Below, piece after piece: positions 1 through 64,000 of a DNA stretch of 64,000 nt (position 1 is the stretch's first letter; each line of letters opens with the position of its first letter). A program made the position numbers and the translations under genes. The notes under the pieces are model-generated. The model ran no database searches. It saw only the letters and a list, made by a program, of their open reading frames with translations, and was not told the DNA's origin. The stretch spans positions 1 to 64,000 of the forward strand of contig JBCCCR010000034.1 of the NCBI GenBank assembly GCA_039033415.1, given 5' to 3'. Origin of the DNA: Pseudomonadota bacterium (GTDB lineage: Bacteria; Pseudomonadota; Gammaproteobacteria; Xanthomonadales; SZUA-38).

Positions 1-235
1 GGAGCCCCCTTGGGCACCAATAACCGCGTTGCATCGCTTGCCAAGGGCTACGGCCATTGCCGGCGCGATGCGCCTTATTCTTGGCGCCCAACGGGGCTCT
101 GAAACGCAACAGACTTCTAACTCAGGACACTAGCCGCAACCGAACAAAATCGCTCGCTGGTCGAGTCGCTCATCGAGGAGATCGGTGCGTTTCTAGACTA
201 GCGCCCTGGGCTGGTTACCGCGCGCTAAGGATCAA
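1..235 (+). other. Left-edge stretch, possible decayed gene
   Basis: No intact gene is visible. Frame 1 reads a short segment with a G-x-x-x-G-T-N-N-R pattern and ends at TGA (100-102). After a second stop at 118-120 the same frame continues for 26 codons ending in a plausible helical tail (SLIEEIGAFLD) with a stop at 199-201. The GTNNR...GYG pattern loosely recalls the C-terminal end of some transposases, but too little is present to decide. It could be the degraded end of a gene lying left of the window. Confidence 0.2.
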
Positions 236-1423
236 TCAAGGCAGTTCGGCGACGCCAGCGTCCACCAGCGACTGGATGTCCTCAGCGGAATAACCCAATC
301 CTTCCAGCACCGACCGACCATCTGCCCCCGGGTGAGGCACCGGCATGCGAACGCCCAGGCGCTGCTGCCCGAGCTGGATCGGCATTGCCGGCAGCTTCGT
401 TTCGCCGCCGTCGGGCAAATCCAGGTCGAGTAATCCGCCCGAGGCGTTGAGATGCGGATCGTCGAACAGATCCTCCGGCTTGCCGATGGGCGCAAAAGGC
501 ACGCCACACTGGTCCAGCTCGTGCATCAACTCCGCCTTGTCCATCTCCATAAACCGCGCCTGAACTCGCGGGAGGATGACGTCGCGCTTACCCACCCGAT
601 TGCCGTTTTCCTTAAGCTCCGGGTCGTCCGCCAGGTCGTCCAGGCCAAAATGTCGAGTAAAGGTCTGCCACTGGCCATCGCTGACGACACCCACAAATAC
701 CTGATCGTCGCCTTGGCACTTGAAAACGTCATACACCGCCCAGGCTGAGACCCTTACGGGCATCGGCTGGGCCGGCTGGCCGGTCACCGCCATCTGCGCC
801 ATATGCTGGCCAACGAGGAATGCCGTCGTTTCAAACAGCGCACTGGTGACCTGTTGCCCTTGGCCGGTCGCCTGGCGCTGCTGCAGCGCCGCCAGCACGC
901 CAATGGCTCCGAACATACCGCCGGTCACGTCGATCACCGACGCTCCGGCCCGCAGCGGTCGGCCGGGTGGCCCGGTCATGTAGGCCAGGCCGCCCATCAT
1001 CTGCGTCACCTCATCCAGCGCCGTACGGTGTTCATACGGCCCGGCAAGAAAGCCGCGCGCTGAGCAGTAGATCAACCCGGGGTTTTCCGCCGAGAGGCTT
1101 TCGTAGTCAAACCCCAGCTTGTCCATCGCGCCGGGCCGAAAGTTCTCCAGCAAAACGTCAGCTTTCGTCGCCAGCGAGCGGGCGATCGCTTTTCCTTCGT
1201 CAGACTTGAGATTGAGGCACAGGCTTTGTTTGTTGCGGTTGTACATGGAGAAGTAGCCGGCCCCGGACCCTCGCAAACGCCGCGTCTTGTCCCCGCCGAT
1301 CGGTTCGATTTTGATGACGTCAGCGCCGAGATCCGCCAGCATCAGCCCCACAACCGGACCCATGACCATGTGCGAGAACTCCACGACGGAGATGCCGGAG
1401 AGCGGCAGATTGGTGTCATTCAT
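236..1423 (-). CDS. CaiB/BaiF-type (family III) CoA transferase
   Basis: Predicted cytoplasmic enzyme moving CoA between a CoA thioester and a carboxylic acid. Residues after the start read ISVVEFSHMVMGPVVGLMLADLGADVIKIEP, in parts the classic family III opening (active-site region plus ADLGADVIKIE). Further in are the family blocks NRNKQSLCLNLK, DVLLENFRPGAMDKLG and a GG-rich central stretch. At 395 aa the length is normal for the family. The ATG at 1423 is preferred over a TTG 11 codons upstream because family homology begins at the ATG. It is divergent from the HMG-CoA-lyase-like gene, which suggests joint work on an acyl-CoA intermediate. The acyl substrate cannot be read from sequence. 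Confidence 0.88.
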   Translation of the reverse strand: MNDTNLPLSGISVVEFSHMVMGPVVGLMLADLGADVIKIEPIGGDKTRRLRGSGAGYFSMYNRNKQSLCLNLKSDEGKAIARSLATKADVLLENFRPGAMDKLGFDYESLSAENPGLIYCSARGFLAGPYEHRTALDEVTQMMGGLAYMTGPPGRPLRAGASVIDVTGGMFGAIGVLAALQQRQATGQGQQVTSALFETTAFLVGQHMAQMAVTGQPAQPMPVRVSAWAVYDVFKCQGDDQVFVGVVSDGQWQTFTRHFGLDDLADDPELKENGNRVGKRDVILPRVQARFMEMDKAELMHELDQCGVPFAPIGKPEDLFDDPHLNASGGLLDLDLPDGGETKLPAMPIQLGQQRLGVRMPVPHPGADGRSVLEGLGYSAEDIQSLVDAGVAELP

Positions 1424-1456
1424 GGGCGGAATCCGGTTGGCTGAGGGATCGAGCAA

Positions 1457-1504
1457 ATATGTTATATGATTATATCATTAGGACAAAAACGCGATGTCAC
1501 TCCG
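1457..1504. promoter_or_regulatory. AT-rich divergent promoter with short palindrome
   Basis: This is the only strongly AT-rich stretch between the CoA transferase and the lyase. On the minus strand it contains a TATAAT (plus-strand 1469-1474), well placed as a -10 box for the transferase. The same bases form ATGAT-TAT-ATCAT (1466-1478), an interrupted palindrome that could be a repressor site. No regulator gene lies next to it. Confidence 0.4.
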
Positions 1505-2446
1505 ATGCCCGAATCCTCTTCTACACCTCAGATTCTGATCAGCGAAGTTGGCCCCCGAGATGGCCTGCAGAGCGTTTCCGCCATTATGCCGCTTGAGGCT
1601 CGCAAAGCCTGGGTAGCAGCAGAGGCTGCAGCCGGAGTCCGGGAGATCGAGGTGGGATCATTTGTTCCGGCCAAGGTCATCCCCCAGATGGCCGGAACTG
1701 CCGAGCTCGTTGCCTACGCCCGTACCATCCCCGACCTGACCGTCGCAGCGCTTGTGCCAAACCTGCGCGGCGCCCAGGACGCCATCGAGGCCGGCGCCCA
1801 CAAGATTTCGATTCCCTTTTCGGTCAGCGAAACGCACAGTCTGAAAAACGTTCGCCGAACACATGACCAGATGGTTGAGCAGGTTCGCGCGATTGCGGAG
1901 CTGGTCGCGCAGCAGCCGGAAGACCAGCGTCCACACTTTGAGGCGGGGCTCTCCACGGCTTTCGGCTGTACCCTGGAAGGGCCGGTGTCTGAAGATCTGG
2001 TTGTGCGCAGCGCAGAGCGATTGATCGAAGCCGGCTGCGCGGAAGTTGGACTCTCAGACACCACCGGCTACGCCAATCCGGCGCAGGTCCGGCGGCTGAT
2101 CCGCAAGGTGCGAAGCGCCGTCGGTGACGACAAGCTGACAGGCGTGCACCTTCACAACACTCGAGGCGTGGGCCTGGCTAACGCGCTGGCGGCCCTCGAT
2201 GAGGGCATCACGACGCTGGACAGCTCCCTTGGGGGTCTGGGCGGCTGTCCGTTTGCTCCCGGGGCCAGCGGCAACATCGTGACCGAAGACCTGGTTTTTA
2301 TGCTCGAAGCGATGGGCTTTAACACCGGCATCGATATCCCGGCGCTCATGAAGGTCCGAGACGTCGTGCACAACGCATTGCCGGATGAACCGCTGTATGG
2401 ATTTATCCCTGACGCCGGGCTGCCGCTAGGTTTCGCCCATGCCTGA
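1505..2446 (+). CDS. Hydroxymethylglutaryl-CoA lyase family protein
   Basis: DRE-TIM metallolyase that cleaves an HMG-CoA-like substrate into an acyl-CoA and a keto acid; in leucine catabolism the products are acetoacetate and acetyl-CoA. Visible motifs are GPRDGLQS near the N-terminus (catalytic Arg and metal Asp), HLHNTRG (metal-binding His pair) and GGCPFAPGASGN (mobile-loop catalytic Cys). The 313 aa length fits bacterial HMG-CoA lyases. The first possible start (1466) lies inside the palindromic promoter, so the ATG at 1505 is preferred, although no good ribosome site is seen for either. It overlaps the next gene by 8 bases. Other DRE-TIM lyases, such as citramalyl-CoA-type enzymes, are not excluded. 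Confidence 0.85.
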   Translation: MPESSSTPQILISEVGPRDGLQSVSAIMPLEARKAWVAAEAAAGVREIEVGSFVPAKVIPQMAGTAELVAYARTIPDLTVAALVPNLRGAQDAIEAGAHKISIPFSVSETHSLKNVRRTHDQMVEQVRAIAELVAQQPEDQRPHFEAGLSTAFGCTLEGPVSEDLVVRSAERLIEAGCAEVGLSDTTGYANPAQVRRLIRKVRSAVGDDKLTGVHLHNTRGVGLANALAALDEGITTLDSSLGGLGGCPFAPGASGNIVTEDLVFMLEAMGFNTGIDIPALMKVRDVVHNALPDEPLYGFIPDAGLPLGFAHA

Positions 2447-3002
2447 TACGCCGCTACGGCGGGTTAAGCCGGACCTGATGCCGGAGACGCTGCGCGCCAG
2501 CTGGGAAAAATCTCGCAACGTCCGCGGTGACGCCACCTTTATTGAGACCATGGCCAATGAACCGAGGCTTTTTGAGTGGTATCGGGATCAGTTTTATGGC
2601 CAGGTATTCCACGGCGGACGCGTACCCACCCGGCTTAAAGAGTTAGCCCGCTACCGTCTGTCGACCCGTCACGGCTGCCACTACTGCAATCAGGGCAATC
2701 GGCTCGACGCCCGGGCTGCCGGGCTCAACGATCAAGATCTGACCGCCATCGAAAACGATGAGCTGGACCATTTTTCCGGCCTTGACCGGGCGGTGTTGAT
2801 GCTCGCCGATCAGATGCTGCTGACCGAACATCAGGGGCAGCTCAAAGGTCCGGTCTACGACTCGCTAAGTTCATTTCTTGACGACGGACAGATCATTGAG
2901 CTGGGTATGACCCTGGCGGTCCTGACCGGTATGGCCCGCTTTCTGTTTGTTTTTGACCTGGTGGAGAAAGAGGCCAACTGCCCGTTTCACCTGGGGGATT
3001 AA
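2439..3002 (+). CDS. AhpD-like / carboxymuconolactone decarboxylase family protein
   Basis: Small all-helical AhpD-fold protein of 187 aa. The signature is RLKELARYRLSTRHGCHYCNQGN, in parts: a helix followed by CHYC (CxxC) and a downstream Asn, as in peroxidase-like AhpD proteins whose cysteines do thiol redox chemistry. The tail is hydrophobic (GMTLAVLTGMARFLFVFDLVE), as in the family. Its start codon lies inside the end of the lyase gene, so the two are translationally coupled. It may protect or reduce an intermediate of the CoA pathway, but that is inference. Confidence 0.8.
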   Translation: MPDTPLRRVKPDLMPETLRASWEKSRNVRGDATFIETMANEPRLFEWYRDQFYGQVFHGGRVPTRLKELARYRLSTRHGCHYCNQGNRLDARAAGLNDQDLTAIENDELDHFSGLDRAVLMLADQMLLTEHQGQLKGPVYDSLSSFLDDGQIIELGMTLAVLTGMARFLFVFDLVEKEANCPFHLGD

Positions 3003-3094
3003 GCTTTTCACACTTTCCAAACCCTGCCGCAGGCCCTACCATTGCCAGCCTTGACGGCAATTCGCGCCCGCCGCGGAAAAATAAGGAGCAGTTC

Positions 3095-3535
3095 GTGAGC
3101 GTAGGAGACTTCAGCAGCATTCTGAAATTTTTCGGCGGCAGCCAGCCCAGCCCGGAGGAACAGGAAGTCCTGTTCAAAGAAGCGGCCATGATGGCGCTCG
3201 CCAGGGCCACCAGCGCTGATACCAACATCAAGCAGGTAGAGCTCGAGCACGTGCAGGACCTGCTCCGTGAAGCGACCGGCGACGAGTACAGCATTGGCGA
3301 CATTCGAACCGCCGCCAAGTCGGAGGTGTTCGAGAGCCAGCCGCTGGAGAAATACCTGGCAGGCGTGGCCAAGAAGCTGGAAAACCACGACCGAATCAAG
3401 CTGATTCAGCTCGTCGGGCGTGTCATCCACGTCGACGACCGCGTCAGCCAGCTGGAAATCGACTACTTCAATCGCGTTGCGGCAGCGCTAAACGCCACGC
3501 CGGCAGATGTCCTCGGCCTGATTGCCGAGGACTAG
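3095..3535 (+). CDS. TerB-like domain protein
   Basis: A 146 aa, all-helical, acidic protein resembling TerB/tellurite-resistance-type domains, with conserved acidic helix starts such as MMALARATSADTNI and VGRVIHVDDRVS. The start is GTG at 3095 with an AAGGAG box 7 bases before it (3082-3087). Proteins of this fold are thought to bind divalent metal or act as scaffolds, and most have no defined function. It lies downstream of the AhpD-like gene after a 90-base gap, so it probably has its own promoter. No ter operon surrounds it, and a role in tellurite resistance should not be assumed. Confidence 0.65.
   Translation: MSVGDFSSILKFFGGSQPSPEEQEVLFKEAAMMALARATSADTNIKQVELEHVQDLLREATGDEYSIGDIRTAAKSEVFESQPLEKYLAGVAKKLENHDRIKLIQLVGRVIHVDDRVSQLEIDYFNRVAAALNATPADVLGLIAED
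3509..3532. terminator. Perfect 9-bp hairpin at convergent gene ends
   Basis: GTCCTCGGC and GCCGAGGAC are exact reverse complements separated by 6 bases. The stem ends one base before the TerB-like stop codon and sits between convergent genes, so it could stop transcription from both sides. There is no T run, so it is not a typical intrinsic terminator. Confidence 0.4.
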
Positions 3536-3545
3536 TTCGGAGGGG

Positions 3546-4145
3546 TCAGGTTCGGGCCATCCCGCGGATGACCCCGGGCCTCGATCCGATGTTAGCCGCC
3601 CAGCGCTGGATGTTGGGCCAAGGTGGCAGCGAATCGGGTAAGCGAGCGGCCGACGTTGCGGCGGACGGATACGCGAGCAGGTCGGTCACCGTCAGCTCAT
3701 CTCCCACCAGGTAGTCCCGAGCCGCCAGGTGCTCATCGAGCACCGCAAACAGGCGGCAGGCTGACTCGACGAAATAATCCACCGCCCGCGGGTCCTCCAG
3801 CGGGAATATCTCGCTGAACATAAACTGCCCGGCCAACGCGGGACTCAAGTCCGACGCGAGCATCCCGGCCCACTGATACATGTCCCGCCGTTCCGCCAGC
3901 GAATCCGGAATCAGCTTGCCGGCCTTTTCGCAAAGATAAAAAGCGATGGCCATGCTGCCGTAGACGGCCTCTCCCTCATCCAGCAGGAACGGCAGCTTGC
4001 CGAAGGGATTGAGCTTCAGCATTTCCGGGGTGCGGTGCTCTCCGGCAACTAGGTCTGCGGTTCGCGTTTCGTAGTCGAAACCGAGCTCTTCGAGCACCAC
4101 CTGGGCTTTCTGCCCGTTGGCCGTCGGAACGGTATAAAGGATCAT
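3546..4145 (-). CDS. Glutathione S-transferase family protein
   Basis: A 199 aa two-domain GST. The N-terminal thioredoxin-like half begins MILYTVPTANGQKAQVVLEE and contains the cis-Pro loop region NPFGKLPFLLDEG, followed by the gamma-Glu binding segment VYGSMAIAFYLCEKAG. The C-terminal helical half includes LVGDELTVTDLLAYP, the usual N-capping Asp region. It is the last gene of the leftward eight-gene operon, 10 bases after the VOC gene. Glutathione conjugation, isomerisation or dehalogenation of a pathway intermediate would fit the context. The substrate is unknown. Confidence 0.88.
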   Translation of the reverse strand: MILYTVPTANGQKAQVVLEELGFDYETRTADLVAGEHRTPEMLKLNPFGKLPFLLDEGEAVYGSMAIAFYLCEKAGKLIPDSLAERRDMYQWAGMLASDLSPALAGQFMFSEIFPLEDPRAVDYFVESACRLFAVLDEHLAARDYLVGDELTVTDLLAYPSAATSAARLPDSLPPWPNIQRWAANIGSRPGVIRGMART

Positions 4146-4155
4146 GGGTTAAGCC

Positions 4156-5016
4156 TCATTGGGTCACCAGCTCGAGCCATTCGCCGCTGGCTCCCACCAC
4201 CTGCGCCGCCAAAGCGTCACTGCCCGGCAGCCCGACCGCCGCCGAACCCGGTGGCAGTTCGCTGACAGAAAAACCCATCGAGATTATCCCGGCCGGCACT
4301 CCAGCGACCGTCGGCCTCTCATCGGCAGTAGGCATCTGATCGATCTCAACCAGGTAGCCGGGCGCCAGCGGCAGCGCGCAGATCGGGTGCCGGGTCTCAC
4401 GATCCAGATCAAAAGCAAGCGACAGGCCCTGTACCCGCGCGTCCACCAGCGGGGGGTCTGGCTCGAGCTGAAACTGCTTTCGGTACCACTGCTTCAAGGC
4501 ATCGCCATCCTGTCCCGCGACAATACCGACAAAACAATGGCCAACACCACGCTCGAGGATCGGTAGATCAAAGCCTGGGATGGGGGCTTTGATCTGAGTG
4601 AGATACAGCAGCTCACCGCCCGGACCTTCAACCTGCATAGCGCGGATGTCCTTGGAAATCGACAGCTCAGCCGGCGGCCCAAGAATGCGGAACGGCGACT
4701 CCCCCAGCGACTCGGCTAGAGTGTCCACGTCGGCGACGGCAATTTCCGCAGCGTTCCAGCCCGGGTAGCGGAACGGCACATAGCCCGGCGCAGCCTCCAC
4801 CTGCACAAAGCGCACAAAACCTGATTGTGCACCGCGAGGCAGCAGCTCCGCGCAGGGGGCGTCAGCCAGCGCCGGCGCGCTCCAGAGTTCGGCCAGTGAT
4901 CCAGCTGACCCTTCCCATCGTCGCTCATACTCAAGAAATGTCTCATAGCAGGAGACCGCAGCGCCGAGGTCGGGAACGCCAACCGTGAACCCCGCAATGA
5001 TCGGGAGGTGTGCCAT
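4156..5016 (-). CDS. VOC-family protein (paralogue A)
   Basis: A 286 aa protein with two vicinal-oxygen-chelate halves. It starts MAHLPIIAGFTVGVPDLGAAVSCY in parts, a typical betaalphabeta-beta-beta opening. It is clearly paralogous to the protein at 7677-8579: both share a GWNA-x-EI segment, a K-x-I-x-AMQ-x-x-GPG-x-ELLY-x-T-x-I segment and a similar second half. The usual metal-binding His/Glu set is not obvious, so dioxygenase, isomerase, lyase or binding roles are all possible. It lies 4 bases after the TRAP-type binding protein gene in the same operon. The two paralogues may form a heterodimer, which is inference. Confidence 0.75.
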   Translation of the reverse strand: MAHLPIIAGFTVGVPDLGAAVSCYETFLEYERRWEGSAGSLAELWSAPALADAPCAELLPRGAQSGFVRFVQVEAAPGYVPFRYPGWNAAEIAVADVDTLAESLGESPFRILGPPAELSISKDIRAMQVEGPGGELLYLTQIKAPIPGFDLPILERGVGHCFVGIVAGQDGDALKQWYRKQFQLEPDPPLVDARVQGLSLAFDLDRETRHPICALPLAPGYLVEIDQMPTADERPTVAGVPAGIISMGFSVSELPPGSAAVGLPGSDALAAQVVGASGEWLELVTQ

Positions 5017-5020
5017 GGGC

Positions 5021-6049
5021 CTAACCTCGCTCCCGGAAGGCCTGCTTGCCTTCCTGAATCAGGTTGTACACTTCCTGGGCCCGGCCGCCGATCTGCTCCA
5101 GCATCGCCTCGTGCGTCGCCAGGCCAACGGCTTTCCATTGCGCCATCTGCTCCGGACTGGGCTGGTGCATCGTGACCCCCAGCTCACCAAAGCCCTGCGC
5201 GATTCGGGCGATGTCTTCGCGAATGAGGCGACGCCCCTCAGCGGTTTCGTCCAGACTGCTCATGACCCGCGTTTGCCCCTCAGGACCCTGAGCCTCAAAC
5301 CAGTCGAGGTTGGCCACGGTGAGGCCCGTGTCGAGCGCATGGCGGGTGAGATTGAAGTGTTTGGCCTCGCGGGAGATGCCGCCGATGGCAAACATGCCGA
5401 TACCCCCCTGACCGCTGGCGATGAGCCCAGTTTGAAGCGACGGGATCACCTCAGAGAACGTCACCGGAATCAGGTCAGCGCCGATCGCCTCGCCAAAGAT
5501 CCGCGAACCGAGCGCATTGGATGACCGCATGGACAGCCCCGCAGCATCCTCGGGAGTCAGGATCGGTTTGCGCGCATAGATATGAAACCAGCCAACCTCA
5601 GACCACTGGAGCAGCGCCAGCCGCTTATCCGCCAGCAGCTCGCGAAACACCTCGGTGAGGTATTCATCGAGCACATAGTCCGCTTCAGCCTGGGTCTCAA
5701 AAAGATAGGGCGCCAGCAGCACGCTGAGCTCCGGCACCACCGTTGCCAGCCCCTGGAGCGAGAACCCGCTGATCTGGATTCGGCCGCGACGAACGTTGGA
5801 GAGCGCCGTTTCCTCGCTGCCGATCTGGCCGGTAATAAACAGGTCCAGCTTCATGTCCGCCGGCATCTGGGCCTCGAAGCGCTCACCAAACCGCAGCCAC
5901 ATGTCGTGCCAGGGGGTATTGGGTACCGCCAGCGAAGAGACTCGTATAACCTGCGTGCGCTCAGCCGTGCTCGGCTCTGCGTCGTCCCCGCAGCCGCTTA
6001 GCAAAACGATCAGCGTGATATTGGCGACTAGCGTTGTTAACGGCTTCAT
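5021..6049 (-). CDS. TRAP transporter solute-binding lipoprotein (DctP-like), orphan
   Basis: A 342 aa DctP-family binding protein. The first 20 residues form a lipoprotein signal with lipobox LLSGC (lipid Cys20). The family body is recognisable: VSSLAVPNTPWHDMW near the start, VRRGRIQISGFSLQGLATVVPEL, and the central block GLSMRSSNALGSRIFGEAIGA (quoted in part), which supplies the carboxylate-binding Arg in TRAP proteins. No DctQ/DctM membrane subunits occur in the window, so it is an orphan or serves a distant permease. It overlaps the hydrolase gene by 4 bases. It likely presents an organic acid to the pathway encoded around it, or senses it. Confidence 0.85.
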   Translation of the reverse strand: MKPLTTLVANITLIVLLSGCGDDAEPSTAERTQVIRVSSLAVPNTPWHDMWLRFGERFEAQMPADMKLDLFITGQIGSEETALSNVRRGRIQISGFSLQGLATVVPELSVLLAPYLFETQAEADYVLDEYLTEVFRELLADKRLALLQWSEVGWFHIYARKPILTPEDAAGLSMRSSNALGSRIFGEAIGADLIPVTFSEVIPSLQTGLIASGQGGIGMFAIGGISREAKHFNLTRHALDTGLTVANLDWFEAQGPEGQTRVMSSLDETAEGRRLIREDIARIAQGFGELGVTMHQPSPEQMAQWKAVGLATHEAMLEQIGGRAQEVYNLIQEGKQAFRERG

Positions 6050-7680
6050 CCATTCACCCTCAGCAGCTCAAGCGCCGCGTGTGCGTGTGCCGACGCCGCA
6101 GCGTTTAGGTCGGACACCGTTTGAAGTCGCGCAGCGGCGCTCGATTCCGGGCGCCCTTCGATACCGGTCGTCAACTTGGCCTCGCCCAGGAGACTCGAGA
6201 GCTCACTCTCGATCGCTGCCCGCCATAACCCGGTCGCATGCTCGCCGCAGCGGAGCGCGTCAAAGAGCTGCTGCTGAAGCGACTCGGGATCGGGCGGCCT
6301 CGTCGATCGGACCGCGCCGTTTGCGGTGTTGTCATACCAGGGAAAAAACAACTGAGCGTGACGCAGCTGTCGCCAGCGGCGAAGCAGGTGGGCTCCGCAG
6401 TCGTCCATCGGCAGGAGCGGCCACCATCGCGCCGCATCGAGTGGAACCCCGTCAGGACAAAGCGGTTGGTGCAGAGCAACCGGCACCGCCGGCGTCAGGT
6501 TCTGCATGTGAGCGGCGATCGCCGCCGCCCCGCCCAGGGCAACCAGACCCAGACAATGCTCATCCACAAACTGTTCATGGACTGCGCGCGCGATGGCCTC
6601 GAGATCATCAGCCGCCGCCTGCAGCGGGCCGGTCTCGCCATGAAACGGCAGATCGGGGAGCACCACTCGGTAGGCGTCGTCGCCGGCTTTTTGCAGCTCG
6701 GCGGCAAATTCAGCGGCGCTGTCTCCCGAGCCGCCCAGGTCGTGCAGCAGCAGGAGAGATCGATCGGCGTCTCCAAATTGACGAACACGCCATTGGCCGA
6801 ACTCGTCGCCGACAAAGCTATCGACCCGGCACGGCGTGGGCTCGACAGCCTCCAGCGCCGGCCCTGCCGTCACCTGGTCAAAGATCTCCCGCACCCGCGC
6901 CCGCACCACCTCAGGATTCATGTCGATAGACTCGATGCTCACACCCTCGGGGACGCCGCTCAGGCGGTCTGCCGTGTTCTCCAGTGGGTCTCCGCGGCGG
7001 AACAGGATATGGCACGGTCGGGTGATCCGCTCCGCCACCGGGACCGCATCCCAGGAAAAGGCGGCGCCGTAGCCAATCTTGTAGTCTTCACCGGCGTAGA
7101 GGTAATCGTGAATATAGCCATCCCAAACCTCGGGCGGTGCCTGGTTAAGCGTCATGCGCGCGGCCGGACGCTGATCAAACCAGGGAAAGAAAATGGTCTG
7201 CTCGGCGATCTTGCCCCACAGTTGGATCAGGTGGCTGCCATCCCAGCGCGGTGGGTTGGGCTCAAAATATCCCGAGAGAATGTGCGCCTGCTCCAGCTGA
7301 TTAAACGCCGGCACGCCGTCGAGCACCATGTGGGCGACCGCATCGGGATGTTGGTCGGCCAGCGCCATGGCAATCTGCGCACCGGTGTGCACACCCATCA
7401 CCAGCGCCTGGCGGATCCCCAGTTCCTCCAGCACCCGCTGCAGGTTATCGGCAAAGTCCGCGATCCTGGGCTGGTCTTGCGGCAGGAGATCCGAGAGACC
7501 AAAACCCGGCGTGTCGGGCGCGACAACCAGGTATTTTGGCGCCAGCTCCTCCATCAGCGTCAGCTGCGTGGCGGAAGTCTGGGGCGACTGATGAAGCAGC
7601 AGCACCGGCGGGCCGCTGCCGGCGTAGCGCAGGTGATTGCGCCGACCGTCGATCTCAATGATCTGGCGGCGAATGCTCAC
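6046..7680 (-). CDS. Tandem-duplicated alpha/beta hydrolase with HTG elbow
   Basis: A 544 aa protein made of two alpha/beta-hydrolase lobes, about twice the normal family length. Lobe 1 (about 1-275) has an oxyanion-region LLHQSPQTS, the DTPGFGLSD strand-loop and a nucleophile elbow reading GVHTG (96-100), so His98 stands where Ser is expected. Lobe 2 (about 295-544) has LLLHDLGGSGD but its elbow is degraded to ALGGAAA (381-387). Both lobes carry a matching cap motif, FFPWFD (164-169) and FFPWYD (445-450), which shows an internal duplication. It overlaps the genes on both sides by 4 bases. Lobe 2 is probably structural. Reaction unknown; ordinary esterase chemistry is doubtful. Confidence 0.8.
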   Translation of the reverse strand: MSIRRQIIEIDGRRNHLRYAGSGPPVLLLHQSPQTSATQLTLMEELAPKYLVVAPDTPGFGLSDLLPQDQPRIADFADNLQRVLEELGIRQALVMGVHTGAQIAMALADQHPDAVAHMVLDGVPAFNQLEQAHILSGYFEPNPPRWDGSHLIQLWGKIAEQTIFFPWFDQRPAARMTLNQAPPEVWDGYIHDYLYAGEDYKIGYGAAFSWDAVPVAERITRPCHILFRRGDPLENTADRLSGVPEGVSIESIDMNPEVVRARVREIFDQVTAGPALEAVEPTPCRVDSFVGDEFGQWRVRQFGDADRSLLLLHDLGGSGDSAAEFAAELQKAGDDAYRVVLPDLPFHGETGPLQAAADDLEAIARAVHEQFVDEHCLGLVALGGAAAIAAHMQNLTPAVPVALHQPLCPDGVPLDAARWWPLLPMDDCGAHLLRRWRQLRHAQLFFPWYDNTANGAVRSTRPPDPESLQQQLFDALRCGEHATGLWRAAIESELSSLLGEAKLTTGIEGRPESSAAARLQTVSDLNAAASAHAHAALELLRVNG

Positions 7681-8579
7681 TCAGCCGCCGGCGGATCTTC
7701 GACCAGCTCGACATATTCTCCGGCCGCCCCTTTTAGCACCACGCTCCGCCGACCGTTGTAGGGAGCGCCAGGGTTAGCGGCCGGAATGCCGAGCCAGCGT
7801 TCTCGATAGGGTGAAATGTCGTCCACCAGGAACGTCACCATCGCGATACCCCCAGGCATCCCTTCTGAGGTTGGCGAACGGCTCGCGGCCTCGTCGGGAT
7901 AGTCGTCCAGCTCCAGCAGGAAGCGCTGCGACAAAGGCACAATCGTCAGCGGATACATGGTGTCGTCAGGCACACCCCAGGCGCGTGACAGTACGCTCAC
8001 CTTATAGTCGTAAGGACCATTCACTGGCATCCCCAGCGTATCGCGATAAAACGTATCGATCGCGGTGCGATCGCGCGCGGCCAGTACCATGATGAACACC
8101 CGGTCCACCGGGCTTGTGGCCGGCAGCAGCCCGAAGCCCGAGTTGTCGGGCGTGATGCGCGTAAAGTAGAGCAGTTCGTTGCCGGGCCCGATGGCCTGCA
8201 TGGCCTTGATGCGCTTCTGCTCGGTCAGAAAGTTTGGCTGGCCAATCACCTCAAAGTGAGGGCTCGCTTCGAGGCGGAGGTTGAGCGCATCCGGGTCCTC
8301 CACCAGGATTTCGATGGCGTTCCAACCTTCGGTCTTGAGCGGCTCGTAGTTGCCCTGGTCGGGCGTCTGGACAAATCGGAGATAGACCGGCTCATTGCTT
8401 TCAGGCTGGATGATCTCGAACGGGTTGTCGGCCACGTCCGGCGCGTTCCAGCTGGCTGCGAGCACGGCGCCCACCTCACCGCTCGCAACCTCCTGATAGT
8501 TGAGAGTGTCCTGGTAAATGTCAGCGACCTGATTCGGGTCGCTGACCATGACGGTAACCATCAGGATCGCTTTCAGCAT
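7677..8579 (-). CDS. VOC-family protein (paralogue B)
   Basis: A 300 aa two-module VOC/glyoxalase-fold protein starting MLKAILMVTVMVSDPNQVADIY, in parts a standard first beta strand and helix. It shares the GWNAIEI and KRIKAMQAIGPGNELLYFT segments with the VOC protein at 4156-5016, so the two are paralogues within one operon. The second module begins near VDRVFIMVLAARD. It overlaps the nitrilase-fold gene by 7 bases and the hydrolase gene by 4, so translation is coupled. Metal-ligand residues could not be placed with confidence and the activity is unknown. Confidence 0.75.
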   Translation of the reverse strand: MLKAILMVTVMVSDPNQVADIYQDTLNYQEVASGEVGAVLAASWNAPDVADNPFEIIQPESNEPVYLRFVQTPDQGNYEPLKTEGWNAIEILVEDPDALNLRLEASPHFEVIGQPNFLTEQKRIKAMQAIGPGNELLYFTRITPDNSGFGLLPATSPVDRVFIMVLAARDRTAIDTFYRDTLGMPVNGPYDYKVSVLSRAWGVPDDTMYPLTIVPLSQRFLLELDDYPDEAASRSPTSEGMPGGIAMVTFLVDDISPYRERWLGIPAANPGAPYNGRRSVVLKGAAGEYVELVEDPPAAE

Positions 8580-9625
8580 GGCGTGATAATACCCCGCTCC
8601 AGAAGGCGGCCAATGGCGGCCGCCTGTTGATCGACAAAAAACTTCCGCTCCGGCACCTGATACCCGTCGGGCTGACTTAACCCGTTGGCCGCATGGATCG
8701 GCTCGCCGGCATAAATGTGCTCGAACAGCTCCAGCCGCTGGCGGGAAAGCAGATTCGGCATGCCGGGGCGGTTGCGGTAGCGGCGCAACGACGCCAGGTC
8801 GAGCGCCCCCGTCGCGGCGCAGGTTTCGCCGGTGCCGGCCTCGGCCATCACCGCGCCCTTGTAGTCCAGCACCTTCGACATGCCGTCGGTGGAGTTCACG
8901 GGAATCCCCGCCTGATAAAGACCGGCGCTGTTGGCCGAGACGACATAAGCGAGGTTCTCCATGGCCCGCGCCCGCTTGGCAATGTCTTTTGGCGTCAGCA
9001 TTGGGCTCCCCATTTCGCTGGTGGAATGGGTCAAGACCTCGGCTCCGCGGAGCGCCAGCGCTCGACTGATCTCCGGATAAAGAATCTCTTCAGACGCCAC
9101 GCAGGCGATTCGTCCGAGCACGGTGTCGGCCACCGGGAAGACGCCCTCAATGCCGTACCGGTCCAGGTAGGCGTCCCACACATCATGGGGCGTTGGCGCA
9201 TACATCGAGATCAATCGACGATAGCGCAGCACCACGTCGCCGTTGTCGGCGATGAGAAAGCAGGTCTGAAAATAGATGTCCGAAAAGTGCGGGTCGACCT
9301 CATACGCGTTGCCAGCGATAAAAACCTGATTGTCCACCGCGACTTTGCCCAGCGCCTCGTACTCCGGGCCGTCGATCTCGATCGCCGCCAGCGCTTTCCA
9401 GGCGGGAATCGGTTCGCCCGCCGGATAGCAGGTGAGAAAGTACTCCGGCAAAACGATCAGCCGCACGTCGGGCCCGGTGAACAGCTTGGCAGCGCGGATC
9501 TGGACCGCAATGGCATCGATGGTTTCGAGCATGCGGGCGCGCGCCTGCTCGTGGGTCATGCCGTTTACCGCATGACAGGCGGTTTGCAGCGCAATGGCCT
9601 GATACGCGGGATGGTCGGTAGCCAT
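8573..9625 (-). CDS. Nitrilase-fold (CN hydrolase) protein with altered triad
   Basis: A 350 aa protein of the carbon-nitrogen hydrolase superfamily. The catalytic Glu is present in VLPEYFLT (Glu61). The Lys position, normally in an Y-R-K context, reads RYRRL (Arg137). The nucleophile region, normally C-x-D-x-x-x-P-E, reads SEEILYPE, which places Ser178 at the Cys position; a Cys occurs three residues earlier (Cys175). The segment APTPHDVW resembles nitrilase-related amidases. Amide or nitrile hydrolysis by the usual Glu-Lys-Cys mechanism is therefore uncertain, and a shifted Cys175 or a non-hydrolytic role are alternatives. It is the third gene of the eight-gene operon. Confidence 0.8.
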   Translation of the reverse strand: MATDHPAYQAIALQTACHAVNGMTHEQARARMLETIDAIAVQIRAAKLFTGPDVRLIVLPEYFLTCYPAGEPIPAWKALAAIEIDGPEYEALGKVAVDNQVFIAGNAYEVDPHFSDIYFQTCFLIADNGDVVLRYRRLISMYAPTPHDVWDAYLDRYGIEGVFPVADTVLGRIACVASEEILYPEISRALALRGAEVLTHSTSEMGSPMLTPKDIAKRARAMENLAYVVSANSAGLYQAGIPVNSTDGMSKVLDYKGAVMAEAGTGETCAATGALDLASLRRYRNRPGMPNLLSRQRLELFEHIYAGEPIHAANGLSQPDGYQVPERKFFVDQQAAAIGRLLERGIITPC

Positions 9626-10338
9626 CAGCGCTCGAGTTCAACCAGCTCGTAGAAGGTTTGCATGTAGCCACCGACGGCGCCGCGCACAAAGATGTAGTCG
9701 TCGTCCGCCGTGCACCACACCTCGTACGGGGGGTGCTCTTCCGGCAGGCCACCCTCAGCGGTGTCGGTGTACTGGAATTTGTGGCAATCGAACGTCCCGG
9801 CCGGCACTTCAATCGTTTCGTCACCGAGATACTCGAGCCCGAAGCCAACCTTAAACAGCAGCGGCCCGGTGGCGCCACGATGGTCTGGGGAGGTCAGCAT
9901 CATGTTGGGGAAGTATTGCTTCCTGGGACCTGACTGATCGAAGACCGCAAAACACATCCCGTCCGCTACGAGCGGATGGGTTCCCAGCCATGGCACGGGC
10001 TGATCCAGGTCCATCCGCTGGCTCAATCTGCCGTCACGCTGGTTGTAGGACTCACACTCGGCCACCCTGTCGGTGAAGCGGAACCAGGCGGTGCCTTCAA
10101 ACTTGTCAGCGATTGTCAGCCGATTAAAGCAGTCGACGGGCCTCCAGTTCTTGTCCCAGCTGACAGTCACATCACGGAGCACCGAAGGGGCGTCGTCGAT
10201 TTCGCAGTGAGCCCGCAGCGTGCGCGCACCGTCGCCGTGGACGGTGACAATAAAACTCTCCCGGCCGCGTTCATGGCCCATGCGCTCCGGCTTGGTGCTG
10301 GTGTAAAGGAGTTTTCCGCGAATCGTTCGATGGTCCAT
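9625..10338 (-). CDS. Conserved hypothetical beta-rich protein (DUF3108-like?)
   Basis: A 237 aa soluble protein without signal peptide or membrane segment. Alternating strands and the segment ETIEVPAGTFDCHKFQY resemble DUF3108-type beta barrels, but the match is by eye only. Aromatic and acidic residues are frequent. Its last base is shared with the start of the nitrilase-fold gene, and it begins 2 bases after the membrane-protein gene, so it is firmly part of the operon. It could be a lipid- or ligand-binding barrel. The function is not known. Confidence 0.65.
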   Translation of the reverse strand: MDHRTIRGKLLYTSTKPERMGHERGRESFIVTVHGDGARTLRAHCEIDDAPSVLRDVTVSWDKNWRPVDCFNRLTIADKFEGTAWFRFTDRVAECESYNQRDGRLSQRMDLDQPVPWLGTHPLVADGMCFAVFDQSGPRKQYFPNMMLTSPDHRGATGPLLFKVGFGLEYLGDETIEVPAGTFDCHKFQYTDTAEGGLPEEHPPYEVWCTADDDYIFVRGAVGGYMQTFYELVELER

Positions 10339-10340
10339 AG

Positions 10341-11003
10341 TTAAGTTCCGATGATGTGTAAGCCAAGCATGGCGTTGATCAAAAGCCCCACCCAGATCGT
10401 GACGACAAAAGGTTTCACCTTACGCAACGAGGCTTTGATGGTGGCGTTGACCTCGTCGTCAGGCCCGACGGTAACAAGCTTGCCGAAGGCAGGCCCAAAC
10501 GGTTTCAGGTTGACCCGGATCAGCAGCCCCATGGTCATCAAACCCGCAAAGACGATCAGCTTCCAGGCAAACCAGTCGGCGCGGATCAGCTCACCACCCG
10601 CGAGCGTGTAGCCGGCCAATGCCAGCAGGGCGGTAATCACCAGGACCCTACCCCACCAGTCAACCTTCGTCAGAATGACGGCCTGACCGTGGCTGATATG
10701 CAGCTTGATCACGGTGGCCACCCAGAGGAGGCCGAAGATCCACAGCCCGACCACCGACACCATGGACATGTCAACGATGCCCAGCCGCCAGGCGATGTGA
10801 AATCCCACCGGCAACGACAGCGCCATGCAGATCCGGGGCGCCTGGTCGACAAACAGCATGATGTCCGCCGCCGTCCGGCGCGCCTCGACGCTCCGCGAGT
10901 CGTCGGCGATGTATTTGCTGGAATAGAAGACGCCCAGGTCGCCGCCCAGCCAGTACACAAACAGCAGCAGATGAAAGAGCTTTAGCAGCAGGATTTCGGA
11001 CAT
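10341..11003 (-). CDS. Integral membrane protein, CopD/DUF2269-like
   Basis: A 220 aa protein with about six hydrophobic segments: roughly 5-22, 60-80, 85-105, 118-137, 148-165 and 200-218. Histidines lie in or near the helices (LKLFHLLLFVYWLGGD, VIKLHISHGQ), as in CopD/haem-binding four- to six-helix proteins. It has no signal peptide, and the first helix acts as the anchor. It is the first gene of the eight-gene operon, 31 bases downstream of the palindrome at 11034-11059. A redox or transport role for the pathway substrate is possible but not shown. Confidence 0.65.
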   Translation of the reverse strand: MSEILLLKLFHLLLFVYWLGGDLGVFYSSKYIADDSRSVEARRTAADIMLFVDQAPRICMALSLPVGFHIAWRLGIVDMSMVSVVGLWIFGLLWVATVIKLHISHGQAVILTKVDWWGRVLVITALLALAGYTLAGGELIRADWFAWKLIVFAGLMTMGLLIRVNLKPFGPAFGKLVTVGPDDEVNATIKASLRKVKPFVVTIWVGLLINAMLGLHIIGT

Positions 11004-11033
11004 CGCGTAGGATCCGAGGGAGAGAGGCGGAAT

Positions 11034-11059
11034 TGTACTAAAAGTATAACTTTAGTACA
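11034..11059. promoter_or_regulatory. 9-bp inverted repeat, candidate operator
   Basis: TGTACTAAA and TTTAGTACA are exact reverse complements with an 8-base AT-rich spacer (AGTATAAC). The site lies in the 92-base gap between the leftward eight-gene operon (first start 11003) and the rightward metal-transporter-like gene (start 11096). Size and symmetry fit a dimeric TetR/GntR/MarR-type operator. No adjacent regulator gene is present. Confidence 0.6.
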
Positions 11060-11095
11060 GTTTCGTCTCCCTTCGAAAACCGGCATCGACGACCT

Positions 11096-11812
11096 TTGGA
11101 CTGGCTGACCCCCGAGATTGCAGCCCTCTCCGCGACCGCGGTGACCATCGCGTTTGTCCATACTCTGCTGGGACCCGATCACTACCTCCCTTTTGTCGCC
11201 CTCAGCAAAGCGCGCGGCTGGACCGTTAAAAAAACGCTGGCGATTACGGCTGGCTGCGGCCTGGGTCATGCAGCCGGTTCGGTGGCGCTGGGTTTTATCG
11301 GCATCGCGCTGGGCACAGCCCTCAGCACCATGACCGGCATTGAAAGCTGGCGCGGCGATCTGGCGGCCTGGGGACTCACCGCGTTCGGCGTTGTGTATCT
11401 GGCAATCAGCCTAAAACGGCCGGCCAGGAAGCAGCGCCACAGTCACCCTCACGTACATGCCGACGGCACCGTGCATCAGCATGCCCACGATCATCATGGC
11501 GTTCACGTCCATGCTCATGAAGAGGCCAGGAGCAGCAACGTGTCCTGGGCGATCTTTATTGTGTTTGTGCTGGGGCCTTGCGAAGCGTTAATCCCGCTGT
11601 TGATGGTGCCGGCGAGTCAGAGCGACATGGCTGGAGTGTGGCTGGTCACCGGGCTGTTCGTCTCGGTTACGCTCGTAACGATGCTGGCTGCCGTGGCGCT
11701 GTCGCTGGTTGGCCTGAAACAGGTCAGGCTCCCCGCCATCCAGCGCTATGGCGGCGTGGTGGCCGGCGCTGCTATCTGCTGCTGTGGTCTGGCGATGCTG
11801 GCCGGACTTTAG
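11096..11812 (+). CDS. UreH/RcnA-like membrane transporter with His-rich loop
   Basis: A 238 aa polytopic membrane protein with about six helices. HTLLGPDHYLPF near residue 22 matches the His/Asp first-helix motif of the nickel/cobalt transporter and UreH/SafE-type superfamily. The cytoplasmic-type loop at 115-141 contains 12 His in 27 residues, alternating with Val, Ala and Asp, a metal-binding pattern. CEALIPLLM marks the second half-repeat. The start is TTG at 11096; no ATG or GTG is available upstream in frame. It is divergent from the eight-gene operon across the palindrome. Ni, Co or Zn movement is likely; metal and direction are unknown. Confidence 0.75.
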   Translation: MDWLTPEIAALSATAVTIAFVHTLLGPDHYLPFVALSKARGWTVKKTLAITAGCGLGHAAGSVALGFIGIALGTALSTMTGIESWRGDLAAWGLTAFGVVYLAISLKRPARKQRHSHPHVHADGTVHQHAHDHHGVHVHAHEEARSSNVSWAIFIVFVLGPCEALIPLLMVPASQSDMAGVWLVTGLFVSVTLVTMLAAVALSLVGLKQVRLPAIQRYGGVVAGAAICCCGLAMLAGL

Positions 11813-11820
11813 CGGGCCGC

Positions 11821-12630
11821 TTATAACAGCGGCATCACGTCGATCGGCTGTCGATCAGGGTCGTCTGCCAGAAGACCGCGCAAGATCGCAATATGCCCCT
11901 GACCGCCGATAACCACCACCCTTGACCCCGGCGTCGCGTGCCGCTGCACGTTGGCGTACATCCGGAAGTTTCGATGCCACCAGCTGGCTGCCGCATCCGC
12001 GCCGACAAAATCCTCTCCCGCACCTAGGTGGTTAGTCAGGAGATAGAACGATCGATTCCGCTGATCCTCCGCGGGGCTATTGTGGTCGTGCAGCAGTTCC
12101 GCCAATGGCAAGGTCGCCTGCTTTCGGTTGGTTTCCTCGGTGATTTCCGCAATGAGTGCGTCGAGCCTGGCCTTGGTCTCCGGATCAGATTCAATGCGCT
12201 TAAAGAGTTCTTCAGCTTCCCAGCCCACCTCGCGCTCATCGAAGGGGTGCACCTCTTTGAGGTTCGCCAGCGCCGCGACGCGAAATCCCAGCTGATAGAT
12301 TTCGTTGTGTGTGAGCTCAAAACTTCCGGCGCGATAGCCCTCGTACTCAGCCTGCATCTCCTGCTGCATGGCCGGATCGTACTCAAGCAGCACGCTCGTC
12401 GGCTTGAGCGCCGCGATCCGCTGGCTCAGCGCCTGAAGATAAGCCTGATTTTCGTCCGTCATCACGTCTAGGACATCGGTCTTGACCACGTCCTGGCCAG
12501 GATTATGGAAATGGAACAGGCCGATGAGCAGCACCTGTGCGGGCGGCTCATCAGCGGCCAGAGCGGGCGATGCGAGCGCCAGCAGGGTGGTCAGTGTCGT
12601 GCAGCGCAGAAGAAAACCCTTTCCGATCAT
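11821..12630 (-). CDS. Secreted DUF5694-family protein
   Basis: A 269 aa protein with a Sec signal peptide (residues 1-25, cleavage near ALA-AD). The mature part opens QVLLIGLFHFHNPGQD, then SVLLEYDP, and ends with RVVVIGGQGHIAILRGLL (quoted in parts). This GxxHF...E...GxGH layout is typical of DUF5694 and distantly of TraB/ChaN-like folds, where His and Glu may bind metal or haem. It probably acts in the periplasm. It is convergent with the transporter gene, 8 bases between stops. No substrate can be named. Confidence 0.75.
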   Translation of the reverse strand: MIGKGFLLRCTTLTTLLALASPALAADEPPAQVLLIGLFHFHNPGQDVVKTDVLDVMTDENQAYLQALSQRIAALKPTSVLLEYDPAMQQEMQAEYEGYRAGSFELTHNEIYQLGFRVAALANLKEVHPFDEREVGWEAEELFKRIESDPETKARLDALIAEITEETNRKQATLPLAELLHDHNSPAEDQRNRSFYLLTNHLGAGEDFVGADAAASWWHRNFRMYANVQRHATPGSRVVVIGGQGHIAILRGLLADDPDRQPIDVMPLL

Positions 12631-12697
12631 CGTTGAAGCTCCGGCCGTTGCTGTACGGATCGTCGCGCTGCGACACCGCCACGTCTACGGTCTAAAG

Positions 12698-13504
12698 TCA
12701 CACAGGCGCTGCGCTTCGAACGTAGGCCGCGACCGCCTCAACCCACTCGTGAGGGCGCTGATCCACGATGTCGATAGCGCCGCCCTCGATAGCGACAAAA
12801 TCGAAGTCCGGGCGCAGCTCGTGGGACCATTTGGCGTGCTCGTAGATCTGATCGCCGGTGTTGGTCAGGATCAGCGTAGGGTGCGTGATTTGGCTGAGCG
12901 TTCTCGCGTGGTCGTAGGCAAAAGCGGCGTTGTGCCCGTACCAAAACGGGCCGAAGCCCTGCAGTTGTTCAACGACGTATCGGGTCACCAGGGCGGGATC
13001 GGTGCCCTCTCCGGCCCACTGGTAGCGGTTGGCGTAAAGGCTCGACAGATGGCTGCCGTCCACGTGGTGCTCAAAGCCCTTTTCGTTGTCTTCCACCATG
13101 TTGATGAACGCCTGCCGCTCATCATGCTTCAGCGGAACCGGGCCGTTGAGAATCAGGCGCTGCACCCGATCAGGAAACTGCAGCGCCACCTCGGTCACGA
13201 TCAGCGCCCCCGTGTGGTGACCGAGCAGGACGGCCTGATCGATGCTCAGCTGATCGAGCACCGGCGGCACGGCCTGAGCATAGTCAGAAACCGAGGGCAC
13301 AAAGTCCGGCGCGTCGGACAGACCGAAACCCGGTGTGTCGATGCCCACCGCTCTTAGCCCCTGATCCCGGAGCAGCGGATAGACCGTGTCGAACTGCCGC
13401 AGCGTCATCGGTGCCTGATGGCACAAGATCAGGGGCGGACCATCACCCTGGGTATCCATAAAGTGAACCTGGCCAAATGGTCCGTCCGCGTAGCCTCGTT
13501 TCAT
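12698..13504 (-). CDS. Alpha/beta hydrolase, single-domain HTG type
   Basis: A 268 aa cytoplasmic alpha/beta-hydrolase. The oxyanion region is LCHQAPMT, the strand-loop is DTPGFGLSD, and the elbow is GHHTG (95-99), placing His97 where the nucleophile Ser is expected. These features are the same as in lobe 1 of the double hydrolase at 6046-7680, so the two belong to one subfamily. The acid (ILTNTGDQIY) and the late-His region look present. It is transcribed alone. Ordinary Ser-esterase chemistry is not supported by the elbow. The activity is unknown. Confidence 0.8.
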   Translation of the reverse strand: MKRGYADGPFGQVHFMDTQGDGPPLILCHQAPMTLRQFDTVYPLLRDQGLRAVGIDTPGFGLSDAPDFVPSVSDYAQAVPPVLDQLSIDQAVLLGHHTGALIVTEVALQFPDRVQRLILNGPVPLKHDERQAFINMVEDNEKGFEHHVDGSHLSSLYANRYQWAGEGTDPALVTRYVVEQLQGFGPFWYGHNAAFAYDHARTLSQITHPTLILTNTGDQIYEHAKWSHELRPDFDFVAIEGGAIDIVDQRPHEWVEAVAAYVRSAAPV

Positions 13505-13685
13505 CGTTGAACCCCCTTACTGTCCGATTCTTAGCCCACGACCTGTTTCCGCCGGCTCGGCTGCCTACATCATAAGGCTCGTCAGAGGTTGCTCAAAAAG
13601 CCGTCGTCTTAAAGGTGGTGAGACGAATCTGCACCCGGCCGCGTCCCATGGCTCAACGAGAAGGGACTTACAGAGGCGAAAAATC

Positions 13686-15926
13686 ATGGAATGTCTCAAC
13701 ACTTACGCAAAAAGACGATCGTTGCGGGCGCTGCGTTGGGCTTGTGGCCTGCTGCTGGTAGGTAGCTTTCAGCTTGCGCTGGCCGGCGTTGAGCCGGCGG
13801 TCAGCATCACCTCGGTTGATTTGACCGCGGACGAAGCCGGCCCTGATACCGCGACTTTCACGATAACGCGGTCGGTGGTAGCGCCACAGCAACTGATCGT
13901 CAATCTTGACATCACCGGCTCAGCAGCCAGGCTGACCGATTACCAGATCGACCGCATTCTTAGCGGCGCGCCCCTGGCGGTGGGTATTCCGGCCAACCAG
14001 GCCAGTGTAACGGTTACCATTACACCGATTGCCGACAACCAGGTTGAGGGGACGGAGGACGTAGTGGCAGCACTTCAGCCCGGAACCGGCTACCAGGTCG
14101 ATAGTGTTGATGATGAGGTCACGCTGACCATTGCCGACGACGTGCCCGAAGTGAACCTTACCCTGATCGACGCGGCCATGGACGAGCAGGGCCAGGTGCC
14201 GGGCCGCTTTCGGGTTACGCGATCCCCCAACGGCAACACGCTCGCCTCGCTGACGGTCGATATCGATATCGCCGGCACGGCGACACGCAACGTGGACTAC
14301 TCCATCACGGGGGTAATCGGCGGTAATCCGCTGGCGGTCAACATTCCGTCCAACCAGTTGGAGGTCATCGTAGTGCTGACGCCCCGGCTGGACTCGATGG
14401 TGGAAGGCACTGAAACGATTCAGGTGACACTGGTGCCCGACCCAACGAGCTATACAGTGGGTGCCGACACGCAGGCGGAGCTGACGCTGGCCGACTCAGT
14501 GCCCGAAGTGAATCTGAGCCTGGTAGAGGGCGCGATGGACGAAGCGGGACCGGTGACCGGGCGATTTCGCGTAACCCGGACCAACGCCGGCAATCCGACC
14601 GCGGCGCTGACGGTCAACATCGACATCACTGGCACTGCCCAGCGCAACGTCGACTACAATCTCGGGAGCATCTTTGCCGGCAGTCCGCTGGCCGTCCAGA
14701 TCCCTGCCAACGTCAACGAGGCGGAGTTTGTTCTCACGCCGCGCCCGGACAATATCGTTGAAGGCGTGGAGGACGTCCAGATTACGCTCCAACCTGATCC
14801 GTCGCTCTACACTGTGGGCACTCAGACCCAGGCGGACCTTACGCTGGCCGACAGCGTGACCGAGGTCAACCTGAGCGTCGTCGACAGCTCGATGGATGAG
14901 GCCGGACTGGTCGCCGGTACGTATCGGGTGACCCGCACCAACGCCGGCAATATCAACCAGGCGATAACGGTCAACGTGGACGTCACCGGAACCGCCGCGA
15001 TCAACACCGACTACCGCCCCATCAGTCTGTTTGCCGGCGCACCCTTTGCGGTGAATCTGGGTATCGGAGAAACCGAAGCGATCTTTACCTTCGAGCCTCG
15101 TGCCGACAACGTGCTTGAGGAAACCGAGACGATTGTTGTGACCCTGCAGCCGAACGCATCGACCTACACGGTCGGCTCCCAAACCCAGGCCGACTTTACG
15201 CTCGCGGACGATCCGGTGGTGGTGACCTTGACCCAGGAAGACGACACCCTGGCTGAACAGGACCTGGAGACCGGCAGCTTTCTGGTAACCCGGAGCAACA
15301 ACGGCGACCTGACACGCTCTCTTCTGGTCAACCTGGAGGTCGGCGGAACCGCCACTCAAAACGTCGACTACCGCATTGAAGACGTCTTCGGCTCCTCACC
15401 CGCAACAACCACCATACCGGCCAACGAGCTGGAGGCGCGAATTGTTCTCACGCCCATCGCCGACCAGCCAGACAACGAGCCGGATGAAAGCATCGAGCTG
15501 CGGCTGCTGGAGAGCACCAGCTATAGCGTGGGGACCACCGCTCCGCTGACCTTTACGCTGTTCGATCTGATCGACTTTCTGTTTGCCGACGGGTTTGAGC
15601 TGGCGCCTGTGCCCCAGTCTTGCAGTCTCAGCGAACTCTCGAAGTTAGTGCCGGAGCGTTTTGTCGACCAGGGCAGCAGCTTGCTGGACCTGGATACCGG
15701 GCTGAGCTGGTCGCGCTGCGGCCTGACCGGCCGCCAGGACCCGCTTGGCTCGGGCTGCCTGCCGGACAACCTAGCCGCCTGGCCGGCGCTGACCGACGGA
15801 TTCTGGCTCCAGCGATTCAACGAAGGCTGGGTCGGCGACAACGAAGGCTTCAGCGACTGGCGCCAGGCGAGCGAGCGCGAGCTCAAGTCTTTGCCTATGG
15901 CGTGCGGCAACGCCCTGGTCCGCTGA
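13686..15926 (+). CDS. Secreted five-repeat Calx-beta-like protein with DUF1566-like tail
   Basis: A 746 aa secreted protein with a signal peptide at about 1-33. Five consecutive units of about 119 aa follow (38-152, 153-271, 272-390, 391-509, 510-626), each with [MD]DEAG, FRVTR, DITGTA..NVDY, LTPR.D..VE and Y.VG....LTLAD, as in Calx-beta domains. Residues 632-637 read LFADGFE in part. The C-terminal 100 aa has a Cys-containing Lcl/DUF1566-like look (LDLDTGLSWSRCG, DWRQASERELKSL). It is likely a surface or secreted adhesin-like protein. A strong hairpin follows the stop codon. Confidence 0.8.
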   Translation: MECLNTYAKRRSLRALRWACGLLLVGSFQLALAGVEPAVSITSVDLTADEAGPDTATFTITRSVVAPQQLIVNLDITGSAARLTDYQIDRILSGAPLAVGIPANQASVTVTITPIADNQVEGTEDVVAALQPGTGYQVDSVDDEVTLTIADDVPEVNLTLIDAAMDEQGQVPGRFRVTRSPNGNTLASLTVDIDIAGTATRNVDYSITGVIGGNPLAVNIPSNQLEVIVVLTPRLDSMVEGTETIQVTLVPDPTSYTVGADTQAELTLADSVPEVNLSLVEGAMDEAGPVTGRFRVTRTNAGNPTAALTVNIDITGTAQRNVDYNLGSIFAGSPLAVQIPANVNEAEFVLTPRPDNIVEGVEDVQITLQPDPSLYTVGTQTQADLTLADSVTEVNLSVVDSSMDEAGLVAGTYRVTRTNAGNINQAITVNVDVTGTAAINTDYRPISLFAGAPFAVNLGIGETEAIFTFEPRADNVLEETETIVVTLQPNASTYTVGSQTQADFTLADDPVVVTLTQEDDTLAEQDLETGSFLVTRSNNGDLTRSLLVNLEVGGTATQNVDYRIEDVFGSSPATTTIPANELEARIVLTPIADQPDNEPDESIELRLLESTSYSVGTTAPLTFTLFDLIDFLFADGFELAPVPQSCSLSELSKLVPERFVDQGSSLLDLDTGLSWSRCGLTGRQDPLGSGCLPDNLAAWPALTDGFWLQRFNEGWVGDNEGFSDWRQASERELKSLPMACGNALVR
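14142..15569 (+). repeat. Tandem ~357-bp coding repeats
   Basis: DNA units starting near 14142, 14499, 14856 and 15213 encode repeats 2-5 of the Calx-beta-like protein. Short stretches such as ACGCTGGCCGAC and GCCGGCAAT recur nearly unchanged, which points to fairly recent duplication or gene conversion. Units 2-4 are most alike; unit 5 and unit 1 (13797-14141) are more diverged. Confidence 0.75.
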
Positions 15927-15959
15927 GGTGGTCTCCGAAACCCGCTAGATCGGAGTTAT

Positions 15960-15990
15960 GCCCGGGCGCCGAAGCCGTCGGCGTCCGGGC
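15960..15990. terminator. GC-rich hairpin after the repeat protein
   Basis: GCCCGGGCGCCGA (15960-15972) pairs with TCGGCGTCCGGGC (15978-15990) with a single G-T wobble and a 5-base loop. It lies 33 bases after the stop codon of the Calx-beta-like gene. No T tract follows, so it is an RNA-stabilising or Rho-assisted end rather than a textbook intrinsic terminator. Confidence 0.5.
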
Positions 15991-16078
15991 GGCGACCCAA
16001 TCACCAATCCGCTGGGTAGCTGGAGAGCTTGGCTGGTAAAGTCTCCCCTTACGAGGTGAGAGACCCACGCTACGCATC

Positions 16079-18106
16079 ATGACACCAGCGACCCTGCCCC
16101 TTCGTCTTTGGCTGTCCGCTGGCGCGACGCTGCTGCTGGCCGCCTGCGTCAGCCGAGTGGGCCCCGTCACCGAGACCGCAACCGATGACCTGGTCGTCTA
16201 CAGCGAACAGCGTCAACCCTGTGCGCAGCGATCACCAACCAAACGGGCACTGTTCGGCGACCTGCACATCCACACGGCGTTTTCCTACGACGCCCGCCCA
16301 CGCGGGACCGAGACCACGCCGGCGGACGCCTATCGATTCGCCAGAGGCGAGCCGCTGGGCATTCCGCCCTATGACGAGAACGGCAGGCCTGCAGCAACCC
16401 AGCAGCTCGACTATCCGCTGGACTTCGCCGCAGTCACCGACCACTCCGAGTTCTTTGGCGAGATGACGCGCTGTTACGATGCGGAGAGTGTCGTTTACGA
16501 CCTGCCGACCTGCCGCCTGATTCGGCAGAACGAAAACGAGGGCATGTTTGCCATGTTTCGTGTCGTTGGCGCGACCGATCCGAAACACCTGCCGGACGTT
16601 TGCGGCGAGGACGGCGAGGCGTGCATCGAGCCGGCGAACGACCTCTGGCGACAGATTCAGGACATGGCGGAGGCCGCCTATGATCGGACATCAGCCTGCA
16701 CCTTCACCACCTTTGTCGGCTACGAGCACACCGGCACACCCAACTCCAACAACATTCATCGGAACGTGCTGTTTCGAAACGCCGTAGTCCCGACCCGCGC
16801 GATTTCCTACATTGAGACGCCCAGCGACCGGCTGCTCTGGGATCAACTCAAAGAACAGTGCCTGGAGGGGCTCGACGGCTGCGACGTGCTGGCGATTCCG
16901 CACAACGCCAATCTCAGTTCTGGGGCGATGTTCCCCTCCTACATCAGCGGCTTCGAGTCCGTGGAATCCGCCCGCGCGATGGCAGAGCTGCGAAACGCGA
17001 TGGAGCCGGTGATGGAGGTGTTTCAGCACAAAGGCAACTCGGAGTGTTTCAACGGGCTGCCCGATATCCTCGGCGCACCCGATGAGCTTTGCCAGACCGA
17101 GCAGGTCCTGGAGCTAAACCGTGAGGTTGATGTGTTTGGCGAGTACCGGATCGTCGATTTCTGCGAGGACGGCGAGGTCGGGACACGCGGGTTTCTCCGG
17201 GTCGGGTGCATCTCGAAGAACGATTTTTATCGAAGCGTGCTGCTGACCGGCCTGCAGGATGAGGCGGCTATCGGCATCAATTCCTACAAGCTCGGCGTCA
17301 TCGCCTCGACCGATACCCACATGTCGCTGGCCGGCGATACGTCGGAAGAACACTGGAAAGGTCATCTGGTCAGCGAGGTGGACCTCGGCGGCCGGCTGCG
17401 GAACATCGAGACGTCCGCCACGAGCCTCGCGGGCAATCCCGGCGGTCTGGCGGGCGTCTGGAGCGTTGAGAACTCGCGCGACGCGATTTTCGACGCGCTG
17501 CGACGCCGCGAGGTGTTCGGCACCACGGGAACACGAATCGAGCCCCGGCTGTTCGGCGGCTGGGATTTGAGCAATGACGCCTGCGGGATGAACGACCGGG
17601 CGGCTCACGGCTACGCCGTGGGCACACCCATGGGCAGCGACCTGGCGCCCCGGCCGGCAGGTGCCGCGCCGAAGCTGCTCGCCAGCGCCGTTGCGGGCCC
17701 GGACGGCGCGCCGCTCCAAAAACTGCAGCTAATCAAAGGCTGGGTCGACGAGGCGGGTCGCTCGAACTACAGGATCTACCACCTCGCCGGGGCGCAGCAT
17801 CCCTATCACAACGCGCCCGATCCGGCAGAGAGCAACGAGCAGAGCCATGGTGAGCAGGCGCTGTGCCGTGTATTTGAGGATCCCGACTTCGAGCCAGACC
17901 AGCCGGCGTATTACTACCTTCGCGCGGTCGAAATACCCACCCTGCGCTGGAGCTCGCACGCCTGCCTTGCCTTGGCGCCGGATCAGCGACCGAGGGAATG
18001 TGATAACGAGGCACCCAAAACGATCCAGGAGATGGCCTGGACCTCGCCCATCTGGTACCTCCCCGACAGCCAGGCCGCAACCCCTGATGCCGGAAGCCCC
18101 AAATAG
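16079..18106 (+). CDS. DUF3604-family lipoprotein (PHP-like)
   Basis: A 675 aa protein with a lipoprotein signal (LLLAAC, lipid Cys23), so likely anchored in the envelope. The mature part carries FGDLHIHTAFSYDARPRG, in parts the hallmark of DUF3604, plus a downstream DHSEFFGE, a late SYKLGVIASTDTH and a long C-terminal region. The DLHIHT and DHSE elements are those of PHP-type metallophosphoesterases. It stands alone, 70 bases upstream of serC. DUF3604 proteins are common in marine Gammaproteobacteria and their substrate is not established. Confidence 0.85.
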   Translation: MTPATLPLRLWLSAGATLLLAACVSRVGPVTETATDDLVVYSEQRQPCAQRSPTKRALFGDLHIHTAFSYDARPRGTETTPADAYRFARGEPLGIPPYDENGRPAATQQLDYPLDFAAVTDHSEFFGEMTRCYDAESVVYDLPTCRLIRQNENEGMFAMFRVVGATDPKHLPDVCGEDGEACIEPANDLWRQIQDMAEAAYDRTSACTFTTFVGYEHTGTPNSNNIHRNVLFRNAVVPTRAISYIETPSDRLLWDQLKEQCLEGLDGCDVLAIPHNANLSSGAMFPSYISGFESVESARAMAELRNAMEPVMEVFQHKGNSECFNGLPDILGAPDELCQTEQVLELNREVDVFGEYRIVDFCEDGEVGTRGFLRVGCISKNDFYRSVLLTGLQDEAAIGINSYKLGVIASTDTHMSLAGDTSEEHWKGHLVSEVDLGGRLRNIETSATSLAGNPGGLAGVWSVENSRDAIFDALRRREVFGTTGTRIEPRLFGGWDLSNDACGMNDRAAHGYAVGTPMGSDLAPRPAGAAPKLLASAVAGPDGAPLQKLQLIKGWVDEAGRSNYRIYHLAGAQHPYHNAPDPAESNEQSHGEQALCRVFEDPDFEPDQPAYYYLRAVEIPTLRWSSHACLALAPDQRPRECDNEAPKTIQEMAWTSPIWYLPDSQAATPDAGSPK

Positions 18107-18177
18107 CACTCGTCCAACGCCAAACCCGGTATTAAAATCTCCCGCTTTCGGGTCATAACCACAGGAAACCCCAACCC

Positions 18178-19260
18178 ATGAATCGCGTTTTTAACTTCAG
18201 CGCCGGGCCGGCCGTTTTGCCGCTTGAGGTTCTCCAGCAGGCCGCGGAGGAAATGTGTGACTGGCAAGGCACCGGGATGTCGGTGATGGAAATGAGTCAC
18301 CGCGGCCCGCAGTTCATTTCGATCTACGAGCGGGCGGTCGCTGATCTGCGCAAGCTGCTGAGCATCCCCGACGACTACGAGGTGCTTTTCCTGCAGGGTG
18401 GCGCAACGGCCCAGAACGCGCTGGTCCCGATGAACCTGCTGCGGGGCATGACAACCGCCGACTATGTGAATACCGGCGCCTGGTCCAGCAAGTCCATTCG
18501 GGAAGCCGGGAAGTTTTGCCAGGTAAACGTGGCCGCGAGCTCCGAGGCTCAGAGCTTCACCTGCATCCCAGACGTGGCGGACTGGCAGCTTGACCCCAAG
18601 GCTGCTTACGTCCACATCTGCGCCAACGAGACCATCGGCGGCGTGGAGTACCACTTTGTTCCGGACACCGGGGACGTCCCGCTGGCGGCCGATATGTCGT
18701 CCAACATCCTCTCACGACCGGTCGATGTGTCCCGCTTTGGCCTGATCTACGCCGGCGCTCAGAAAAACATTGGTCCCGCTGGAGTGACGATCATCATCGT
18801 TCGCAAAGACCTGCTTGGGCACGCGATGCCCAGCACGCCTTCAGTGCTTAACTACCAGCTGCAGGCCGAGAAAGACTCCATGCTCAACACCCCTACCAGC
18901 TACGGCATTTACGTTGCCGGGCTGGTTTTTCAGTGGATCGACCGGCAGGGCGGCCTGGCGGCGATGGAAACGCGAAATCGAGAAAAGGCGGCCATTCTCT
19001 ATGACTACCTCGACCGCAGTGAATTCTTCAGCAGCCCCGTGGCGGTCAGCGACCGCTCGTTGATGAATGTGCCTTTTCGACTGCGGGACGAATCACTGAA
19101 CCAAACATTTCTCGACGGTGCTCAGGAGCGGGATATGCTGCAGCTGAAGGGCCACCGATCCGTCGGCGGCATGCGGGCAAGTATCTACAACGCCATGCCG
19201 CTGGCCGGCGTCGAGGCCCTGGCGGCGTACATGGCAGATTTCGAACAGCAGCATGGGTGA
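18178..19260 (+). CDS. serC: Phosphoserine aminotransferase
   Basis: A 360 aa PLP enzyme converting 3-phosphohydroxypyruvate and glutamate to O-phosphoserine in serine synthesis, and acting in vitamin B6 synthesis in many Gammaproteobacteria. It has the SerC opening [14 protein letters not shown], the MSHRGPQF segment and the Schiff-base Lys in [12 protein letters not shown]. The end [12 protein letters not shown] is also typical. Length is normal. Its end overlaps the start of serA by 8 bases, so the first two serine-pathway genes are co-translated. Confidence 0.97.
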
Positions 19261-20449
19261 GTCACCGACGCGCGCAGCGCCCTTCCGGGTACTCACGCTT
19301 AACAACATCTCCGTCCGGGGCCTCCAGCGCCTTCCTCGCGAGCGCTATGAGGTCGCGTCGGAGATCGGCAGCCCTGACGCCATTTTGGTGCGCTCCGCAA
19401 ACATGCACGACCAGGAGATTGCGGCCAGCGTTCTGGCCGTTGGCAGAGCCGGCGCTGGGACCAACAATATTCCGATCGAAGAGCTATCAGGCCGAGGAAT
19501 CCCGGTCTTTAACGCGCCGGGCGCTAACGCCAACGCGGTCAAAGAACTCGTTCTTGCCGGCATGCTTCTGGCCGCCCGCAATATCTGTCAGGCGTGGCGG
19601 TACACGCTGGCCCTGGACGGTGACGACAGCTCCCTCGCCAAAGAAGTGGAAGTTGGGAAGAAACGTTTTGTCGGCTATGAGCTGCCCGGGCGGACGCTGG
19701 GCGTGATCGGCTTAGGCGCCATCGGTGTTGAGGTTGCCAACGCGGCGCACCTGCTCGGGATGAAGGTGCTGGGGTTTGACCCCGCCATCACGGTTCAACG
19801 GGCCTGGCAGCTCTCCTCAGGCGTGGAGCAAGCGCTGTCGCTCGACGATCTGTTCACCCGAAGTGACCTGATCACCATCCACGTACCGCTACTGGAGGCA
19901 ACCCGAAACCTGGTCAACGCCGGGCGATTGGCGCTCCTGCCCGAGGGGAGCGTGGTGCTCAATTTTGCCCGCGCGGGTATCGTTGATGACAAAGCCATGG
20001 TGGCGGCCCTGGACGCTGGCCAGCTAGGCGCCTACGTCTGCGACTTTCCCACGCGCGAGCTCAAAGATCATGCAAAAATTGTCACGCTGCCCCACCTCGG
20101 CGCGTCAACGGCGGAAGCCGAAGAAAACTGCGCGGTGATGGTGGCAAACACGCTGCGCGAGTTTCTCGAAGACGGCACCATCCGAAACTCAGTCAATTTC
20201 CCTCAGGCGGTACTCCCACGGACTCAGCCGGCGGTCCGCATGGCCATCGCCAATCGAAACGTCCCCAATATGGTGGGGCAGATTTCGAGCATTCTGGCGG
20301 AGGCCAACCTGAACATTGCCGACCTGCTCAATAAATCTCGCGGGGAGGTGGCATACACGCTACTGGACGTGGACGGTGACGTGGTGCCCAAATCGGTGGT
20401 CACGCAGCTCGAGCAGATTAGCGGCGTGCTGTCGGTACGGCTGCTTTAG
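19253..20449 (+). CDS. serA: D-3-phosphoglycerate dehydrogenase
   Basis: A 398 aa NAD-dependent dehydrogenase oxidising 3-phosphoglycerate, the first committed step of serine synthesis. The Rossmann motif is [15 protein letters not shown]; the catalytic Arg lies in FARAGIVDD and the catalytic His in [14 protein letters not shown]. Residues from about 320 to the end form an ACT-type domain ([17 protein letters not shown]), which in this family binds serine for feedback control. It overlaps serC by 8 bases. It is shorter than SerA forms with an extra intervening domain. Confidence 0.95.
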
Positions 20450-20565
20450 GCGCTCCAGTAGCGCGTAGCCAGGCTAAGTCTCGAAGATGGGTGGCTGCTA
20501 CCATAACGAAGCGCGCGTCCGCTGCCCGGGACAGGCCGCACAATTAGTCAAAGGGGAGTCCACCG

Positions 20566-21936
20566 TTGTCCGAAGTCATCATCGCCAAGGATCAGGGCCT
20601 GCGGGGCCGGACGATCGCCTGGTCCGCTGGCCAGATCGCCGTGCAGATCTACCGGGACGTGCCGTCGCTGCTGCTGCTCTTTTACATGACCCAGGTGCTC
20701 GGCATCAGCCCCGGGCTGGCCGGCGGCGCCATCTTTGTCCCGAAGCTGATTGTCGCCGTACTGGCCGATCTCGGTGCCGGGTGGTTCAGTGACCGCCTAA
20801 AAGAAACCAATCGGCGGGCGCATCTGCTGCTGCTGGGCGCCGTGATTTCGCCGCCACTTCTGGTGCTGCTGTTCCAAGCGCCGGGGGACGGTACCGAGAT
20901 GATGCGTGCGCTGCAGGTGTCCCTCGTGCTGTCAGCGTACATGATCGTTTTCTCGCTGTTTTCCGTGCCTCATCTCGCGCTGGGCACCCAGATCTCCGCA
21001 GACCCCGGGCGCCGCACTGCCGCCATGGCCTGGCGAACCGCCATGGCGGCCGTTGGCCTGCTGGTCGCGGCATCCGTTGCCCCTATCCTGGTTGAGCGCT
21101 TCGGCGGCGGTGCGTCAGGCTACAGCCTGATGGCTTGGATTCTTGGCGCAATCTGCCTGGTGACGCTACTGATCGCCTGGTGGGGCAGTCGGCATATCGA
21201 TATTCGCGATGCCGCCCGAGCGATTCCTCAGGCGGCCGCACAGGCCACTGGAAAGGCGATGGGTCGCTGGCGTGCGCTGGCGGCGAACCGTGCTGCGCTG
21301 GGGTTGCTGGGCGCGTTCCTTTGTCAGCTGTGTGCCATGGGCATGGCCTACGCGACTTTGGCCTATCTCTTCAGCTTCAACCTCGAGTTCCCGAATCCCC
21401 TGGAGACCATCGGGATTATGGTGCTGCTGACCAGCGTGATGGCCATGGCCATGCAGCCGATCTGGGTGGCTGTGTCCCGCAAGATCGGGCGACGCGCAGT
21501 CTATCTGCTGGGTTTGCTGGGCTATACGTTTTCCCTGTGCCTGATCGCGTTTGCGCCGGCTGGCAACAGCCTGTGGGTCTACGTGGGCGGGGTCATTATG
21601 GGAACGTTTCAGTCGGCGTGCTTTACCACCGCTTTTTCCTTGCTGTCCGACGTCATCGAGCACGACCGCGAGATCAGCGGTGAATCGCGCGCGGGGTTCT
21701 TCTCAGCGTTGTTTACCATCATCGACAAAGTCGGTTTTGCCCTGGGCGGCACGCTGCTGGTGGGCCTGGTGCTTGAGTTCACGGGATTCGCCGCGGGACA
21801 GCCGACGCAAAGCAAAGACGCGCTGTCCGGCATCACGCTCGGTTTCGCGCTGCTGCCGGCGTTTTTCAACGTTCTCTCGATGGCGCTGTTGTTGTTTGTT
21901 TATCCGCGAGAAAAGCCGGCCGCTACGGTTTCGTAG
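20566..21936 (+). CDS. MFS / GPH-type sodium-sugar symporter family protein
   Basis: A 456 aa inner-membrane transporter with about 12 helices. The N-terminal part, SAGQIAVQIYRDVPSLLLLFYMTQVLGISPGLAG in parts, and the loop AGWFSDRLKETNRRAHLLL match the MelB/GPH branch; the loop VIEHDREISGESRAGFFSA is also a GPH hallmark. The start is TTG at 20566, supported by AAGGGGAG 8 bases upstream. It is expressed alone after a 116-base gap behind serA. Substrate uncertain: sugars, uronates or other small solutes. Confidence 0.85.
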   Translation: MSEVIIAKDQGLRGRTIAWSAGQIAVQIYRDVPSLLLLFYMTQVLGISPGLAGGAIFVPKLIVAVLADLGAGWFSDRLKETNRRAHLLLLGAVISPPLLVLLFQAPGDGTEMMRALQVSLVLSAYMIVFSLFSVPHLALGTQISADPGRRTAAMAWRTAMAAVGLLVAASVAPILVERFGGGASGYSLMAWILGAICLVTLLIAWWGSRHIDIRDAARAIPQAAAQATGKAMGRWRALAANRAALGLLGAFLCQLCAMGMAYATLAYLFSFNLEFPNPLETIGIMVLLTSVMAMAMQPIWVAVSRKIGRRAVYLLGLLGYTFSLCLIAFAPAGNSLWVYVGGVIMGTFQSACFTTAFSLLSDVIEHDREISGESRAGFFSALFTIIDKVGFALGGTLLVGLVLEFTGFAAGQPTQSKDALSGITLGFALLPAFFNVLSMALLLFVYPREKPAATVS

Positions 21937-21954
21937 CGGCCAGACAACGCGGCG

Positions 21955-22656
21955 TTAGCGCCCCATATCGAAGAGCAGTACCTCGGCGTCACTGACGCCC
22001 TCGATCTCATGGCGATCCGCGCCGGTCATCGCGACACCGTCTCCAGCCTTCAGGGTTTTTCCGTTCAGCCTGACCGAGCCGCGCGCGACCTGGAGCCAGC
22101 CGTTTCGCTGCGCTGCCAGCTCAAACTCCACCTGATCACCCGCATCGAGCAGTGAGGCGTAGAGGTCCACGTCCTGATGGATCGTGACCGAACCGTCCCG
22201 GCCGTCGCGGGAACCGACGAGACGCAGCTTGCCGCGCTTTTCGGCATGGGTGAAGGCCTTTTGCTCGTAGCTGGGCTCCAGCCCCTTCTTTTCCGGCATG
22301 ATCCAGATTTGCAGGAAGTGCACCGGGTCAACGTCGGAAGCGTTGTATTCGCTGTGCCGCACGCCGGTGCCCGCAGTCATGCGCTGCACGTCACCCGGGC
22401 GGATCACCGATCCGGTGCCGAGGCTGTCCTTGTGCTCCAGCGCACCGTCCAGCACGTAGGAAATAATTTCCATGTCGCTGTGGCCGTGAGTATCGAACCC
22501 CTTACCAGGCTGCACCTGATCTTCGTTGATCACCCGCAGCGGCCCAAAACCCATAAATTGTGGGTCGTAATAATGGCCAAAGGAAAAGGTGTGCCGGCTG
22601 TCCAGCCAGCCAAAGTTAGCGACGCCGCGTTCGTTTGCCGGTCGAATTGCAAGCAT
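21955..22656 (-). CDS. Pirin family protein (YhaK/quercetinase-like)
   Basis: A 233 aa bicupin. It starts MLAIRPANERGVANFGWLDSRHTFSFGHY in parts; the FSFGHYYDP and GFDTHGHSDMEIISYVLDGALEHKDS elements (quoted in parts) supply the iron-binding His and Glu of pirins. The ATG at 22656 is chosen because GAAGGAG precedes it by 7 bases; a TTG five codons earlier would overlap that site. Pirins act as redox regulators or quercetin dioxygenases. It is divergent from the DUF1838 gene and convergent with the symporter. Confidence 0.9.
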   Translation of the reverse strand: MLAIRPANERGVANFGWLDSRHTFSFGHYYDPQFMGFGPLRVINEDQVQPGKGFDTHGHSDMEIISYVLDGALEHKDSLGTGSVIRPGDVQRMTAGTGVRHSEYNASDVDPVHFLQIWIMPEKKGLEPSYEQKAFTHAEKRGKLRLVGSRDGRDGSVTIHQDVDLYASLLDAGDQVEFELAAQRNGWLQVARGSVRLNGKTLKAGDGVAMTGADRHEIEGVSDAEVLLFDMGR

Positions 22657-22744
22657 GATGTGCTCCTTCAAATTCGTCGCTAATTGATGGGAGCTATTTT
22701 CGACTATCCTTCAATAGATAACAATAATACAGATAACTGACATT

Positions 22745-22765
22745 TTGTCGCCCTTACGACGACAA
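22745..22765. promoter_or_regulatory. Short inverted repeat in pirin/DUF1838 gap
   Basis: TTGTCG and CGACAA are separated by 9 bases in an AT-rich, 200-base gap between two divergent genes. The gap also has an AT-rich run (22712-22735) that could hold the pirin promoter. The symmetry is short and could be chance. Confidence 0.25.
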
Positions 22766-22857
22766 TTAAAACAACCAGTAGTCCCACGAGTTCGTTTTGC
22801 GACGTCGAGTTTCCCGAGTATGGTGTGCGCTGATCACCATTTCTTGAGGCCGTGCTC

Positions 22858-23757
22858 ATGATTCGAAAAACGCTTTTTGCCCTGCTGCTCGCCGGCTCCT
22901 TTAGCGCCGCCGCCGAAAAACTGACCCTGACCGGCAGCGACGCGTTTGTCGCTATGCAGAAAACGACGTGCGGCACGGTCGAGGCCGGCGTGATCCGCTA
23001 TGGCGTTTTTGAAGGACGGGCCTACAGCCGCATTCCCGGCGAAAAGGATCGCCATATGTTTGACCTCCTTGGGGTGAACGTTCGTCACTGCAGGGTCAGC
23101 GAAGATCCGAAGCGGGGCCGCTCCTTCCGGAGCGTTTCTCGAGAGATCATGGTCTACCTTGATCCAGAGACGGGAGAGCTCATCGACAGCTGGGAAAATC
23201 CGTGGACCGGCGAGACGATCAAGGTGCTCCATGTCGCCAACGACCCGGTGAACATGCGGGAGCCGAGATACGAGCAGGAGGCTGACGGCAGCTCCAACCT
23301 GTCCATGCCCCTGCGTCGCTATGGCGACATCACCGCGCGATCCTCCGAAATCCCGCTGTTCTATACCAACCCTCTGGGCGGTGACTATCAGCCCTATGTT
23401 GGCGGCACTTACCACGCGATGGAGATTTTCGACAGCTTCTACGACACCAAGAAGTTGCTCGACAGCAGCGAGCCCTCGATTGGTCAATCGCATCTCGGAT
23501 GGGTACGGGTCGCCAAGTGGCTGCCCTGGCTCAAGATGGGCGACCGGCCGGGCTGGATGATTTTTAATGCGACCGGCTTCAACACGTTTGATCGCGAGCT
23601 GCTGCCCGAGCGCCTGGTCAAGATCCTCGACCAGCGTTTCCCGGAATACTGGAATCCGCCACCGCTCGACGACGATCGCCCCAACGAGACGTCCTGGACC
23701 GTCTTTAAGCAATATATTGAGGAGCATGGCGATGCGAGCAGCAGCGAGGACCACTAA
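22858..23757 (+). CDS. Secreted DUF1838-family protein
   Basis: A 299 aa protein with a signal peptide (about 1-19, ending SAAA). The mature part follows the DUF1838 pattern: GVFEGRAYSRIPGEKDRHMFDLLGVNVRHC in parts, YLDPETGELIDSWENPWTGE, and a late WTVFKQY. The ATG at 22858 is preferred to a GTG two codons earlier because a TGAGG box lies 8 bases before it. It overlaps the next gene by 26 bases. The family has no firm function; lipid or aromatic metabolism has been suggested by context in other genomes. Confidence 0.8.
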   Translation: MIRKTLFALLLAGSFSAAAEKLTLTGSDAFVAMQKTTCGTVEAGVIRYGVFEGRAYSRIPGEKDRHMFDLLGVNVRHCRVSEDPKRGRSFRSVSREIMVYLDPETGELIDSWENPWTGETIKVLHVANDPVNMREPRYEQEADGSSNLSMPLRRYGDITARSSEIPLFYTNPLGGDYQPYVGGTYHAMEIFDSFYDTKKLLDSSEPSIGQSHLGWVRVAKWLPWLKMGDRPGWMIFNATGFNTFDRELLPERLVKILDQRFPEYWNPPPLDDDRPNETSWTVFKQYIEEHGDASSSEDH

Positions 23758-24229
23758 GTACTCACGTGACCTCGGCAGATTGCTGTGCGCCGCTGGGGGT
23801 GTGGCGTGCATCTTGGCCTGCGCATGGGCGAGCGCCGAGGGGCAGGCCACGGCCTGCGATGAGCCGGTGCTGATGCTGGTCATCGGCCAGCTCGAGAGCC
23901 GTGATGCGCTGAAGGAGTACGGCGTGGCCCTGCGCAAGCTGAACACCTACCCGGAGCAGCAGGGCTATTACGAATTTTCCACCCGACCCAGCGAGACTTT
24001 TGAGGGCCAGTGGCCGGACAACCAGTTCATCATTGGGGCCAACTTCCCCTGCGTCGAGGCCGCTCGAGGTTTCTGGTTCTCAGACGACTACCAGTCCATC
24101 CGGCACCTAAGGTCCGGGGCCGGCAAGATCTCGGTCACCATCCATCCGGTGAATGAGGTCCCTGAGTACATCGGCAAAGCCGCCCCAAAACGCCTGCTGC
24201 CACCGCAGCCCACCCAGTCGCCACCTTAG
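23732..24229 (+). CDS. Small secreted protein, possible dimeric alpha/beta-barrel (DUF1330-like)
   Basis: A 165 aa protein. The start is placed at ATG 23732 (or 23726) because GGAG precedes it and a signal peptide (CAAGGVACILACAWASA) then begins at once; the open frame further upstream is noise. The mature part has LMLVIGQLESRDALKEY, FEGQWPDNQFIIGANFPC and EAARGFWFSDDYQSI in parts, like DUF1330/ferredoxin-like monooxygenase-type folds. It overlaps the DUF1838 gene, so the two are coupled. A partner or accessory role is inference. Confidence 0.65.
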   Translation: MRAAARTTKYSRDLGRLLCAAGGVACILACAWASAEGQATACDEPVLMLVIGQLESRDALKEYGVALRKLNTYPEQQGYYEFSTRPSETFEGQWPDNQFIIGANFPCVEAARGFWFSDDYQSIRHLRSGAGKISVTIHPVNEVPEYIGKAAPKRLLPPQPTQSPP

Positions 24230-24267
24230 TCGGCGCGCAAGCACAACGATCACCATAGGGTTCATTG

Positions 24268-24846
24268 ATGGACGGACAATCGGTCAGCTTCTCCCGCACC
24301 ACCATGACGGAACTGATGATCCCGGCCTACGCCAACTTCGGCGGTAAAATTCACGGCGGACACCTCTTGTCGCTGATGGACAAGGTGGCCTACGCCTGCG
24401 CCAGCCGTCATGCGGGGACGTATTGTGTCACCGTCTCCGTCGACACCGTGCACTTTCTCAAGCCGGTTGAGGTCGGGGAGCTGGTATCGTTTCAAGCGTC
24501 GGTGAACTATGTGGGGAACAGCTCGCTGGTTGTGGGCATGCGGGTGACTTCCGAAAACGTTCAGTCGCGCGTCGTCAACCACACCAATACGAGCTACTTC
24601 ACCATGGTGGCGCGCTCCGAGACCGGCGGAAAAGTCCAGGTGCCACCGCTGATTCTCGAAACAACCGACGACGTTCGGCGCTTCTTTGCCGCACTCAAAC
24701 GTCGCGAGCTCAGCCAGCGCAATCGCGAGACGATGAAAGCCTACGACCACAGCGACTTCCGGCTGAGCGGAGAAGCTGGTGCCGCGCTGGCTGACGAACG
24801 CTGCATCATTCACCTGCTAGATGAATCGTCAGACATGGGCTCTTAG
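24268..24846 (+). CDS. Acyl-CoA thioesterase (hotdog, YciA-like)
   Basis: A 192 aa hotdog-fold thioesterase. The active-site segment ANFGGKIHGGHLLSLMDKVAYACA, read in parts, has the N-x-x-x-G-x-x-HGG-x-L-x-x-x-D pattern of the YciA/Acot7 branch. VETVHFLKPVEVGE-type and SLVVGMRVTSEN strands follow. It hydrolyses acyl-CoA to free acid and CoA in the cytoplasm. It starts 38 bases after the small secreted protein gene and may be read with it. Chain-length preference cannot be told. Confidence 0.9.
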   Translation: MDGQSVSFSRTTMTELMIPAYANFGGKIHGGHLLSLMDKVAYACASRHAGTYCVTVSVDTVHFLKPVEVGELVSFQASVNYVGNSSLVVGMRVTSENVQSRVVNHTNTSYFTMVARSETGGKVQVPPLILETTDDVRRFFAALKRRELSQRNRETMKAYDHSDFRLSGEAGAALADERCIIHLLDESSDMGS

Positions 24847-24885
24847 CGTCGCGCATTCGGCATGCTGCGAGGGCGGCGGCGACGC

Positions 24886-25740
24886 CTAGAGGCTCCAAAG
24901 CGTAGCCAGCAGGAGCGCCAGTCGGTAGCCAAATGTAATCAGCAGCAAGCCTGCCAACACAATCACGGTAAGGGCAAGCGCCGGTAGCCGCTCAAGGCCG
25001 TAGAATCCGCGTAGCGTGAAATACCAGTACACGCCTTTGATTGGCTCGACTCCAAGTTCCAGAACGACCCAGGCCACCGACCGGTAGGAGGCCAACGTGT
25101 CCGGGGTGAACACCGCAAAGACCAGGTGCGGCCAGACCGAGGCAAAAAGGCTAAAGATGATCAGCAGCTCAAAGGCGTAGTAGTGAATGGCGATCACGCT
25201 GTGTTCGACCATGCGGTTCGGCCGGCGGAACAGGATCATCGACAGGAAGAGCGCCAAGGCTGGCACCATCAGGAAAACCAAGGTTCGCGCCAAGACGTCT
25301 GACCGAACGTTGAACACCTGCTCAAAGTCTGCATATCCAAGGTTCAGCGCCGACGACTTAGCCGCCACCCACGCCTCCGCCGGGATATAGTCGCTGTAGA
25401 TTTGTTGGCTCATCTGGGATGCGAGCGGTGTGTTGTAGCCGGAAAACAGCGCCCAGGACTGAACAAAAAAATAGACGACGTTCGCCAGGAGAAAAAGCTG
25501 CAGTGGCCGCAGATAGGGCACCCGGCGCCCTGCAAAATGTTCGCTCGCGAGTCCGCCGGGGCGCAGCGCCAACCATCGAAGCGACCGCAACAGTCTCGAG
25601 TCAATATCAGCCAGCTGGCCAAAAGCATCCAAAAGCAGTCGCGAAACGGACCAGTCTTTTCCGACCAGCACGCGCTCACCGCACTCGTGACAAAACGGGC
25701 CCGCCAGCGTAGAACCACAGTTGGCGCAACGATTCACCAC
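24886..25740 (-). CDS. DUF3667-family membrane protein with zinc ribbon
   Basis: A 284 aa protein. The N-terminus NRCANCGSTLAGPFCHECGER has two CxxC pairs at residues 5-8 and 17-20, a likely zinc ribbon, followed by RLLLDAF and five or so membrane helices (about 85-105, 150-170, 185-205, 230-250, 255-280). This zinc-ribbon plus polytopic layout is DUF3667. Start is one of two adjacent GTG codons (25740 or 25737), with a weak ribosome site. It is convergent with the thioesterase gene. The function is unknown. Confidence 0.8.
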   Translation of the reverse strand: MVNRCANCGSTLAGPFCHECGERVLVGKDWSVSRLLLDAFGQLADIDSRLLRSLRWLALRPGGLASEHFAGRRVPYLRPLQLFLLANVVYFFVQSWALFSGYNTPLASQMSQQIYSDYIPAEAWVAAKSSALNLGYADFEQVFNVRSDVLARTLVFLMVPALALFLSMILFRRPNRMVEHSVIAIHYYAFELLIIFSLFASVWPHLVFAVFTPDTLASYRSVAWVVLELGVEPIKGVYWYFTLRGFYGLERLPALALTVIVLAGLLLITFGYRLALLLATLWSL

Positions 25741-25818
25741 TTACGGTGAATATCCGATCTCAGCGAGCAGGTTAATAAAGCGCAACTGAACCTAGCTCCG
25801 AGCGGCCCGATATGCTGC

Positions 25819-28800
25819 CTAGTTGCGAGCGGCGCGGGTGGGAAAAGGCGGACGAGTCGGCTTAGTGTAGGCACGGTCTTTTAGCCCCGCCAGCGCCAGC
25901 TCGATCGCTTTTTCCAGCTGCGGATCCCGACCGGCGTTGATTTCGCTCGGCCACTGAACGACCTCAACATCGGGAGCGACGCCCACGTTTTCGACAATCC
26001 AGCCGTCTTCGTTCCAGATCGCCAGGTTGGGCGCGGTGATGCCGCCGCCGTCCATCAGCGGAGGAAAACCGAGGATCCCAACCAGGCCGCCCCACGTCCG
26101 TGTGCCTACCACAGGCCCCAGCTCATACTTCTTGAACATCCAGGGCAGAAGATCGCCACCTGATCCGGCATTTTCGTCAGCGATCATGACCTTAGGGCCG
26201 TAAACGGCGCCTCGCGGACTCACCAGATCATCGCCGTAGCGCATCGCCCACCAGGCGGCGAACGGGCGGCTCAGGATGTCGATGTAGTAATCCGCGAACA
26301 GTCCGCCGCCGTTGTAGCGTTCGTCGATAATCATCCCGGCCTTGTGGGACTGGGGATAAAAATAGCGCTTGAAGTATTCATGCCCCGCGCCGGCGGTGTT
26401 GGGGACGTGCACGTAGCCGATCTGGCCGTCGGTGGCCTCGTGAACTTTGCGCATGTTGTCCTCGACCCAGTGACGATTGCGCAAGGCGGCCTCGTTGGCG
26501 ATCGGGGTCACCTCAACCTGCCGGGTCTCCGCACCCGGCGATTCGGCCACCGTCAGCGTTACCGGCTGACCGACTTTCTGCTCGAAGTACCGAAACAGAC
26601 TTTGGCTTGCCGTGACCGCCTGCCCATCAACCGCCAGTAGATAGTCGCCGACATTCACCTGGACGCCGGCCTCGGCCAGGGGCGCTTTGAGCTCCGGACT
26701 CCAGTTCAACCCGCCGTAGATTCGCGCAAAGCGATAGAGGTTGTTCTCGATCTTGTAGTCAGCGCCCAGCAGCCCCACCGAGACGTTGTCAGGATCTTCG
26801 ATGCTGTCCCCGTCGGTCGAATAGCTGTGCCCGACCGCCAGCTCACTGGCCATCCAGCGCATAATCCGCAGCAGGTCATCGCGAGTCGCGACATGGGCGA
26901 CCATCGGCTGGTAGCGTTCGCGGACCGCCTCCCAGTCTGCGCCGTGGTAGTTGTCGGCGTAGAAATAATCTCGATTGATGCGCCAGGCCTCGTCGAAGAT
27001 CTGAGCCCATTCCTTGCGCGGCTCGACCCGGACCTTGACCTTGTCCAGCGCGAGCTGACCCTCACCGGGCTTAAGCTCAGCACCCGCGTCAACCACGTAC
27101 CACTGGCCCTGCTGCAGATAGAACAGCTTTTCACCGTTGGCGCTGAGCTGAAACGCCGCCACGCCCGCCGCCAGGGTTTTGCTTTCCCGATCTTCGAACG
27201 AAAACCGCTTGAGTTCACCGGCGCCGCTGAACGCCTCAAAGGAGGTCTTGCCGGTCGTTTCGATCCAGTAAAGCGTGCCGGTTTTGCCGACCGCCAGGCT
27301 ATGCCGCGTGGCTGCCTCACCGGGCACCACCTGGATTCGATGATTCAGGCCAGCAAAATCCACCCGGGTTTCTGATGCCTTCTCGCCCTCGTCGTCGCCC
27401 CCTTCTTCCGAGGCCTCATCCTCGGGCGCACTCTCCTGAATTGCGACCTCGTCGTCCTCCGGAGGCAACGGATTGGGACCGTCTGCCGCCAGGGTCGCCA
27501 CGTAGATCTGATGTTTCATGGTGACGTCGATGCTCGACTGGGCAAACCAGTCCTTAAGCGGTCCAGCCTGCGTGGAGGCCAGCATATAGAGATGGTCACC
27601 GCTGGGATCGAAGACCGGATAGCTGACCTCTGCCATCCCGTCGGTCACCCGCCGCGACTCCTGGCTGGCAACGTCGTAGAGGTGCACCACCTGCGTCAGG
27701 CCAGCATCGTTGAGCGTGTAGGCAAGCCACCGCGAGTCCGGACTGAAGCTGTAGGTGAGTGTGATCACCGGGCTGTAGACCGGCTCCTGACCTATCTTCA
27801 CCACGGTGCCCTTCGCAACGTCCAGCAGGTGCAGGGCCAGCGCATTGTCCCGAAAGGCAAGCTGCTGGCTGTCCGGCGACCAGACCGGGTCAAAATAGAA
27901 GCCGGCGCCGTCGAGTTCGATGCGACGCGTTTCGCCATCGGGCATCGACTGGATGTGCAGCCCATATTCACCCCCCTGGTCAGAAAACCAGGCCAGGCTG
28001 GCGCCATCGGGAGACCAGGCCGGACTCCGGTCGTGAACACCGGGCGACTCGGTGACGGCTTTAGGGAAACCCTTCTTGGCCGGGACGGTGACAATTTCGC
28101 CGCGATACTCCAGCGCCACCCGCTGACCATCAGGCGCTAGGTGCGCATCGCGAACCCATTCTTTGCCGCTGGCCCAGCGCGGTCGGGCCTCGCGCAGATC
28201 GGACGCCGCGCCGACCTTTAGGGTCTTCACGGTGTTGCCTTTCGCCTCGAGCACCTTCAGCTGGCCTCCGTGTTCAAACACAATCGCGTTGTCGCCCGAC
28301 CGCGCGTTCAACACCGGAAACTCATCAAACTCCGTCAGCTGCTCTACCTGACCGTCTGCAAAGCGAAAGAGATTGAACTCCCCCGCCCGGTCGGAATTAA
28401 AGTAGACGGTGTCGCCAACCCACATCGGATCGGTGTCGTTCGAACCACCTTCAGGTTTGGGGATTTCCACAACCTCATAATCGTCAAGATCCATGATCCA
28501 GATTCGGCTGATCGTACCGCCGCGATAGTTTTTCCACTGCGTGTGGGCAGCGCGATGCGGGGTGTAGGCAATCTTCGACCCGTCGGGCGACAGCGCCGCG
28601 AGGAATCCCGTTGGAACGGGCAACCGCGTCGCGGGTCCACCGGAGACCGCCACGGTATAGAGGTGACGGTGCCGTCGCGTATGGACGCTCCGGGCACTCG
28701 AAAACAACACCCGGCTGCTGTCACCGCTAAACCCGAGGGTCAAATCGAGACCAGGGTGCCACGTGAGTCGCTGCACCACGCCGCCGCCGGCAGGCATCAC

Positions 28801-29082
28801 GTACACATCGGTATTCCCGTCATAGTTCCCGCTGAACGCCAGCCATCGACCGTCGGGGGACAGCACGGGGCGCGACTCGCCGCCTTCAGCAGTGGTGACC
28901 CGTCTGGCGACGCCGCCGTCGCGAGGCGCAATCCAAATATCGTTGTCATAGACAAAAGCCAGCTGGTAGCCGCTAAGGGCTGGCGATCGAAGCAAACGCG
29001 TGTCGGCGCTGGCAACCGCCGAAGTTTCGAAGCTGATGGCCAGCAACAGCGTGGCAAAAAGGACTAGCAGAAGTGATCGCAC
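25819..29082 (-). CDS. Tricorn-like S41 peptidase
   Basis: A 1087 aa secreted protease with signal peptide. The start is GTG at 29082: GGGAG lies 8 bases before it and the signal begins directly (VRSLLLVLFATLLLA). Domains: beta-propeller repeats with SPDGRWLAF-type motifs (about 30-600), an acidic linker, a C1 helical region with ELAVGHSYS (catalytic-His region), a PDZ domain (VNVGDYLLAVDGQ), and the S41 core with ENAGSGGD (Ser974) and WIVENVG (Glu1031), matching tricorn spacing. It probably degrades periplasmic peptides. It is divergent from the RidA gene. Confidence 0.92.
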   Translation of the reverse strand: MRSLLLVLFATLLLAISFETSAVASADTRLLRSPALSGYQLAFVYDNDIWIAPRDGGVARRVTTAEGGESRPVLSPDGRWLAFSGNYDGNTDVYVMPAGGGVVQRLTWHPGLDLTLGFSGDSSRVLFSSARSVHTRRHRHLYTVAVSGGPATRLPVPTGFLAALSPDGSKIAYTPHRAAHTQWKNYRGGTISRIWIMDLDDYEVVEIPKPEGGSNDTDPMWVGDTVYFNSDRAGEFNLFRFADGQVEQLTEFDEFPVLNARSGDNAIVFEHGGQLKVLEAKGNTVKTLKVGAASDLREARPRWASGKEWVRDAHLAPDGQRVALEYRGEIVTVPAKKGFPKAVTESPGVHDRSPAWSPDGASLAWFSDQGGEYGLHIQSMPDGETRRIELDGAGFYFDPVWSPDSQQLAFRDNALALHLLDVAKGTVVKIGQEPVYSPVITLTYSFSPDSRWLAYTLNDAGLTQVVHLYDVASQESRRVTDGMAEVSYPVFDPSGDHLYMLASTQAGPLKDWFAQSSIDVTMKHQIYVATLAADGPNPLPPEDDEVAIQESAPEDEASEEGGDDEGEKASETRVDFAGLNHRIQVVPGEAATRHSLAVGKTGTLYWIETTGKTSFEAFSGAGELKRFSFEDRESKTLAAGVAAFQLSANGEKLFYLQQGQWYVVDAGAELKPGEGQLALDKVKVRVEPRKEWAQIFDEAWRINRDYFYADNYHGADWEAVRERYQPMVAHVATRDDLLRIMRWMASELAVGHSYSTDGDSIEDPDNVSVGLLGADYKIENNLYRFARIYGGLNWSPELKAPLAEAGVQVNVGDYLLAVDGQAVTASQSLFRYFEQKVGQPVTLTVAESPGAETRQVEVTPIANEAALRNRHWVEDNMRKVHEATDGQIGYVHVPNTAGAGHEYFKRYFYPQSHKAGMIIDERYNGGGLFADYYIDILSRPFAAWWAMRYGDDLVSPRGAVYGPKVMIADENAGSGGDLLPWMFKKYELGPVVGTRTWGGLVGILGFPPLMDGGGITAPNLAIWNEDGWIVENVGVAPDVEVVQWPSEINAGRDPQLEKAIELALAGLKDRAYTKPTRPPFPTRAARN

Positions 29083-29195
29083 TGGGCAGGCTCCCAAATC
29101 GTGATGAGCGGACGTTAGCAGATCCCGCGTGGCGTAGTTACCCCGCCGTCGAGTATTCTCTGGGTCAGACCGGTGCTGACCTCGAGGCGCAACCC

Positions 29196-29654
29196 ATGAA
29201 ACCACTCATCCCAAACTTCTTGATGCGATTCCTGGCTCTGGCCGCGCTCTGGGCGGCAACGGCGCTGGCGGACACTCCGGTCAAGTACCCCAACACCCAA
29301 TATCCCGATTTTCCGTTCTCTGAAGCGGTCGCCCACGGCGGCGTGCTGTATCTTTCCGGGGAAATCGGCACGGGCGCCGATGGCAAGCTTGTCGCCGGTG
29401 GTATCCAGGGCGAGGCCAAACAAACGATGGACAATATCCGGGACAAGCTCGAGCGCCACGACCTGACCATGGATGACGTCATCAAATGCACCGTGTTTCT
29501 CGCTGACATCGACGAGTGGGGGGATTTCAATCAGGTCTACGCCCGCTACTTTGACAAAGGGCGCTTTCCGGCTCGCAGTGCGCTGGCGGCCTCCGGACTG
29601 GCCCTGAATGCCAGGGTAGAGGTGGAATGCCTGGCCGCGATGCAGGACAACTGA
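29196..29654 (+). CDS. RidA-family protein with signal peptide
   Basis: A 152 aa RidA/YjgF fold protein. ATG 29196 is chosen because a GAGG box precedes it and a signal peptide (LMRFLALAALWAATALA) begins there. The RidA body follows: FSEAVAHGGVLYLSGEIG, an N-terminal-region TMDNIRDKLERHDLTMDDVIKCTVFL in parts, and a C-terminal ARSALAASGLALNARVEVECLA with the conserved Arg that binds carboxylates in enamine deaminases. Export to the periplasm is unusual for a family best known for cytoplasmic 2-aminoacrylate hydrolysis. It is divergent from the tricorn-like protease. Confidence 0.85.
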   Translation: MKPLIPNFLMRFLALAALWAATALADTPVKYPNTQYPDFPFSEAVAHGGVLYLSGEIGTGADGKLVAGGIQGEAKQTMDNIRDKLERHDLTMDDVIKCTVFLADIDEWGDFNQVYARYFDKGRFPARSALAASGLALNARVEVECLAAMQDN

Positions 29655-29740
29655 TCGCTGAAACCTAAACCGCAAAGCCTCAGTAGGTCCCATCGAGTCG
29701 CAATTCAGCCGCTGGCCCTCCAGGCTCGGAAGGAGTGGGC

Positions 29741-30598
29741 GTGCCGCTGCTAAGCCTGGAGGACTTCGATCTCCACTATGAAGTGACGGGATCCGGACCT
29801 CCCACCCTCCTGGTTCATGGCCTTGGATCGAGCGGCGCCGACTGGGCATTCCAGGTAGCGCGGCTCTCTTCGTCCTACCAGCTAATCTGCCCGGACCTGC
29901 GCGGGTCGGGCTTAAGTGGCAAACCCGTTGGCCCCTACAGTGTCCACCAGCTTGCGGCGGACTTGTGGCAGCTGATCGATGAGCTTGGTCTCCAGTCATG
30001 CAACTTGGTGGGATTTTCTCTCGGCGGCGCGGTGGCCCTGGAGATGGCGCTGCAGCAGGGCGAGCGTGCAGATCGACTGGTGATGATCAATGCGCTGCCA
30101 ACCTACCGCATCGATCACTGGCGAAAGTGGATGCAGGCTCAGCTGCAGCTGAATCTGGTCCGCTGGCTGGGCTTACCCCATACCGCTCGGGTCATCGCCA
30201 AACGCATCTTTCCCCATGAGTTTCAGGCGCCGATGCGCCGTCGGGTCGAACAGGTTGTCGGGCAGAACGCCAAGGCACCCTACCTGGCAACGCTGCGGGC
30301 CCTGATGGACTGGTGCGCCGCCGATCGGCTTCACCAGATTAACAAGCCAACGCTGTTTCTTTCCGCAGAATTTGACTACACGCCGGCCGAAGAAAAGCGT
30401 GCGTTCGCCGAAGAGATCGGCGCCGAGTTTCTGCTGGTCAAAGGCTCGCGCCACGGCACACCGTTTGACGCCATCAGCGCAACCAATCGTGTGCTCGAAG
30501 CTTTCCTTGGCCAGCAGCCTCTTCCGACTAACGTCTCGGCAGATGACGAAGCCGAGTTTGTCGCCAACACGGAACCGGCAACCCACGCCAACCGCTAG
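29741..30598 (+). CDS. Alpha/beta hydrolase (canonical GFSLG)
   Basis: A 285 aa alpha/beta-hydrolase with normal features: oxyanion VHGLGSSGADW, strand-loop CPDLRGSGLSGKP, nucleophile elbow LVGFSLGGA, an acid region LFLSAEFDYTP and catalytic His in SRHGTPFD. Start is GTG at 29741 with AAGGAG 5 bases upstream; a GTG two codons earlier overlaps that site. It is likely an esterase, lipase or lactonase of 3-oxoadipate-enol-lactonase-like type. It is useful as a contrast to the two HTG-type hydrolases in this window. Confidence 0.88.
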   Translation: MPLLSLEDFDLHYEVTGSGPPTLLVHGLGSSGADWAFQVARLSSSYQLICPDLRGSGLSGKPVGPYSVHQLAADLWQLIDELGLQSCNLVGFSLGGAVALEMALQQGERADRLVMINALPTYRIDHWRKWMQAQLQLNLVRWLGLPHTARVIAKRIFPHEFQAPMRRRVEQVVGQNAKAPYLATLRALMDWCAADRLHQINKPTLFLSAEFDYTPAEEKRAFAEEIGAEFLLVKGSRHGTPFDAISATNRVLEAFLGQQPLPTNVSADDEAEFVANTEPATHANR

Positions 30599-30720
30599 CC
30601 TGTTGCACCGCCACACGCGCTGGCTGGCCTCCTTTGGTGAGTTCTTGCGTACATCTCTTTAAGACGCCGGGGCTGCGCCTCGATCAGCAAAACGGCGTCT
30701 CTCGCGTGAGGACAACCGCC

Positions 30721-32385
30721 ATGAGAAACCGATGGATAAGCATTCTTTTGCTGCTGCCGCTTCTGGCGGCTGCGCAACCCCTGACCACTAGTTTTTCTTA
30801 CCAGGGCAGCCTCAGTCGGTCCGGCAGCCTGGCTACGGGCGTGTTTGATCTGCAGTTCGAGCTGTTTGACGCGCTGGAAAACGGCGCGCCCGTTGGCGTG
30901 CCAATCATAGTTGAGGACGTGGCGGTGGTCGACGGGATTTTTACCGTCACGCTGGACTTTGGCGCGATGCCGTTTGCCGGCGACCAGCTCTGGCTGGAAA
31001 TTGGCGTTCGCGAGGGAGCTAGCGTCGATGATTATCAAGGCCTGGCGCCGCGGCAGGCCGTTACCGCAACCCCTTACGCGCTGCATGCGGAAATGGTGGC
31101 TATGGACGCCATCACTAGCAACGAGATCGCGGCGAATGCGGTAGGCGTCGGCGAAATCGATTCATCCGAGGTGCAGCGCCGGCTGCAGGGCGCCTGCGCC
31201 GCTGAGTCCGCGATCCGCCAGATCAATGCTGACGGCAGTGTGGTTTGCGAGGCTGACGACGTGAATCCCAGCTACTGGACGCCCAATTCGGATGACGCCC
31301 TGGAGCCGGATCGCAGCCTCCGGATCGAGCCGGGGACTCCGTTTCCGATGCAGGTGCGCTCCGCCAGCGCGTTCGACGACCCTCAGCTGGCGCTAGTCGA
31401 GGACAGTACCAATCAACTCGCGCGGCTGAGCTTTTACAATGCGCCGGCCAGCTTTGCCGACTTCGACAATCCGGTGATGTGGACCATTGCCGCGCAGATT
31501 ACCGGGACGCCAGAAAACGACCGGATGAACTTCTTTAACCGCAACTTCGGAGACGTCCTCAGTCTCACCGGTGACGGTCTGGTGGGCGTCAACACGGTCA
31601 GCCCGCTGGCGTCGCTGGATCTCCGTTCCGACGACCAGTTCTTCTGGGGCGTCGGCAACGGCCGGGGCGACTTCTATCTCGGCGACGGACAGGTGGGCCT
31701 ATCGATGGGCACGACGCTGGCCGGCGACGAGCGCGGAACGGCGCGGATCTGGACTAAAGGAGGCGTCGAGCGGCTGCTGCTCGGCTCGGAGACCCACGGC
31801 GATCAGCTGACGCTTCGCGACGGCAACATCGGGCTGGGCAATAGCGATCCAGGCGTTGCCGTGGACATTGCCGGCCAGATCCGGGCCCGCGACCTGGCGC
31901 ACGGCGACAGCAGCAACCGGGCGGTGGCCGTTGAACCCGACGGCGACCTGGTGACGGTTGCACCGCAAACGCGGTTTCTTTCGCTATCGCCAGCGGCGTT
32001 TACGCCGCGAGATTCAGCAACTGCCTACTTTCGAACAGGGCAGTTTGTTCAGATCTCCGACACTGGCCTGCGGCAACTTTGGGCTCCGGTGAATTTGCCG
32101 CACGGCGCGCTCGTGACTGAGGTGACTTTCTGGTTCCGCGACAACAGCTCGGAGGACCTCTTGTTTCAGCTCTTTTACTACAGCCCGGACAGCACCGCGA
32201 ATTTCGGAGCCATGGCCGCCATCGCCAGCAACGGCGCCAGCACCGACGTTCGAAGCGTCACGGACAACAGCATTTCGCAAGCCACCATCGACACGCAAAA
32301 CCGCAACTACGCGATTGTTATCCAGAGCACCAACTGGCAGTCGCAACTTCGGGTGCACACCGTACGAATTACCTACACGCTTTAG
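30721..32385 (+). CDS. Secreted protein of unknown function
   Basis: A 554 aa protein. ATG 30721 begins a clear signal peptide (ISILLLLPLLAAA). The N-terminal domain SFSYQGSLSRSGSLATGVFDLQFELFDA, read in parts, then AVTATPYALHAE, is a pattern seen in many secreted bacterial proteins that resemble trimeric fibre or tail-fibre-like modules. The middle has repeating beta segments with LGNSDPGVAVDIAGQIR, similar to tail-fibre collars, and the C-terminus is beta-rich. Surrounding genes are not phage-like. A cell-surface or extracellular structural protein is likely. No enzymatic motif is visible. Confidence 0.6.
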   Translation: MRNRWISILLLLPLLAAAQPLTTSFSYQGSLSRSGSLATGVFDLQFELFDALENGAPVGVPIIVEDVAVVDGIFTVTLDFGAMPFAGDQLWLEIGVREGASVDDYQGLAPRQAVTATPYALHAEMVAMDAITSNEIAANAVGVGEIDSSEVQRRLQGACAAESAIRQINADGSVVCEADDVNPSYWTPNSDDALEPDRSLRIEPGTPFPMQVRSASAFDDPQLALVEDSTNQLARLSFYNAPASFADFDNPVMWTIAAQITGTPENDRMNFFNRNFGDVLSLTGDGLVGVNTVSPLASLDLRSDDQFFWGVGNGRGDFYLGDGQVGLSMGTTLAGDERGTARIWTKGGVERLLLGSETHGDQLTLRDGNIGLGNSDPGVAVDIAGQIRARDLAHGDSSNRAVAVEPDGDLVTVAPQTRFLSLSPAAFTPRDSATAYFRTGQFVQISDTGLRQLWAPVNLPHGALVTEVTFWFRDNSSEDLLFQLFYYSPDSTANFGAMAAIASNGASTDVRSVTDNSISQATIDTQNRNYAIVIQSTNWQSQLRVHTVRITYTL

Positions 32386-32425
32386 TCGCTTGCAGACCAG
32401 GCTGCATCGCCTTTAGCCGGCGCAA

Positions 32426-32764
32426 TCAACCGTCAGCAACGTAAATCGCCAGCTCATGGGCGACACCGTCCGCGATGGCCGGACTGTCGAAAAACTGAAC
32501 CGTCGGCTTGGCGCCGGTCTGTTCCCGCATCCGATCGAACCACGGCTGATCGTAAAACTGCTCGGCTAGCGCCCGTGACTCCCACTCATACACACCGCCG
32601 CCTGAGTCTTCTCCGGAGAGAAAGTACTTACGACGCAGTCCCGGGATGTTGGTATAGCGCGGACCGGTTTGCTCAAGAAGTTCACGGAGGGCCACCTCCG
32701 GCATTGATCCCGACACCGGAAACGTGACCACAACAACAACAGGTATCGATGGCGGACGCACCAT
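32426..32764 (-). CDS. YdhR-like putative monooxygenase (ferredoxin-like fold)
   Basis: A 112 aa protein of the dimeric alpha/beta-barrel type. VVVVVTFPVSG, then PGLRRKYFLSGEDSGGGVYEWESRALAEQFY read in parts, fits the YdhR putative-monooxygenase family, where YFL and VYxWES elements recur. Start ATG 32764 is supported by AAGGAG 5 bases upstream; a GTG two codons earlier would overlap that box. It is a lone gene, convergent with the secreted protein before it. Confidence 0.8.
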   Translation of the reverse strand: MVRPPSIPVVVVVTFPVSGSMPEVALRELLEQTGPRYTNIPGLRRKYFLSGEDSGGGVYEWESRALAEQFYDQPWFDRMREQTGAKPTVQFFDSPAIADGVAHELAIYVADG

Positions 32765-32866
32765 GACCACTCCTTAGCGTTGGTTTGCCCACAGTCTGGC
32801 AAATCACTCCAACAACGTCACTTCCCGCAGGCGGCGGCCTGTCTGGCCGGCTGCGCCTCACTCAAT

Positions 32867-34351
32867 TCATAGATAGGGAGAAAACAGGAAGACAAACGAG
32901 TCTCTCAGCCTGACCAGCGTCGATCGACTCAAAAGCTGATCGCTGGTCACAGGATGGCTGAGGGCGATCACCCGATCCATGTGTGTCCGAAGCTCGCGGT
33001 TTAGGTCGCGACAGAACACCTCGACGCCGAGCTCAAAATTCAGCCGCAGGCTCCGGGGATCAAGGTTGGCTGAACCGATCAAACAGTATTCCTGGTCGAC
33101 GCACAGCAGCTTGGAATGGCAAAAAGGTGGGGGTTGGTAATAGACCTCAATCCCCCACTGGATCAGCTCAAGCAGCAGGTTGCGGTTGGCCCAGTGCACA
33201 AAAAACAGGTTGTTTTTCGCGGGCAACACCACACGAACGCGGGTACCCCGATGGGCCGCGGCCTGCAGGGCGGCAATCAGTTCGCGGCTAGGCAAGAAAT
33301 AGGGTGTCATGATGTCGACCGAATCCGACGCGCCGGCCACAACGCCCTGAATCGTGAACGACAGGGCATCCAAAAGGTCGTCCGGCCCGTCGGGCACCAC
33401 TCGGCATCGCGCTTTGCCGCCGGAACTGGACTGCACCACCTCGGGAACCTCGATCGGCTGGCCGGTCGCAAAGCGCCAGTCATCATGGAATACCGCCTCC
33501 AGCTCGGTCACCACCGGGCCCTGCAGGCGGAAATGAACGTCGGTCACGGCGCGGGGCACGGCCGGGCTCTGGCAGTTTTCATCACCGATGTTCATCCCCC
33601 CGGCGTAGGCGACCCGGTGATCGACCACCAGCAGCTTGCGGTGATTGCGCAGATTGACGTAGACGCTGGGGGGGATCAGGCGAGGCGGCAAGAACCGACC
33701 TATGTTGACGCCTCGTCGGTCGAGCGCGCGGGAGGGCTTTCGCCAGGAATACAGCTCACCGACTCCGTCGATCAGCACCATGACGTCCACCCCCCGGGCC
33801 GCTGCGGCACTCAGCGCGTCGACAAAGGTCTGGCCGGTTTCGTCGAGCTTGAAAATGTAGGTGGCCAGCAAAATCTGGCTTCGGGCGCCCTCGATTTCCG
33901 CCAGCATAGCCGGATAGGCCTCATCGCCGTTGTGGAACGCCTCCACGGCGTTGCTATCGGTTAGCTCACGGCCGGTGATTCGCTGGCCCACAGCCGCAAC
34001 CCCCTTCGCGGCGGGTCCGAGCAGGTTGCCGCGGGGGCGGCTCAACTCATAGCGGACGGCCAACGGGGAGCGCCGCATGCCTCGCGCTCGGGTCCTGACT
34101 CGATTGATACCAAACACGAAGTAGGCCAATGGACCGCCATAAGGGACAAAAGCGCACGCCATGATCCACCCCATGGCCGCCCGGGAATCGCGCTTAAAGA
34201 GCAGAATGTGATAGACGCCCCAGGACGCGGGAGCGATATGCAGCAAAGCCAGGAGATAAACAGACAGGACGTCCACGGCGCTCGTTTTAGACCGGCGATA
34301 GACCCTCGATTTTAGCACCGCAGGTCTTAAGCTAGCCCTTTCGACGCCCAA
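32867..34351 (-). CDS. cls: Cardiolipin synthase
   Basis: A 494 aa phospholipase-D superfamily membrane enzyme joining two phosphatidylglycerols into cardiolipin. Two N-terminal helices (about 27-47 and 58-80) precede two HKD motifs: HRKLLVVDHRVAYAGGMN (HxKxxxxD) and HSKLLCVDQEYCLIGSAN. ARSQILLATYIF-type and TPYFLPSRELI segments are also typical. Length matches ClsA-type enzymes. It is read leftward from its own promoter, divergent from the Trp-rich gene. Confidence 0.93.
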   Translation of the reverse strand: MGVERASLRPAVLKSRVYRRSKTSAVDVLSVYLLALLHIAPASWGVYHILLFKRDSRAAMGWIMACAFVPYGGPLAYFVFGINRVRTRARGMRRSPLAVRYELSRPRGNLLGPAAKGVAAVGQRITGRELTDSNAVEAFHNGDEAYPAMLAEIEGARSQILLATYIFKLDETGQTFVDALSAAAARGVDVMVLIDGVGELYSWRKPSRALDRRGVNIGRFLPPRLIPPSVYVNLRNHRKLLVVDHRVAYAGGMNIGDENCQSPAVPRAVTDVHFRLQGPVVTELEAVFHDDWRFATGQPIEVPEVVQSSSGGKARCRVVPDGPDDLLDALSFTIQGVVAGASDSVDIMTPYFLPSRELIAALQAAAHRGTRVRVVLPAKNNLFFVHWANRNLLLELIQWGIEVYYQPPPFCHSKLLCVDQEYCLIGSANLDPRSLRLNFELGVEVFCRDLNRELRTHMDRVIALSHPVTSDQLLSRSTLVRLRDSFVFLFSPYL

Positions 34352-34443
34352 AACGAGCGGGTATACGGTAGGCGGAATGCTTCAGCAGGCCTCGGTTCAG
34401 CGGCACAATAGGCGCTCCCGTCTACCGATCAGGACACCTGCGT

Positions 34444-34659
34444 TTGAACCAGATCAATCCCCGCAAGCTGATGCGCAGCAAGTGGACCGCCGCGACGCCA
34501 GTCAACCGGGAGAAGCATTTTATGGTGACCAAAGTCGAGTTCGATGAAGACGGCACGGTGGTGTACTGCGAACTGGAAGCCGTGATGAGCAAGCGCACGC
34601 AGTCGATCGACTGGCGCGAGCTGAAGGACGTCTCCCGCTGGCGTTTCGGTTGGCGCTAA
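34444..34659 (+). CDS. TIGR02450-type Trp-rich small protein
   Basis: A 71 aa protein with MRSKWTAATPVNREKHFMV and ending DWRELKDVSRWRFGWR, which fits the TIGR02450 Trp-rich family (KW-T-A near the start, DW..L.D...W..GW at the end). The start is TTG at 34444; an ATG ten codons later is possible but would cut the conserved region. Function of the family is unknown. It is divergent from cardiolipin synthase. Confidence 0.85.
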   Translation: MNQINPRKLMRSKWTAATPVNREKHFMVTKVEFDEDGTVVYCELEAVMSKRTQSIDWRELKDVSRWRFGWR

Positions 34660-34671
34660 TGACTCGTTTGG

Positions 34672-35202
34672 TCAAAAACGACCGCTGATCGATAGGCCCA
34701 CGTAACCGTCCTGAGCGAGGGGTGATACCTGCAGATCCTTATACCGGGTCGTGAATAGGTGGCTGCTCGCGATGCCGATCAGCGCGCCCGCAATCACATC
34801 CGCCTCGTCGTGCCTATCCGACTCGACCCGACTGTAGGCCACAAATGCGGCAGCACCGTAGGCTGCCGTGCCGTAGCGCCAGCCGTAGCGACGCTGGATA
34901 AAATGCGCCGCCGTGAACGCCTTGCTGGCATGCCCGGACGGAAACGCGGTACAGCAGCTACCGGTGGGCCGTTCCTTATCGATCACCGTCTTTAGCGTTT
35001 CGGTGACCAGCTCGCTAACCACATAGGATTTGAGCAGCTGCATGGCGCCCTCGTTGCCTTCCTCATATAGGAGCGTCGCAGCGAGCGCAGAAGCCGGCAG
35101 CAATATGACGCCAACCTCACCCGCCTCCTTGAGATCAGCCTGCGCCGGGCTAAGCCAGCAGAGGACTACGGCGAGCAGTGGACAGATGTATTTCCGAGGC
35201 AA
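34672..35202 (-). CDS. PAP2-family phosphatase, secreted or membrane-associated
   Basis: A 176 aa PAP2 enzyme. Its three catalytic blocks are KTVIDKERP, PSGHASKA and SRVESDRHDEAD, a complete C1-C2-C3 set. TTG 35202 is a reasonable start: GGAG lies 8 bases upstream and a signal peptide (RKYICPLLAVVLCWLSPAQA) follows. The frame stays open to 35508 but that part overlaps the divergent nucleotidase promoter. It likely dephosphorylates a lipid such as phosphatidic acid or undecaprenyl pyrophosphate in the envelope. The start is less sure than the family. Confidence 0.82.
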   Translation of the reverse strand: MPRKYICPLLAVVLCWLSPAQADLKEAGEVGVILLPASALAATLLYEEGNEGAMQLLKSYVVSELVTETLKTVIDKERPTGSCCTAFPSGHASKAFTAAHFIQRRYGWRYGTAAYGAAAFVAYSRVESDRHDEADVIAGALIGIASSHLFTTRYKDLQVSPLAQDGYVGLSISGRF

Positions 35203-35398
35203 GGGTCCGATCTCCGGTTCAGCGATTTGGCAGCATGGCTGACGAGCCGCGTTGACCAACATCATAACGACAATCGCGACGCGTTGAGCTACGCAGATAC
35301 CACGGTGCGCCCAGCCACAGCCACCATCGACGACCCAAGCTGTACAGCAATCCGGGTGCGGTTGGTGACCGGATGATGCGGCGTGTACGCTGTGCGCC

Positions 35399-37084
35399 AT
35401 GAGGAGTCTAAGGATCCTGCTACTCAGCGTGGCCGCGATGCTGGCGGCTGGCTGCGCCGTCCGGGAAAATCGGCCGGACACCTTCACGCTGACGGTGATC
35501 GGCAGCAACGATATCCACGGGGAGCTGGCGGCACGCGACGGCCCTGGGGGACTCGAAACGTTCTCTGGCTATGTCGACGCCCTCCGTGCGGCTCGCAACG
35601 CCGACGGCGGCGAGGTGCTGCTGATCGATGCCGGCGATATGTGGCAGGGCACCCTGGCATCCAACCTGAATGAAGGGCGCGCCGCCGTGGCGGCTTTCAA
35701 CGCCATGGGTTATGACGCGGCGGCAGTCGGCAACCATGAGTTCGACTTTGGGCCGGTCGGAGACCTGGCGATCCCGGAGTCGGCAGCCGACGATCCGCGT
35801 GGGGCTCTGAAACAGCGGGCCCGCGAGGCGCAATATCCGCTGCTCGCTGCCAACCTCCACCAAAAGGACGGCGGCGATCGGTGGCTGGCTGACAACGTGA
35901 TGCCCTCAGTCATGCTCAATCGTAGCGGCTTTAAGATCGGAGTGATCGGCGTTATGACGGCGCGAGCCCTGGATGCAACCATCGCCGCCAACGTCATGGA
36001 CCTTGTCGTCAGACCGCTCGTGCCAACGATTGAAGCGGAAGCTCGGCAGCTGCGGGGCCGCGGTGCTGATCTGGTCATCGTCGCGGCCCATGCCGGCGGA
36101 CGATGCCAGTCTTTCGAAGATCCCGAGGATCTCTCAAGCTGTCGGATGGAAAGCGAGATCTTTCGAGTTGCCGAGGCGCTGCCACCGGGGCTGGTCGACC
36201 AGATTGTCGCCGGCCACGTCCATCAGGGCGTCGCTCATCGGGTCAATGGGATCGTGATCACCTCCGCTTTTTCCAATACCCGGGCCTTCGACCGAGTGGA
36301 CTATCGCATTGAGAGAACCAGCGGAAAGATCCTCGGCCAAAAGATCTTCCCACCCCAGCTCATTGTTTCCGGCAACCGCTATGAAGGCCGCAGCGTTAAA
36401 CCAAACCCGGCGGTCGTCGAGATTGCCCGCCAGGCCACGGCAGACGCGGAGGAACTGAAGAACCGACTGCTCGGCGTTCGGCTCAGCGGTGAATTTGGAC
36501 TCCAGGGCAGCCCGGACTCAGCGCTCGGCAACCTGTTTACCCATGCGATTTATGAATCGATCGAGGTTGATATCGCGCTACAGAATGTCGTCGGCGGACT
36601 GCGCCAACCGTTGCCGGCAGGTGAGCTGACTTACGGCGACCTGTTCATGACGTTTCCCTTCGACAACCGCCTCGTGCTGTTTGACATCACCGGCCGCGAG
36701 CTTCGACGGGTTTTGGCCTCCGAAGCAAGGCGCGGAGCACGTACCGCCGGTATTGCCGGGGTTGCGGCTGAGATCGAATGTCAGGACGATGTCCTCAGTG
36801 TTCGTATGACACACCGCGATGGGTGGATTGTTGAGGATGACGATAAGTTGAGCGTCGGAACCAGCGACTACCTGGCCCTTGGGGGCGCCAACGTGTTGAC
36901 CGCCATCATTCCCGAAGGCGGCTTTCCCATCGACACCAGCCTTCCGCTGATCAGGGACATCCTGATCGACTGGCTCGCCAAGCAGCCCTTGGCCTTGGAC
37001 CCAGCGACCTTCACAACCCGGGAGCAGCAGAATTGGTTTCGGCCCGAGTCGCTGCCGGCCAGCTGTGTGTTTAGCGAGCCCTGA
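35399..37084 (+). CDS. 5'-nucleotidase/metallophosphatase lipoprotein (UshA-like)
   Basis: A 561 aa protein with a lipoprotein signal (LAAGC, Cys19). The metallophosphatase domain holds IGSNDIHGELA, LLIDAGDMWQGT, AVGNHEFDFGP, IVAAHAGGRC and VAGHVHQG, the metal-binding blocks of the family. The C-terminal 5'-nucleotidase domain has LTYGDLFMTFPFDNRLV and the late GTSDYLALGGANV that stacks the base in UshA. It probably salvages phosphate or nucleosides from extracytoplasmic nucleotides. Its stop codon abuts the stop of the next, opposite gene with no base between. Confidence 0.92.
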   Translation: MRSLRILLLSVAAMLAAGCAVRENRPDTFTLTVIGSNDIHGELAARDGPGGLETFSGYVDALRAARNADGGEVLLIDAGDMWQGTLASNLNEGRAAVAAFNAMGYDAAAVGNHEFDFGPVGDLAIPESAADDPRGALKQRAREAQYPLLAANLHQKDGGDRWLADNVMPSVMLNRSGFKIGVIGVMTARALDATIAANVMDLVVRPLVPTIEAEARQLRGRGADLVIVAAHAGGRCQSFEDPEDLSSCRMESEIFRVAEALPPGLVDQIVAGHVHQGVAHRVNGIVITSAFSNTRAFDRVDYRIERTSGKILGQKIFPPQLIVSGNRYEGRSVKPNPAVVEIARQATADAEELKNRLLGVRLSGEFGLQGSPDSALGNLFTHAIYESIEVDIALQNVVGGLRQPLPAGELTYGDLFMTFPFDNRLVLFDITGRELRRVLASEARRGARTAGIAGVAAEIECQDDVLSVRMTHRDGWIVEDDDKLSVGTSDYLALGGANVLTAIIPEGGFPIDTSLPLIRDILIDWLAKQPLALDPATFTTREQQNWFRPESLPASCVFSEP

Positions 37085-38287
37085 CTATTCGAAGCCGTCG
37101 GTAAAAACGAGATTGGCGATTACGCGGAGATCGACAGTCCGCACTTCCATGGGTGCCAGCGCCGGCACCATAAACGTCTGCGTCTGGGCTGAGCCCGACA
37201 TGATGGTCACCTCCAGGTCCTCACCCGGATCAACGACCGTTCCGTAGGCGCCATCCTCTGGGTTGGTAGCGGTCACCTGGCTGCTGCTGACAAACAGGAA
37301 AGCTCCAATCGGCACGCTGGCCTCACCCGCTGTCACGTTACCGATGATCATCGCGGCCTGCTGGTCTACGGTCTCGACGTTCATGAACAGGTCGTAAGGG
37401 AACTCTGGGCCGTGCAGTCCGTAGCAGTCGCGGATCCTCAGCAGGTACACCTGATTGTCCGGGAGAACTGGCGGCTCGGCCCCGACAACTTCGGTGCCGG
37501 GCGGCGGACCACTGCCTTGATCACACTGGTTGTATTCCGCGATCGGGGCTGCGTTTTCGTCGATGATTCGATCAGGACCGAAAACCTCCACGTTGGGGGT
37601 GATCTCGCCGCCATCCCCGCACATGCCGTTGCAAACGTCGAATTGGAATGTGCCCTGCCCCATGTCGACCAGCACCCAGTCTTCGTCGGTGTCGGAGTCG
37701 AACGCGTGACTGTCAGAGCGGATCATCGAACTATCGCTCGCCCTGGCGCTCAAGGGCGTATCGTCATCTTCGAATCGATCGACGGCGTTTGGTTCACCCG
37801 GAGCGATAACTCGGACAAATCCGCCCGAAGAATCACCCGAAGGGTCGATCACCTGCGCCTGCGTGTCAGAGTAGTTCTCAGAGAGGATCGACAGCAGGAT
37901 CGTGGCTGGGCCAGGCAAGTCTGACGTAACGCGGAACGTCACACGGCCAATGAAGCCGTTAGGCAACGCTTCCAGAAAAAATGAAAAGCCGAGAAAGGTC
38001 ACCCTTCCAGGCTGGTCGCGACACGCGGCGCTGATGCCCTCGGCGAGAAGGGCTGAGCAGCTTTCGAAGGTAAGAAATTCGGTAGGAAACCCGATCTCAA
38101 AATCTACCGCGGAGATGTCCAGGTCGCCGCCATCGAATTGGATGTCTACCGTGACGGTATCGCCGGCAACCGTGATACCCGAACCGACATCAACCAGCGG
38201 CTGAGAAAAAGAGGGCGACATAAAGACAAGAGTCGCCAGCAGGATACAAAGCATCAGCAGGGGCTTTGTCGGTATCTTGCTCGTCAT
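37085..38287 (-). CDS. Secreted cohesin-like protein ending in FTDGFE
   Basis: A 400 aa protein with a signal peptide (about 1-28). Residues about 30-170 have a cohesin-like beta-sandwich pattern (VGSGITVAGDTVTVDIQFD, VDFEIGFPTEFLTFESC in parts, RVTFRVTSDL). The middle contains a pre-peptidase-C-like domain (DRFEDDDTPLSARAS, HAFDSDTDEDWVLVDMGQG in part). The last residues are LVFTDGFE, so the chain ends exactly on this motif. It may be a sorting tag. It is read from its own promoter in a 200-base gap and its function is unknown. Confidence 0.6.
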   Translation of the reverse strand: MTSKIPTKPLLMLCILLATLVFMSPSFSQPLVDVGSGITVAGDTVTVDIQFDGGDLDISAVDFEIGFPTEFLTFESCSALLAEGISAACRDQPGRVTFLGFSFFLEALPNGFIGRVTFRVTSDLPGPATILLSILSENYSDTQAQVIDPSGDSSGGFVRVIAPGEPNAVDRFEDDDTPLSARASDSSMIRSDSHAFDSDTDEDWVLVDMGQGTFQFDVCNGMCGDGGEITPNVEVFGPDRIIDENAAPIAEYNQCDQGSGPPPGTEVVGAEPPVLPDNQVYLLRIRDCYGLHGPEFPYDLFMNVETVDQQAAMIIGNVTAGEASVPIGAFLFVSSSQVTATNPEDGAYGTVVDPGEDLEVTIMSGSAQTQTFMVPALAPMEVRTVDLRVIANLVFTDGFE

Positions 38288-38490
38288 ACAGATGGTGCCT
38301 CTGGGTCCGAAGGTCTGCTATAGCATCAGCTCGCTATTAGAACGACCGATCACGTCGAAACTTGACCCAAGGGCGGGTAAAAAGTGTGTCGCAGGTCTCA
38401 CCCCAGGAAAGAAAACGAGGTTTTGGGTAAGGGTGGCAAACGTGCCGCGAGGACGCAGCGTTAAACGACTCGGATTTGCGGGTTGGTCAG

Positions 38491-40509
38491 CTAAGCGTCT
38501 TCTGGCTCTTCATTCGTGAGCATCCACCGGAGTGCGGCGACCTCACCCTCCGTAGCCAGCTTTTCGATGTACATACGGTGAAATGACGGATCGGACATAA
38601 GCCGATCGGCGCCCGAGATCAGGTCGTCGCGGAGTTGCCTGGCCTGCGCAAGGCCGTCAATCGCGTCCCCGAGTTCAGCGCCGTCACTGATCTCCAGCAT
38701 ACGGGCTTCCAACTCAGTACCCATGATGAGCTCGATGAGCGATCCACCGGGCAGCTGCATCGCCCGGGCGGCGGCAACGCAACCGGCCAGCATCCGCTCT
38801 TCAAGCTCGCCCACACAGTGATAGGACAGCCGGGCCACGGGAAGGCTGAGAGCCGCCGCATAGCCAATGCTCACAAGAGCGGGAGCCATGTCCCAGACGC
38901 CCAGCAGGTCACTTTCTGGAGCCAAGCCCATGTGCCGAGAAATGACGTCAGCGCCGATCGCGGTCATCAGTCCATAGGCGCCTTTCATGAGTTTGGCCTG
39001 TCCAGACTTTTCCAGGTAGATCACACCATTTTCGGTGTCCCCGGCGTCGAGGTAGTAGACGGCCGCCAGCAGATAGCCCTGGGAATCCTCTGGCTCATGC
39101 TCTATTAGGCGCTCCGCGACGCCTTTGAGACACTCGGGTTCCCGAAAGCAGCGGTCGGCCACCAGGCGATGGGCCAGCGGGTGCCCGGGGAATTGCTTGG
39201 CTATCGCATAAGCCGCCGCCAGCCGATCGTCGTGAGAAGCATCGGGCCGATCGAGACCCGTATGCAGCAACAAAATCTGTGCTTCCGGCGAAGGGTCTGC
39301 CGCCAAACTTTGACGAAAAGGCTTCGTCTGCATTCTTTCATAAAGCACGTCGGTAAGGCGTTCAACCTCGGCCTTCACCATGTCCGGCGTCACGCAGTCG
39401 GGCGCCTCCGGTGCCGCATCCGTATCGACACAACGCCGGCGCTCGGGCGTCGAGGCCTTTAGCACCATCTGGTGATAGTTGCCGGTCGCCTCCTTTTTGG
39501 CGTGGGTTGCGCCAAAGTCGATTACGGTGTCCAGCTCACCAAAGTTGACGTAGGCTTCCAGCATGGGCGCCGCGAGTCCGGTTTGATACATCTCTTCCTG
39601 AACTGCAGCCACCTGATCAAATCGGTGTTTCAAGCTTTGCCGCTCAAGCGCGAGTGCCGTTAGCTTGTCGGTCTCGCCCCGACGCTCGAAAATTCGTTCT
39701 TCGATCGCCAGCGCCCGGTTGTAGGCCAACCGGCCGGTTCCCGGCAGCTTCATCGCTTTGGCGACGGCCAGGCAGCCGGTCATCAGCGGCTCATCTCCTG
39801 CCCTCTGACACCGCCGGCCCAGGACATTGATCGGGTGTGTCGAGAGGTGCGCGATCATCCCCTCGCCCAGGCCTTCTCTGGCAGCCTCTCTGAGCTTGAG
39901 CGGGTCGTCGAGCAACGGCTCGGCCTCGCCAAACACTTCAAACTGGGCCTTCGTGATCGCCCAGTAGCCGGTCCGGAACCGCTCCCGCTCCGCTGCCTGC
40001 ACCATCCACGATGCCGCTTGAGTCACGTCGCCGTGGGCCAGCGCCTCCTGGGCAAGAAAAAGCGGGCCAAGCGCGTTGTCGGGCTGGTGCTGATCAAGGG
40101 CGGCGCCATGGCGCTGCAGGCACTCATCCGGGGGCTCCAGCAAAGCCTCGTTGCAGTGCAACAGAGCGAGAACCCGCGGCGCCAGCTCCGCTGGCACTGT
40201 CTCGACGACCGCATTGAGCGATCGCTCGAACGCTCGGTTTTCCCGGCTGGCACGCCGATCACCCCAGGGACCCTCCGGATAACGCAGCAGCAGGCTCTGG
40301 ACCATCCGATACCGCCAGTCGGTGCTTTCCTGAAGCCTCTCCTGGAACGGCGGGCTGGAAACCTCCCACCAGTAGGCTTCCATCAGCGCGTCGAGTTCCG
40401 TGTTCAGCTCCTCTTGGGTGATCTGCTGGCCGCCCACCCAGAGCAGCTTTTCCTCCGCCAAGACCGACGAACAGAGATTCAGGAACACGAACCAGAGCAA
40501 GATACGCAT
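38491..40509 (-). CDS. Large secreted hypothetical protein with two homologous halves
   Basis: A 672 aa protein; ATG 40509 begins a signal peptide (ILLWFVFLNLCSSVLA). The rest is helical with two related segments: near 242-257 LMTGCLAVAKAMKLPG and near 576-588 GCVAAARAMQLPG. Each half also has a 'P-x-x-x-G-x-L-x-A-x-x-x-L-x-x-GD' segment, so an ancestral duplication is likely. The layout is TPR- or Sel1-like, but the repeats are irregular. It has no enzyme motif and no known name. Confidence 0.55.
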   Translation of the reverse strand: MRILLWFVFLNLCSSVLAEEKLLWVGGQQITQEELNTELDALMEAYWWEVSSPPFQERLQESTDWRYRMVQSLLLRYPEGPWGDRRASRENRAFERSLNAVVETVPAELAPRVLALLHCNEALLEPPDECLQRHGAALDQHQPDNALGPLFLAQEALAHGDVTQAASWMVQAAERERFRTGYWAITKAQFEVFGEAEPLLDDPLKLREAAREGLGEGMIAHLSTHPINVLGRRCQRAGDEPLMTGCLAVAKAMKLPGTGRLAYNRALAIEERIFERRGETDKLTALALERQSLKHRFDQVAAVQEEMYQTGLAAPMLEAYVNFGELDTVIDFGATHAKKEATGNYHQMVLKASTPERRRCVDTDAAPEAPDCVTPDMVKAEVERLTDVLYERMQTKPFRQSLAADPSPEAQILLLHTGLDRPDASHDDRLAAAYAIAKQFPGHPLAHRLVADRCFREPECLKGVAERLIEHEPEDSQGYLLAAVYYLDAGDTENGVIYLEKSGQAKLMKGAYGLMTAIGADVISRHMGLAPESDLLGVWDMAPALVSIGYAAALSLPVARLSYHCVGELEERMLAGCVAAARAMQLPGGSLIELIMGTELEARMLEISDGAELGDAIDGLAQARQLRDDLISGADRLMSDPSFHRMYIEKLATEGEVAALRWMLTNEEPEDA

Positions 40510-40611
40510 GTCGATTTTATAACCGAAAAAAAACCCGGCCGCCAAGGCCATAGGACACAAACAGCGAGCAAAACCGTGGCCGGACGATCCTGCTCGCCAC
40601 GATGGTCGTCC

Positions 40612-41814
40612 TCACCCCGTCTGCTCTGCGGTCTTTCCTTGCCGCGCCAGCAGCGGGCTGCGCCGCACCCAGAACAGCGCGCCCAGCATGATGACCAGCA
40701 GCGGCAGCGGCACCGCCGCCGTGTTGAACCAGCCGAACAGGTGCATAGTGGTGCCAGCCAACAGTGACCCGGTAGCGGCCGTGCCGAAGACACAAAACTC
40801 GTTGAATGCCTGTGCCCGAAACCGTTCGCTGTCCCGATAGGCGAAAGTCAGCATGGTGGTTCCACCGACGTAGAGAAAATTCCAGCCCACGCCGAGCAAA
40901 ATCAGCGCCCACGTGTAGTGCCCAAGCGAATGCCCGTCCATGCCGGTAACTAGCGCGGCCAGCAGCAGCAGCGCACCCGCGGTCATCATTTTCAAGACGC
41001 CTAGCCGGTCGATCAGAAAACCGGACACCAGCGAGGGTAAGTACATACCCAGCACGTGCGCCCGGATGACCGCCGCTGTCTCAGCCAGCGAATAGCCGTC
41101 CACCTCGTGCATGCTGAGCGGGGTGGCCGTCATCAGGAAACTCATCACGCCGTAGCCAGCGGTGCCGCCGAGCACCGCGACGACAAAAACCGGCTGCCGA
41201 AGAAGGTCGCGCACCGACCGCCCGCGGTCCGACATTGCGGTGTCCTCCGTGGGTTTAGCCATCCTCAGGGCACCAACGAGAAACGCGCCAAGCAGATACA
41301 GACCGCACAGCACCAGCAGCGCAAGATCGTAGGGTGCCGAGGGGTTAACGCGGGCGGCATGCTGGACAAGATAAGGCCCGAGCAACGCGCCGCCGACCGC
41401 CCCCAGGAGCACAAAAGAAACGGCTCTGCCCGCGCGAGCCCGGCCAACACTCTCGATGGCGGCAAAACGGTACTGCTGGGAAAACGCCATGTTGATCCCC
41501 AGGGCACTCATGGCGCAGCAAAAGCCCAGGAAGCTCCCCTGGGACACGGCCCACAGCGTCAGCGCGGATGCCGTCAGTGCTGACAGACAGCCGACGGCAA
41601 AACCGACCGGGCGGCCATAGCGGCGCATCACCAGCGCCGCAGGAATGGTGCTGAGCGCGGTGATGACGACCATCAGGGAAATTGGCAGCGTGGCCAGTGC
41701 CGGCACCCGGGTAAGCTGTGCACCGATGATGCTGCCGAGCGTCACCATCACTACCGAACCGGTGGCCGCCACCAGCTGGCAGCAGAACAAGATGAGCAGG
41801 TCGCGATTCAACAT
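40612..41814 (-). CDS. MFS transporter (drug/solute exporter-like)
   Basis: A 400 aa membrane protein with about 12 helices. The N-terminal half has the LISLMVVITALSTIPAALVMRRYGRP-type segment, with the loop-2/3 pattern (M-R-R-x-G-R) of MFS exporters, and SALGINMAFSQQYRFA in part. The ATG at 41814 is preferred to one 15 codons upstream because the hydrophobic first helix starts at once. The loop of about 20 residues in the middle is charged. It starts about 95 bases from the SuOx-like gene's stop. Substrate unknown. Confidence 0.82.
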   Translation of the reverse strand: MLNRDLLILFCCQLVAATGSVVMVTLGSIIGAQLTRVPALATLPISLMVVITALSTIPAALVMRRYGRPVGFAVGCLSALTASALTLWAVSQGSFLGFCCAMSALGINMAFSQQYRFAAIESVGRARAGRAVSFVLLGAVGGALLGPYLVQHAARVNPSAPYDLALLVLCGLYLLGAFLVGALRMAKPTEDTAMSDRGRSVRDLLRQPVFVVAVLGGTAGYGVMSFLMTATPLSMHEVDGYSLAETAAVIRAHVLGMYLPSLVSGFLIDRLGVLKMMTAGALLLLAALVTGMDGHSLGHYTWALILLGVGWNFLYVGGTTMLTFAYRDSERFRAQAFNEFCVFGTAATGSLLAGTTMHLFGWFNTAAVPLPLLVIMLGALFWVRRSPLLARQGKTAEQTG

Positions 41815-41908
41815 GGCTGGTGGGTGACCAACATCCGGAAGGTGCGCAGCGTAGCGCACGCGGATCCCCTGCGGCTATGTCGACGGCCGCCGTCGACACA
41901 CCAGCCCG

Positions 41909-42601
41909 TCAGCGGTCTTTTTCAAATCGCTTCAGATGGCGGTCGAACAAGCGAGCCGTCTGGTCGACAAATGGCCGATAAACGTGGCGCAGAAGCGTTC
42001 CCGGAATCCCACGAGCACGCTCTTCCAGGGCCACCCTGCCCCTCTGGTGCATCATCCAGCGCAGATACCACGGCCGGAAGTGAAATTCCTCCCGCCAAAA
42101 TTCAATCGCCGCCAGGTGCTTCGCGTTCTTATATCCGTAGTGGCCTGGCGCGACTAGGCGCAGCGGCGCGCCGTGGGCGATGCTCAGGGGCTCACCGTTC
42201 AGCGTATCAGCGAGCATGACGTCATCCCCCATCAGGTCTTCCAGCGGCAGGCTGGTTCGGAAACCGTCCTGGCAGCGCAGCAGCACAAACTCTGCATCCG
42301 CCACCGGCCGCGCCAGCGGCAGCACCAGCTTTCGATACAGGTCGGCAAAGCGGTATCCACTCCAGCTTAAGCCACTGACGCTCCAGGTCGTCACGCAGTG
42401 GAAGTCAGACGTTTGGCCGACACGCTCGAGCTTTTTCAGTTCGTCGCTGAGCTCCAGCGGTTGCTCGACGTCGCCGCCGATAGCCAGCGAAACGGTGCTC
42501 GGCTGGTCCGGAAACCGGTTCGCGAATTGGCTCATTCCGAATCGCGGCATCGCGTGCCGCAGCCTTTGGCCGGGAGGTAAGTCGCAAACCTGATTCGTCA
42601 T
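41909..42601 (-). CDS. Sulfite-oxidase-like molybdopterin oxidoreductase
   Basis: A 230 aa single-domain protein of the SuOx/molybdopterin-dependent family. The block FHCVTTWSVSGLSWSGYRF, read in parts, gives the molybdenum-ligand Cys (Cys69). Later LMGDDVMLADTLNGEPL and PLRLVAPGHYGYKNAKHL are conserved elements of the cofactor pocket. No signal peptide is seen, unlike MsrP-type proteins. ATG 42601 has AGAGGA upstream. The 48-base gap to the divergent TetR gene contains a perfect 16-bp palindrome, so TetR control is likely. The substrate is unknown. Confidence 0.85.
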   Translation of the reverse strand: MTNQVCDLPPGQRLRHAMPRFGMSQFANRFPDQPSTVSLAIGGDVEQPLELSDELKKLERVGQTSDFHCVTTWSVSGLSWSGYRFADLYRKLVLPLARPVADAEFVLLRCQDGFRTSLPLEDLMGDDVMLADTLNGEPLSIAHGAPLRLVAPGHYGYKNAKHLAAIEFWREEFHFRPWYLRWMMHQRGRVALEERARGIPGTLLRHVYRPFVDQTARLFDRHLKRFEKDR

Positions 42602-42618
42602 GTCATCATCCTCTTTAC

Positions 42619-42634
42619 TAGAACATATGTTCTA
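42619..42634. promoter_or_regulatory. 16-bp perfect palindrome, TetR operator
   Basis: TAGAACATATGTTCTA is an exact palindrome in the middle of the 48-base gap between the SuOx-like gene and the TetR gene. It overlaps an AT-rich -10-like run (TATTATATAAAT) read towards TetR. A dimeric TetR repressor binding here would control both divergent genes and its own synthesis. Confidence 0.75.
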
Positions 42635-42649
42635 TTATATAAATACGCT

Positions 42650-43237
42650 ATGGGTCGAGTGTCAACATTTTCGGAGCAGGACGTGTTCCGGACGGTGAGC
42701 CGCCAGATGAGCGGCGAGGGGGCGGTAACGTTTCGTTCGCTGGTCAAAGAAACCGGTGTCTCCATCGGCTCGCTGTACCACCGGTTTGACTCGCGAGAGG
42801 GATTGCTCGCCGAAACCTGGGCGGACGCGCTGACGAGTTTTCAGAGACGTTTTCTTGCGGCGCTGGAGGATGACGACGAAGACGCGGGAGTGAACGCGGC
42901 GTTGGCCACACCGCGCTTCTGCCGCGCTGAACCCGAGAGGGCAGCGCTGCTGGCCTGCTGCCGCGCTTCGGAGTTTCTGTCCGCGGCGACGCCCTCGGCA
43001 ATCCGCGATTGCATCAACGACGGCAACGACGAGGTGCAGCGGACGGTCAGGCGCTACGCGTCACGCGTCGGTCTGTCGCTGCAGGCATGCCGGATGGGTC
43101 TGATGGCCTTTCCGCTGGGGGCCGTTCGCGCCTACCTGCCGAATCGAGTGGTGCCTCACAGCGTTGATCGCTACGTTTCGGCCGCGTTCAGAGCCATCGA
43201 GGCAGCAGACCGAAAGCTGGACGCTCCGAAAGACTGA
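42650..43237 (+). CDS. TetR/AcrR-family regulator
   Basis: A 195 aa TetR-type repressor. The HTH is near residues 23-48 with VTFRSLVKETGVSIGSLYHRF in parts, where GVSIGSLYHRF is the family's recognition-helix pattern. The rest is an alpha-helical ligand pocket (FLSAATPSAIRDCI, FPLGAVRAYLP). It is divergent from the SuOx-like gene over the palindrome at 42619-42634, so the likely target is that gene and itself. The inducer is unknown. Confidence 0.92.
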   Translation: MGRVSTFSEQDVFRTVSRQMSGEGAVTFRSLVKETGVSIGSLYHRFDSREGLLAETWADALTSFQRRFLAALEDDDEDAGVNAALATPRFCRAEPERAALLACCRASEFLSAATPSAIRDCINDGNDEVQRTVRRYASRVGLSLQACRMGLMAFPLGAVRAYLPNRVVPHSVDRYVSAAFRAIEAADRKLDAPKD

Positions 43238-43473
43238 GGCTCCGCTGTTGTCCTCAATCCGTTTCGGGCTGCCGCTGCTAAAGGTGAACGGACTCAACCG
43301 GTCAGCGCAGCTTGGACGCGTTCAGGATGCTGGACGGGAACCGCAGCGAGGAGCGGATGCGCTGCAACACCCAAACCTTTGGGATTGATATGGTATTGCA
43401 GGCTAGAGGTCTCTCGGCCGAGCACTGGCGTGGAGGTTTACTGAACACGCGCACCAAAAGAACGTCTTGCCAA

Positions 43474-43899
43474 CTACTCGAAAGACTCCAGCAGCAAATT
43501 GGATTCGGTCGCCGAAATGCCGGGCAGGAGCCGGATCTCGCCGACGATATGGTTGAACGACGCGAGCGCGTCGGTTTGGACTTCGGCGATCAAATCCCAG
43601 CGCCCGGTCGTGTGATGAACCGCCGTGACCTGCGGATGGCCGCGCAATCGAGCGATCACCGCGGCCTCTTCAGCACTCTCCGTCTTGATGCTCATCAGCG
43701 CGCGCACCGCCGTGCTGGATAGCTCAGCGCCCAGCTTGACGGTGTAACCCGAAATCACCCCCTGCGCTTCGAGGCGCCGCATGCGGTTCTGCACGGTCGC
43801 CCGGGAAACGCCGAGGGCCCGCGCCAGGTCCACCACGGACGTTCTGGCGTTATCACGAAGCAGCGTAATCAGCTTCCGATCTTTACTGTCCAGTTCCAC
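43474..43899 (-). CDS. Lrp/AsnC-family regulator
   Basis: A 141 aa Lrp/AsnC protein. The start is placed at GTG 43899 (ELDSKDRKLI follows), as AGGA lies 5 bases upstream and the Lrp domain normally begins in this way; a TTG seven codons earlier is the alternative. The HTH reads VVDLARALGVSRATVQNRMRRLE in parts. The C-terminal RAM domain spans about 60-141 (TTGRWDLIAEVQTD). It is divergent from ornithine cyclodeaminase, so it likely responds to an amino acid and controls that gene. Confidence 0.93.
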   Translation of the reverse strand: MELDSKDRKLITLLRDNARTSVVDLARALGVSRATVQNRMRRLEAQGVISGYTVKLGAELSSTAVRALMSIKTESAEEAAVIARLRGHPQVTAVHHTTGRWDLIAEVQTDALASFNHIVGEIRLLPGISATESNLLLESFE

Positions 43900-43937
43900 A
43901 AAAATCCTCAGATTAGACAAATCGACATTTAGATATT

Positions 43938-43948
43938 AGCAAAATGCT
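43938..43948. promoter_or_regulatory. Possible Lrp-type site
   Basis: AGCA-AAA-TGCT in an AT-rich stretch of the 139-base gap between the Lrp-type regulator and ornithine cyclodeaminase. It resembles loosely defined Lrp boxes (TAG-x-A-x-x-x-x-x-T-x-CTA) but the match is partial. Confidence 0.3.
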
Positions 43949-44038
43949 TATTTAGCCTTCATTCTGTTCATTCTTCCTCCTAAAAATTGGCCACAAACCG
44001 CATTACGCTTACCCCTAAATGCTAGAGGAGAAAAAGCG

Positions 44039-45088
44039 ATGACCCGATTTGTCGACGTACCAACCGTCAGCCGTATGATCAACCGCATCGGCCCAGCCGA
44101 GTTTGTGAGAGGCATGGCTGACACCATGCGGGAAGACTTCTGCCGCTGGGAGCGCTTTGATAAATGCGCGCGGGTGGCGAGCCACAGCGATGTCGGCGTC
44201 ATCGAGATCATGCCGATCTCCGACCAGCAGCGTTATGGGTTTAAGTACGTCAACGGACACCCGGGCAACCCCGCGCGAGGAGTCTCCACCGTCATGGCCT
44301 TTGGGGCGCTGGCCGATGTGGACACCGGCTATCCGGTGCTGCTGTCCGAGCTGACGCTGGTGACCGCGTTTCGAACAGCTGCCGCCTCCGCGATTGCTGC
44401 CCAGGCGCTAGCGCGGCCGGAGTCGCGGACACTAGGCCTGATCGGGTGTGGCGCACAAAGCGAGTTCCAGGTACTGGCGTTTCACACGCTGCTAGGAATC
44501 GAAGAGGTCCGCATCTTTGACATCGACCCTGCCGCCATGGAGAAACTGCGTCGCCATATGACGCGCTTCCCGGATCTGCGAGTTCTGCCCGCCGCTTCCG
44601 CCGCCGAGGCCGTTCGCGGCGCTGACATTGTGACCACCTGCACCGCCGACAAAACCTGGGCCACCATCTTGACCCCGGACATGGTTGAGCCAGGAATGCA
44701 TATCAACGGTGTTGGTGGCGACTGCCCCGGCAAAACCGAGCTGCACGTCGACGTGCTGCGGGGCGCCAAGATTTTCGTCGAGTATGAGGCGCAAACCCGA
44801 ATTGAAGGGGACATCCAGCAGCTGCCGGCGGATTATCCCGTCCACGATCTTTGGCGCGCGATTGCGGATCCGACAGCGGGTCGAGACGATCCGGATCAGG
44901 TCACGATTTTTGATTCGGTCGGCTTTGCCCTGGAAGACTTTTCCGCCCTGCGCTACGTCCATCGGATGGCGCTGGAGCTGGAAGAAGGCCAGGACATTGC
45001 GCTGATCCCGGAGCTCGACGACCCGAAGGATCTGTTCGAGCGCGTCATCGACAATGCCGGCCAGTCGGTCAGCCGAAAGGCCGCCTGA
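44039..45088 (+). CDS. Ornithine cyclodeaminase / mu-crystallin family protein
   Basis: A 349 aa NAD(H)-binding enzyme of the OCD/mu-crystallin family, typically ornithine to proline plus ammonia, or a related amino-acid dehydrogenase or cyclodeaminase. The Rossmann segment TLGLIGCGAQSEFQVLAFH is clear, and the substrate region has DKCARVASHSDVGVIEIMP in parts. A good GAGGAG box precedes the ATG. Length is typical of OCD. It is divergent from an Lrp-type regulator, which suggests amino-acid induction. Confidence 0.92.
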   Translation: MTRFVDVPTVSRMINRIGPAEFVRGMADTMREDFCRWERFDKCARVASHSDVGVIEIMPISDQQRYGFKYVNGHPGNPARGVSTVMAFGALADVDTGYPVLLSELTLVTAFRTAAASAIAAQALARPESRTLGLIGCGAQSEFQVLAFHTLLGIEEVRIFDIDPAAMEKLRRHMTRFPDLRVLPAASAAEAVRGADIVTTCTADKTWATILTPDMVEPGMHINGVGGDCPGKTELHVDVLRGAKIFVEYEAQTRIEGDIQQLPADYPVHDLWRAIADPTAGRDDPDQVTIFDSVGFALEDFSALRYVHRMALELEEGQDIALIPELDDPKDLFERVIDNAGQSVSRKAA

Positions 45089-45139
45089 CTTAGTCCGATA
45101 AGCGGGACGGCCACTCGGCCGTCCAGCCCGTTACCTCAG

Positions 45140-46906
45140 TTAGAACTGTTCATCCGCCAGCGCCATGGTGCTGGCGCTGCCGACGGTTGCTGCGGCGAGG
45201 TAGGCACTGGAACGCGACAGCAGATGGTCAGCGTAAAACCGTGCCGTGGCGACCTTGGCCTGATAAAACGCCTCGTTGTCGCTGCATTCGTCAAGCCGGC
45301 GCTGAGCCGCGACCGCGCTGCGCGCCATCTGCCAGCCACCCACCACGGTTCCGGCGAGCATCAGAAAATTGAATGACGCAGCACCCGGCGCATGCAGGTC
45401 GTCGCCGCCGTGGGTCAGGAGCCAGCGCGTGGCCTCCTCGAGCTGACCTGCGGCCTGAGCCAGCGAGTCTTCCCAACCAAAGCCGCCCTGCTCCGCCACG
45501 GCGTTGATCTCGGCCAGCATGGCCTGCATCGCCTGACCGCCGTCACGCATCACCTTTCGACCGACGAGATCGCCGGCCTGGATGCCGGTGGTGCCTTCAT
45601 AGATGGTGGTGATGCGAGCATCCCGATAGTACTGGGCTGCACCCGTCTCCTCGACAAATCCCATACCGCCGTGGATCTGGATCCCGAGGCTCGTAACCTC
45701 TTGCGACACCTCGGTGCACCAGCCCTTGACGATTGGCGTGAGCAGCTCCCAGCGGGCCCGGTGCCGGGCGCGGGTTTCTTCGTCCTCGTGGTGTTTGAAG
45801 AAATCGCTGGCGGAAGCCGACGCGTAGGCGACCGCTCGGCAGGCTTCGGTTTGGGCTTTCATCAGCATCAACATGCGACGCACGTCAGCGTGTTTGATGA
45901 TGCTGACCCTCTCCCGCTCACCCGGCAGGTTGCCCTGGACCCGGTCCTTGGCGTAAGTCACCGCCTGCTGGTAAGCGCGCTCGCAAAGGGCGAGACCCTG
46001 GAGGCCAACACCGATCCGAGCGTCATTCATCATGGTGAACATACAGGCTAAACCACGGTTTTCCTCACCAACCAGATAACCGATGGCCCCCTCCGATTCG
46101 CCGAAGCTCATCACGCAGGTCGGGCTGGCGTTGATTCCCAGCTTGTGCTCGATGGAAACCACCTTCAGGTCGTTGCGCTCGCCCGGCGCGCCGTCAGCGT
46201 TGGGCAGGAACTTGGGCACCAGGAACAGCGAAATTCCGCCGACGCCGGGGGGCGCATCGGGCAGCCGCGCCAGCACCAAATGAATAATGTTGCCAGTCAG
46301 CTCGTGTTCACCCCAGGTGATATAGATCTTCTGGCCGCGGATTCGATAGTGATCGCCTTGAGGGGTAGCCTCGGTCCGCACGGCGGCCAGATCCGAACCT
46401 GCCTGCGGCTCGGTCAAATTCATGGTGGCGGACCATTCACCGCTGATCAGCTTTGGCAGGTAAGCGTCTTTCAGAGCGCCCGCGGCGTGCGCCTCGATGG
46501 CCTCGATGGCACCTTTGGTCAGCAGCGGGCAAAGCGACAGCGACAGGTTGGCGGAATTCCACATCTCCTCCACGGCCATGCTGACCAGCTGCGGCAGACC
46601 TTGACCGCCAAACTCAGGGTTGTGGACCAGGCTCAGCCAACCGCCATCCGACAATTCGCTGTAGGCCTCACCAAATCCATCGGGGAGGAGGACCTGGTCC
46701 CCCTCGACGCGGGCACCCTCCGTGTCGCCCACCCGATTCAGCGGGGTCAGCACCTCACCGGCCAGTTTCGCTGCTTCCTCCAGTACGGTTTCCACAAGCT
46801 CCGGCGACGCCTCTTCGAAACCTGGCAGCGAGGCAATCTCCTCGAGCCCGGACAGCTCGTGCTGAACGAACTGCATATCGGTGACGGGGGCACTATAGGT
46901 GGTCAT
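45140..46906 (-). CDS. Acyl-CoA dehydrogenase, DmdC-like
   Basis: A 588 aa FAD acyl-CoA dehydrogenase, longer than the 380 aa core because of an N- and C-terminal extension, as in the AcdA/DmdC (3-methylmercaptopropionyl-CoA dehydrogenase) branch. Motifs include MNLTEPQAGSDLAAV, RIRGQKIYITWGEHEL in part, HGGMGFVEETGAAQYYRDARI and IYEGTTGIQAGDL. A GGAG box precedes ATG 46906. It is a lone gene. Substrate chain, whether fatty acyl-CoA or a sulfur analogue, is not decided by sequence. Confidence 0.88.
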   Translation of the reverse strand: MTTYSAPVTDMQFVQHELSGLEEIASLPGFEEASPELVETVLEEAAKLAGEVLTPLNRVGDTEGARVEGDQVLLPDGFGEAYSELSDGGWLSLVHNPEFGGQGLPQLVSMAVEEMWNSANLSLSLCPLLTKGAIEAIEAHAAGALKDAYLPKLISGEWSATMNLTEPQAGSDLAAVRTEATPQGDHYRIRGQKIYITWGEHELTGNIIHLVLARLPDAPPGVGGISLFLVPKFLPNADGAPGERNDLKVVSIEHKLGINASPTCVMSFGESEGAIGYLVGEENRGLACMFTMMNDARIGVGLQGLALCERAYQQAVTYAKDRVQGNLPGERERVSIIKHADVRRMLMLMKAQTEACRAVAYASASASDFFKHHEDEETRARHRARWELLTPIVKGWCTEVSQEVTSLGIQIHGGMGFVEETGAAQYYRDARITTIYEGTTGIQAGDLVGRKVMRDGGQAMQAMLAEINAVAEQGGFGWEDSLAQAAGQLEEATRWLLTHGGDDLHAPGAASFNFLMLAGTVVGGWQMARSAVAAQRRLDECSDNEAFYQAKVATARFYADHLLSRSSAYLAAATVGSASTMALADEQF

Positions 46907-47285
46907 TTCTTAATCTCCATTCATCATTTCAGTCGCTTTGCGCCACGCGTTCCTGAGAGCAAAGCAGTCCATATCTGTGTCGCGGCCATCGCAGAGACCG
47001 CCCCTTTCCTGGCCGGCCAGCGGCAACGAACGTTCTTCAGGCCGGCGGTAGATTCTGGGTACTTTCAGGTGTCCGTACTCAAGCCTTGAGGGTGTCGCTG
47101 ATCTTACAGCCGGACTGGCCACGAAGTCACATGAAGACCATTCGCTCGACGCCAGTTCGAATAGATATGCGCGAATCGTGGCGATGCAAGTCCTGACCTC
47201 GCTTTTCTGACCGCAGTTTTTCCCGCGCTGCTTGCCATTTGTGCTGGTGTTATCCTAGTTCACGAGGAGTTCAGTCGAGCGACCC
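46907..47285. other. 379-base intergenic region
   Basis: This is the largest gap of the window, between the acyl-CoA dehydrogenase and the TIR-TPR gene, which diverge. A 70-codon frame on the minus strand ends just before the dehydrogenase start and looks like a chance frame. No convincing promoter, repeat or RNA gene was seen, apart from a ribosome-site-like GAGGAG at about 47264-47269 before the TIR-TPR gene. Confidence 0.5.
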
Positions 47286-49088
47286 ATGCTCAGATATCGC
47301 GCGTTCATCAGCTATTGTCATCACGACGAGATTGCAGCCACTCGGCTGCACGAAGCGCTGGAGCGATACCGTTTGCCCACAACCGTGACCCGAGAGACCG
47401 GCGTTGCGAGGGTAGTACCCATATTTCGGGACAAGGAGGTTCTCGGGGCATCCGCTGACCTCACCCAGGAACTCGTCGATGCGCTAAGCCAGTCTGAAAA
47501 CCTGATCGTGCTGTGCTCGGTGAGTGCACGCAACTCGGAATGGGTAGATCGCGAAATCCGGGCATTTCAGGAGTTGCGACCGCTCGGTCGCATTCTCGCC
47601 GTCATCGTCGATGGTCAGGGTGAACCGCACGAGCTGTTTCCTCCTGCACTTCTGGAAGGCGACAGCGAACCACTGGCTGCGGATCTGCGGCAGCAAGGTG
47701 ATGGGCGAAAAGACGGTCTACTGCGGCTTGTAGCGGGCCTCGTGGGTACCAGTTTCGAGCGACTCAAGGGACGGGCCGAGCGGAGACGGTTATGGGCGGT
47801 TGCCGCTTTGGCGGTGGTAAGCCTGGTCGGCATGACGCTGGCGATTGGCGTCGCCTCCATTGCTGTACGGGCAGAGCGCGAGGCAAGTCGCCAGGCTGAG
47901 ATTGCGAACAGCATTTTTTTGTTTATGAACAACCTGTTTCGCTCCGCGAAACCCGCGGACAAAAATCCAGATTCGGTCAAAGTCATTGATCTACTGGAAC
48001 TCGGCAGGGCCCGGATCGACGACATCGAAGATGCGACGGTCAAGATTCGATTACAGAACTCGATTGCAGACGCCTATGTCAGCCTCACCGCGTTTGATCA
48101 CGCGGAACCACTGCTACGAGATTCGCTTAAACTGAACGACGAACTCAACGGAGCACAGGACTCGAAGGCATTCGAAACACTGCTCCTCCTGTCAAACCTG
48201 ATGAAGCAGCGCGGTTCCCTTGAACAGGCCGAATACTACTCACGGCGGGCTATAGATCTAAACTATGACGACACGGATGCGCAACAGCGCCATTACGCCC
48301 GTGCGATGGGAACCCTGGCGCTGATCCAAAGCGACATGGGACGACACGAAGACGCGGAGGCGAGCTATCGCGCAACACTGAAAATCAAGGAACAGCTACC
48401 GCCGGATCGACAGCTTCTCCTGAGCTCTACGCTATCCAATCTCGCAATTTCCAACCACAGACTTGGCAGGTATTCGGAGGCGCTCGGTTACTACCGTAGA
48501 GCCCTGGCTGATGAAGTGCACTACGCAGGAGAGGAGCATATTCGGGTCGCCGGGATTTTGCACAATATGGCGAACGCGCAGCGCCAGCTGGGAGACCTGC
48601 AGGGCGCTGAGGAGGGATACAAGCGCGCGCTGACGATCAAGCGCAGAGTGCTTGGCGAGGCCCACCCCAGCGTGGCGAGCACGCTGAACGGAATGGGAAC
48701 GCTGGCAGCCGAACGAGGCGATTTTGACGCTGCCTTGAACCTGTTCATGGACTCGGCCGAGATCAAAACAGCAGCGTTGGGCGAATCTCACTATTCAGTG
48801 GCCAACAGCCTTACGAACGCCGCTGACGCAAACCTGGCGCTGGGGAACTTAAGTGAAGCGGAGTTGCTTGCCGAGCGCGCCCTGACGATCAGACGCGTGG
48901 CTTTCTCGAATCAGCATGATCTGGTTGCAAGATCATTGATGAGTTTAGGGGACATTCGAGCCAGGCAAGATCGAACTGAGGAAGCCCGCGAATACTATCG
49001 CGACGCACTCGATATGTTTGTCGCCACGCTCGGGGCAGATCATGAAGAGGCTTTGCGCGCCAGCGAGGCCCTCAACAGGATGAAGTGA
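47286..49088 (+). CDS. TIR-like domain, transmembrane segment and TPR protein
   Basis: A 600 aa protein. Residues 1-115 have a TIR-like opening RYRAFISYCHHDE and the segment SEWVDREI (Trp86, Glu90), the place of the catalytic Glu in NADase TIR domains. A membrane helix spans about 169-193. Residues 200-600 are TPRs with repeating A-x-x-x-Y-x-x-A-L elements (e.g. NLAISNHRLGRYSEALGYYRRAL). TIR-TPR proteins are often signalling or toll-like components. No neighbouring defence gene was found, so a role in abortive defence is only a possibility. Confidence 0.8.
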   Translation: MLRYRAFISYCHHDEIAATRLHEALERYRLPTTVTRETGVARVVPIFRDKEVLGASADLTQELVDALSQSENLIVLCSVSARNSEWVDREIRAFQELRPLGRILAVIVDGQGEPHELFPPALLEGDSEPLAADLRQQGDGRKDGLLRLVAGLVGTSFERLKGRAERRRLWAVAALAVVSLVGMTLAIGVASIAVRAEREASRQAEIANSIFLFMNNLFRSAKPADKNPDSVKVIDLLELGRARIDDIEDATVKIRLQNSIADAYVSLTAFDHAEPLLRDSLKLNDELNGAQDSKAFETLLLLSNLMKQRGSLEQAEYYSRRAIDLNYDDTDAQQRHYARAMGTLALIQSDMGRHEDAEASYRATLKIKEQLPPDRQLLLSSTLSNLAISNHRLGRYSEALGYYRRALADEVHYAGEEHIRVAGILHNMANAQRQLGDLQGAEEGYKRALTIKRRVLGEAHPSVASTLNGMGTLAAERGDFDAALNLFMDSAEIKTAALGESHYSVANSLTNAADANLALGNLSEAELLAERALTIRRVAFSNQHDLVARSLMSLGDIRARQDRTEEAREYYRDALDMFVATLGADHEEALRASEALNRMK

Positions 49089-49293
49089 CGCTGGAACAGC
49101 CTACCGCTGTTTTTGACTGACAGGCTCCAACTCTTCTCTTCTCAATCTGCCAGTATTGACCGTCCGACCCTCGTGAGGCTCCGAGCCCTTGTGGCGGCGC
49201 GAACAAAGCATCCAGATCTCGAATAGCCTCGCCGCAGCGGATCAGGCATAGTCGAGCGTCATCACGACTGAACTTCACCGGAAAAGCACGCCC

Positions 49294-50241
49294 ATGAAGA
49301 CCCTGATCTCAGCCGCTGTCCTGATCCTTTGCTTCCTAGAGGGCAACGCCTTCGCTGATGAGACAAGCCAGAAGGCCGTCCTGGTCACAGGGGCGAGTTC
49401 GGGCAGCGGACGCGTGATCGCCGAGACCCTGGCGCAGCGGGGCTACTTCGTCTACGCAACGGCTCGCAAGCAGGCAGACCTCGACGCGATCAACGCGATC
49501 GACAACATCCAGGCCGTACGCCTCGACGTCACCGAGCAGGCTGAGATCGACGCGGCGGTCGAGACCGTTCGAAGAGGTGGCCGGGGACTCTACGGGCTGG
49601 TCAACAATGCCGGTGTCGGCGTGATGGGCCCGCTGATCGAGATTCCGGAATCCGAGGTCGACTTTGTCATGGAGGTCAACGTCCTCGGGCCTTATCGAGT
49701 GACACAGGCGTTTGCGCCGATGATCATCGAGTCGAAGGGGCGCATCACCACCACCGGCTCGATCTCCGGAATCTTGTCGAGCCGCTTCTATGGCCCCTAC
49801 AGCATGAGCAAACACGCTATGGAGGCTTTCACCGATTCACTGGCCGCCGAGATGGAGAAGTTCGGGGTCTACGTGAGCATCATCGAGCCGGGCGGCTTTA
49901 GTTCCAAGATCGGCAAGAGCATCTACGAGAAAATGCAGGCGGACGGTTTCAGCATGGAAGACTCCCGGTATAAAGAAGAATGGGAGAGCAACTGGCTCCT
50001 GAGCGGTAAAGGCGAAATCGCTATCGACAATGATGTGCCCGAACGGATCGCGGCCGCCGTCATCGACACCCTCGAAGCCAACAGCCCACGCAGACGCTAC
50101 ATGGTTGTCGGCGCTCGCGATTCGGCGGTCGCCACCATTCGGCAAGCGATGCAGGAGATGGTCCAGCTCAACCAGGGCCAGCCCCACGCGCTCAGTCGCG
50201 AAGAACTCGTTGCCATGCTCGATGAGCTGATCGGCGAATGA
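49294..50241 (+). CDS. Short-chain dehydrogenase with signal-peptide-like N-terminus
   Basis: A 315 aa SDR. The cofactor motif is VLVTGASSGSGRVIAETLA, with GSG replacing the usual GIG. NNAGVGVMGPL and the active-site YSMSK (Tyr-x-x-x-Lys), with Ser in ITTTGSISGI, are present. Residues 1-22 form a secretory-like segment (LISAAVLILCFLEGNAFA), odd for an NAD(P)H enzyme because free cofactor is scarce outside the cytoplasm. Either the export prediction is false, as a membrane anchor, or the protein is unusual. It precedes the PQQ dehydrogenase by 63 bases, so they may be read together. Confidence 0.85.
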   Translation: MKTLISAAVLILCFLEGNAFADETSQKAVLVTGASSGSGRVIAETLAQRGYFVYATARKQADLDAINAIDNIQAVRLDVTEQAEIDAAVETVRRGGRGLYGLVNNAGVGVMGPLIEIPESEVDFVMEVNVLGPYRVTQAFAPMIIESKGRITTTGSISGILSSRFYGPYSMSKHAMEAFTDSLAAEMEKFGVYVSIIEPGGFSSKIGKSIYEKMQADGFSMEDSRYKEEWESNWLLSGKGEIAIDNDVPERIAAAVIDTLEANSPRRRYMVVGARDSAVATIRQAMQEMVQLNQGQPHALSREELVAMLDELIGE

Positions 50242-50304
50242 TCGGGTTACGGGAGCCGCTGGCGAGTCTGCCTATGGGGCCTTTTCTAGTTGAGTAACTG
50301 CACG

Positions 50305-52425
50305 ATGACCAGCAATTCCAAACTCCTGCGTTGGCTTGCCTGCCTAAGCGTCGTCGCGCTGGGTGTTCTCATCGGGGCCTGCAGCGAGCCGCCTGAGGAC
50401 GGCGTTGCGCGAGAGGCAAAACCACAACCCGATGCCCTGGCCAGCACAGGTTTTGAGTCGCGCGGCGATGTCGACTGGACTCTGCACGGCAATGATCCCG
50501 GAGAGAAGCGCTTTTCAACGCTGGACCTGATCAACCGGGACAACGTCAACCGCCTGGGGCTTGCGTTCGAAGTGCCGCTGCAGTCCACGCGCGGCATCGA
50601 GGTGACGCCCATCATGGTGGACGGCACGCTGTACCTCACCAGCACGTGGTCGCGGGTGCTGGCGGTGGATGCGGTCAGCGGCGCCGTTAAGTGGCGCTTC
50701 GATCCACAGGTCCCTCGATCCTGGGCGCGGAAGTTGTGCTGCGATGTTGTCAACCGCGGCGTCGCCGTCTGGGGCAACCGGGTCATCTTCGGGACGCTTG
50801 ATGGCCGCCTGATCTCACTGGATCGTGGGTCCGGTGAAGTCGTTTGGGAAATCGATACGCTGATCGACCGCAATCGGTGGTATTCGATTACGGGCGCGCC
50901 GCGCATCGTTAAGGACAAAGTCATAATCGGCAACGGCGGGGCTGAGTATGGCGTTCGCGGTTACGTCAGCGCCTACGCGGTGGACAGCGGTGAGCTGGCC
51001 TGGCGCTTCTTCACCGTTCCCGGCGACCCGGCACAGCCGTTTGAACACCCGGAGCTCCAAAAGGCCGCGGCAACGTGGGAGGGCGTTCCGGACTGGAGCG
51101 GCCTTGGCGGCACGGTTTGGGATTCCATGGCCTACGATGCCGAACAGAACCTGCTTTACGTAGGCACCGGGAACGGGTCGCCCTGGTCTCGCGACAAGCG
51201 AAGTGCTGGCGGTGGAGACAACCTGTTTCTCGCTTCAATTCTCGCGCTGAACCCCGACACCGGCGAGCTGGTGTGGCATTACCAGACGACCCCTGGAGAC
51301 AACTGGGACTACACGGCCACCCAGCAGATCACGCTCGTCGATCTGATGATCGACGGCGAGCCGCGCAAGGTACTTATGCAGGCGCCCAAGAACGGGTTTT
51401 TCTATGTGCTGGACCGCACCGACGGCGAGCTGATTTCCGCCGAGCCGTTTGTCCACGTGAACTGGGCCAGCCACGTCGACCCGGAGAGCGGCCGGCCGGT
51501 GGAGACCGGGCTGGGCGAGTACAACAACGAGCGCGACGCGTACGTATTTCCCTCGCCCGCCGGCGGGCACAACTGGCAGCCGATGTCATTCAGCGAAGCG
51601 ACGGGCCTGGTTTACATCCCGACGCGCGACGTAGGCTGGGTGTTCACGCCGGAGGACGACAAGTGGTTTACCTACGGCGTGGACAACCTGGAGGAGCTTA
51701 CGGGTGGCGCCAAAGTGCCGGACGTCGCCGGTCACCTCAAAGCCTGGGACCCTAGACTGCAGAAAGTCGTCTGGCAAAAGGAGTCCACGCTGATCTGGAA
51801 CGGCGGCGTGCTGTCGACATCCGGTGGGCTTGTGTTTTACGGCACCGCCGCCGGCGAGCTGCTGGTGCTGGATGACCGCAGTGGTGAAACCCTACACACC
51901 ATCCCTCTAGGAACCGGCGTGATTGCGCCACCGATCACCTACGCCATCGACGGCGTGCAGTACGTCGCGCTGGCTGCCGGTTGGGGCGGACCGGCATTCA
52001 ATACGATGCAAGGCACAGAAGCGGCCATGACCTACCTCAACAGCGGCCGTCTTCTGGTGTTCAAGCTGGATGGTGGTCCCGTGCCGATGCCGGCAGCTCG
52101 CCCGCCGCTCGCACCGTTTCATGCGCCGGATTTGGTTCAGCTTGACTCAGCAACCCTCGAGCACGGCCGCGGGCTCTACGGCGTCCACTGCGGTGCGTGT
52201 CATGGGTTTTACGGCAGCACGCCGCTGCTGCCGGACCTGAGACGCCTGACCCCGGAAAAGCATGCGCTGTTCAGCGAGATTGTGATCGGCGGCGCTTTGG
52301 AAGCGAACGGCATGCCGAATTTCTCCGACACCTTTAGCGAAGCGGACGTGTTGGCGATCCAGGCATACGTGACGAGTCTTGCGCGAGAGGCACTTGCTGC
52401 CGAGGCATCACCCTCTGCCCCATAA
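50305..52425 (+). CDS. PQQ-dependent dehydrogenase with C-terminal haem c domain
   Basis: A 706 aa quinohaemoprotein. ATG 50305 is preferred to a TTG five codons earlier because the lipoprotein signal starts there (VLIGAC, Cys26). The eight-bladed propeller follows: WTLHGNDPGEKRFSTLDLIN, in part, the vicinal Cys pair LCCD (145-146), and repeated VWxxDxxxG-type W-motifs. A c-type haem site HCGACHG lies at about 628-634 with a Met ligand later (NGMPNF). It oxidises alcohols or aldehydes and passes electrons to the chain. The substrate is unknown. Confidence 0.92.
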   Translation: MTSNSKLLRWLACLSVVALGVLIGACSEPPEDGVAREAKPQPDALASTGFESRGDVDWTLHGNDPGEKRFSTLDLINRDNVNRLGLAFEVPLQSTRGIEVTPIMVDGTLYLTSTWSRVLAVDAVSGAVKWRFDPQVPRSWARKLCCDVVNRGVAVWGNRVIFGTLDGRLISLDRGSGEVVWEIDTLIDRNRWYSITGAPRIVKDKVIIGNGGAEYGVRGYVSAYAVDSGELAWRFFTVPGDPAQPFEHPELQKAAATWEGVPDWSGLGGTVWDSMAYDAEQNLLYVGTGNGSPWSRDKRSAGGGDNLFLASILALNPDTGELVWHYQTTPGDNWDYTATQQITLVDLMIDGEPRKVLMQAPKNGFFYVLDRTDGELISAEPFVHVNWASHVDPESGRPVETGLGEYNNERDAYVFPSPAGGHNWQPMSFSEATGLVYIPTRDVGWVFTPEDDKWFTYGVDNLEELTGGAKVPDVAGHLKAWDPRLQKVVWQKESTLIWNGGVLSTSGGLVFYGTAAGELLVLDDRSGETLHTIPLGTGVIAPPITYAIDGVQYVALAAGWGGPAFNTMQGTEAAMTYLNSGRLLVFKLDGGPVPMPAARPPLAPFHAPDLVQLDSATLEHGRGLYGVHCGACHGFYGSTPLLPDLRRLTPEKHALFSEIVIGGALEANGMPNFSDTFSEADVLAIQAYVTSLAREALAAEASPSAP

Positions 52426-52449
52426 AACCTGGGGAAGGACGGCGATTCC

Positions 52450-52941
52450 TCAGGGATTGAGTTGAACCGGGTGAAAACCGCCCGCGGCATTGCTCCCGCG
52501 GAGCTCGCTGATGCGGCGCCGCAGTGACTCGCGCTCCTGGCTGATCAAATGCCAATAGCGGCTCTGGCAGGGCTGACTGTTGCCGATCAATCGAACCTGC
52601 TCGCGATCGTCAAAATGCAGCGTGTTGGTGAAGCGGCAATCATCGATCTGTCGCGAGTAGCCGTCGATGACCTTTTGCGAGAGACGTCGTGCAGCGGCAA
52701 CCTGCTGGCGAATCTCGTCGCTGTCGGCATCAGTTTCCCGCCCCTCGTCAGCGACCTCCGGCGGAAGATCCTCCAGCGTTGGCGCCGGCACGGGGTAGGG
52801 CCACAGCGGGTCCGCTGGCGCCGACGCTGCCTGAGCAGCCGCGACGGTTCCTGCTTGCGGCGAAGCGGGTGCATCGGCGGCGCTGACCAGCGGCCACGCC
52901 AGCGGCGCGACCAGCACAATGGCTTTTGACAGGTTGTTCAT
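52450..52941 (-). CDS. Small secreted protein of unknown function
   Basis: A 163 aa protein; ATG 52941 has GAGG 9 bases upstream and starts a signal peptide (LSKAIVLVAPLAWPLVSA). The mature part is Pro/Ala-rich then contains DDCRFTNTLHFDDREQVRLIGNS and CQSRYWHLISQERESLRRRI, quoted in parts, with two Cys that could bond. No family is recognised. It lies downstream of the TonB receptor gene, 111 bases away, and may be the last gene of that leftward cluster. Confidence 0.6.
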   Translation of the reverse strand: MNNLSKAIVLVAPLAWPLVSAADAPASPQAGTVAAAQAASAPADPLWPYPVPAPTLEDLPPEVADEGRETDADSDEIRQQVAAARRLSQKVIDGYSRQIDDCRFTNTLHFDDREQVRLIGNSQPCQSRYWHLISQERESLRRRISELRGSNAAGGFHPVQLNP

Positions 52942-53052
52942 CACGTTCGACCTCATGTCATCATCCTACGGCAACCGGACGCAGGCACCAATCAGGAAAG
53001 ACTTGGTGGTGTCGTCAGCTTCAGCCGTCGCGCAACGAATCCCAACTTCCGG

Positions 53053-55155
53053 CTAATCCCAATGCCAGCTGACGGATCCCCGCAGGCTGCGCGGCTCAAG
53101 CGGGTGAAAATGAACGTCGTCGACCCCAGCTGCCGACTCTCCTGGAAGACGGGATCGATAGAAATAGGCCACGTCGCTGTCGCGGGAATTGAAGAGGTTG
53201 AAAACATCGAGCCGCAGCTCCAGGTTTTGTCGTCGATAGGATAGACCAGCGTTCGCCAGGAACGAGCTGCGGCTGCGCACCGAGTTGTCTTCGACAAGCG
53301 GCGCCGGGCCAAGCCATCGCAATCGAGCACTGGCGGAAACCCCGTTCTGCCACGCCGCGTTCAGGCCCAGCGTGCCTGTCGAAGCAATCGCGCCGGGAAT
53401 CCGTCTTCCGCCAGCCTGAGGCCCTCGAAACCGTGCCTCGGTAGCGGTTACGGCGGCGTTAAGCGCCAGCCAGTCGTTGGCCTGCCAGAACGCGGAAGCC
53501 TCAACGCCGGTGCGCCGGGTCGGACCATTCGCCTCGGTGGTTCCCGCGTCGCCGACGTAGACCAGCTCTGAATCAAGGTCGAGCCGAAAAGCGGTGACCG
53601 ATACATTTAGATCATTGCCAGCTTCGTAACGCAGCCCCACTTCTGCGCCTTCCGAAGCCACGAGCACGGGCACAGACGCCGCCGGATCGCCGCTCACCGG
53701 ATCAACGGCGATGGTTGCGCCCCTCACATCGTTGGAATGGAAACCGCGCCCATAGTTGAGATAAGTCTCAACACTGTCGGAGGCTCGCCAGGCAAGCGTG
53801 GCTTTGGGGCTCGACAGCGCGTCGCTGGCGCGGCCGGAATTAGCCTCGCGCAGAGCGTCGACGTCCCAGCCGTAGAAATCGGTACGAAGTCCGAGCATAG
53901 CGCGAAGGCTGTCTGTGGGTGCCCATCGGGCGTCTGCCCAAAGGCCAAGCGACCATTCATGCAGCCGGTCTTGCCGTACCGTGCCCAGACGTCGTCGCCC
54001 GGCCGTGCGATAGAGCCCGACCTCCTGAGCATCGTCCCATCGAAATTCTGCGCCCCAACGAACGGCATCGACCGGAGTGATCGACCTCAGCGTGTTCTCA
54101 CCGCGTAAACCCAGACCCAAAACCCGGCGGCGGTCGCGCTGCTCGAACTCGTCGCCAGCGAGGGGGTCTTCCAGAAAATAGGTGAAGTTGGAATAGAGGG
54201 TGAAGTCGTAGTCGACCGCATATGCGTTGATGGAAAAGCCCTCAAGATCCAGCGCGCCGGTCAGGGCCAAACGAGAAGAGCGACCGCCAAGATCTTCATC
54301 CAGGTTCCCCAGCCGGCTGATGATTCCCTGGCGTACGGCCCGCTGAGGAATTTGGTCAGTCGCCGTCCACCGGCTGTCATAACCCTGTAGCGTCATGCGC
54401 AGATCGGCTTCACCGACACGACCTGCATAGGCGCCAAAGAGTTTGAACTGACGAAGCCGTTCATCAAGCTCCCACGGGCCGCGATAGCCGGTCAGATCAA
54501 CGGCCCCGGTGAACCCAGTCTGCTGGTCATGCTGAGAGGCGGCGGCGAGTACGCGCTGAAAACCAAACTCTCCCGACGTAACTGTCAGCACCGATTCATC
54601 CAGATGATCATAGAGATCAAATTCGACGCTCGCGGCCGAAGAAAAGTCCCCGACCTGCGCCGCATAGGGCCCGCGCTGATAGCGGGTTTTCTCGACCAGT
54701 TCCGGAATCAAGAAATTGAGATCCAGGTAACCCTGACCATGCCCGTGGCTGCGTAGGTTAACGGGAACACCTTCCACGGAGACGGCAAAGTCTGTGCCGT
54801 GATCAAGATTGAAGCCTCGGATAAAGTACTGATTCGCCTTGCCGGTACCGGAATGCTGAGTCGCCACCATGCCGGGGACCGCCTCAACCAGCTCACCCAC
54901 CCGCAGCAGCGGGGGCAGCCGAATGTCGTCATGGGCGACGATTCCCGCCGACGCCGAAAGGTGGTTTCCCAGCTGCTGCTGCGCTCGCCCATAGACAACA
55001 ATTTCCTCCAGCTCGACGACGTTCTTGTCCGGCTCCGCTTCCTGTGGCGAGGGCGAGGAAGGCTCAACGGAACCGAGCGCTGACCCGCACCAGACCACCG
55101 CCGCGCACAACCCAACCGAGCTTCGCCGTCTTCGCGATACTCGAAGCCCCATCAT
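53053..55155 (-). CDS. TonB-dependent outer-membrane receptor
   Basis: A 700 aa receptor. The start is one of two adjacent ATG codons at 55155/55152. N-terminal signal-like segment (GLCAAVVWCGSALG), a TonB box-like VVELEEIVVYGRA, a plug domain with AVPGMVATQHSGTGKANQYFIRGFNLDHGTDF in parts, then a beta-barrel with the closing segment NLELRLDVFNLFNSRDSDVAYF and ending VSWHWD, a typical C-terminal aromatic. It imports an unknown substrate such as a siderophore, a metal complex or a carbohydrate. Its ATG overlaps the TGA of the 153 aa gene (ATGA). Confidence 0.9.
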   Translation of the reverse strand: MMGLRVSRRRRSSVGLCAAVVWCGSALGSVEPSSPSPQEAEPDKNVVELEEIVVYGRAQQQLGNHLSASAGIVAHDDIRLPPLLRVGELVEAVPGMVATQHSGTGKANQYFIRGFNLDHGTDFAVSVEGVPVNLRSHGHGQGYLDLNFLIPELVEKTRYQRGPYAAQVGDFSSAASVEFDLYDHLDESVLTVTSGEFGFQRVLAAASQHDQQTGFTGAVDLTGYRGPWELDERLRQFKLFGAYAGRVGEADLRMTLQGYDSRWTATDQIPQRAVRQGIISRLGNLDEDLGGRSSRLALTGALDLEGFSINAYAVDYDFTLYSNFTYFLEDPLAGDEFEQRDRRRVLGLGLRGENTLRSITPVDAVRWGAEFRWDDAQEVGLYRTAGRRRLGTVRQDRLHEWSLGLWADARWAPTDSLRAMLGLRTDFYGWDVDALREANSGRASDALSSPKATLAWRASDSVETYLNYGRGFHSNDVRGATIAVDPVSGDPAASVPVLVASEGAEVGLRYEAGNDLNVSVTAFRLDLDSELVYVGDAGTTEANGPTRRTGVEASAFWQANDWLALNAAVTATEARFRGPQAGGRRIPGAIASTGTLGLNAAWQNGVSASARLRWLGPAPLVEDNSVRSRSSFLANAGLSYRRQNLELRLDVFNLFNSRDSDVAYFYRSRLPGESAAGVDDVHFHPLEPRSLRGSVSWHWD

Positions 55156-55613
55156 CGGTGAGTTCCGCTGGCGCCGATTGTCGTGGGGTTCGACACTGCC
55201 TGCGCCGGAGCGGCCGATCCTTCGGTTGGCAGCAGCCACCGATCCTGCCACTGGCTGAGTACCGCCCGGCGCGAACCGTCGCAGCTGGTCGCCAGCACCC
55301 GGTGCCCATGAGGCAATTGCGCCAAACCGACGGCCGTCAGCTCCACGTCGTCATCGACGTCGAGTCCGGCAAACGACCAGCTCAGCTTGACGTTGTGCTG
55401 CCCGGCTCGCTCGAAGGCCGTGACTTGCTGAGCCCCGCGACTTCCCTTGAGTTCCACCCAGCTACGGCCGACGCCGGCAGCTTCGTGCAGCTCCCAGGTC
55501 ACCTCTACCGTCGAGTCCCCGCGGCACAGCTGGAGCGTGCTGACGCCACCGTCGTGGGCCCAGACGCCCACACAGAATCCTGCCGCCAAGGCGGCGCTTA
55601 TCCATCGCTTCAT
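55152..55613 (-). CDS. Small secreted protein, HupE/UreJ-soluble-domain-like?
   Basis: A 153 aa protein with signal peptide (SAALAAGFCVGVWA). The mature part has VEVTWELHEA and two later strands with DGSRRAVLSQWQDRW and LTAVGLAQLPHGHRVLATSC, similar by eye to the soluble N-terminal domain of HupE/UreJ-type proteins, but no membrane part follows. Two Cys remain. It is translationally coupled to the TonB receptor (ATGA overlap) and lies 61 bases after the DUF4331 gene. The similarity is weak and the role is unknown. Confidence 0.5.
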   Translation of the reverse strand: MKRWISAALAAGFCVGVWAHDGGVSTLQLCRGDSTVEVTWELHEAAGVGRSWVELKGSRGAQQVTAFERAGQHNVKLSWSFAGLDVDDDVELTAVGLAQLPHGHRVLATSCDGSRRAVLSQWQDRWLLPTEGSAAPAQAVSNPTTIGASGTHR

Positions 55614-55674
55614 GGTTTTCTCCTTCGGATGGTGGCGGCCGAAACGGCCGCCACCGCTGTCACCGCCTGACGGG

Positions 55675-57153
55675 TCAGGGGTTGTGTTTTACGTTACGAC
55701 CGTTATGCGGCGTGGCTGCATAAGGAAAGACTTTGTTGTAGCCGATGTCGTTGGCGCTAACGTTGTCGATACCATCGGCCACCGTGATCTGCAGATTGTC
55801 GAGGTCGCGCAGGTCACTCAGGGCTGCCGATACCGCAATATCAACCACGTCGTCCCCGAAACGCCGGCCGTTGGGCCAGCCGCCGGGCACCGCGCCATCA
55901 CCAAAGCCGTTGCTGATCTGGCTGACCAGCACGTCTCCGCCAAAAATAGACAGACGGGAGAACCCTTCGTCGTCCGGATTGGTGGCGTGGTCCGCACCAG
56001 AGCCGGCCAGGCGAGCGGCTTCGGTCGACAGGTCAACCTTGATAACGTCAGGAATAAAGATCCCGGCCAGGTCCGATCGGTCGCTGGCCAGCGCTACCTC
56101 TTCGCCCCCAAAAATCAGGGCATTGATCAGTGCGGCTAGTTCCGGCGTCTCGGCATATTTGCGAAACAGTCGGGCATCAACATGAGGCAGCGACTGGTTG
56201 TAGAGATCCTTGTCCTCCAGCGCAATAAAGCCTTCGGCAAAGAGCGGATTGCCCTGACGCCCGACCTGGCGATGCAGGCCCTGGGCCCGCCCGAATATCG
56301 ACACCACCTGCCGGCTGGTCGTCGCAAACACACCCACCTGCTGCAGATCGCCACCCAGTTCCTCTACGGGGATGTTGAGCACGATGGTGTGGACGTTGAA
56401 GCCTGACTGGCTGTCGAACACGTCATCGCCATTACGCAGCGAAAGCAGGTCGAAAATGGCCTGGATGTCAGCATAGAAGCCGTCATCGCGCTGTCCCGCA
56501 AAGGCCAGGTAACCGTCGTCCAACTCAGCGACCGTTTGGCTGGTATAACGATCGAGCTCAGCGGCTGTTGCCACGCCATCGCGGGCCGGCGCTTCGCCGT
56601 CGTTATTGGTGTTGTAAAACGGCGTTGCGATACCCTGGTTATTCGGCGGCACCACGCCAGATCCGAGGAGCTCGCGGCGATTCCGACCTCGTTCTCGACG
56701 ATCGATTTTGGTCACCGAGTAGGTCTGGGTGCGGTTCTGTGCTTCGTCATCAACGTTTTCAATCACGCCGAGGTAACCCTGCAGAATCGTTTGCTGGTTC
56801 TTAAAGGCGGTATCGAAGTCGAACCGGTACGTAATGGTGGGCCGCCCACGAGCCAGATCGTCGCCGAGACTGACATGGATCTCATAGCGTACGGTCGGAT
56901 CGAAGTCATACGCGTTGGGCCCGATGCCTGGCTCCTCGAACGGATAGACCGACAGCGAGGTGCTCAGGTACTTCTGATTCCCGTCGCTCGCCACAAAGGC
57001 ATAGACATCGGTCGTGTTGGCCGGATCGTCGCGGGTGATCAGCGGCGCATCCATGTGGCTGGACGCCAGGACGCTGCCGCTGGCCGCGACCAGGCTGGCA
57101 AGAAGCATCGGTCTCCAGGCCGACTTTGAGGGGCATAACTTTGGCAAAATCAT
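55675..57153 (-). CDS. DUF4331-family secreted protein
   Basis: A 492 aa protein with a signal peptide (LLASLVAASGSVLA). The mature part opens SSHMDAPLITRDDPANTTDVYAFV in parts, the DUF4331 hallmark, and contains a YTVTKIDRRERGRNRRELLGSG-type block and an ending with NDIGYNKVFPYAATPHNGRN (quoted in parts). An AGGAG box precedes ATG 57153. It begins 9 bases after the TPR gene's stop. The family is secreted and unassigned; the first-His/Asp elements could bind metal. Confidence 0.85.
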   Translation of the reverse strand: MILPKLCPSKSAWRPMLLASLVAASGSVLASSHMDAPLITRDDPANTTDVYAFVASDGNQKYLSTSLSVYPFEEPGIGPNAYDFDPTVRYEIHVSLGDDLARGRPTITYRFDFDTAFKNQQTILQGYLGVIENVDDEAQNRTQTYSVTKIDRRERGRNRRELLGSGVVPPNNQGIATPFYNTNNDGEAPARDGVATAAELDRYTSQTVAELDDGYLAFAGQRDDGFYADIQAIFDLLSLRNGDDVFDSQSGFNVHTIVLNIPVEELGGDLQQVGVFATTSRQVVSIFGRAQGLHRQVGRQGNPLFAEGFIALEDKDLYNQSLPHVDARLFRKYAETPELAALINALIFGGEEVALASDRSDLAGIFIPDVIKVDLSTEAARLAGSGADHATNPDDEGFSRLSIFGGDVLVSQISNGFGDGAVPGGWPNGRRFGDDVVDIAVSAALSDLRDLDNLQITVADGIDNVSANDIGYNKVFPYAATPHNGRNVKHNP

Positions 57154-57162
57154 CTTATTCTC

Positions 57163-58365
57163 CTAAAGGTTTTGCGGTTGAAGCGCTGAGTCTTTGAGAC
57201 GGGCATAGATCTCCCGCTCCCGCGGACTCAGCAGAAAAAATTGTTGGGACAAGCGAGCCAGGTGCCGCTCGCTAGCGGGAGCATCCTCACGCTGCGCCGC
57301 GACCATGGCGGCCACCAGGTAGGGCAAGGGTTCCGGGTATCGGCTCACGAGCGCCTCCCGAATCTTGAGTTCCGCCGCCGCGGCGTAGCCCAGTTCGAGA
57401 TCCGCCCAGGCTGCTAGGGCCAGCGTAACGGGGTCCCGCCGCTGCAGCAGCTCGCCGCGCAGCAGCTGCGCGGCGGTTGCAGTGTCCCGCGCATCGAGCA
57501 GCAGGTTGCGGGCGTAGCCCCGCGCATCCAGCCGCCCCCCATTGCTCGAGCGAACCTGATTCAAACCCTGCTCCTCAGCACAGGCCGGCAGTTCGCTGAA
57601 CCAGGCGACAGCGTCCGGAGCCGGGTGATCTTGGATCAACCCGGCTAGCGTGGTGCAGGCAGCAATGGACTGGTCGCCAGCCACCTGGGCCCTGGCGAGC
57701 AGCAGACGGGTACCGGGGTTGGGTGCCAGGCGAACGCTGTCCCGGAGCATGTCGGTGGCGGCGGTAATCTCGCCCTGCGTCAACAGGAAGCGCCCCCCGA
57801 GCCGCAACGTGAACGCAAGCTCGCTCGTATCCGATGATCGGCTCGCGCCTTCCAGCGCGAGTTCCAGCAACTCCAGCGCGCCCTCCACGTCACCCGACAG
57901 GTAACGCACCTGCGCGCCTCTCGCGTAGGCCGATGGCGAGGGTTTGAGGTTGATCTGCTGCTGGTAATGCTCCGCCGCCTTCACGACGAGTCCTTGTTCC
58001 AGCCGAATGTCTCCAAGAAGCTGATGCACGGCCGCGATGGGCGCAGTTTTCAGCAGCGGCTGCACAACGCGATAGGCTTCATCAAAGCGATGCAGCTGCT
58101 GCAGCGCAAAACCCTGAAGCAAAACCGCTTCGGTTTGCTGCCGCGGATCGCGCCGAAATTGAGTGGCGATGGCGAGCGCAAAACGGTAGAAGCCAGGGTC
58201 TCCAGTCTGCTGACCCAGGGCGGCAAGCTGCCAGCCCCCAGCTAACGTACACTCGGTCTGCGGTGCAGCGAGTTTCAGCCAATCGCAGTCCAGGCTCGGC
58301 CGGTTCTTGCTGACAGTCTGGCTGCTGAGCAGCAGGCTCAACAGCAGGATAGGTAATGCTTGCAT
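57163..58365 (-). CDS. Secreted TPR-like protein
   Basis: A 400 aa protein with signal peptide (LPILLLSLLLSSQTVS). Helical repeats follow: DEAYRVVQPLLKTAPIAAVHQLLGDI, in parts, EHYQQQINLKPSPSAYARGAQVRYLSGDVEGALELLE in parts, LARAQVAGDQSIAAC. The spacing is TPR-like. It is the first gene of the leftward cluster (TPR, DUF4331, 153 aa, TonB receptor) and probably works with them in the periplasm. It faces the ECF sigma factor across about 140 bases, with an inverted repeat at 58423-58449. Confidence 0.75.
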   Translation of the reverse strand: MQALPILLLSLLLSSQTVSKNRPSLDCDWLKLAAPQTECTLAGGWQLAALGQQTGDPGFYRFALAIATQFRRDPRQQTEAVLLQGFALQQLHRFDEAYRVVQPLLKTAPIAAVHQLLGDIRLEQGLVVKAAEHYQQQINLKPSPSAYARGAQVRYLSGDVEGALELLELALEGASRSSDTSELAFTLRLGGRFLLTQGEITAATDMLRDSVRLAPNPGTRLLLARAQVAGDQSIAACTTLAGLIQDHPAPDAVAWFSELPACAEEQGLNQVRSSNGGRLDARGYARNLLLDARDTATAAQLLRGELLQRRDPVTLALAAWADLELGYAAAAELKIREALVSRYPEPLPYLVAAMVAAQREDAPASERHLARLSQQFFLLSPREREIYARLKDSALQPQNL

Positions 58366-58422
58366 CAGATCGCTCCATCAAGCGGCTCGGTTTGGTGAGT
58401 CATTACGAAACCGCGAGCGATC

Positions 58423-58449
58423 CGGATGCAGAAAATTTGCCTGCATCCG
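58423..58449. promoter_or_regulatory. 9-bp inverted repeat before the sigma factor
   Basis: CGGATGCAG and CTGCATCCG are exact reverse complements with a 9-base AT-rich spacer. The site lies between the leftward TPR/DUF4331 cluster and the rightward ECF sigma gene (GTG start 58507). It may be an operator or a stem-loop in the leader RNA. Confidence 0.45.
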
Positions 58450-58506
58450 ATTGACGATTGGCCGCGTATTAGGGGTGGAGATCATCGAATATCAGGAAAG
58501 AAAATC

Positions 58507-59127
58507 GTGCCCGATCCGTTCAACCTTTCCGGCGAATATGCTGGCACTCTCAGTCCGGCACGCGCGGTGAAAACCGACACGCTGGCCCACAGCGACCAGC
58601 AGCATGCGTCGCTAATTACGCAGATTGCCGCCGGACAAGAAGGCGCCATGAACCGCTTCTACGATCTGACCATCGACTTCGCCTTCAGCATTGCCTTTGC
58701 GGTTCTGCGACAGGCGGAGGACGCCGAGGAAGCCGTATTGGACGCATATACTCAGGTTTGGCGAACGGCCGGCAGCTACAATCCCCGCCGGGGTAGCGGC
58801 CTGGGCTGGCTGGCGGTACTGGTTCGCAGCCGCGCCCTGGATCAGCTGCGCCGGCGCCGTGATCATAGCGATAACGTACCGGACGCCGCCGACAACAACC
58901 CGGGGCCAGGGGAACTTCTGGACCTGGTCACGCGGGGCTCCGCACTGACCACCGCCCTGGCGTCGCTGAACGACGCCCAGCAGCAGGTCTTGAGCCTGGC
59001 CTTCTTAAGAGATTATTCCCATAGCGAGATAGCCGAGGTCTTGGGCATGCCGCTGGGAACCGTTAAATCACACGCCCGCCGTGCCATTAACGCGCTGCGC
59101 CAAAATGACACGATCAGGGAGCAATGA
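58507..59127 (+). CDS. ECF sigma factor
   Basis: A 206 aa RNA polymerase sigma-70-family ECF protein. Region 2 is RFYDLTIDFAFSIAFAVLRQAEDAEEAVLDAYTQVWRTAGSY in parts, with LVRSRALDQLRRRR; region 4 is LNDAQQQVLSLAFLRDYSHSEIAEVLGMPLGTVKSHARRAI in parts. GTG 58507 is chosen because AGGAAAG precedes it by 6 bases and regions 2-4 then have normal spacing; the frame runs on upstream to 58426 but without homology. It is followed at 1 base by a ChrR-like cupin gene, its likely anti-sigma. Confidence 0.9.
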   Translation: MPDPFNLSGEYAGTLSPARAVKTDTLAHSDQQHASLITQIAAGQEGAMNRFYDLTIDFAFSIAFAVLRQAEDAEEAVLDAYTQVWRTAGSYNPRRGSGLGWLAVLVRSRALDQLRRRRDHSDNVPDAADNNPGPGELLDLVTRGSALTTALASLNDAQQQVLSLAFLRDYSHSEIAEVLGMPLGTVKSHARRAINALRQNDTIREQ

Positions 59128-59128
59128 C

Positions 59129-59599
59129 ATGGAAGACAAAAAGGATAAGGTGTTGAACGATATCGACATCGAACTGTTTGCCCGCGGACTCAAGCCCGCA
59201 CCACTGGCCGACCGGCGCCGCGCCCGCATCAAGGATCGGCTGATGGAAAGAGTCGAGGAGGATCCGGGCCTACACCTGATTCGAACCGACGACGGTCAGT
59301 GGAAGAGCCTCGGGGCAGGTATCCAGGTAAAAACCTTGTATCGAAGCCCGGTTAATGGCCGCGTTACCGCTTTGTGGAAGGTTGATGCCGGCGTAGTGCT
59401 GGACGGTCACGATCACGACGAAGACGAAGAGTGCCTGGTGCTTGAGGGAGAGCTTGTGGTCAACGGAGTTGCGGTGAGGGCCGGAGACTACATGCTCGGC
59501 AAAAAAGGCCAGCCACATCCGCCGATCGAATGCCCCCGCGGAGCCCTGCTGTTGGTTCGGGGTCAACTGCCGGAAATCGACGGCCTGGGGCTGGGCTGA
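59129..59599 (+). CDS. ChrR-like cupin anti-sigma factor
   Basis: A 156 aa protein. Residues about 1-60 form a helical anti-sigma-like part (ELFARGLKPAPLADRRRARIK). The cupin part has VDAGVVLDGHDHDEDEECLVLEGEL in parts: G-x-x-x-x-x-H-x-H-x-x-x-x-E, and HPPIECPRG later. ChrR-type proteins bind zinc in the cupin and hold the sigma factor until stress, often singlet oxygen, releases it. Its start lies 1 base after the sigma-factor stop, with AGGGAG upstream. A regulator of the neighbouring envelope cluster is likely. Confidence 0.85.
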   Translation: MEDKKDKVLNDIDIELFARGLKPAPLADRRRARIKDRLMERVEEDPGLHLIRTDDGQWKSLGAGIQVKTLYRSPVNGRVTALWKVDAGVVLDGHDHDEDEECLVLEGELVVNGVAVRAGDYMLGKKGQPHPPIECPRGALLLVRGQLPEIDGLGLG

Positions 59600-59661
59600 G
59601 CCTCGGCCAAACACCTACGAGGTGAGGCTTGACCTCCGTCAGCTGGAACTTAGGTGGCCGC

Positions 59662-60804
59662 CTAAGCTTCTGCCTGGACGCCGGGCTGCAGATTCGCGCG
59701 AGACAGATCACCCCGATAGTGGGCTCGGACCTTGGGATCCATCACCCGGCGCCACAGCGGTGGAACGCCGGCGAGCATAATCATCGCGGCGTAACCGGCC
59801 GGCAGCTGGGGCGCACCCTCCATGTGTCGCAGCGCCTGGTAGGCTCGACTGCCGTGGGCGTGATGATCCGCATGCCGCTGCAGCTGGTAAAGCATCAAGT
59901 TCGAAACGCGATGATTGCTGTTCCAGGAGTGCTCGGGCCTTGGTCGTTCGAGCTTGCCACCCGCGTCCCGCTGCCGCAGCAGCCCGTAGTGTTCGACGTA
60001 ATTGACCGTTTCGAGCAGCAGGAACCCGATCACCATCTGCAGGAGCAGCCACGGCAACACCGACCAGCCGAAGCCGGCGAGGATGGCCGCGAACAACGCG
60101 ATCGTCAGCACCCAGCCCTGGAGATTCTGGTTCTGGGTTGACCAGACCGACCGTCCCTTCCGCGAGAGTCGATCTCTCTCGAGCCGCCATGCCGACTGCA
60201 GGCTACCCCACACCGTGCGTGGCCAGAATCGATACAGCGATTCACCGCAGCGGGCGCTGGCGGGGTCTTCGAACGTGGCGACCCGCACGTGGTGACCCCG
60301 GTTGTGCTCAACATAAAAATGTCCGTAGCCGGACGGAGCCAGCGCTAGCCGCGCCAACCAGGCCATCAGTCGACCTTTCTTGTGGCCGAGTTCATGCGCC
60401 GCGTTGATACCGCCAGCACTCGAAAGGCCAATGGATATGGTGAGCCCTAGCTTAGCGATCAGCGACAGGTCCAGCTCGGTCAGCGCCCAGGCACCGGCCA
60501 CAATCAGGACGTACTGAAGCGGTATATGGGCAATCACGAGCGATCGGTAGTAGGAGTCTGACTCCAGCCCCGCCACGGCAGCTTCCGGGGGGTTGGCCTG
60601 GTCCTCACCCACCCAGACGTCGAGCAATGGGAGGAGCGCATAAACGTAGATTGGCGTCAAAAACCACCACACGTCCCAGCCGGTGGCCAGTGCGGCCCCG
60701 GCCCCCACAAACGGTAGCACCAGGCCGGTCAGGCTCAGGAGCCACAGATACCGATTCCGGTCTTTCCAGACACCAGGGCCAAGGGTCTCGGCGGTTGCGC
60801 TCAT
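59662..60804 (-). CDS. alkB: Alkane 1-monooxygenase
   Basis: A 380 aa integral-membrane di-iron hydroxylase. The His clusters are HELGH (137-141), EHNRGHH (166-172) and LQRHADHHAH (308-317), together with NYVEHYGL (268-275), the alkane-hydroxylase signature. About six helices precede and separate them. The ATG at 60804 is preferred to a GTG 15 codons upstream because GGAG lies 7 bases before it. It hydroxylates medium-chain n-alkanes at the end carbon using rubredoxin electrons. It is divergent from an AraC regulator and likely under its control. Confidence 0.95.
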   Translation of the reverse strand: MSATAETLGPGVWKDRNRYLWLLSLTGLVLPFVGAGAALATGWDVWWFLTPIYVYALLPLLDVWVGEDQANPPEAAVAGLESDSYYRSLVIAHIPLQYVLIVAGAWALTELDLSLIAKLGLTISIGLSSAGGINAAHELGHKKGRLMAWLARLALAPSGYGHFYVEHNRGHHVRVATFEDPASARCGESLYRFWPRTVWGSLQSAWRLERDRLSRKGRSVWSTQNQNLQGWVLTIALFAAILAGFGWSVLPWLLLQMVIGFLLLETVNYVEHYGLLRQRDAGGKLERPRPEHSWNSNHRVSNLMLYQLQRHADHHAHGSRAYQALRHMEGAPQLPAGYAAMIMLAGVPPLWRRVMDPKVRAHYRGDLSRANLQPGVQAEA

Positions 60805-60856
60805 GCAGTTTCTCCGTTTTCTGCTCCCAAGTATGCTTGCCAGTTGCACTCACAAT

Positions 60857-60892
60857 TTGACATTTCGTGCCTAAAAGTTGACATTCGGTGCC
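60857..60892. promoter_or_regulatory. Two direct repeats, 21-bp period, AraC-type sites
   Basis: TTGACATTTCGTGCC (60857-60871) and TTGACATTCGGTGCC (60878-60892) match at 13 of 15 positions and start exactly 21 bp apart, two turns of B-DNA. This head-to-tail layout is typical of AraC/XylS-family half sites. They sit between alkB and the divergent AraC-family gene and end 16 bases before the AraC start. Confidence 0.75.
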
Positions 60893-60908
60893 ATATGGCG
60901 GAGCAGTG

Positions 60909-61949
60909 ATGATCTATAGCGTCAGAGCCGGCTCACTTCATGGCTACGCGGATCTGGTGAGCAGCCTCGGTCAAGACCCCCTCGCGCTACTGAGCGAAGC
61001 CGGTTTGCCTCGGGAGTGCCTGCTGCCCGATCGAGAGGACGACTACCTGCCGCTGGACCAATTTGAGCTCGCGCTTGCGCTCGCGGCCAGCCGTTGCGAC
61101 ACGCAGGAGTTTTCTCTTTTGCTCGGCTCACGGCAACAGCCCCAAGCGTTGCTGGGGGCGCTAGGTTTCGCCCTGCAACATGCGTCGACTGCGGGCGCGG
61201 CGCTCCAGGAACTGCGGCGCTACTTCTTTTTCCAGGTTCGGGGCGCCAGACTCGAACTCGACGTTGATCGCTCCGCCGTCAGTTTCTCTTTTGCCTTGGC
61301 CGGCAACCCCAGCCTGATGGCCAGCTTCCGGCACTCGGCTGAGCTGTGCCTTGGCGCTGGTCTTTCGCTGATGCGCCAGCTCATCGGCGCTCGCTGGTCG
61401 CCAGCGGCGGTACATTTCTATCACCACCCGCCAGCGCCGAGAGCCGCTCGGGCCCGGTACGAGCGCCTGTTTGCGGCCCCGGTCCGCTGGGATCAGCCGG
61501 CAAACGCGTTGGTCTTTCCCCGGAGCGATCTGGACCGCCCCCTGGAGTCGGCTGACGCCGGCCTGCAGGCCCTGACACACCGCTATCTCGAACAGCTACG
61601 AAGGGCCTACCAGGACGACTTTAAGGCTCAAACGACCTCGATGATCGAGCATGCCCTGAAGTCCGGCCGCTGCTCGATCGAGGAGGTTGCCGCCCTCAGC
61701 GGGATCCACCGGAGAACGCTGCACCGCCGGCTTGCAGCTGAGGGCACAAGCTTTCGCGAGCTGCTGGATCAGGTCCGACGGCGGCTGGCACATCGTCTGC
61801 TGACCTCGTCGAAACTCTCGGTGGCTGAAGTCGCTGAGTTGCTTGGCTATTCCGAGACGAGCGCGTTGACCCGCGCCTGTCGCCGCTGGTTTGGTTGTTC
61901 TCCCCGAACGCTTCGCGTCGGTGAAATGTCCTCGGGTACGAGTGACTAA
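60909..61949 (+). CDS. AraC-family regulator (AlkB-linked)
   Basis: A 346 aa AraC/OruR-like regulator. The ATG at 60909 has GGAG 5 bases upstream; an earlier GTG (60888) lies inside the second direct repeat. The N-terminal 230 aa has the AraC_N-type sensing domain (LPRECLLPDREDDYLPLDQFELAL in parts). The C-terminal HTH pair reads IEEVAALSGIHRRTLHRRLAAEG and SVAEVAELLGYSETSALTRACRRWFG in parts. It probably senses an alkane or fatty-acid signal and binds the repeats at 60857-60892 to control alkB. Confidence 0.93.
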   Translation: MIYSVRAGSLHGYADLVSSLGQDPLALLSEAGLPRECLLPDREDDYLPLDQFELALALAASRCDTQEFSLLLGSRQQPQALLGALGFALQHASTAGAALQELRRYFFFQVRGARLELDVDRSAVSFSFALAGNPSLMASFRHSAELCLGAGLSLMRQLIGARWSPAAVHFYHHPPAPRAARARYERLFAAPVRWDQPANALVFPRSDLDRPLESADAGLQALTHRYLEQLRRAYQDDFKAQTTSMIEHALKSGRCSIEEVAALSGIHRRTLHRRLAAEGTSFRELLDQVRRRLAHRLLTSSKLSVAEVAELLGYSETSALTRACRRWFGCSPRTLRVGEMSSGTSD

Positions 61950-62767
61950 AACCGGCGGGTGAACGCAGTGATAAAAAACAGCTGCGTTTCGTCCTGGACC
62001 ACCGGGCTGTCGGCCGGATCACTCAGCAGTCGCCCGCCTCTGAGCAGACCCGTCCAGCGCCAGTTTTTGGAGACCGGCAGGCTGACTAGTCCCTGAAGAG
62101 CGACGCTCTCCAGCCCGGAACTTGCGCCATAGGCCGACAGTCCGGAGGTCAGGCTTTCCGCTACGCTCACGCTGTACAGGGCGCTGTTGTAGGTGCCGTC
62201 ACCGAGCCGCAATGTCGGCCCGAAGCTCCAAAACCCGCCGCGTCCGAAGCGGCCCCGTCTAGCCGCCGACAGATCCGCATAAAACCCCTCGTGACCGCTG
62301 GCCACCGCCTGAGAGAACGACGCCTGAAGACTCCAGGGGCCGGCGCCGTAGCGCACATACGCCCGGGCTTCGAGCGCGGGGCCAAAATCTTCCAGGCCGG
62401 GCAAATCTTCGTCGTCTCGATTGGCAAAACCTGGCGCCAGCGCGACCCCGATATCCAGGGAACGACGGCCGTCGTCACTGCGCTGCCGCACCAGCCACGC
62501 GCCGATACCCTGGGGCACATTGACGAAATACTTTTCGCCGACGCTGTCGACGTAGCGAAGGTCGATATAGGGCACCGGCAGGACGCGGTAGTCGTCGGAC
62601 CCCTGAAACTCCGGATTGACGATCACACCCAGACCATAATCAGCCCGCCAGCCGGCCTGAGCCTGGGGAGGTGCCTCAAGCTGCAGCTCAGCCTGGGCAA
62701 ATGCCTTCGCCCCCGCCATCAGCAGCACAATCGAACCTAAGGCCAAAAATCTATGCGGCGTCTTCAT
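61946..62767 (-). CDS. MipA/OmpV-family outer-membrane protein
   Basis: A 273 aa protein with signal peptide. ATG 62767 is supported by a GGAAGG box 6 bases upstream; a preceding ATG overlaps that box. The mature part begins GWRADYGLGVIVNPEFQGSDDYRVLPVPYIDLRY in parts, the MipA/OmpV opening, and ends LLSDPADSPVVQDETQLFFITAFTRRF in part, with a C-terminal Phe typical of outer-membrane barrels. MipA proteins scaffold murein enzymes and OmpV-like ones occur near other membrane functions. Its stop overlaps the stop of the AraC gene by 4 bases. Confidence 0.88.
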   Translation of the reverse strand: MKTPHRFLALGSIVLLMAGAKAFAQAELQLEAPPQAQAGWRADYGLGVIVNPEFQGSDDYRVLPVPYIDLRYVDSVGEKYFVNVPQGIGAWLVRQRSDDGRRSLDIGVALAPGFANRDDEDLPGLEDFGPALEARAYVRYGAGPWSLQASFSQAVASGHEGFYADLSAARRGRFGRGGFWSFGPTLRLGDGTYNSALYSVSVAESLTSGLSAYGASSGLESVALQGLVSLPVSKNWRWTGLLRGGRLLSDPADSPVVQDETQLFFITAFTRRF

Positions 62768-62883
62768 CAACATCCTTCCGTTGGTGAGGGATCCAAAGGT
62801 TGCCGCTGACCCTGCCAAAAACCTGTGAAGGTGAGCTGCAAATACTGCGCTTCACGAACGGAAAAAAACTGCGCTCCCGACAA

Positions 62884-62914
62884 GGTTTTTCTGGCCAAAA
62901 GGCCTTGAAAAACC
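62884..62914. promoter_or_regulatory. Nested inverted repeat
   Basis: GGTTTTTC (62884-62891) pairs exactly with GAAAAACC (62907-62914), and within it GGCC pairs with GGCC around an AAAA loop (62893-62904). It lies in a 246-base gap between MipA and a small secreted protein. It could be a terminator-like or regulatory stem. Confidence 0.4.
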
Positions 62915-63013
62915 GACTGGCGAGCTCCCACATTAGATTGCCGAATAAACGATGGCTTTGTGCGCGCCGGGGAACTTGTGACAAGCCCTGCGCGGCGGCT
63001 CGAGAAAAGAACA

Positions 63014-63403
63014 ATGATGATACAGAAAACGACCGTAGCGACCGCGCTGCTTGTCGCCCTGAGTACGCCCGTTGCGTTCGCGCAGGATCCGGCTGCTCCG
63101 GCCGAATCCCCTCGGACATCGCAGGAGGCTGCAAAGCCTCGAACCACGGCTGAAATCCCTCAGCGTCTTGTCGTCGCCGAGGCTGACCAAACGCTGGTCG
63201 TGATCGACGACCGGTCAGGAACGCTCGGGCGAATAGAGCCACCCACCCGTCTGGGTGAACCGAACGCCCTTCAGGCGGTGGATCCGACCAAGGTTGGCGT
63301 GACGCAATTTGTGCGCTTTGAAGACGCAGATGATCGTCCACGCCCCTCTCGAGACGGATCGAGCGCCACCAGCTCTGCGGCGTCCAACCGCCCGAGAAAC
63401 TAG
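63014..63403 (+). CDS. Small secreted protein, hypothetical
   Basis: A 129 aa protein with a signal peptide (TTVATALLVALSTPVAFA). The mature part is rich in Pro, Ala and Arg (PAAPAESPRTSQEAA) with a VVIDDRSGTLGRIEPP core and an acidic/basic tail. No family is recognised. Either of two adjacent ATG codons (63014, 63017) could start it; no strong ribosome site is seen. Confidence 0.5.
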   Translation: MMIQKTTVATALLVALSTPVAFAQDPAAPAESPRTSQEAAKPRTTAEIPQRLVVAEADQTLVVIDDRSGTLGRIEPPTRLGEPNALQAVDPTKVGVTQFVRFEDADDRPRPSRDGSSATSSAASNRPRN

Positions 63404-63446
63404 CGGCTGCGGTGCCGGGCGACCATGCCCGGCGGACCTCCGTCGA

Positions 63447-64000
63447 CTAGCCCAGCCAGAGCCGCTCCTCGCGGCCGGATTCTCCTGTGGTCGCGCCGCT
63501 GGCCCGACGCTCAATTCTGGCGGCAAGCTGGCTGAAGAACACGTTTTTTCTAGCGCTGGCCGCCTCGGCGGCTTTGATACTGGCGCGAGCCTCATCCAGC
63601 CGCCCCAACAGGAGCAGCGCGTAGCTTCTTGAGGCCATGACGTGCGGATTGTCCGGAAACCCTTCAGCCGCGGTCCTCAGCACCTCCAGAGCCTCCCGCG
63701 GCTCTTGGTTATCGGTCAGGCAGTAAGCCAGCGCCCAGGCCTGGTAGGCGCCGGGTTCGAGCTCCAGCGATCGCCTGGCGTGCTCGACGGCTTGCGGGTA
63801 GTCGCCCAGCTCGTGATAAAACAGCGCGATATTGGCTTCGGTGTACGACTCGTTGTTGCGACCCTCGTCTAGCGAAATCTCTCGATAGCGGTCCACGAGG
63901 CTGCCCACATCTTCAACCTGTCCGGCCGCAGCCTGAGCCATCGCCATCCGAAAGAACGTCGACCGCCAGGTGGTGGTGTTGTCACGGCCGGCCTCCGCCG
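63447..64000 (-). CDS. TPR protein, cut by window edge
   Basis: The frame stays open from 63447 to the right edge (64000), so the true start lies outside. Visible residues have TPR-like helices: ALFYHELGDYPQAVEHARRSLELEPGAYQAWALAYCL in parts, ALEVLRTAAEGFPDNPHVMASRSYALLLLGRLDEARASIKAAE in parts. It appears to be the C-terminal part of a longer protein. Function unknown. Confidence 0.7.
   Translation of the reverse strand, partial: AEAGRDNTTTWRSTFFRMAMAQAAAGQVEDVGSLVDRYREISLDEGRNNESYTEANIALFYHELGDYPQAVEHARRSLELEPGAYQAWALAYCLTDNQEPREALEVLRTAAEGFPDNPHVMASRSYALLLLGRLDEARASIKAAEAASARKNVFFSQLAARIERRASGATTGESGREERLWLG

Follow-up and report, generated by a model that had tools for sequence, protein, structure and literature searches.

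When nicotinate is broken down anaerobically, the 2,3-dimethylmaleate branch of the pathway uses a hydratase of the aconitase family on an alkylmaleate. The degradation of itaconate and citramalate, in the part of the published account that was available, proceeds by a CoA transferase, a hydratase and a citramalyl-CoA lyase (PMC12290011). Here, an operon of eight genes is described from a 64,000-nucleotide stretch of bacterial DNA (the window, meaning the whole stretch that was analysed), and its gene set looks, as far as sequence can tell, like a breakdown pathway for a branched organic compound. The explanation that is likely on balance is that the eight genes are transcribed as one unit of a catabolic regulon that is scattered over several loci and whose last stages would be an alkylmalate, the corresponding CoA ester and a lyase. 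An earlier note on this DNA held that no known pathway has this exact set, and none of the open papers listed in the searches describes it.

Layout of the operon and its neighbours

The window lies on contig C34 of a 6.4 Mb genome in 62 contigs (G000), and the sole relative found in the named genome collection is the Lysobacterales MAG IP29b_bin.149. All eight open reading frames are present on the minus strand at 3546-11003, running in transcription order from COPD, a small membrane protein that has five hydrophobic segments (10341-11003), through BETA, NIT, VOC B, dABH, a TRAP solute-binding lipoprotein and VOC A to GST, a glutathione transferase-like protein (3546-4145) with GST_N and GST_C matches above the cut-offs. 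The successive junctions, with gaps positive and overlaps negative, measure +2, -1, -7, -4, -4, +4 and +10 bases. The co-directional leftward operon claimed in the earlier note is real: its junctions range from a 7-base overlap to a 10-base gap, and a genome of the same genus (G001) has all eight genes in the same arrangement and orientation, 82 to 97% identical. Among the genomes examined, the exact set occurs in these two only. Within positions 1-13600, 3 sigma-70-like promoters are found against 3.1 expected, and 18 terminator-like sites against 10.7 expected, none of them convincingly placed after GST.

The eight genes had also been taken as the complete unit, which does not hold, as outside the genus the set is split and reshuffled and the unit is larger. 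Gene neighbourhoods keep the set together in G001, but in a genome of the same family (G003) GST-VOC A-TRAP and BETA-NIT-VOC B form separate blocks within one region. GST and the TRAP protein accompany the set in G000, G001 and G003 only, which belong to one family. Several loci add genes for CaiB, HMGL, LeuCD-like proteins, TRAP membrane subunits, an amidohydrolase, a CoA ligase and a flavin oxidase.

Some of these additional genes have counterparts in the window. A CaiB-type CoA-transferase (236-1423, minus strand, first ATG at 1423) passes none of the NCBIfam cut-offs shown; an alternative TTG start at 1456 in the open reading frame listing would abut the second operator described below. 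The divergent HMGL gene (1505-2446, plus strand, ATG at 1505, with an alternative start at 1466 that falls inside the same operator) encodes a member of the HMG-CoA lyase subfamily (273.7 bits, cut-off 246) with the GLGGCP loop present. It is overlapped by a gene for an AhpD-like protein (2439-3002, plus strand), a 52% homolog of which lies beside module genes in another genome (G505). At the other end of the operon, a NicO-like membrane protein (11096-11812, plus strand), identified by profile search and locus comparison, faces the upstream palindrome and recurs with module genes. The LeuC-like subunit has isopropylmalate/citramalate and homoaconitate isomerases and aconitases as its PDB relatives, and since a separate leuA-leuC-leuD-leuB cluster is located on contig C11 of G000, the LeuCD-like pair of the regulon is not the one for leucine synthesis.

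The TRAP protein (5021-6049, minus strand) is a DctP-family solute-binding lipoprotein (128.7 bits) with a lipoprotein-type leader, in which LSGC can be read in the sequence. The mix of genes had been taken to suggest uptake and stepwise breakdown of a compound; a catabolic role is plausible, but the lipoprotein alone cannot accomplish uptake, and no DctQM genes adjoin its gene in the window. Orthologs of the DctQ/DctM pair that neighbours the TRAP gene in G003 (63% and 79%) are located at about 263 kb on contig C1 of G000, where amidohydrolase and AMP-ligase genes come next, as they do in G003. Because G000 has a second TRAP system (L109), we infer the partnership from the G003 gene order, by which the C1 pair is the likely DctQM partner of the window protein.

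Active sites of the nitrilase, hydrolase and VOC proteins

NIT (8573-9625, minus strand) scores 96.7 bits against CN_hydrolase (cut-off 23.2) and shares its fold with the aliphatic amidase/nitrilase superfamily, including a 45.7-bit match to AmiE (2uxy). The Glu-Lys-Cys triad, however, is not intact: in profile searches and alignments the Glu is kept (E61), the Lys is replaced by Arg (R137) and the Cys by Ser (S178). NIT thus departs from AmiE at two of the three positions that correspond, by alignment, to the catalytic residues. The Glu-Arg-Ser combination is found in all nine NIT sequences at >=50% identity (seven aligned, one from G926, a genome of the same phylum but a different class, and one from Nonomuraea), and R137 and S178 are invariant among the relatives aligned. 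Lys stands at the R137 column in each of four distant nitrilase-fold proteins of G000, two of which also show Cys at the S178 column. Strong NIT relatives are encountered in 3 of 398 genomes of the phylum.

The double alpha/beta-hydrolase-fold protein dABH (6046-7680, minus strand; profile search and elbow alignment) has the elbow GVHTG in its first domain and no GxSxG in its second, so that neither Ser, Cys nor Asp occupies the nucleophile elbow. Across 25 first or single hydrolase domains, which include near-identical copies, the elbow residue is His in 20, Ala in 4 and Ser in 1, the last being a window gene (29735-30598) unrelated to the operon. The contexts H-T-G or A-T-G are invariant across the Ser-less domains. 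The earlier note had pointed out that two or more of the enzyme types depart from the textbook at expected catalytic positions, and this is borne out for NIT and for the dABH elbow; alignment confirms the altered residues as real and conserved.

For the VOC pair and its relatives, the statement applies to most members and is less firm than for NIT and dABH, with the columns set by eye. VOC A (4156-5016, minus strand) and VOC B (7677-8579, minus strand) are two-domain proteins with 36% identity to each other, and their Glyoxalase scores of 18.3 and 23.2 bits, respectively, lie on either side of the cut-off of 20.6, both being weak matches. In type I extradiol dioxygenases, which are VOC proteins, the metal ligands are two His and one Glu. 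In an alignment of 17 VOC sequences, where the ligand columns were assigned by eye, Arg mostly fills the first metal-His column, in which VOC A and one relative retain His; the second ligand column shows no His, and the C-terminal Glu is mostly kept. Less firmly than for the other two families, it appears that the VOC proteins mostly do without the expected metal ligands. VOC B has no match in the PDB by sequence, and prediction of its structure from four sequences was unusable (mean pLDDT 42.8). Relatives of VOC B occur in 11 of 121 genomes.

Profile searches agree with most of the family names given earlier; the exceptions are the beta-rich protein, BETA, and the 'CopD-like' COPD, for which neither Pfam nor NCBIfam gives a match at E 0.01. 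BETA (9625-10338, minus strand; profile search and alignment) belongs to DUF3108 only marginally (27.4 bits against a cut-off of 26), and no hydrophobic segment is found in it. It retains 41 invariant columns in 10 sequences, charged residues among them, and is a probable enzyme. Prediction of its structure from two sequences was unusable (mean pLDDT 32.7), and no BETA was found in viral contigs.

These residues bear on two other explanations. With the nucleophile or triad lost in 9/9 NIT sequences and in 24/25 hydrolase first domains, the NIT and hydrolase-fold proteins could be pseudoenzymes that act as sensors, scaffolds or ligand carriers, leaving CaiB, HMGL, the LeuCD-like hydratase and oxidases as the only catalysts. 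This is possible but unlikely, as the replacement residues in both families are themselves invariant, which suggests use rather than decay, and the conserved columns of BETA point the same way. The other explanation is that an aromatic or terpenoid compound goes through an ordinary pathway of known chemistry, with the VOC proteins as ring-cleaving dioxygenases, GST as an isomerase, a flavin monooxygenase (FMO) as a Baeyer-Villiger enzyme, and an alkylmaleate tail. The FMO has a pentalenolactone-type enzyme as its best NCBIfam relative, albeit at 211 bits against a cut-off of 1100, and some loci contain genes for a FAD_binding_3 hydroxylase, an AMP ligase and an amidohydrolase. Yet the expected His-His-Glu is missing in most VOC members, as far as columns assigned by eye can show, the hydrolase lacks its Ser, and the proteins scanned with Pfam include no recognised canonical ring-cleaving dioxygenase, so that we regard such a pathway as rather improbable. 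Ring cleavage of the gentisate type was dropped because no dioxygenase was recognised.

Operator-like sites and recurrence of the genes

The earlier note proposed control of the operon at an upstream palindrome, and pattern and matrix scans support this, placing the palindrome in a family of operator-like sites at related loci. It lies at 11034-11059, with the operon on one side and the divergent NicO-like gene on the other, reads TGTACTAAA-N8-TTTAGTACA, is the sole match in the window at <=3 mismatches (shuffles mean 0.00), and is exact at the corresponding place in G001; no second copy with <=2 mismatches is found in G000. The promoter regions of related loci have in common a site of about the form TAATGTTATAACATTA, from which the window operators deviate at 3 of 14 positions. 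A matrix scan of the 64 kb ranks the palindrome first (21.4) and a putative second operator at 1457-1480, in the gap between CaiB and HMGL, second (19.9), with the next score at 12.2; in 60 simulated windows the best score is 15.3 and none reaches that of the palindrome. The matrix was built from 22 sites outside the window that include the G003 counterparts of the window sites, so the high rank in part reflects conservation of the same sites; G003 has a near-identical sequence at the place corresponding to 1457-1480. As this operator ranks second, the unit would extend to 236-2446.

In 26 loci picked by protein similarity (434,151 bases), 17 operator-like sites occur at <=2 mismatches, compared with a mean of 0.75 in simulations (n=20) and a single one for the reversed pattern. 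The five loci in which the motif was originally recognised by eye account for 9 of the 17, other loci for 8. Seven whole genomes contain 36 sites versus 13 for the reversed pattern, G000 alone 5 versus 4. Further sites are located in G000 before LeuC/VOC (C29) and before DUF1838 (C5), in G505 before CaiB/HMGL, and in G003 before COPD, DUF1838/ALDH and DUF1330 genes, all in loci that had been fetched for sites or for a GntR gene. Sites are enriched upstream of core genes (14/82 versus 20/349, p 0.0015), a comparison that is biased in that it includes motif-fetched loci, counts several module genes as 'other' and leaves out L063, L064, L065, L067, L072 and L074; the case for the sites is therefore built on the 26-locus count and the matrix scan. 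GntR homologs are present on contigs C29 and C50 of G000, and the GntR/UTRA gene on C29 adjoins the LeuCD-like pair and a cupin gene, with a site at 1 mismatch. G000 thus has both a regulator of the HutC/GntR-UTRA type and operator-like sites upstream of member genes; the palindrome and its related sites are probably targets of such a repressor, and the operon is probably part of a larger, jointly controlled gene set.

Outside the genus, BETA marks the related loci. It is found in 7 of 369 genomes of the class and 9 of 299 of the order, G000 counted in. At 22 BETA loci other than the window, the partners are VOC (15), CaiB (13), FAD oxidase (11), HMGL (10), LeuC (10), GntR (9), hydrolase (8), COPD (7) and NIT (5). 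Altogether these loci have 120 presences of 16 families (mean 5.5), a count inflated because several reference proteins were taken from loci that are counted, and 11 control stretches, three of them fetched for PDA genes, have 8. Some loci are poor in partners, with none at L069 and one each at L033, L066 and L072.

Among 72,556 plasmid records, the window BETA and the VOC protein of pJE1 match the same eight, 2.4-2.5 kb apart in each, and three of the eight hold additional BETA places. The five clusters examined from these records (pJE1, pTomTYG65b, pSA1, Novosphingobium RL4 and N. humi G5), all of sphingomonads, share the order VOC-ABH-COPD-BETA, and COPD homologs adjoin BETA in all five as well as in gamma genomes. 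Like the regulon, the plasmid clusters mostly carry CaiB, HMGL, LeuCD, FAD oxidase and GntR; they differ from the window operon in being without NIT, GST and the TRAP protein, and have extra PuuE-like and isochorismatase-like hydrolases and a TonB receptor. The literature searched holds no description of their function. The regulon is most likely mobile.

Proteins of the GST and VOC families often serve in detoxification, and the exact set is confined to one genus among the genomes examined. The genes might therefore be neighbours without a common pathway, forming a local stress or detoxification operon whose likeness to catabolic clusters comes from common enzyme families. The recurrence of the associations across classes and on plasmids, together with operator-like sites common to related loci, makes this highly improbable.

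Proposed pathway and comparison with known systems

The operon, its altered residues, the operator-like sites common to related loci and the recurrence of the genes are observed; for the dispersed catabolic regulon, we infer the binding of the regulator, the order of steps, the chemistry and the substrate. A HutC-type (GntR/UTRA) repressor, whose gene is next to the LeuCD-like and cupin genes on another contig, would bind the palindrome and related sites and come off in the presence of the compound or of an intermediate. Entry would be by a TRAP transporter with its binding protein in the operon and its membrane parts elsewhere. The NIT, VOC, hydrolase-fold and BETA proteins may act early on, opening a ring or rearranging the molecule by non-standard chemistry and so yielding an alkylmaleate-type diacid that the LeuCD-like hydratase would convert to an alkylmalate. 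The CaiB transferase would then form the CoA ester, which the HMG-CoA-lyase-like enzyme would cleave to an acyl-CoA and a 2-oxo acid. If true, this offers a pathway open to testing, of which sphingomonads carry a compact version on plasmids, with a probable regulator and operator and with three enzyme families whose altered active sites are conserved rather than decaying. It would then also assign functions to DUF3108-like proteins and Ser-less hydrolases, which at present have none, and could reveal the recycling of a widespread branched or nitrogen-ring compound.

Plasmids pJE1 and pTomTYG65b encode two PuuE-allantoinase-like proteins, a protein of the isochorismatase family and a lyase with methylisocitrate and 2,3-dimethylmalate lyases among its relatives; pJE1 also has hydantoinase/oxoprolinase genes, and in G015, G026 and G926 the PuuE-like genes occur close to NIT or BETA. 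An ISOC-PDA2-PDA1 trio was rejected as part of the G000 regulon, being located elsewhere with no site at <=3 mismatches in the surrounding 20 kb. Maleimides and hematinic acid are products of chlorophyll and heme, according to the available part of PMC7318184. It is a long shot that the regulon is a route for alkylated five-membered nitrogen rings (maleimides, hematinic acid, and lactams from chlorophyll, heme and bilins), by which opening of a cyclic imide or lactam would feed the sequence from alkylmaleate through alkylmalate to acyl-CoA and 2-oxo acid, and in which the nitrilase with Glu-Arg-Ser and the hydrolase with a His elbow would each be a new type of catalyst on an old fold. A five-membered nitrogen ring as the substrate is a guess. 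Breakdown of steroidal glycoalkaloids was considered on account of strain TomTYG65 and rejected, the accessible part of PMC10653915 containing no TonB, isopropylmalate, GntR or CoA lyase terms.

The 2,3-dimethylmaleate branch resembles the proposed regulon in its aconitase-family hydratase and through the lyase of the sphingomonad clusters, whose PDB relatives include 2,3-dimethylmalate lyase and petal death protein; the lyase of that branch is not found near the window, where CaiB and HMGL occur instead. Itaconate/citramalate degradation, in the portion of PMC12290011 available, shares with the regulon CoA transfer to a branched diacid, hydration, and cleavage of a tertiary-alcohol acyl-CoA. 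In contrast to the route as given in that portion, the regulon has a LeuCD-like hydratase, a lyase of the HMG-CoA lyase family, and many extra upstream genes.

Further genes of the window

A second alpha/beta-hydrolase-fold gene with a non-serine nucleophile elbow (GHHTG) is found on the reverse strand at 12698-13504, close to the eight-gene operon and outside its bounds. A relative with 49% identity, at locus L075, is accompanied by lyase genes and a gene for a protein like BETA, the operon's DUF3108-like protein. The window also encodes a DUF3604 protein (16079-18106) and a Tricorn-protease-like protein (25819-29082), and between them, at 21955-24846, lie genes for Pirin/quercetinase-like, DUF1838, DUF1330 and thioesterase proteins. 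Operator-like sites occur upstream of DUF1838 relatives in other loci, whereas the DUF1838 gene of the window lacks one.

Related genes elsewhere in the source genome

A 697-aa open frame on contig C2 (L002, approximately 91.6-93.3 kb) contains two nitrilase-like domains, the second of which retains Lys and Cys; the catalytic Cys is apparently missing from the nitrilase-fold proteins of L004 and L006 (contigs C2 and C1). A second GntR/UTRA regulator gene of the genome adjoins HMG-CoA-synthase-like, CaiB (CoA-transferase) and HMG-CoA-lyase-like genes (L108 10774-14584, contig C50).

The cluster on sphingomonad plasmids

Plasmid pTomTYG65b, predicted to be conjugative, carries a near-identical copy of the pJE1 cluster (L138 9951-41632). 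As the two plasmids are of different types, the near-identity of these copies suggests recent transfer of the cluster.
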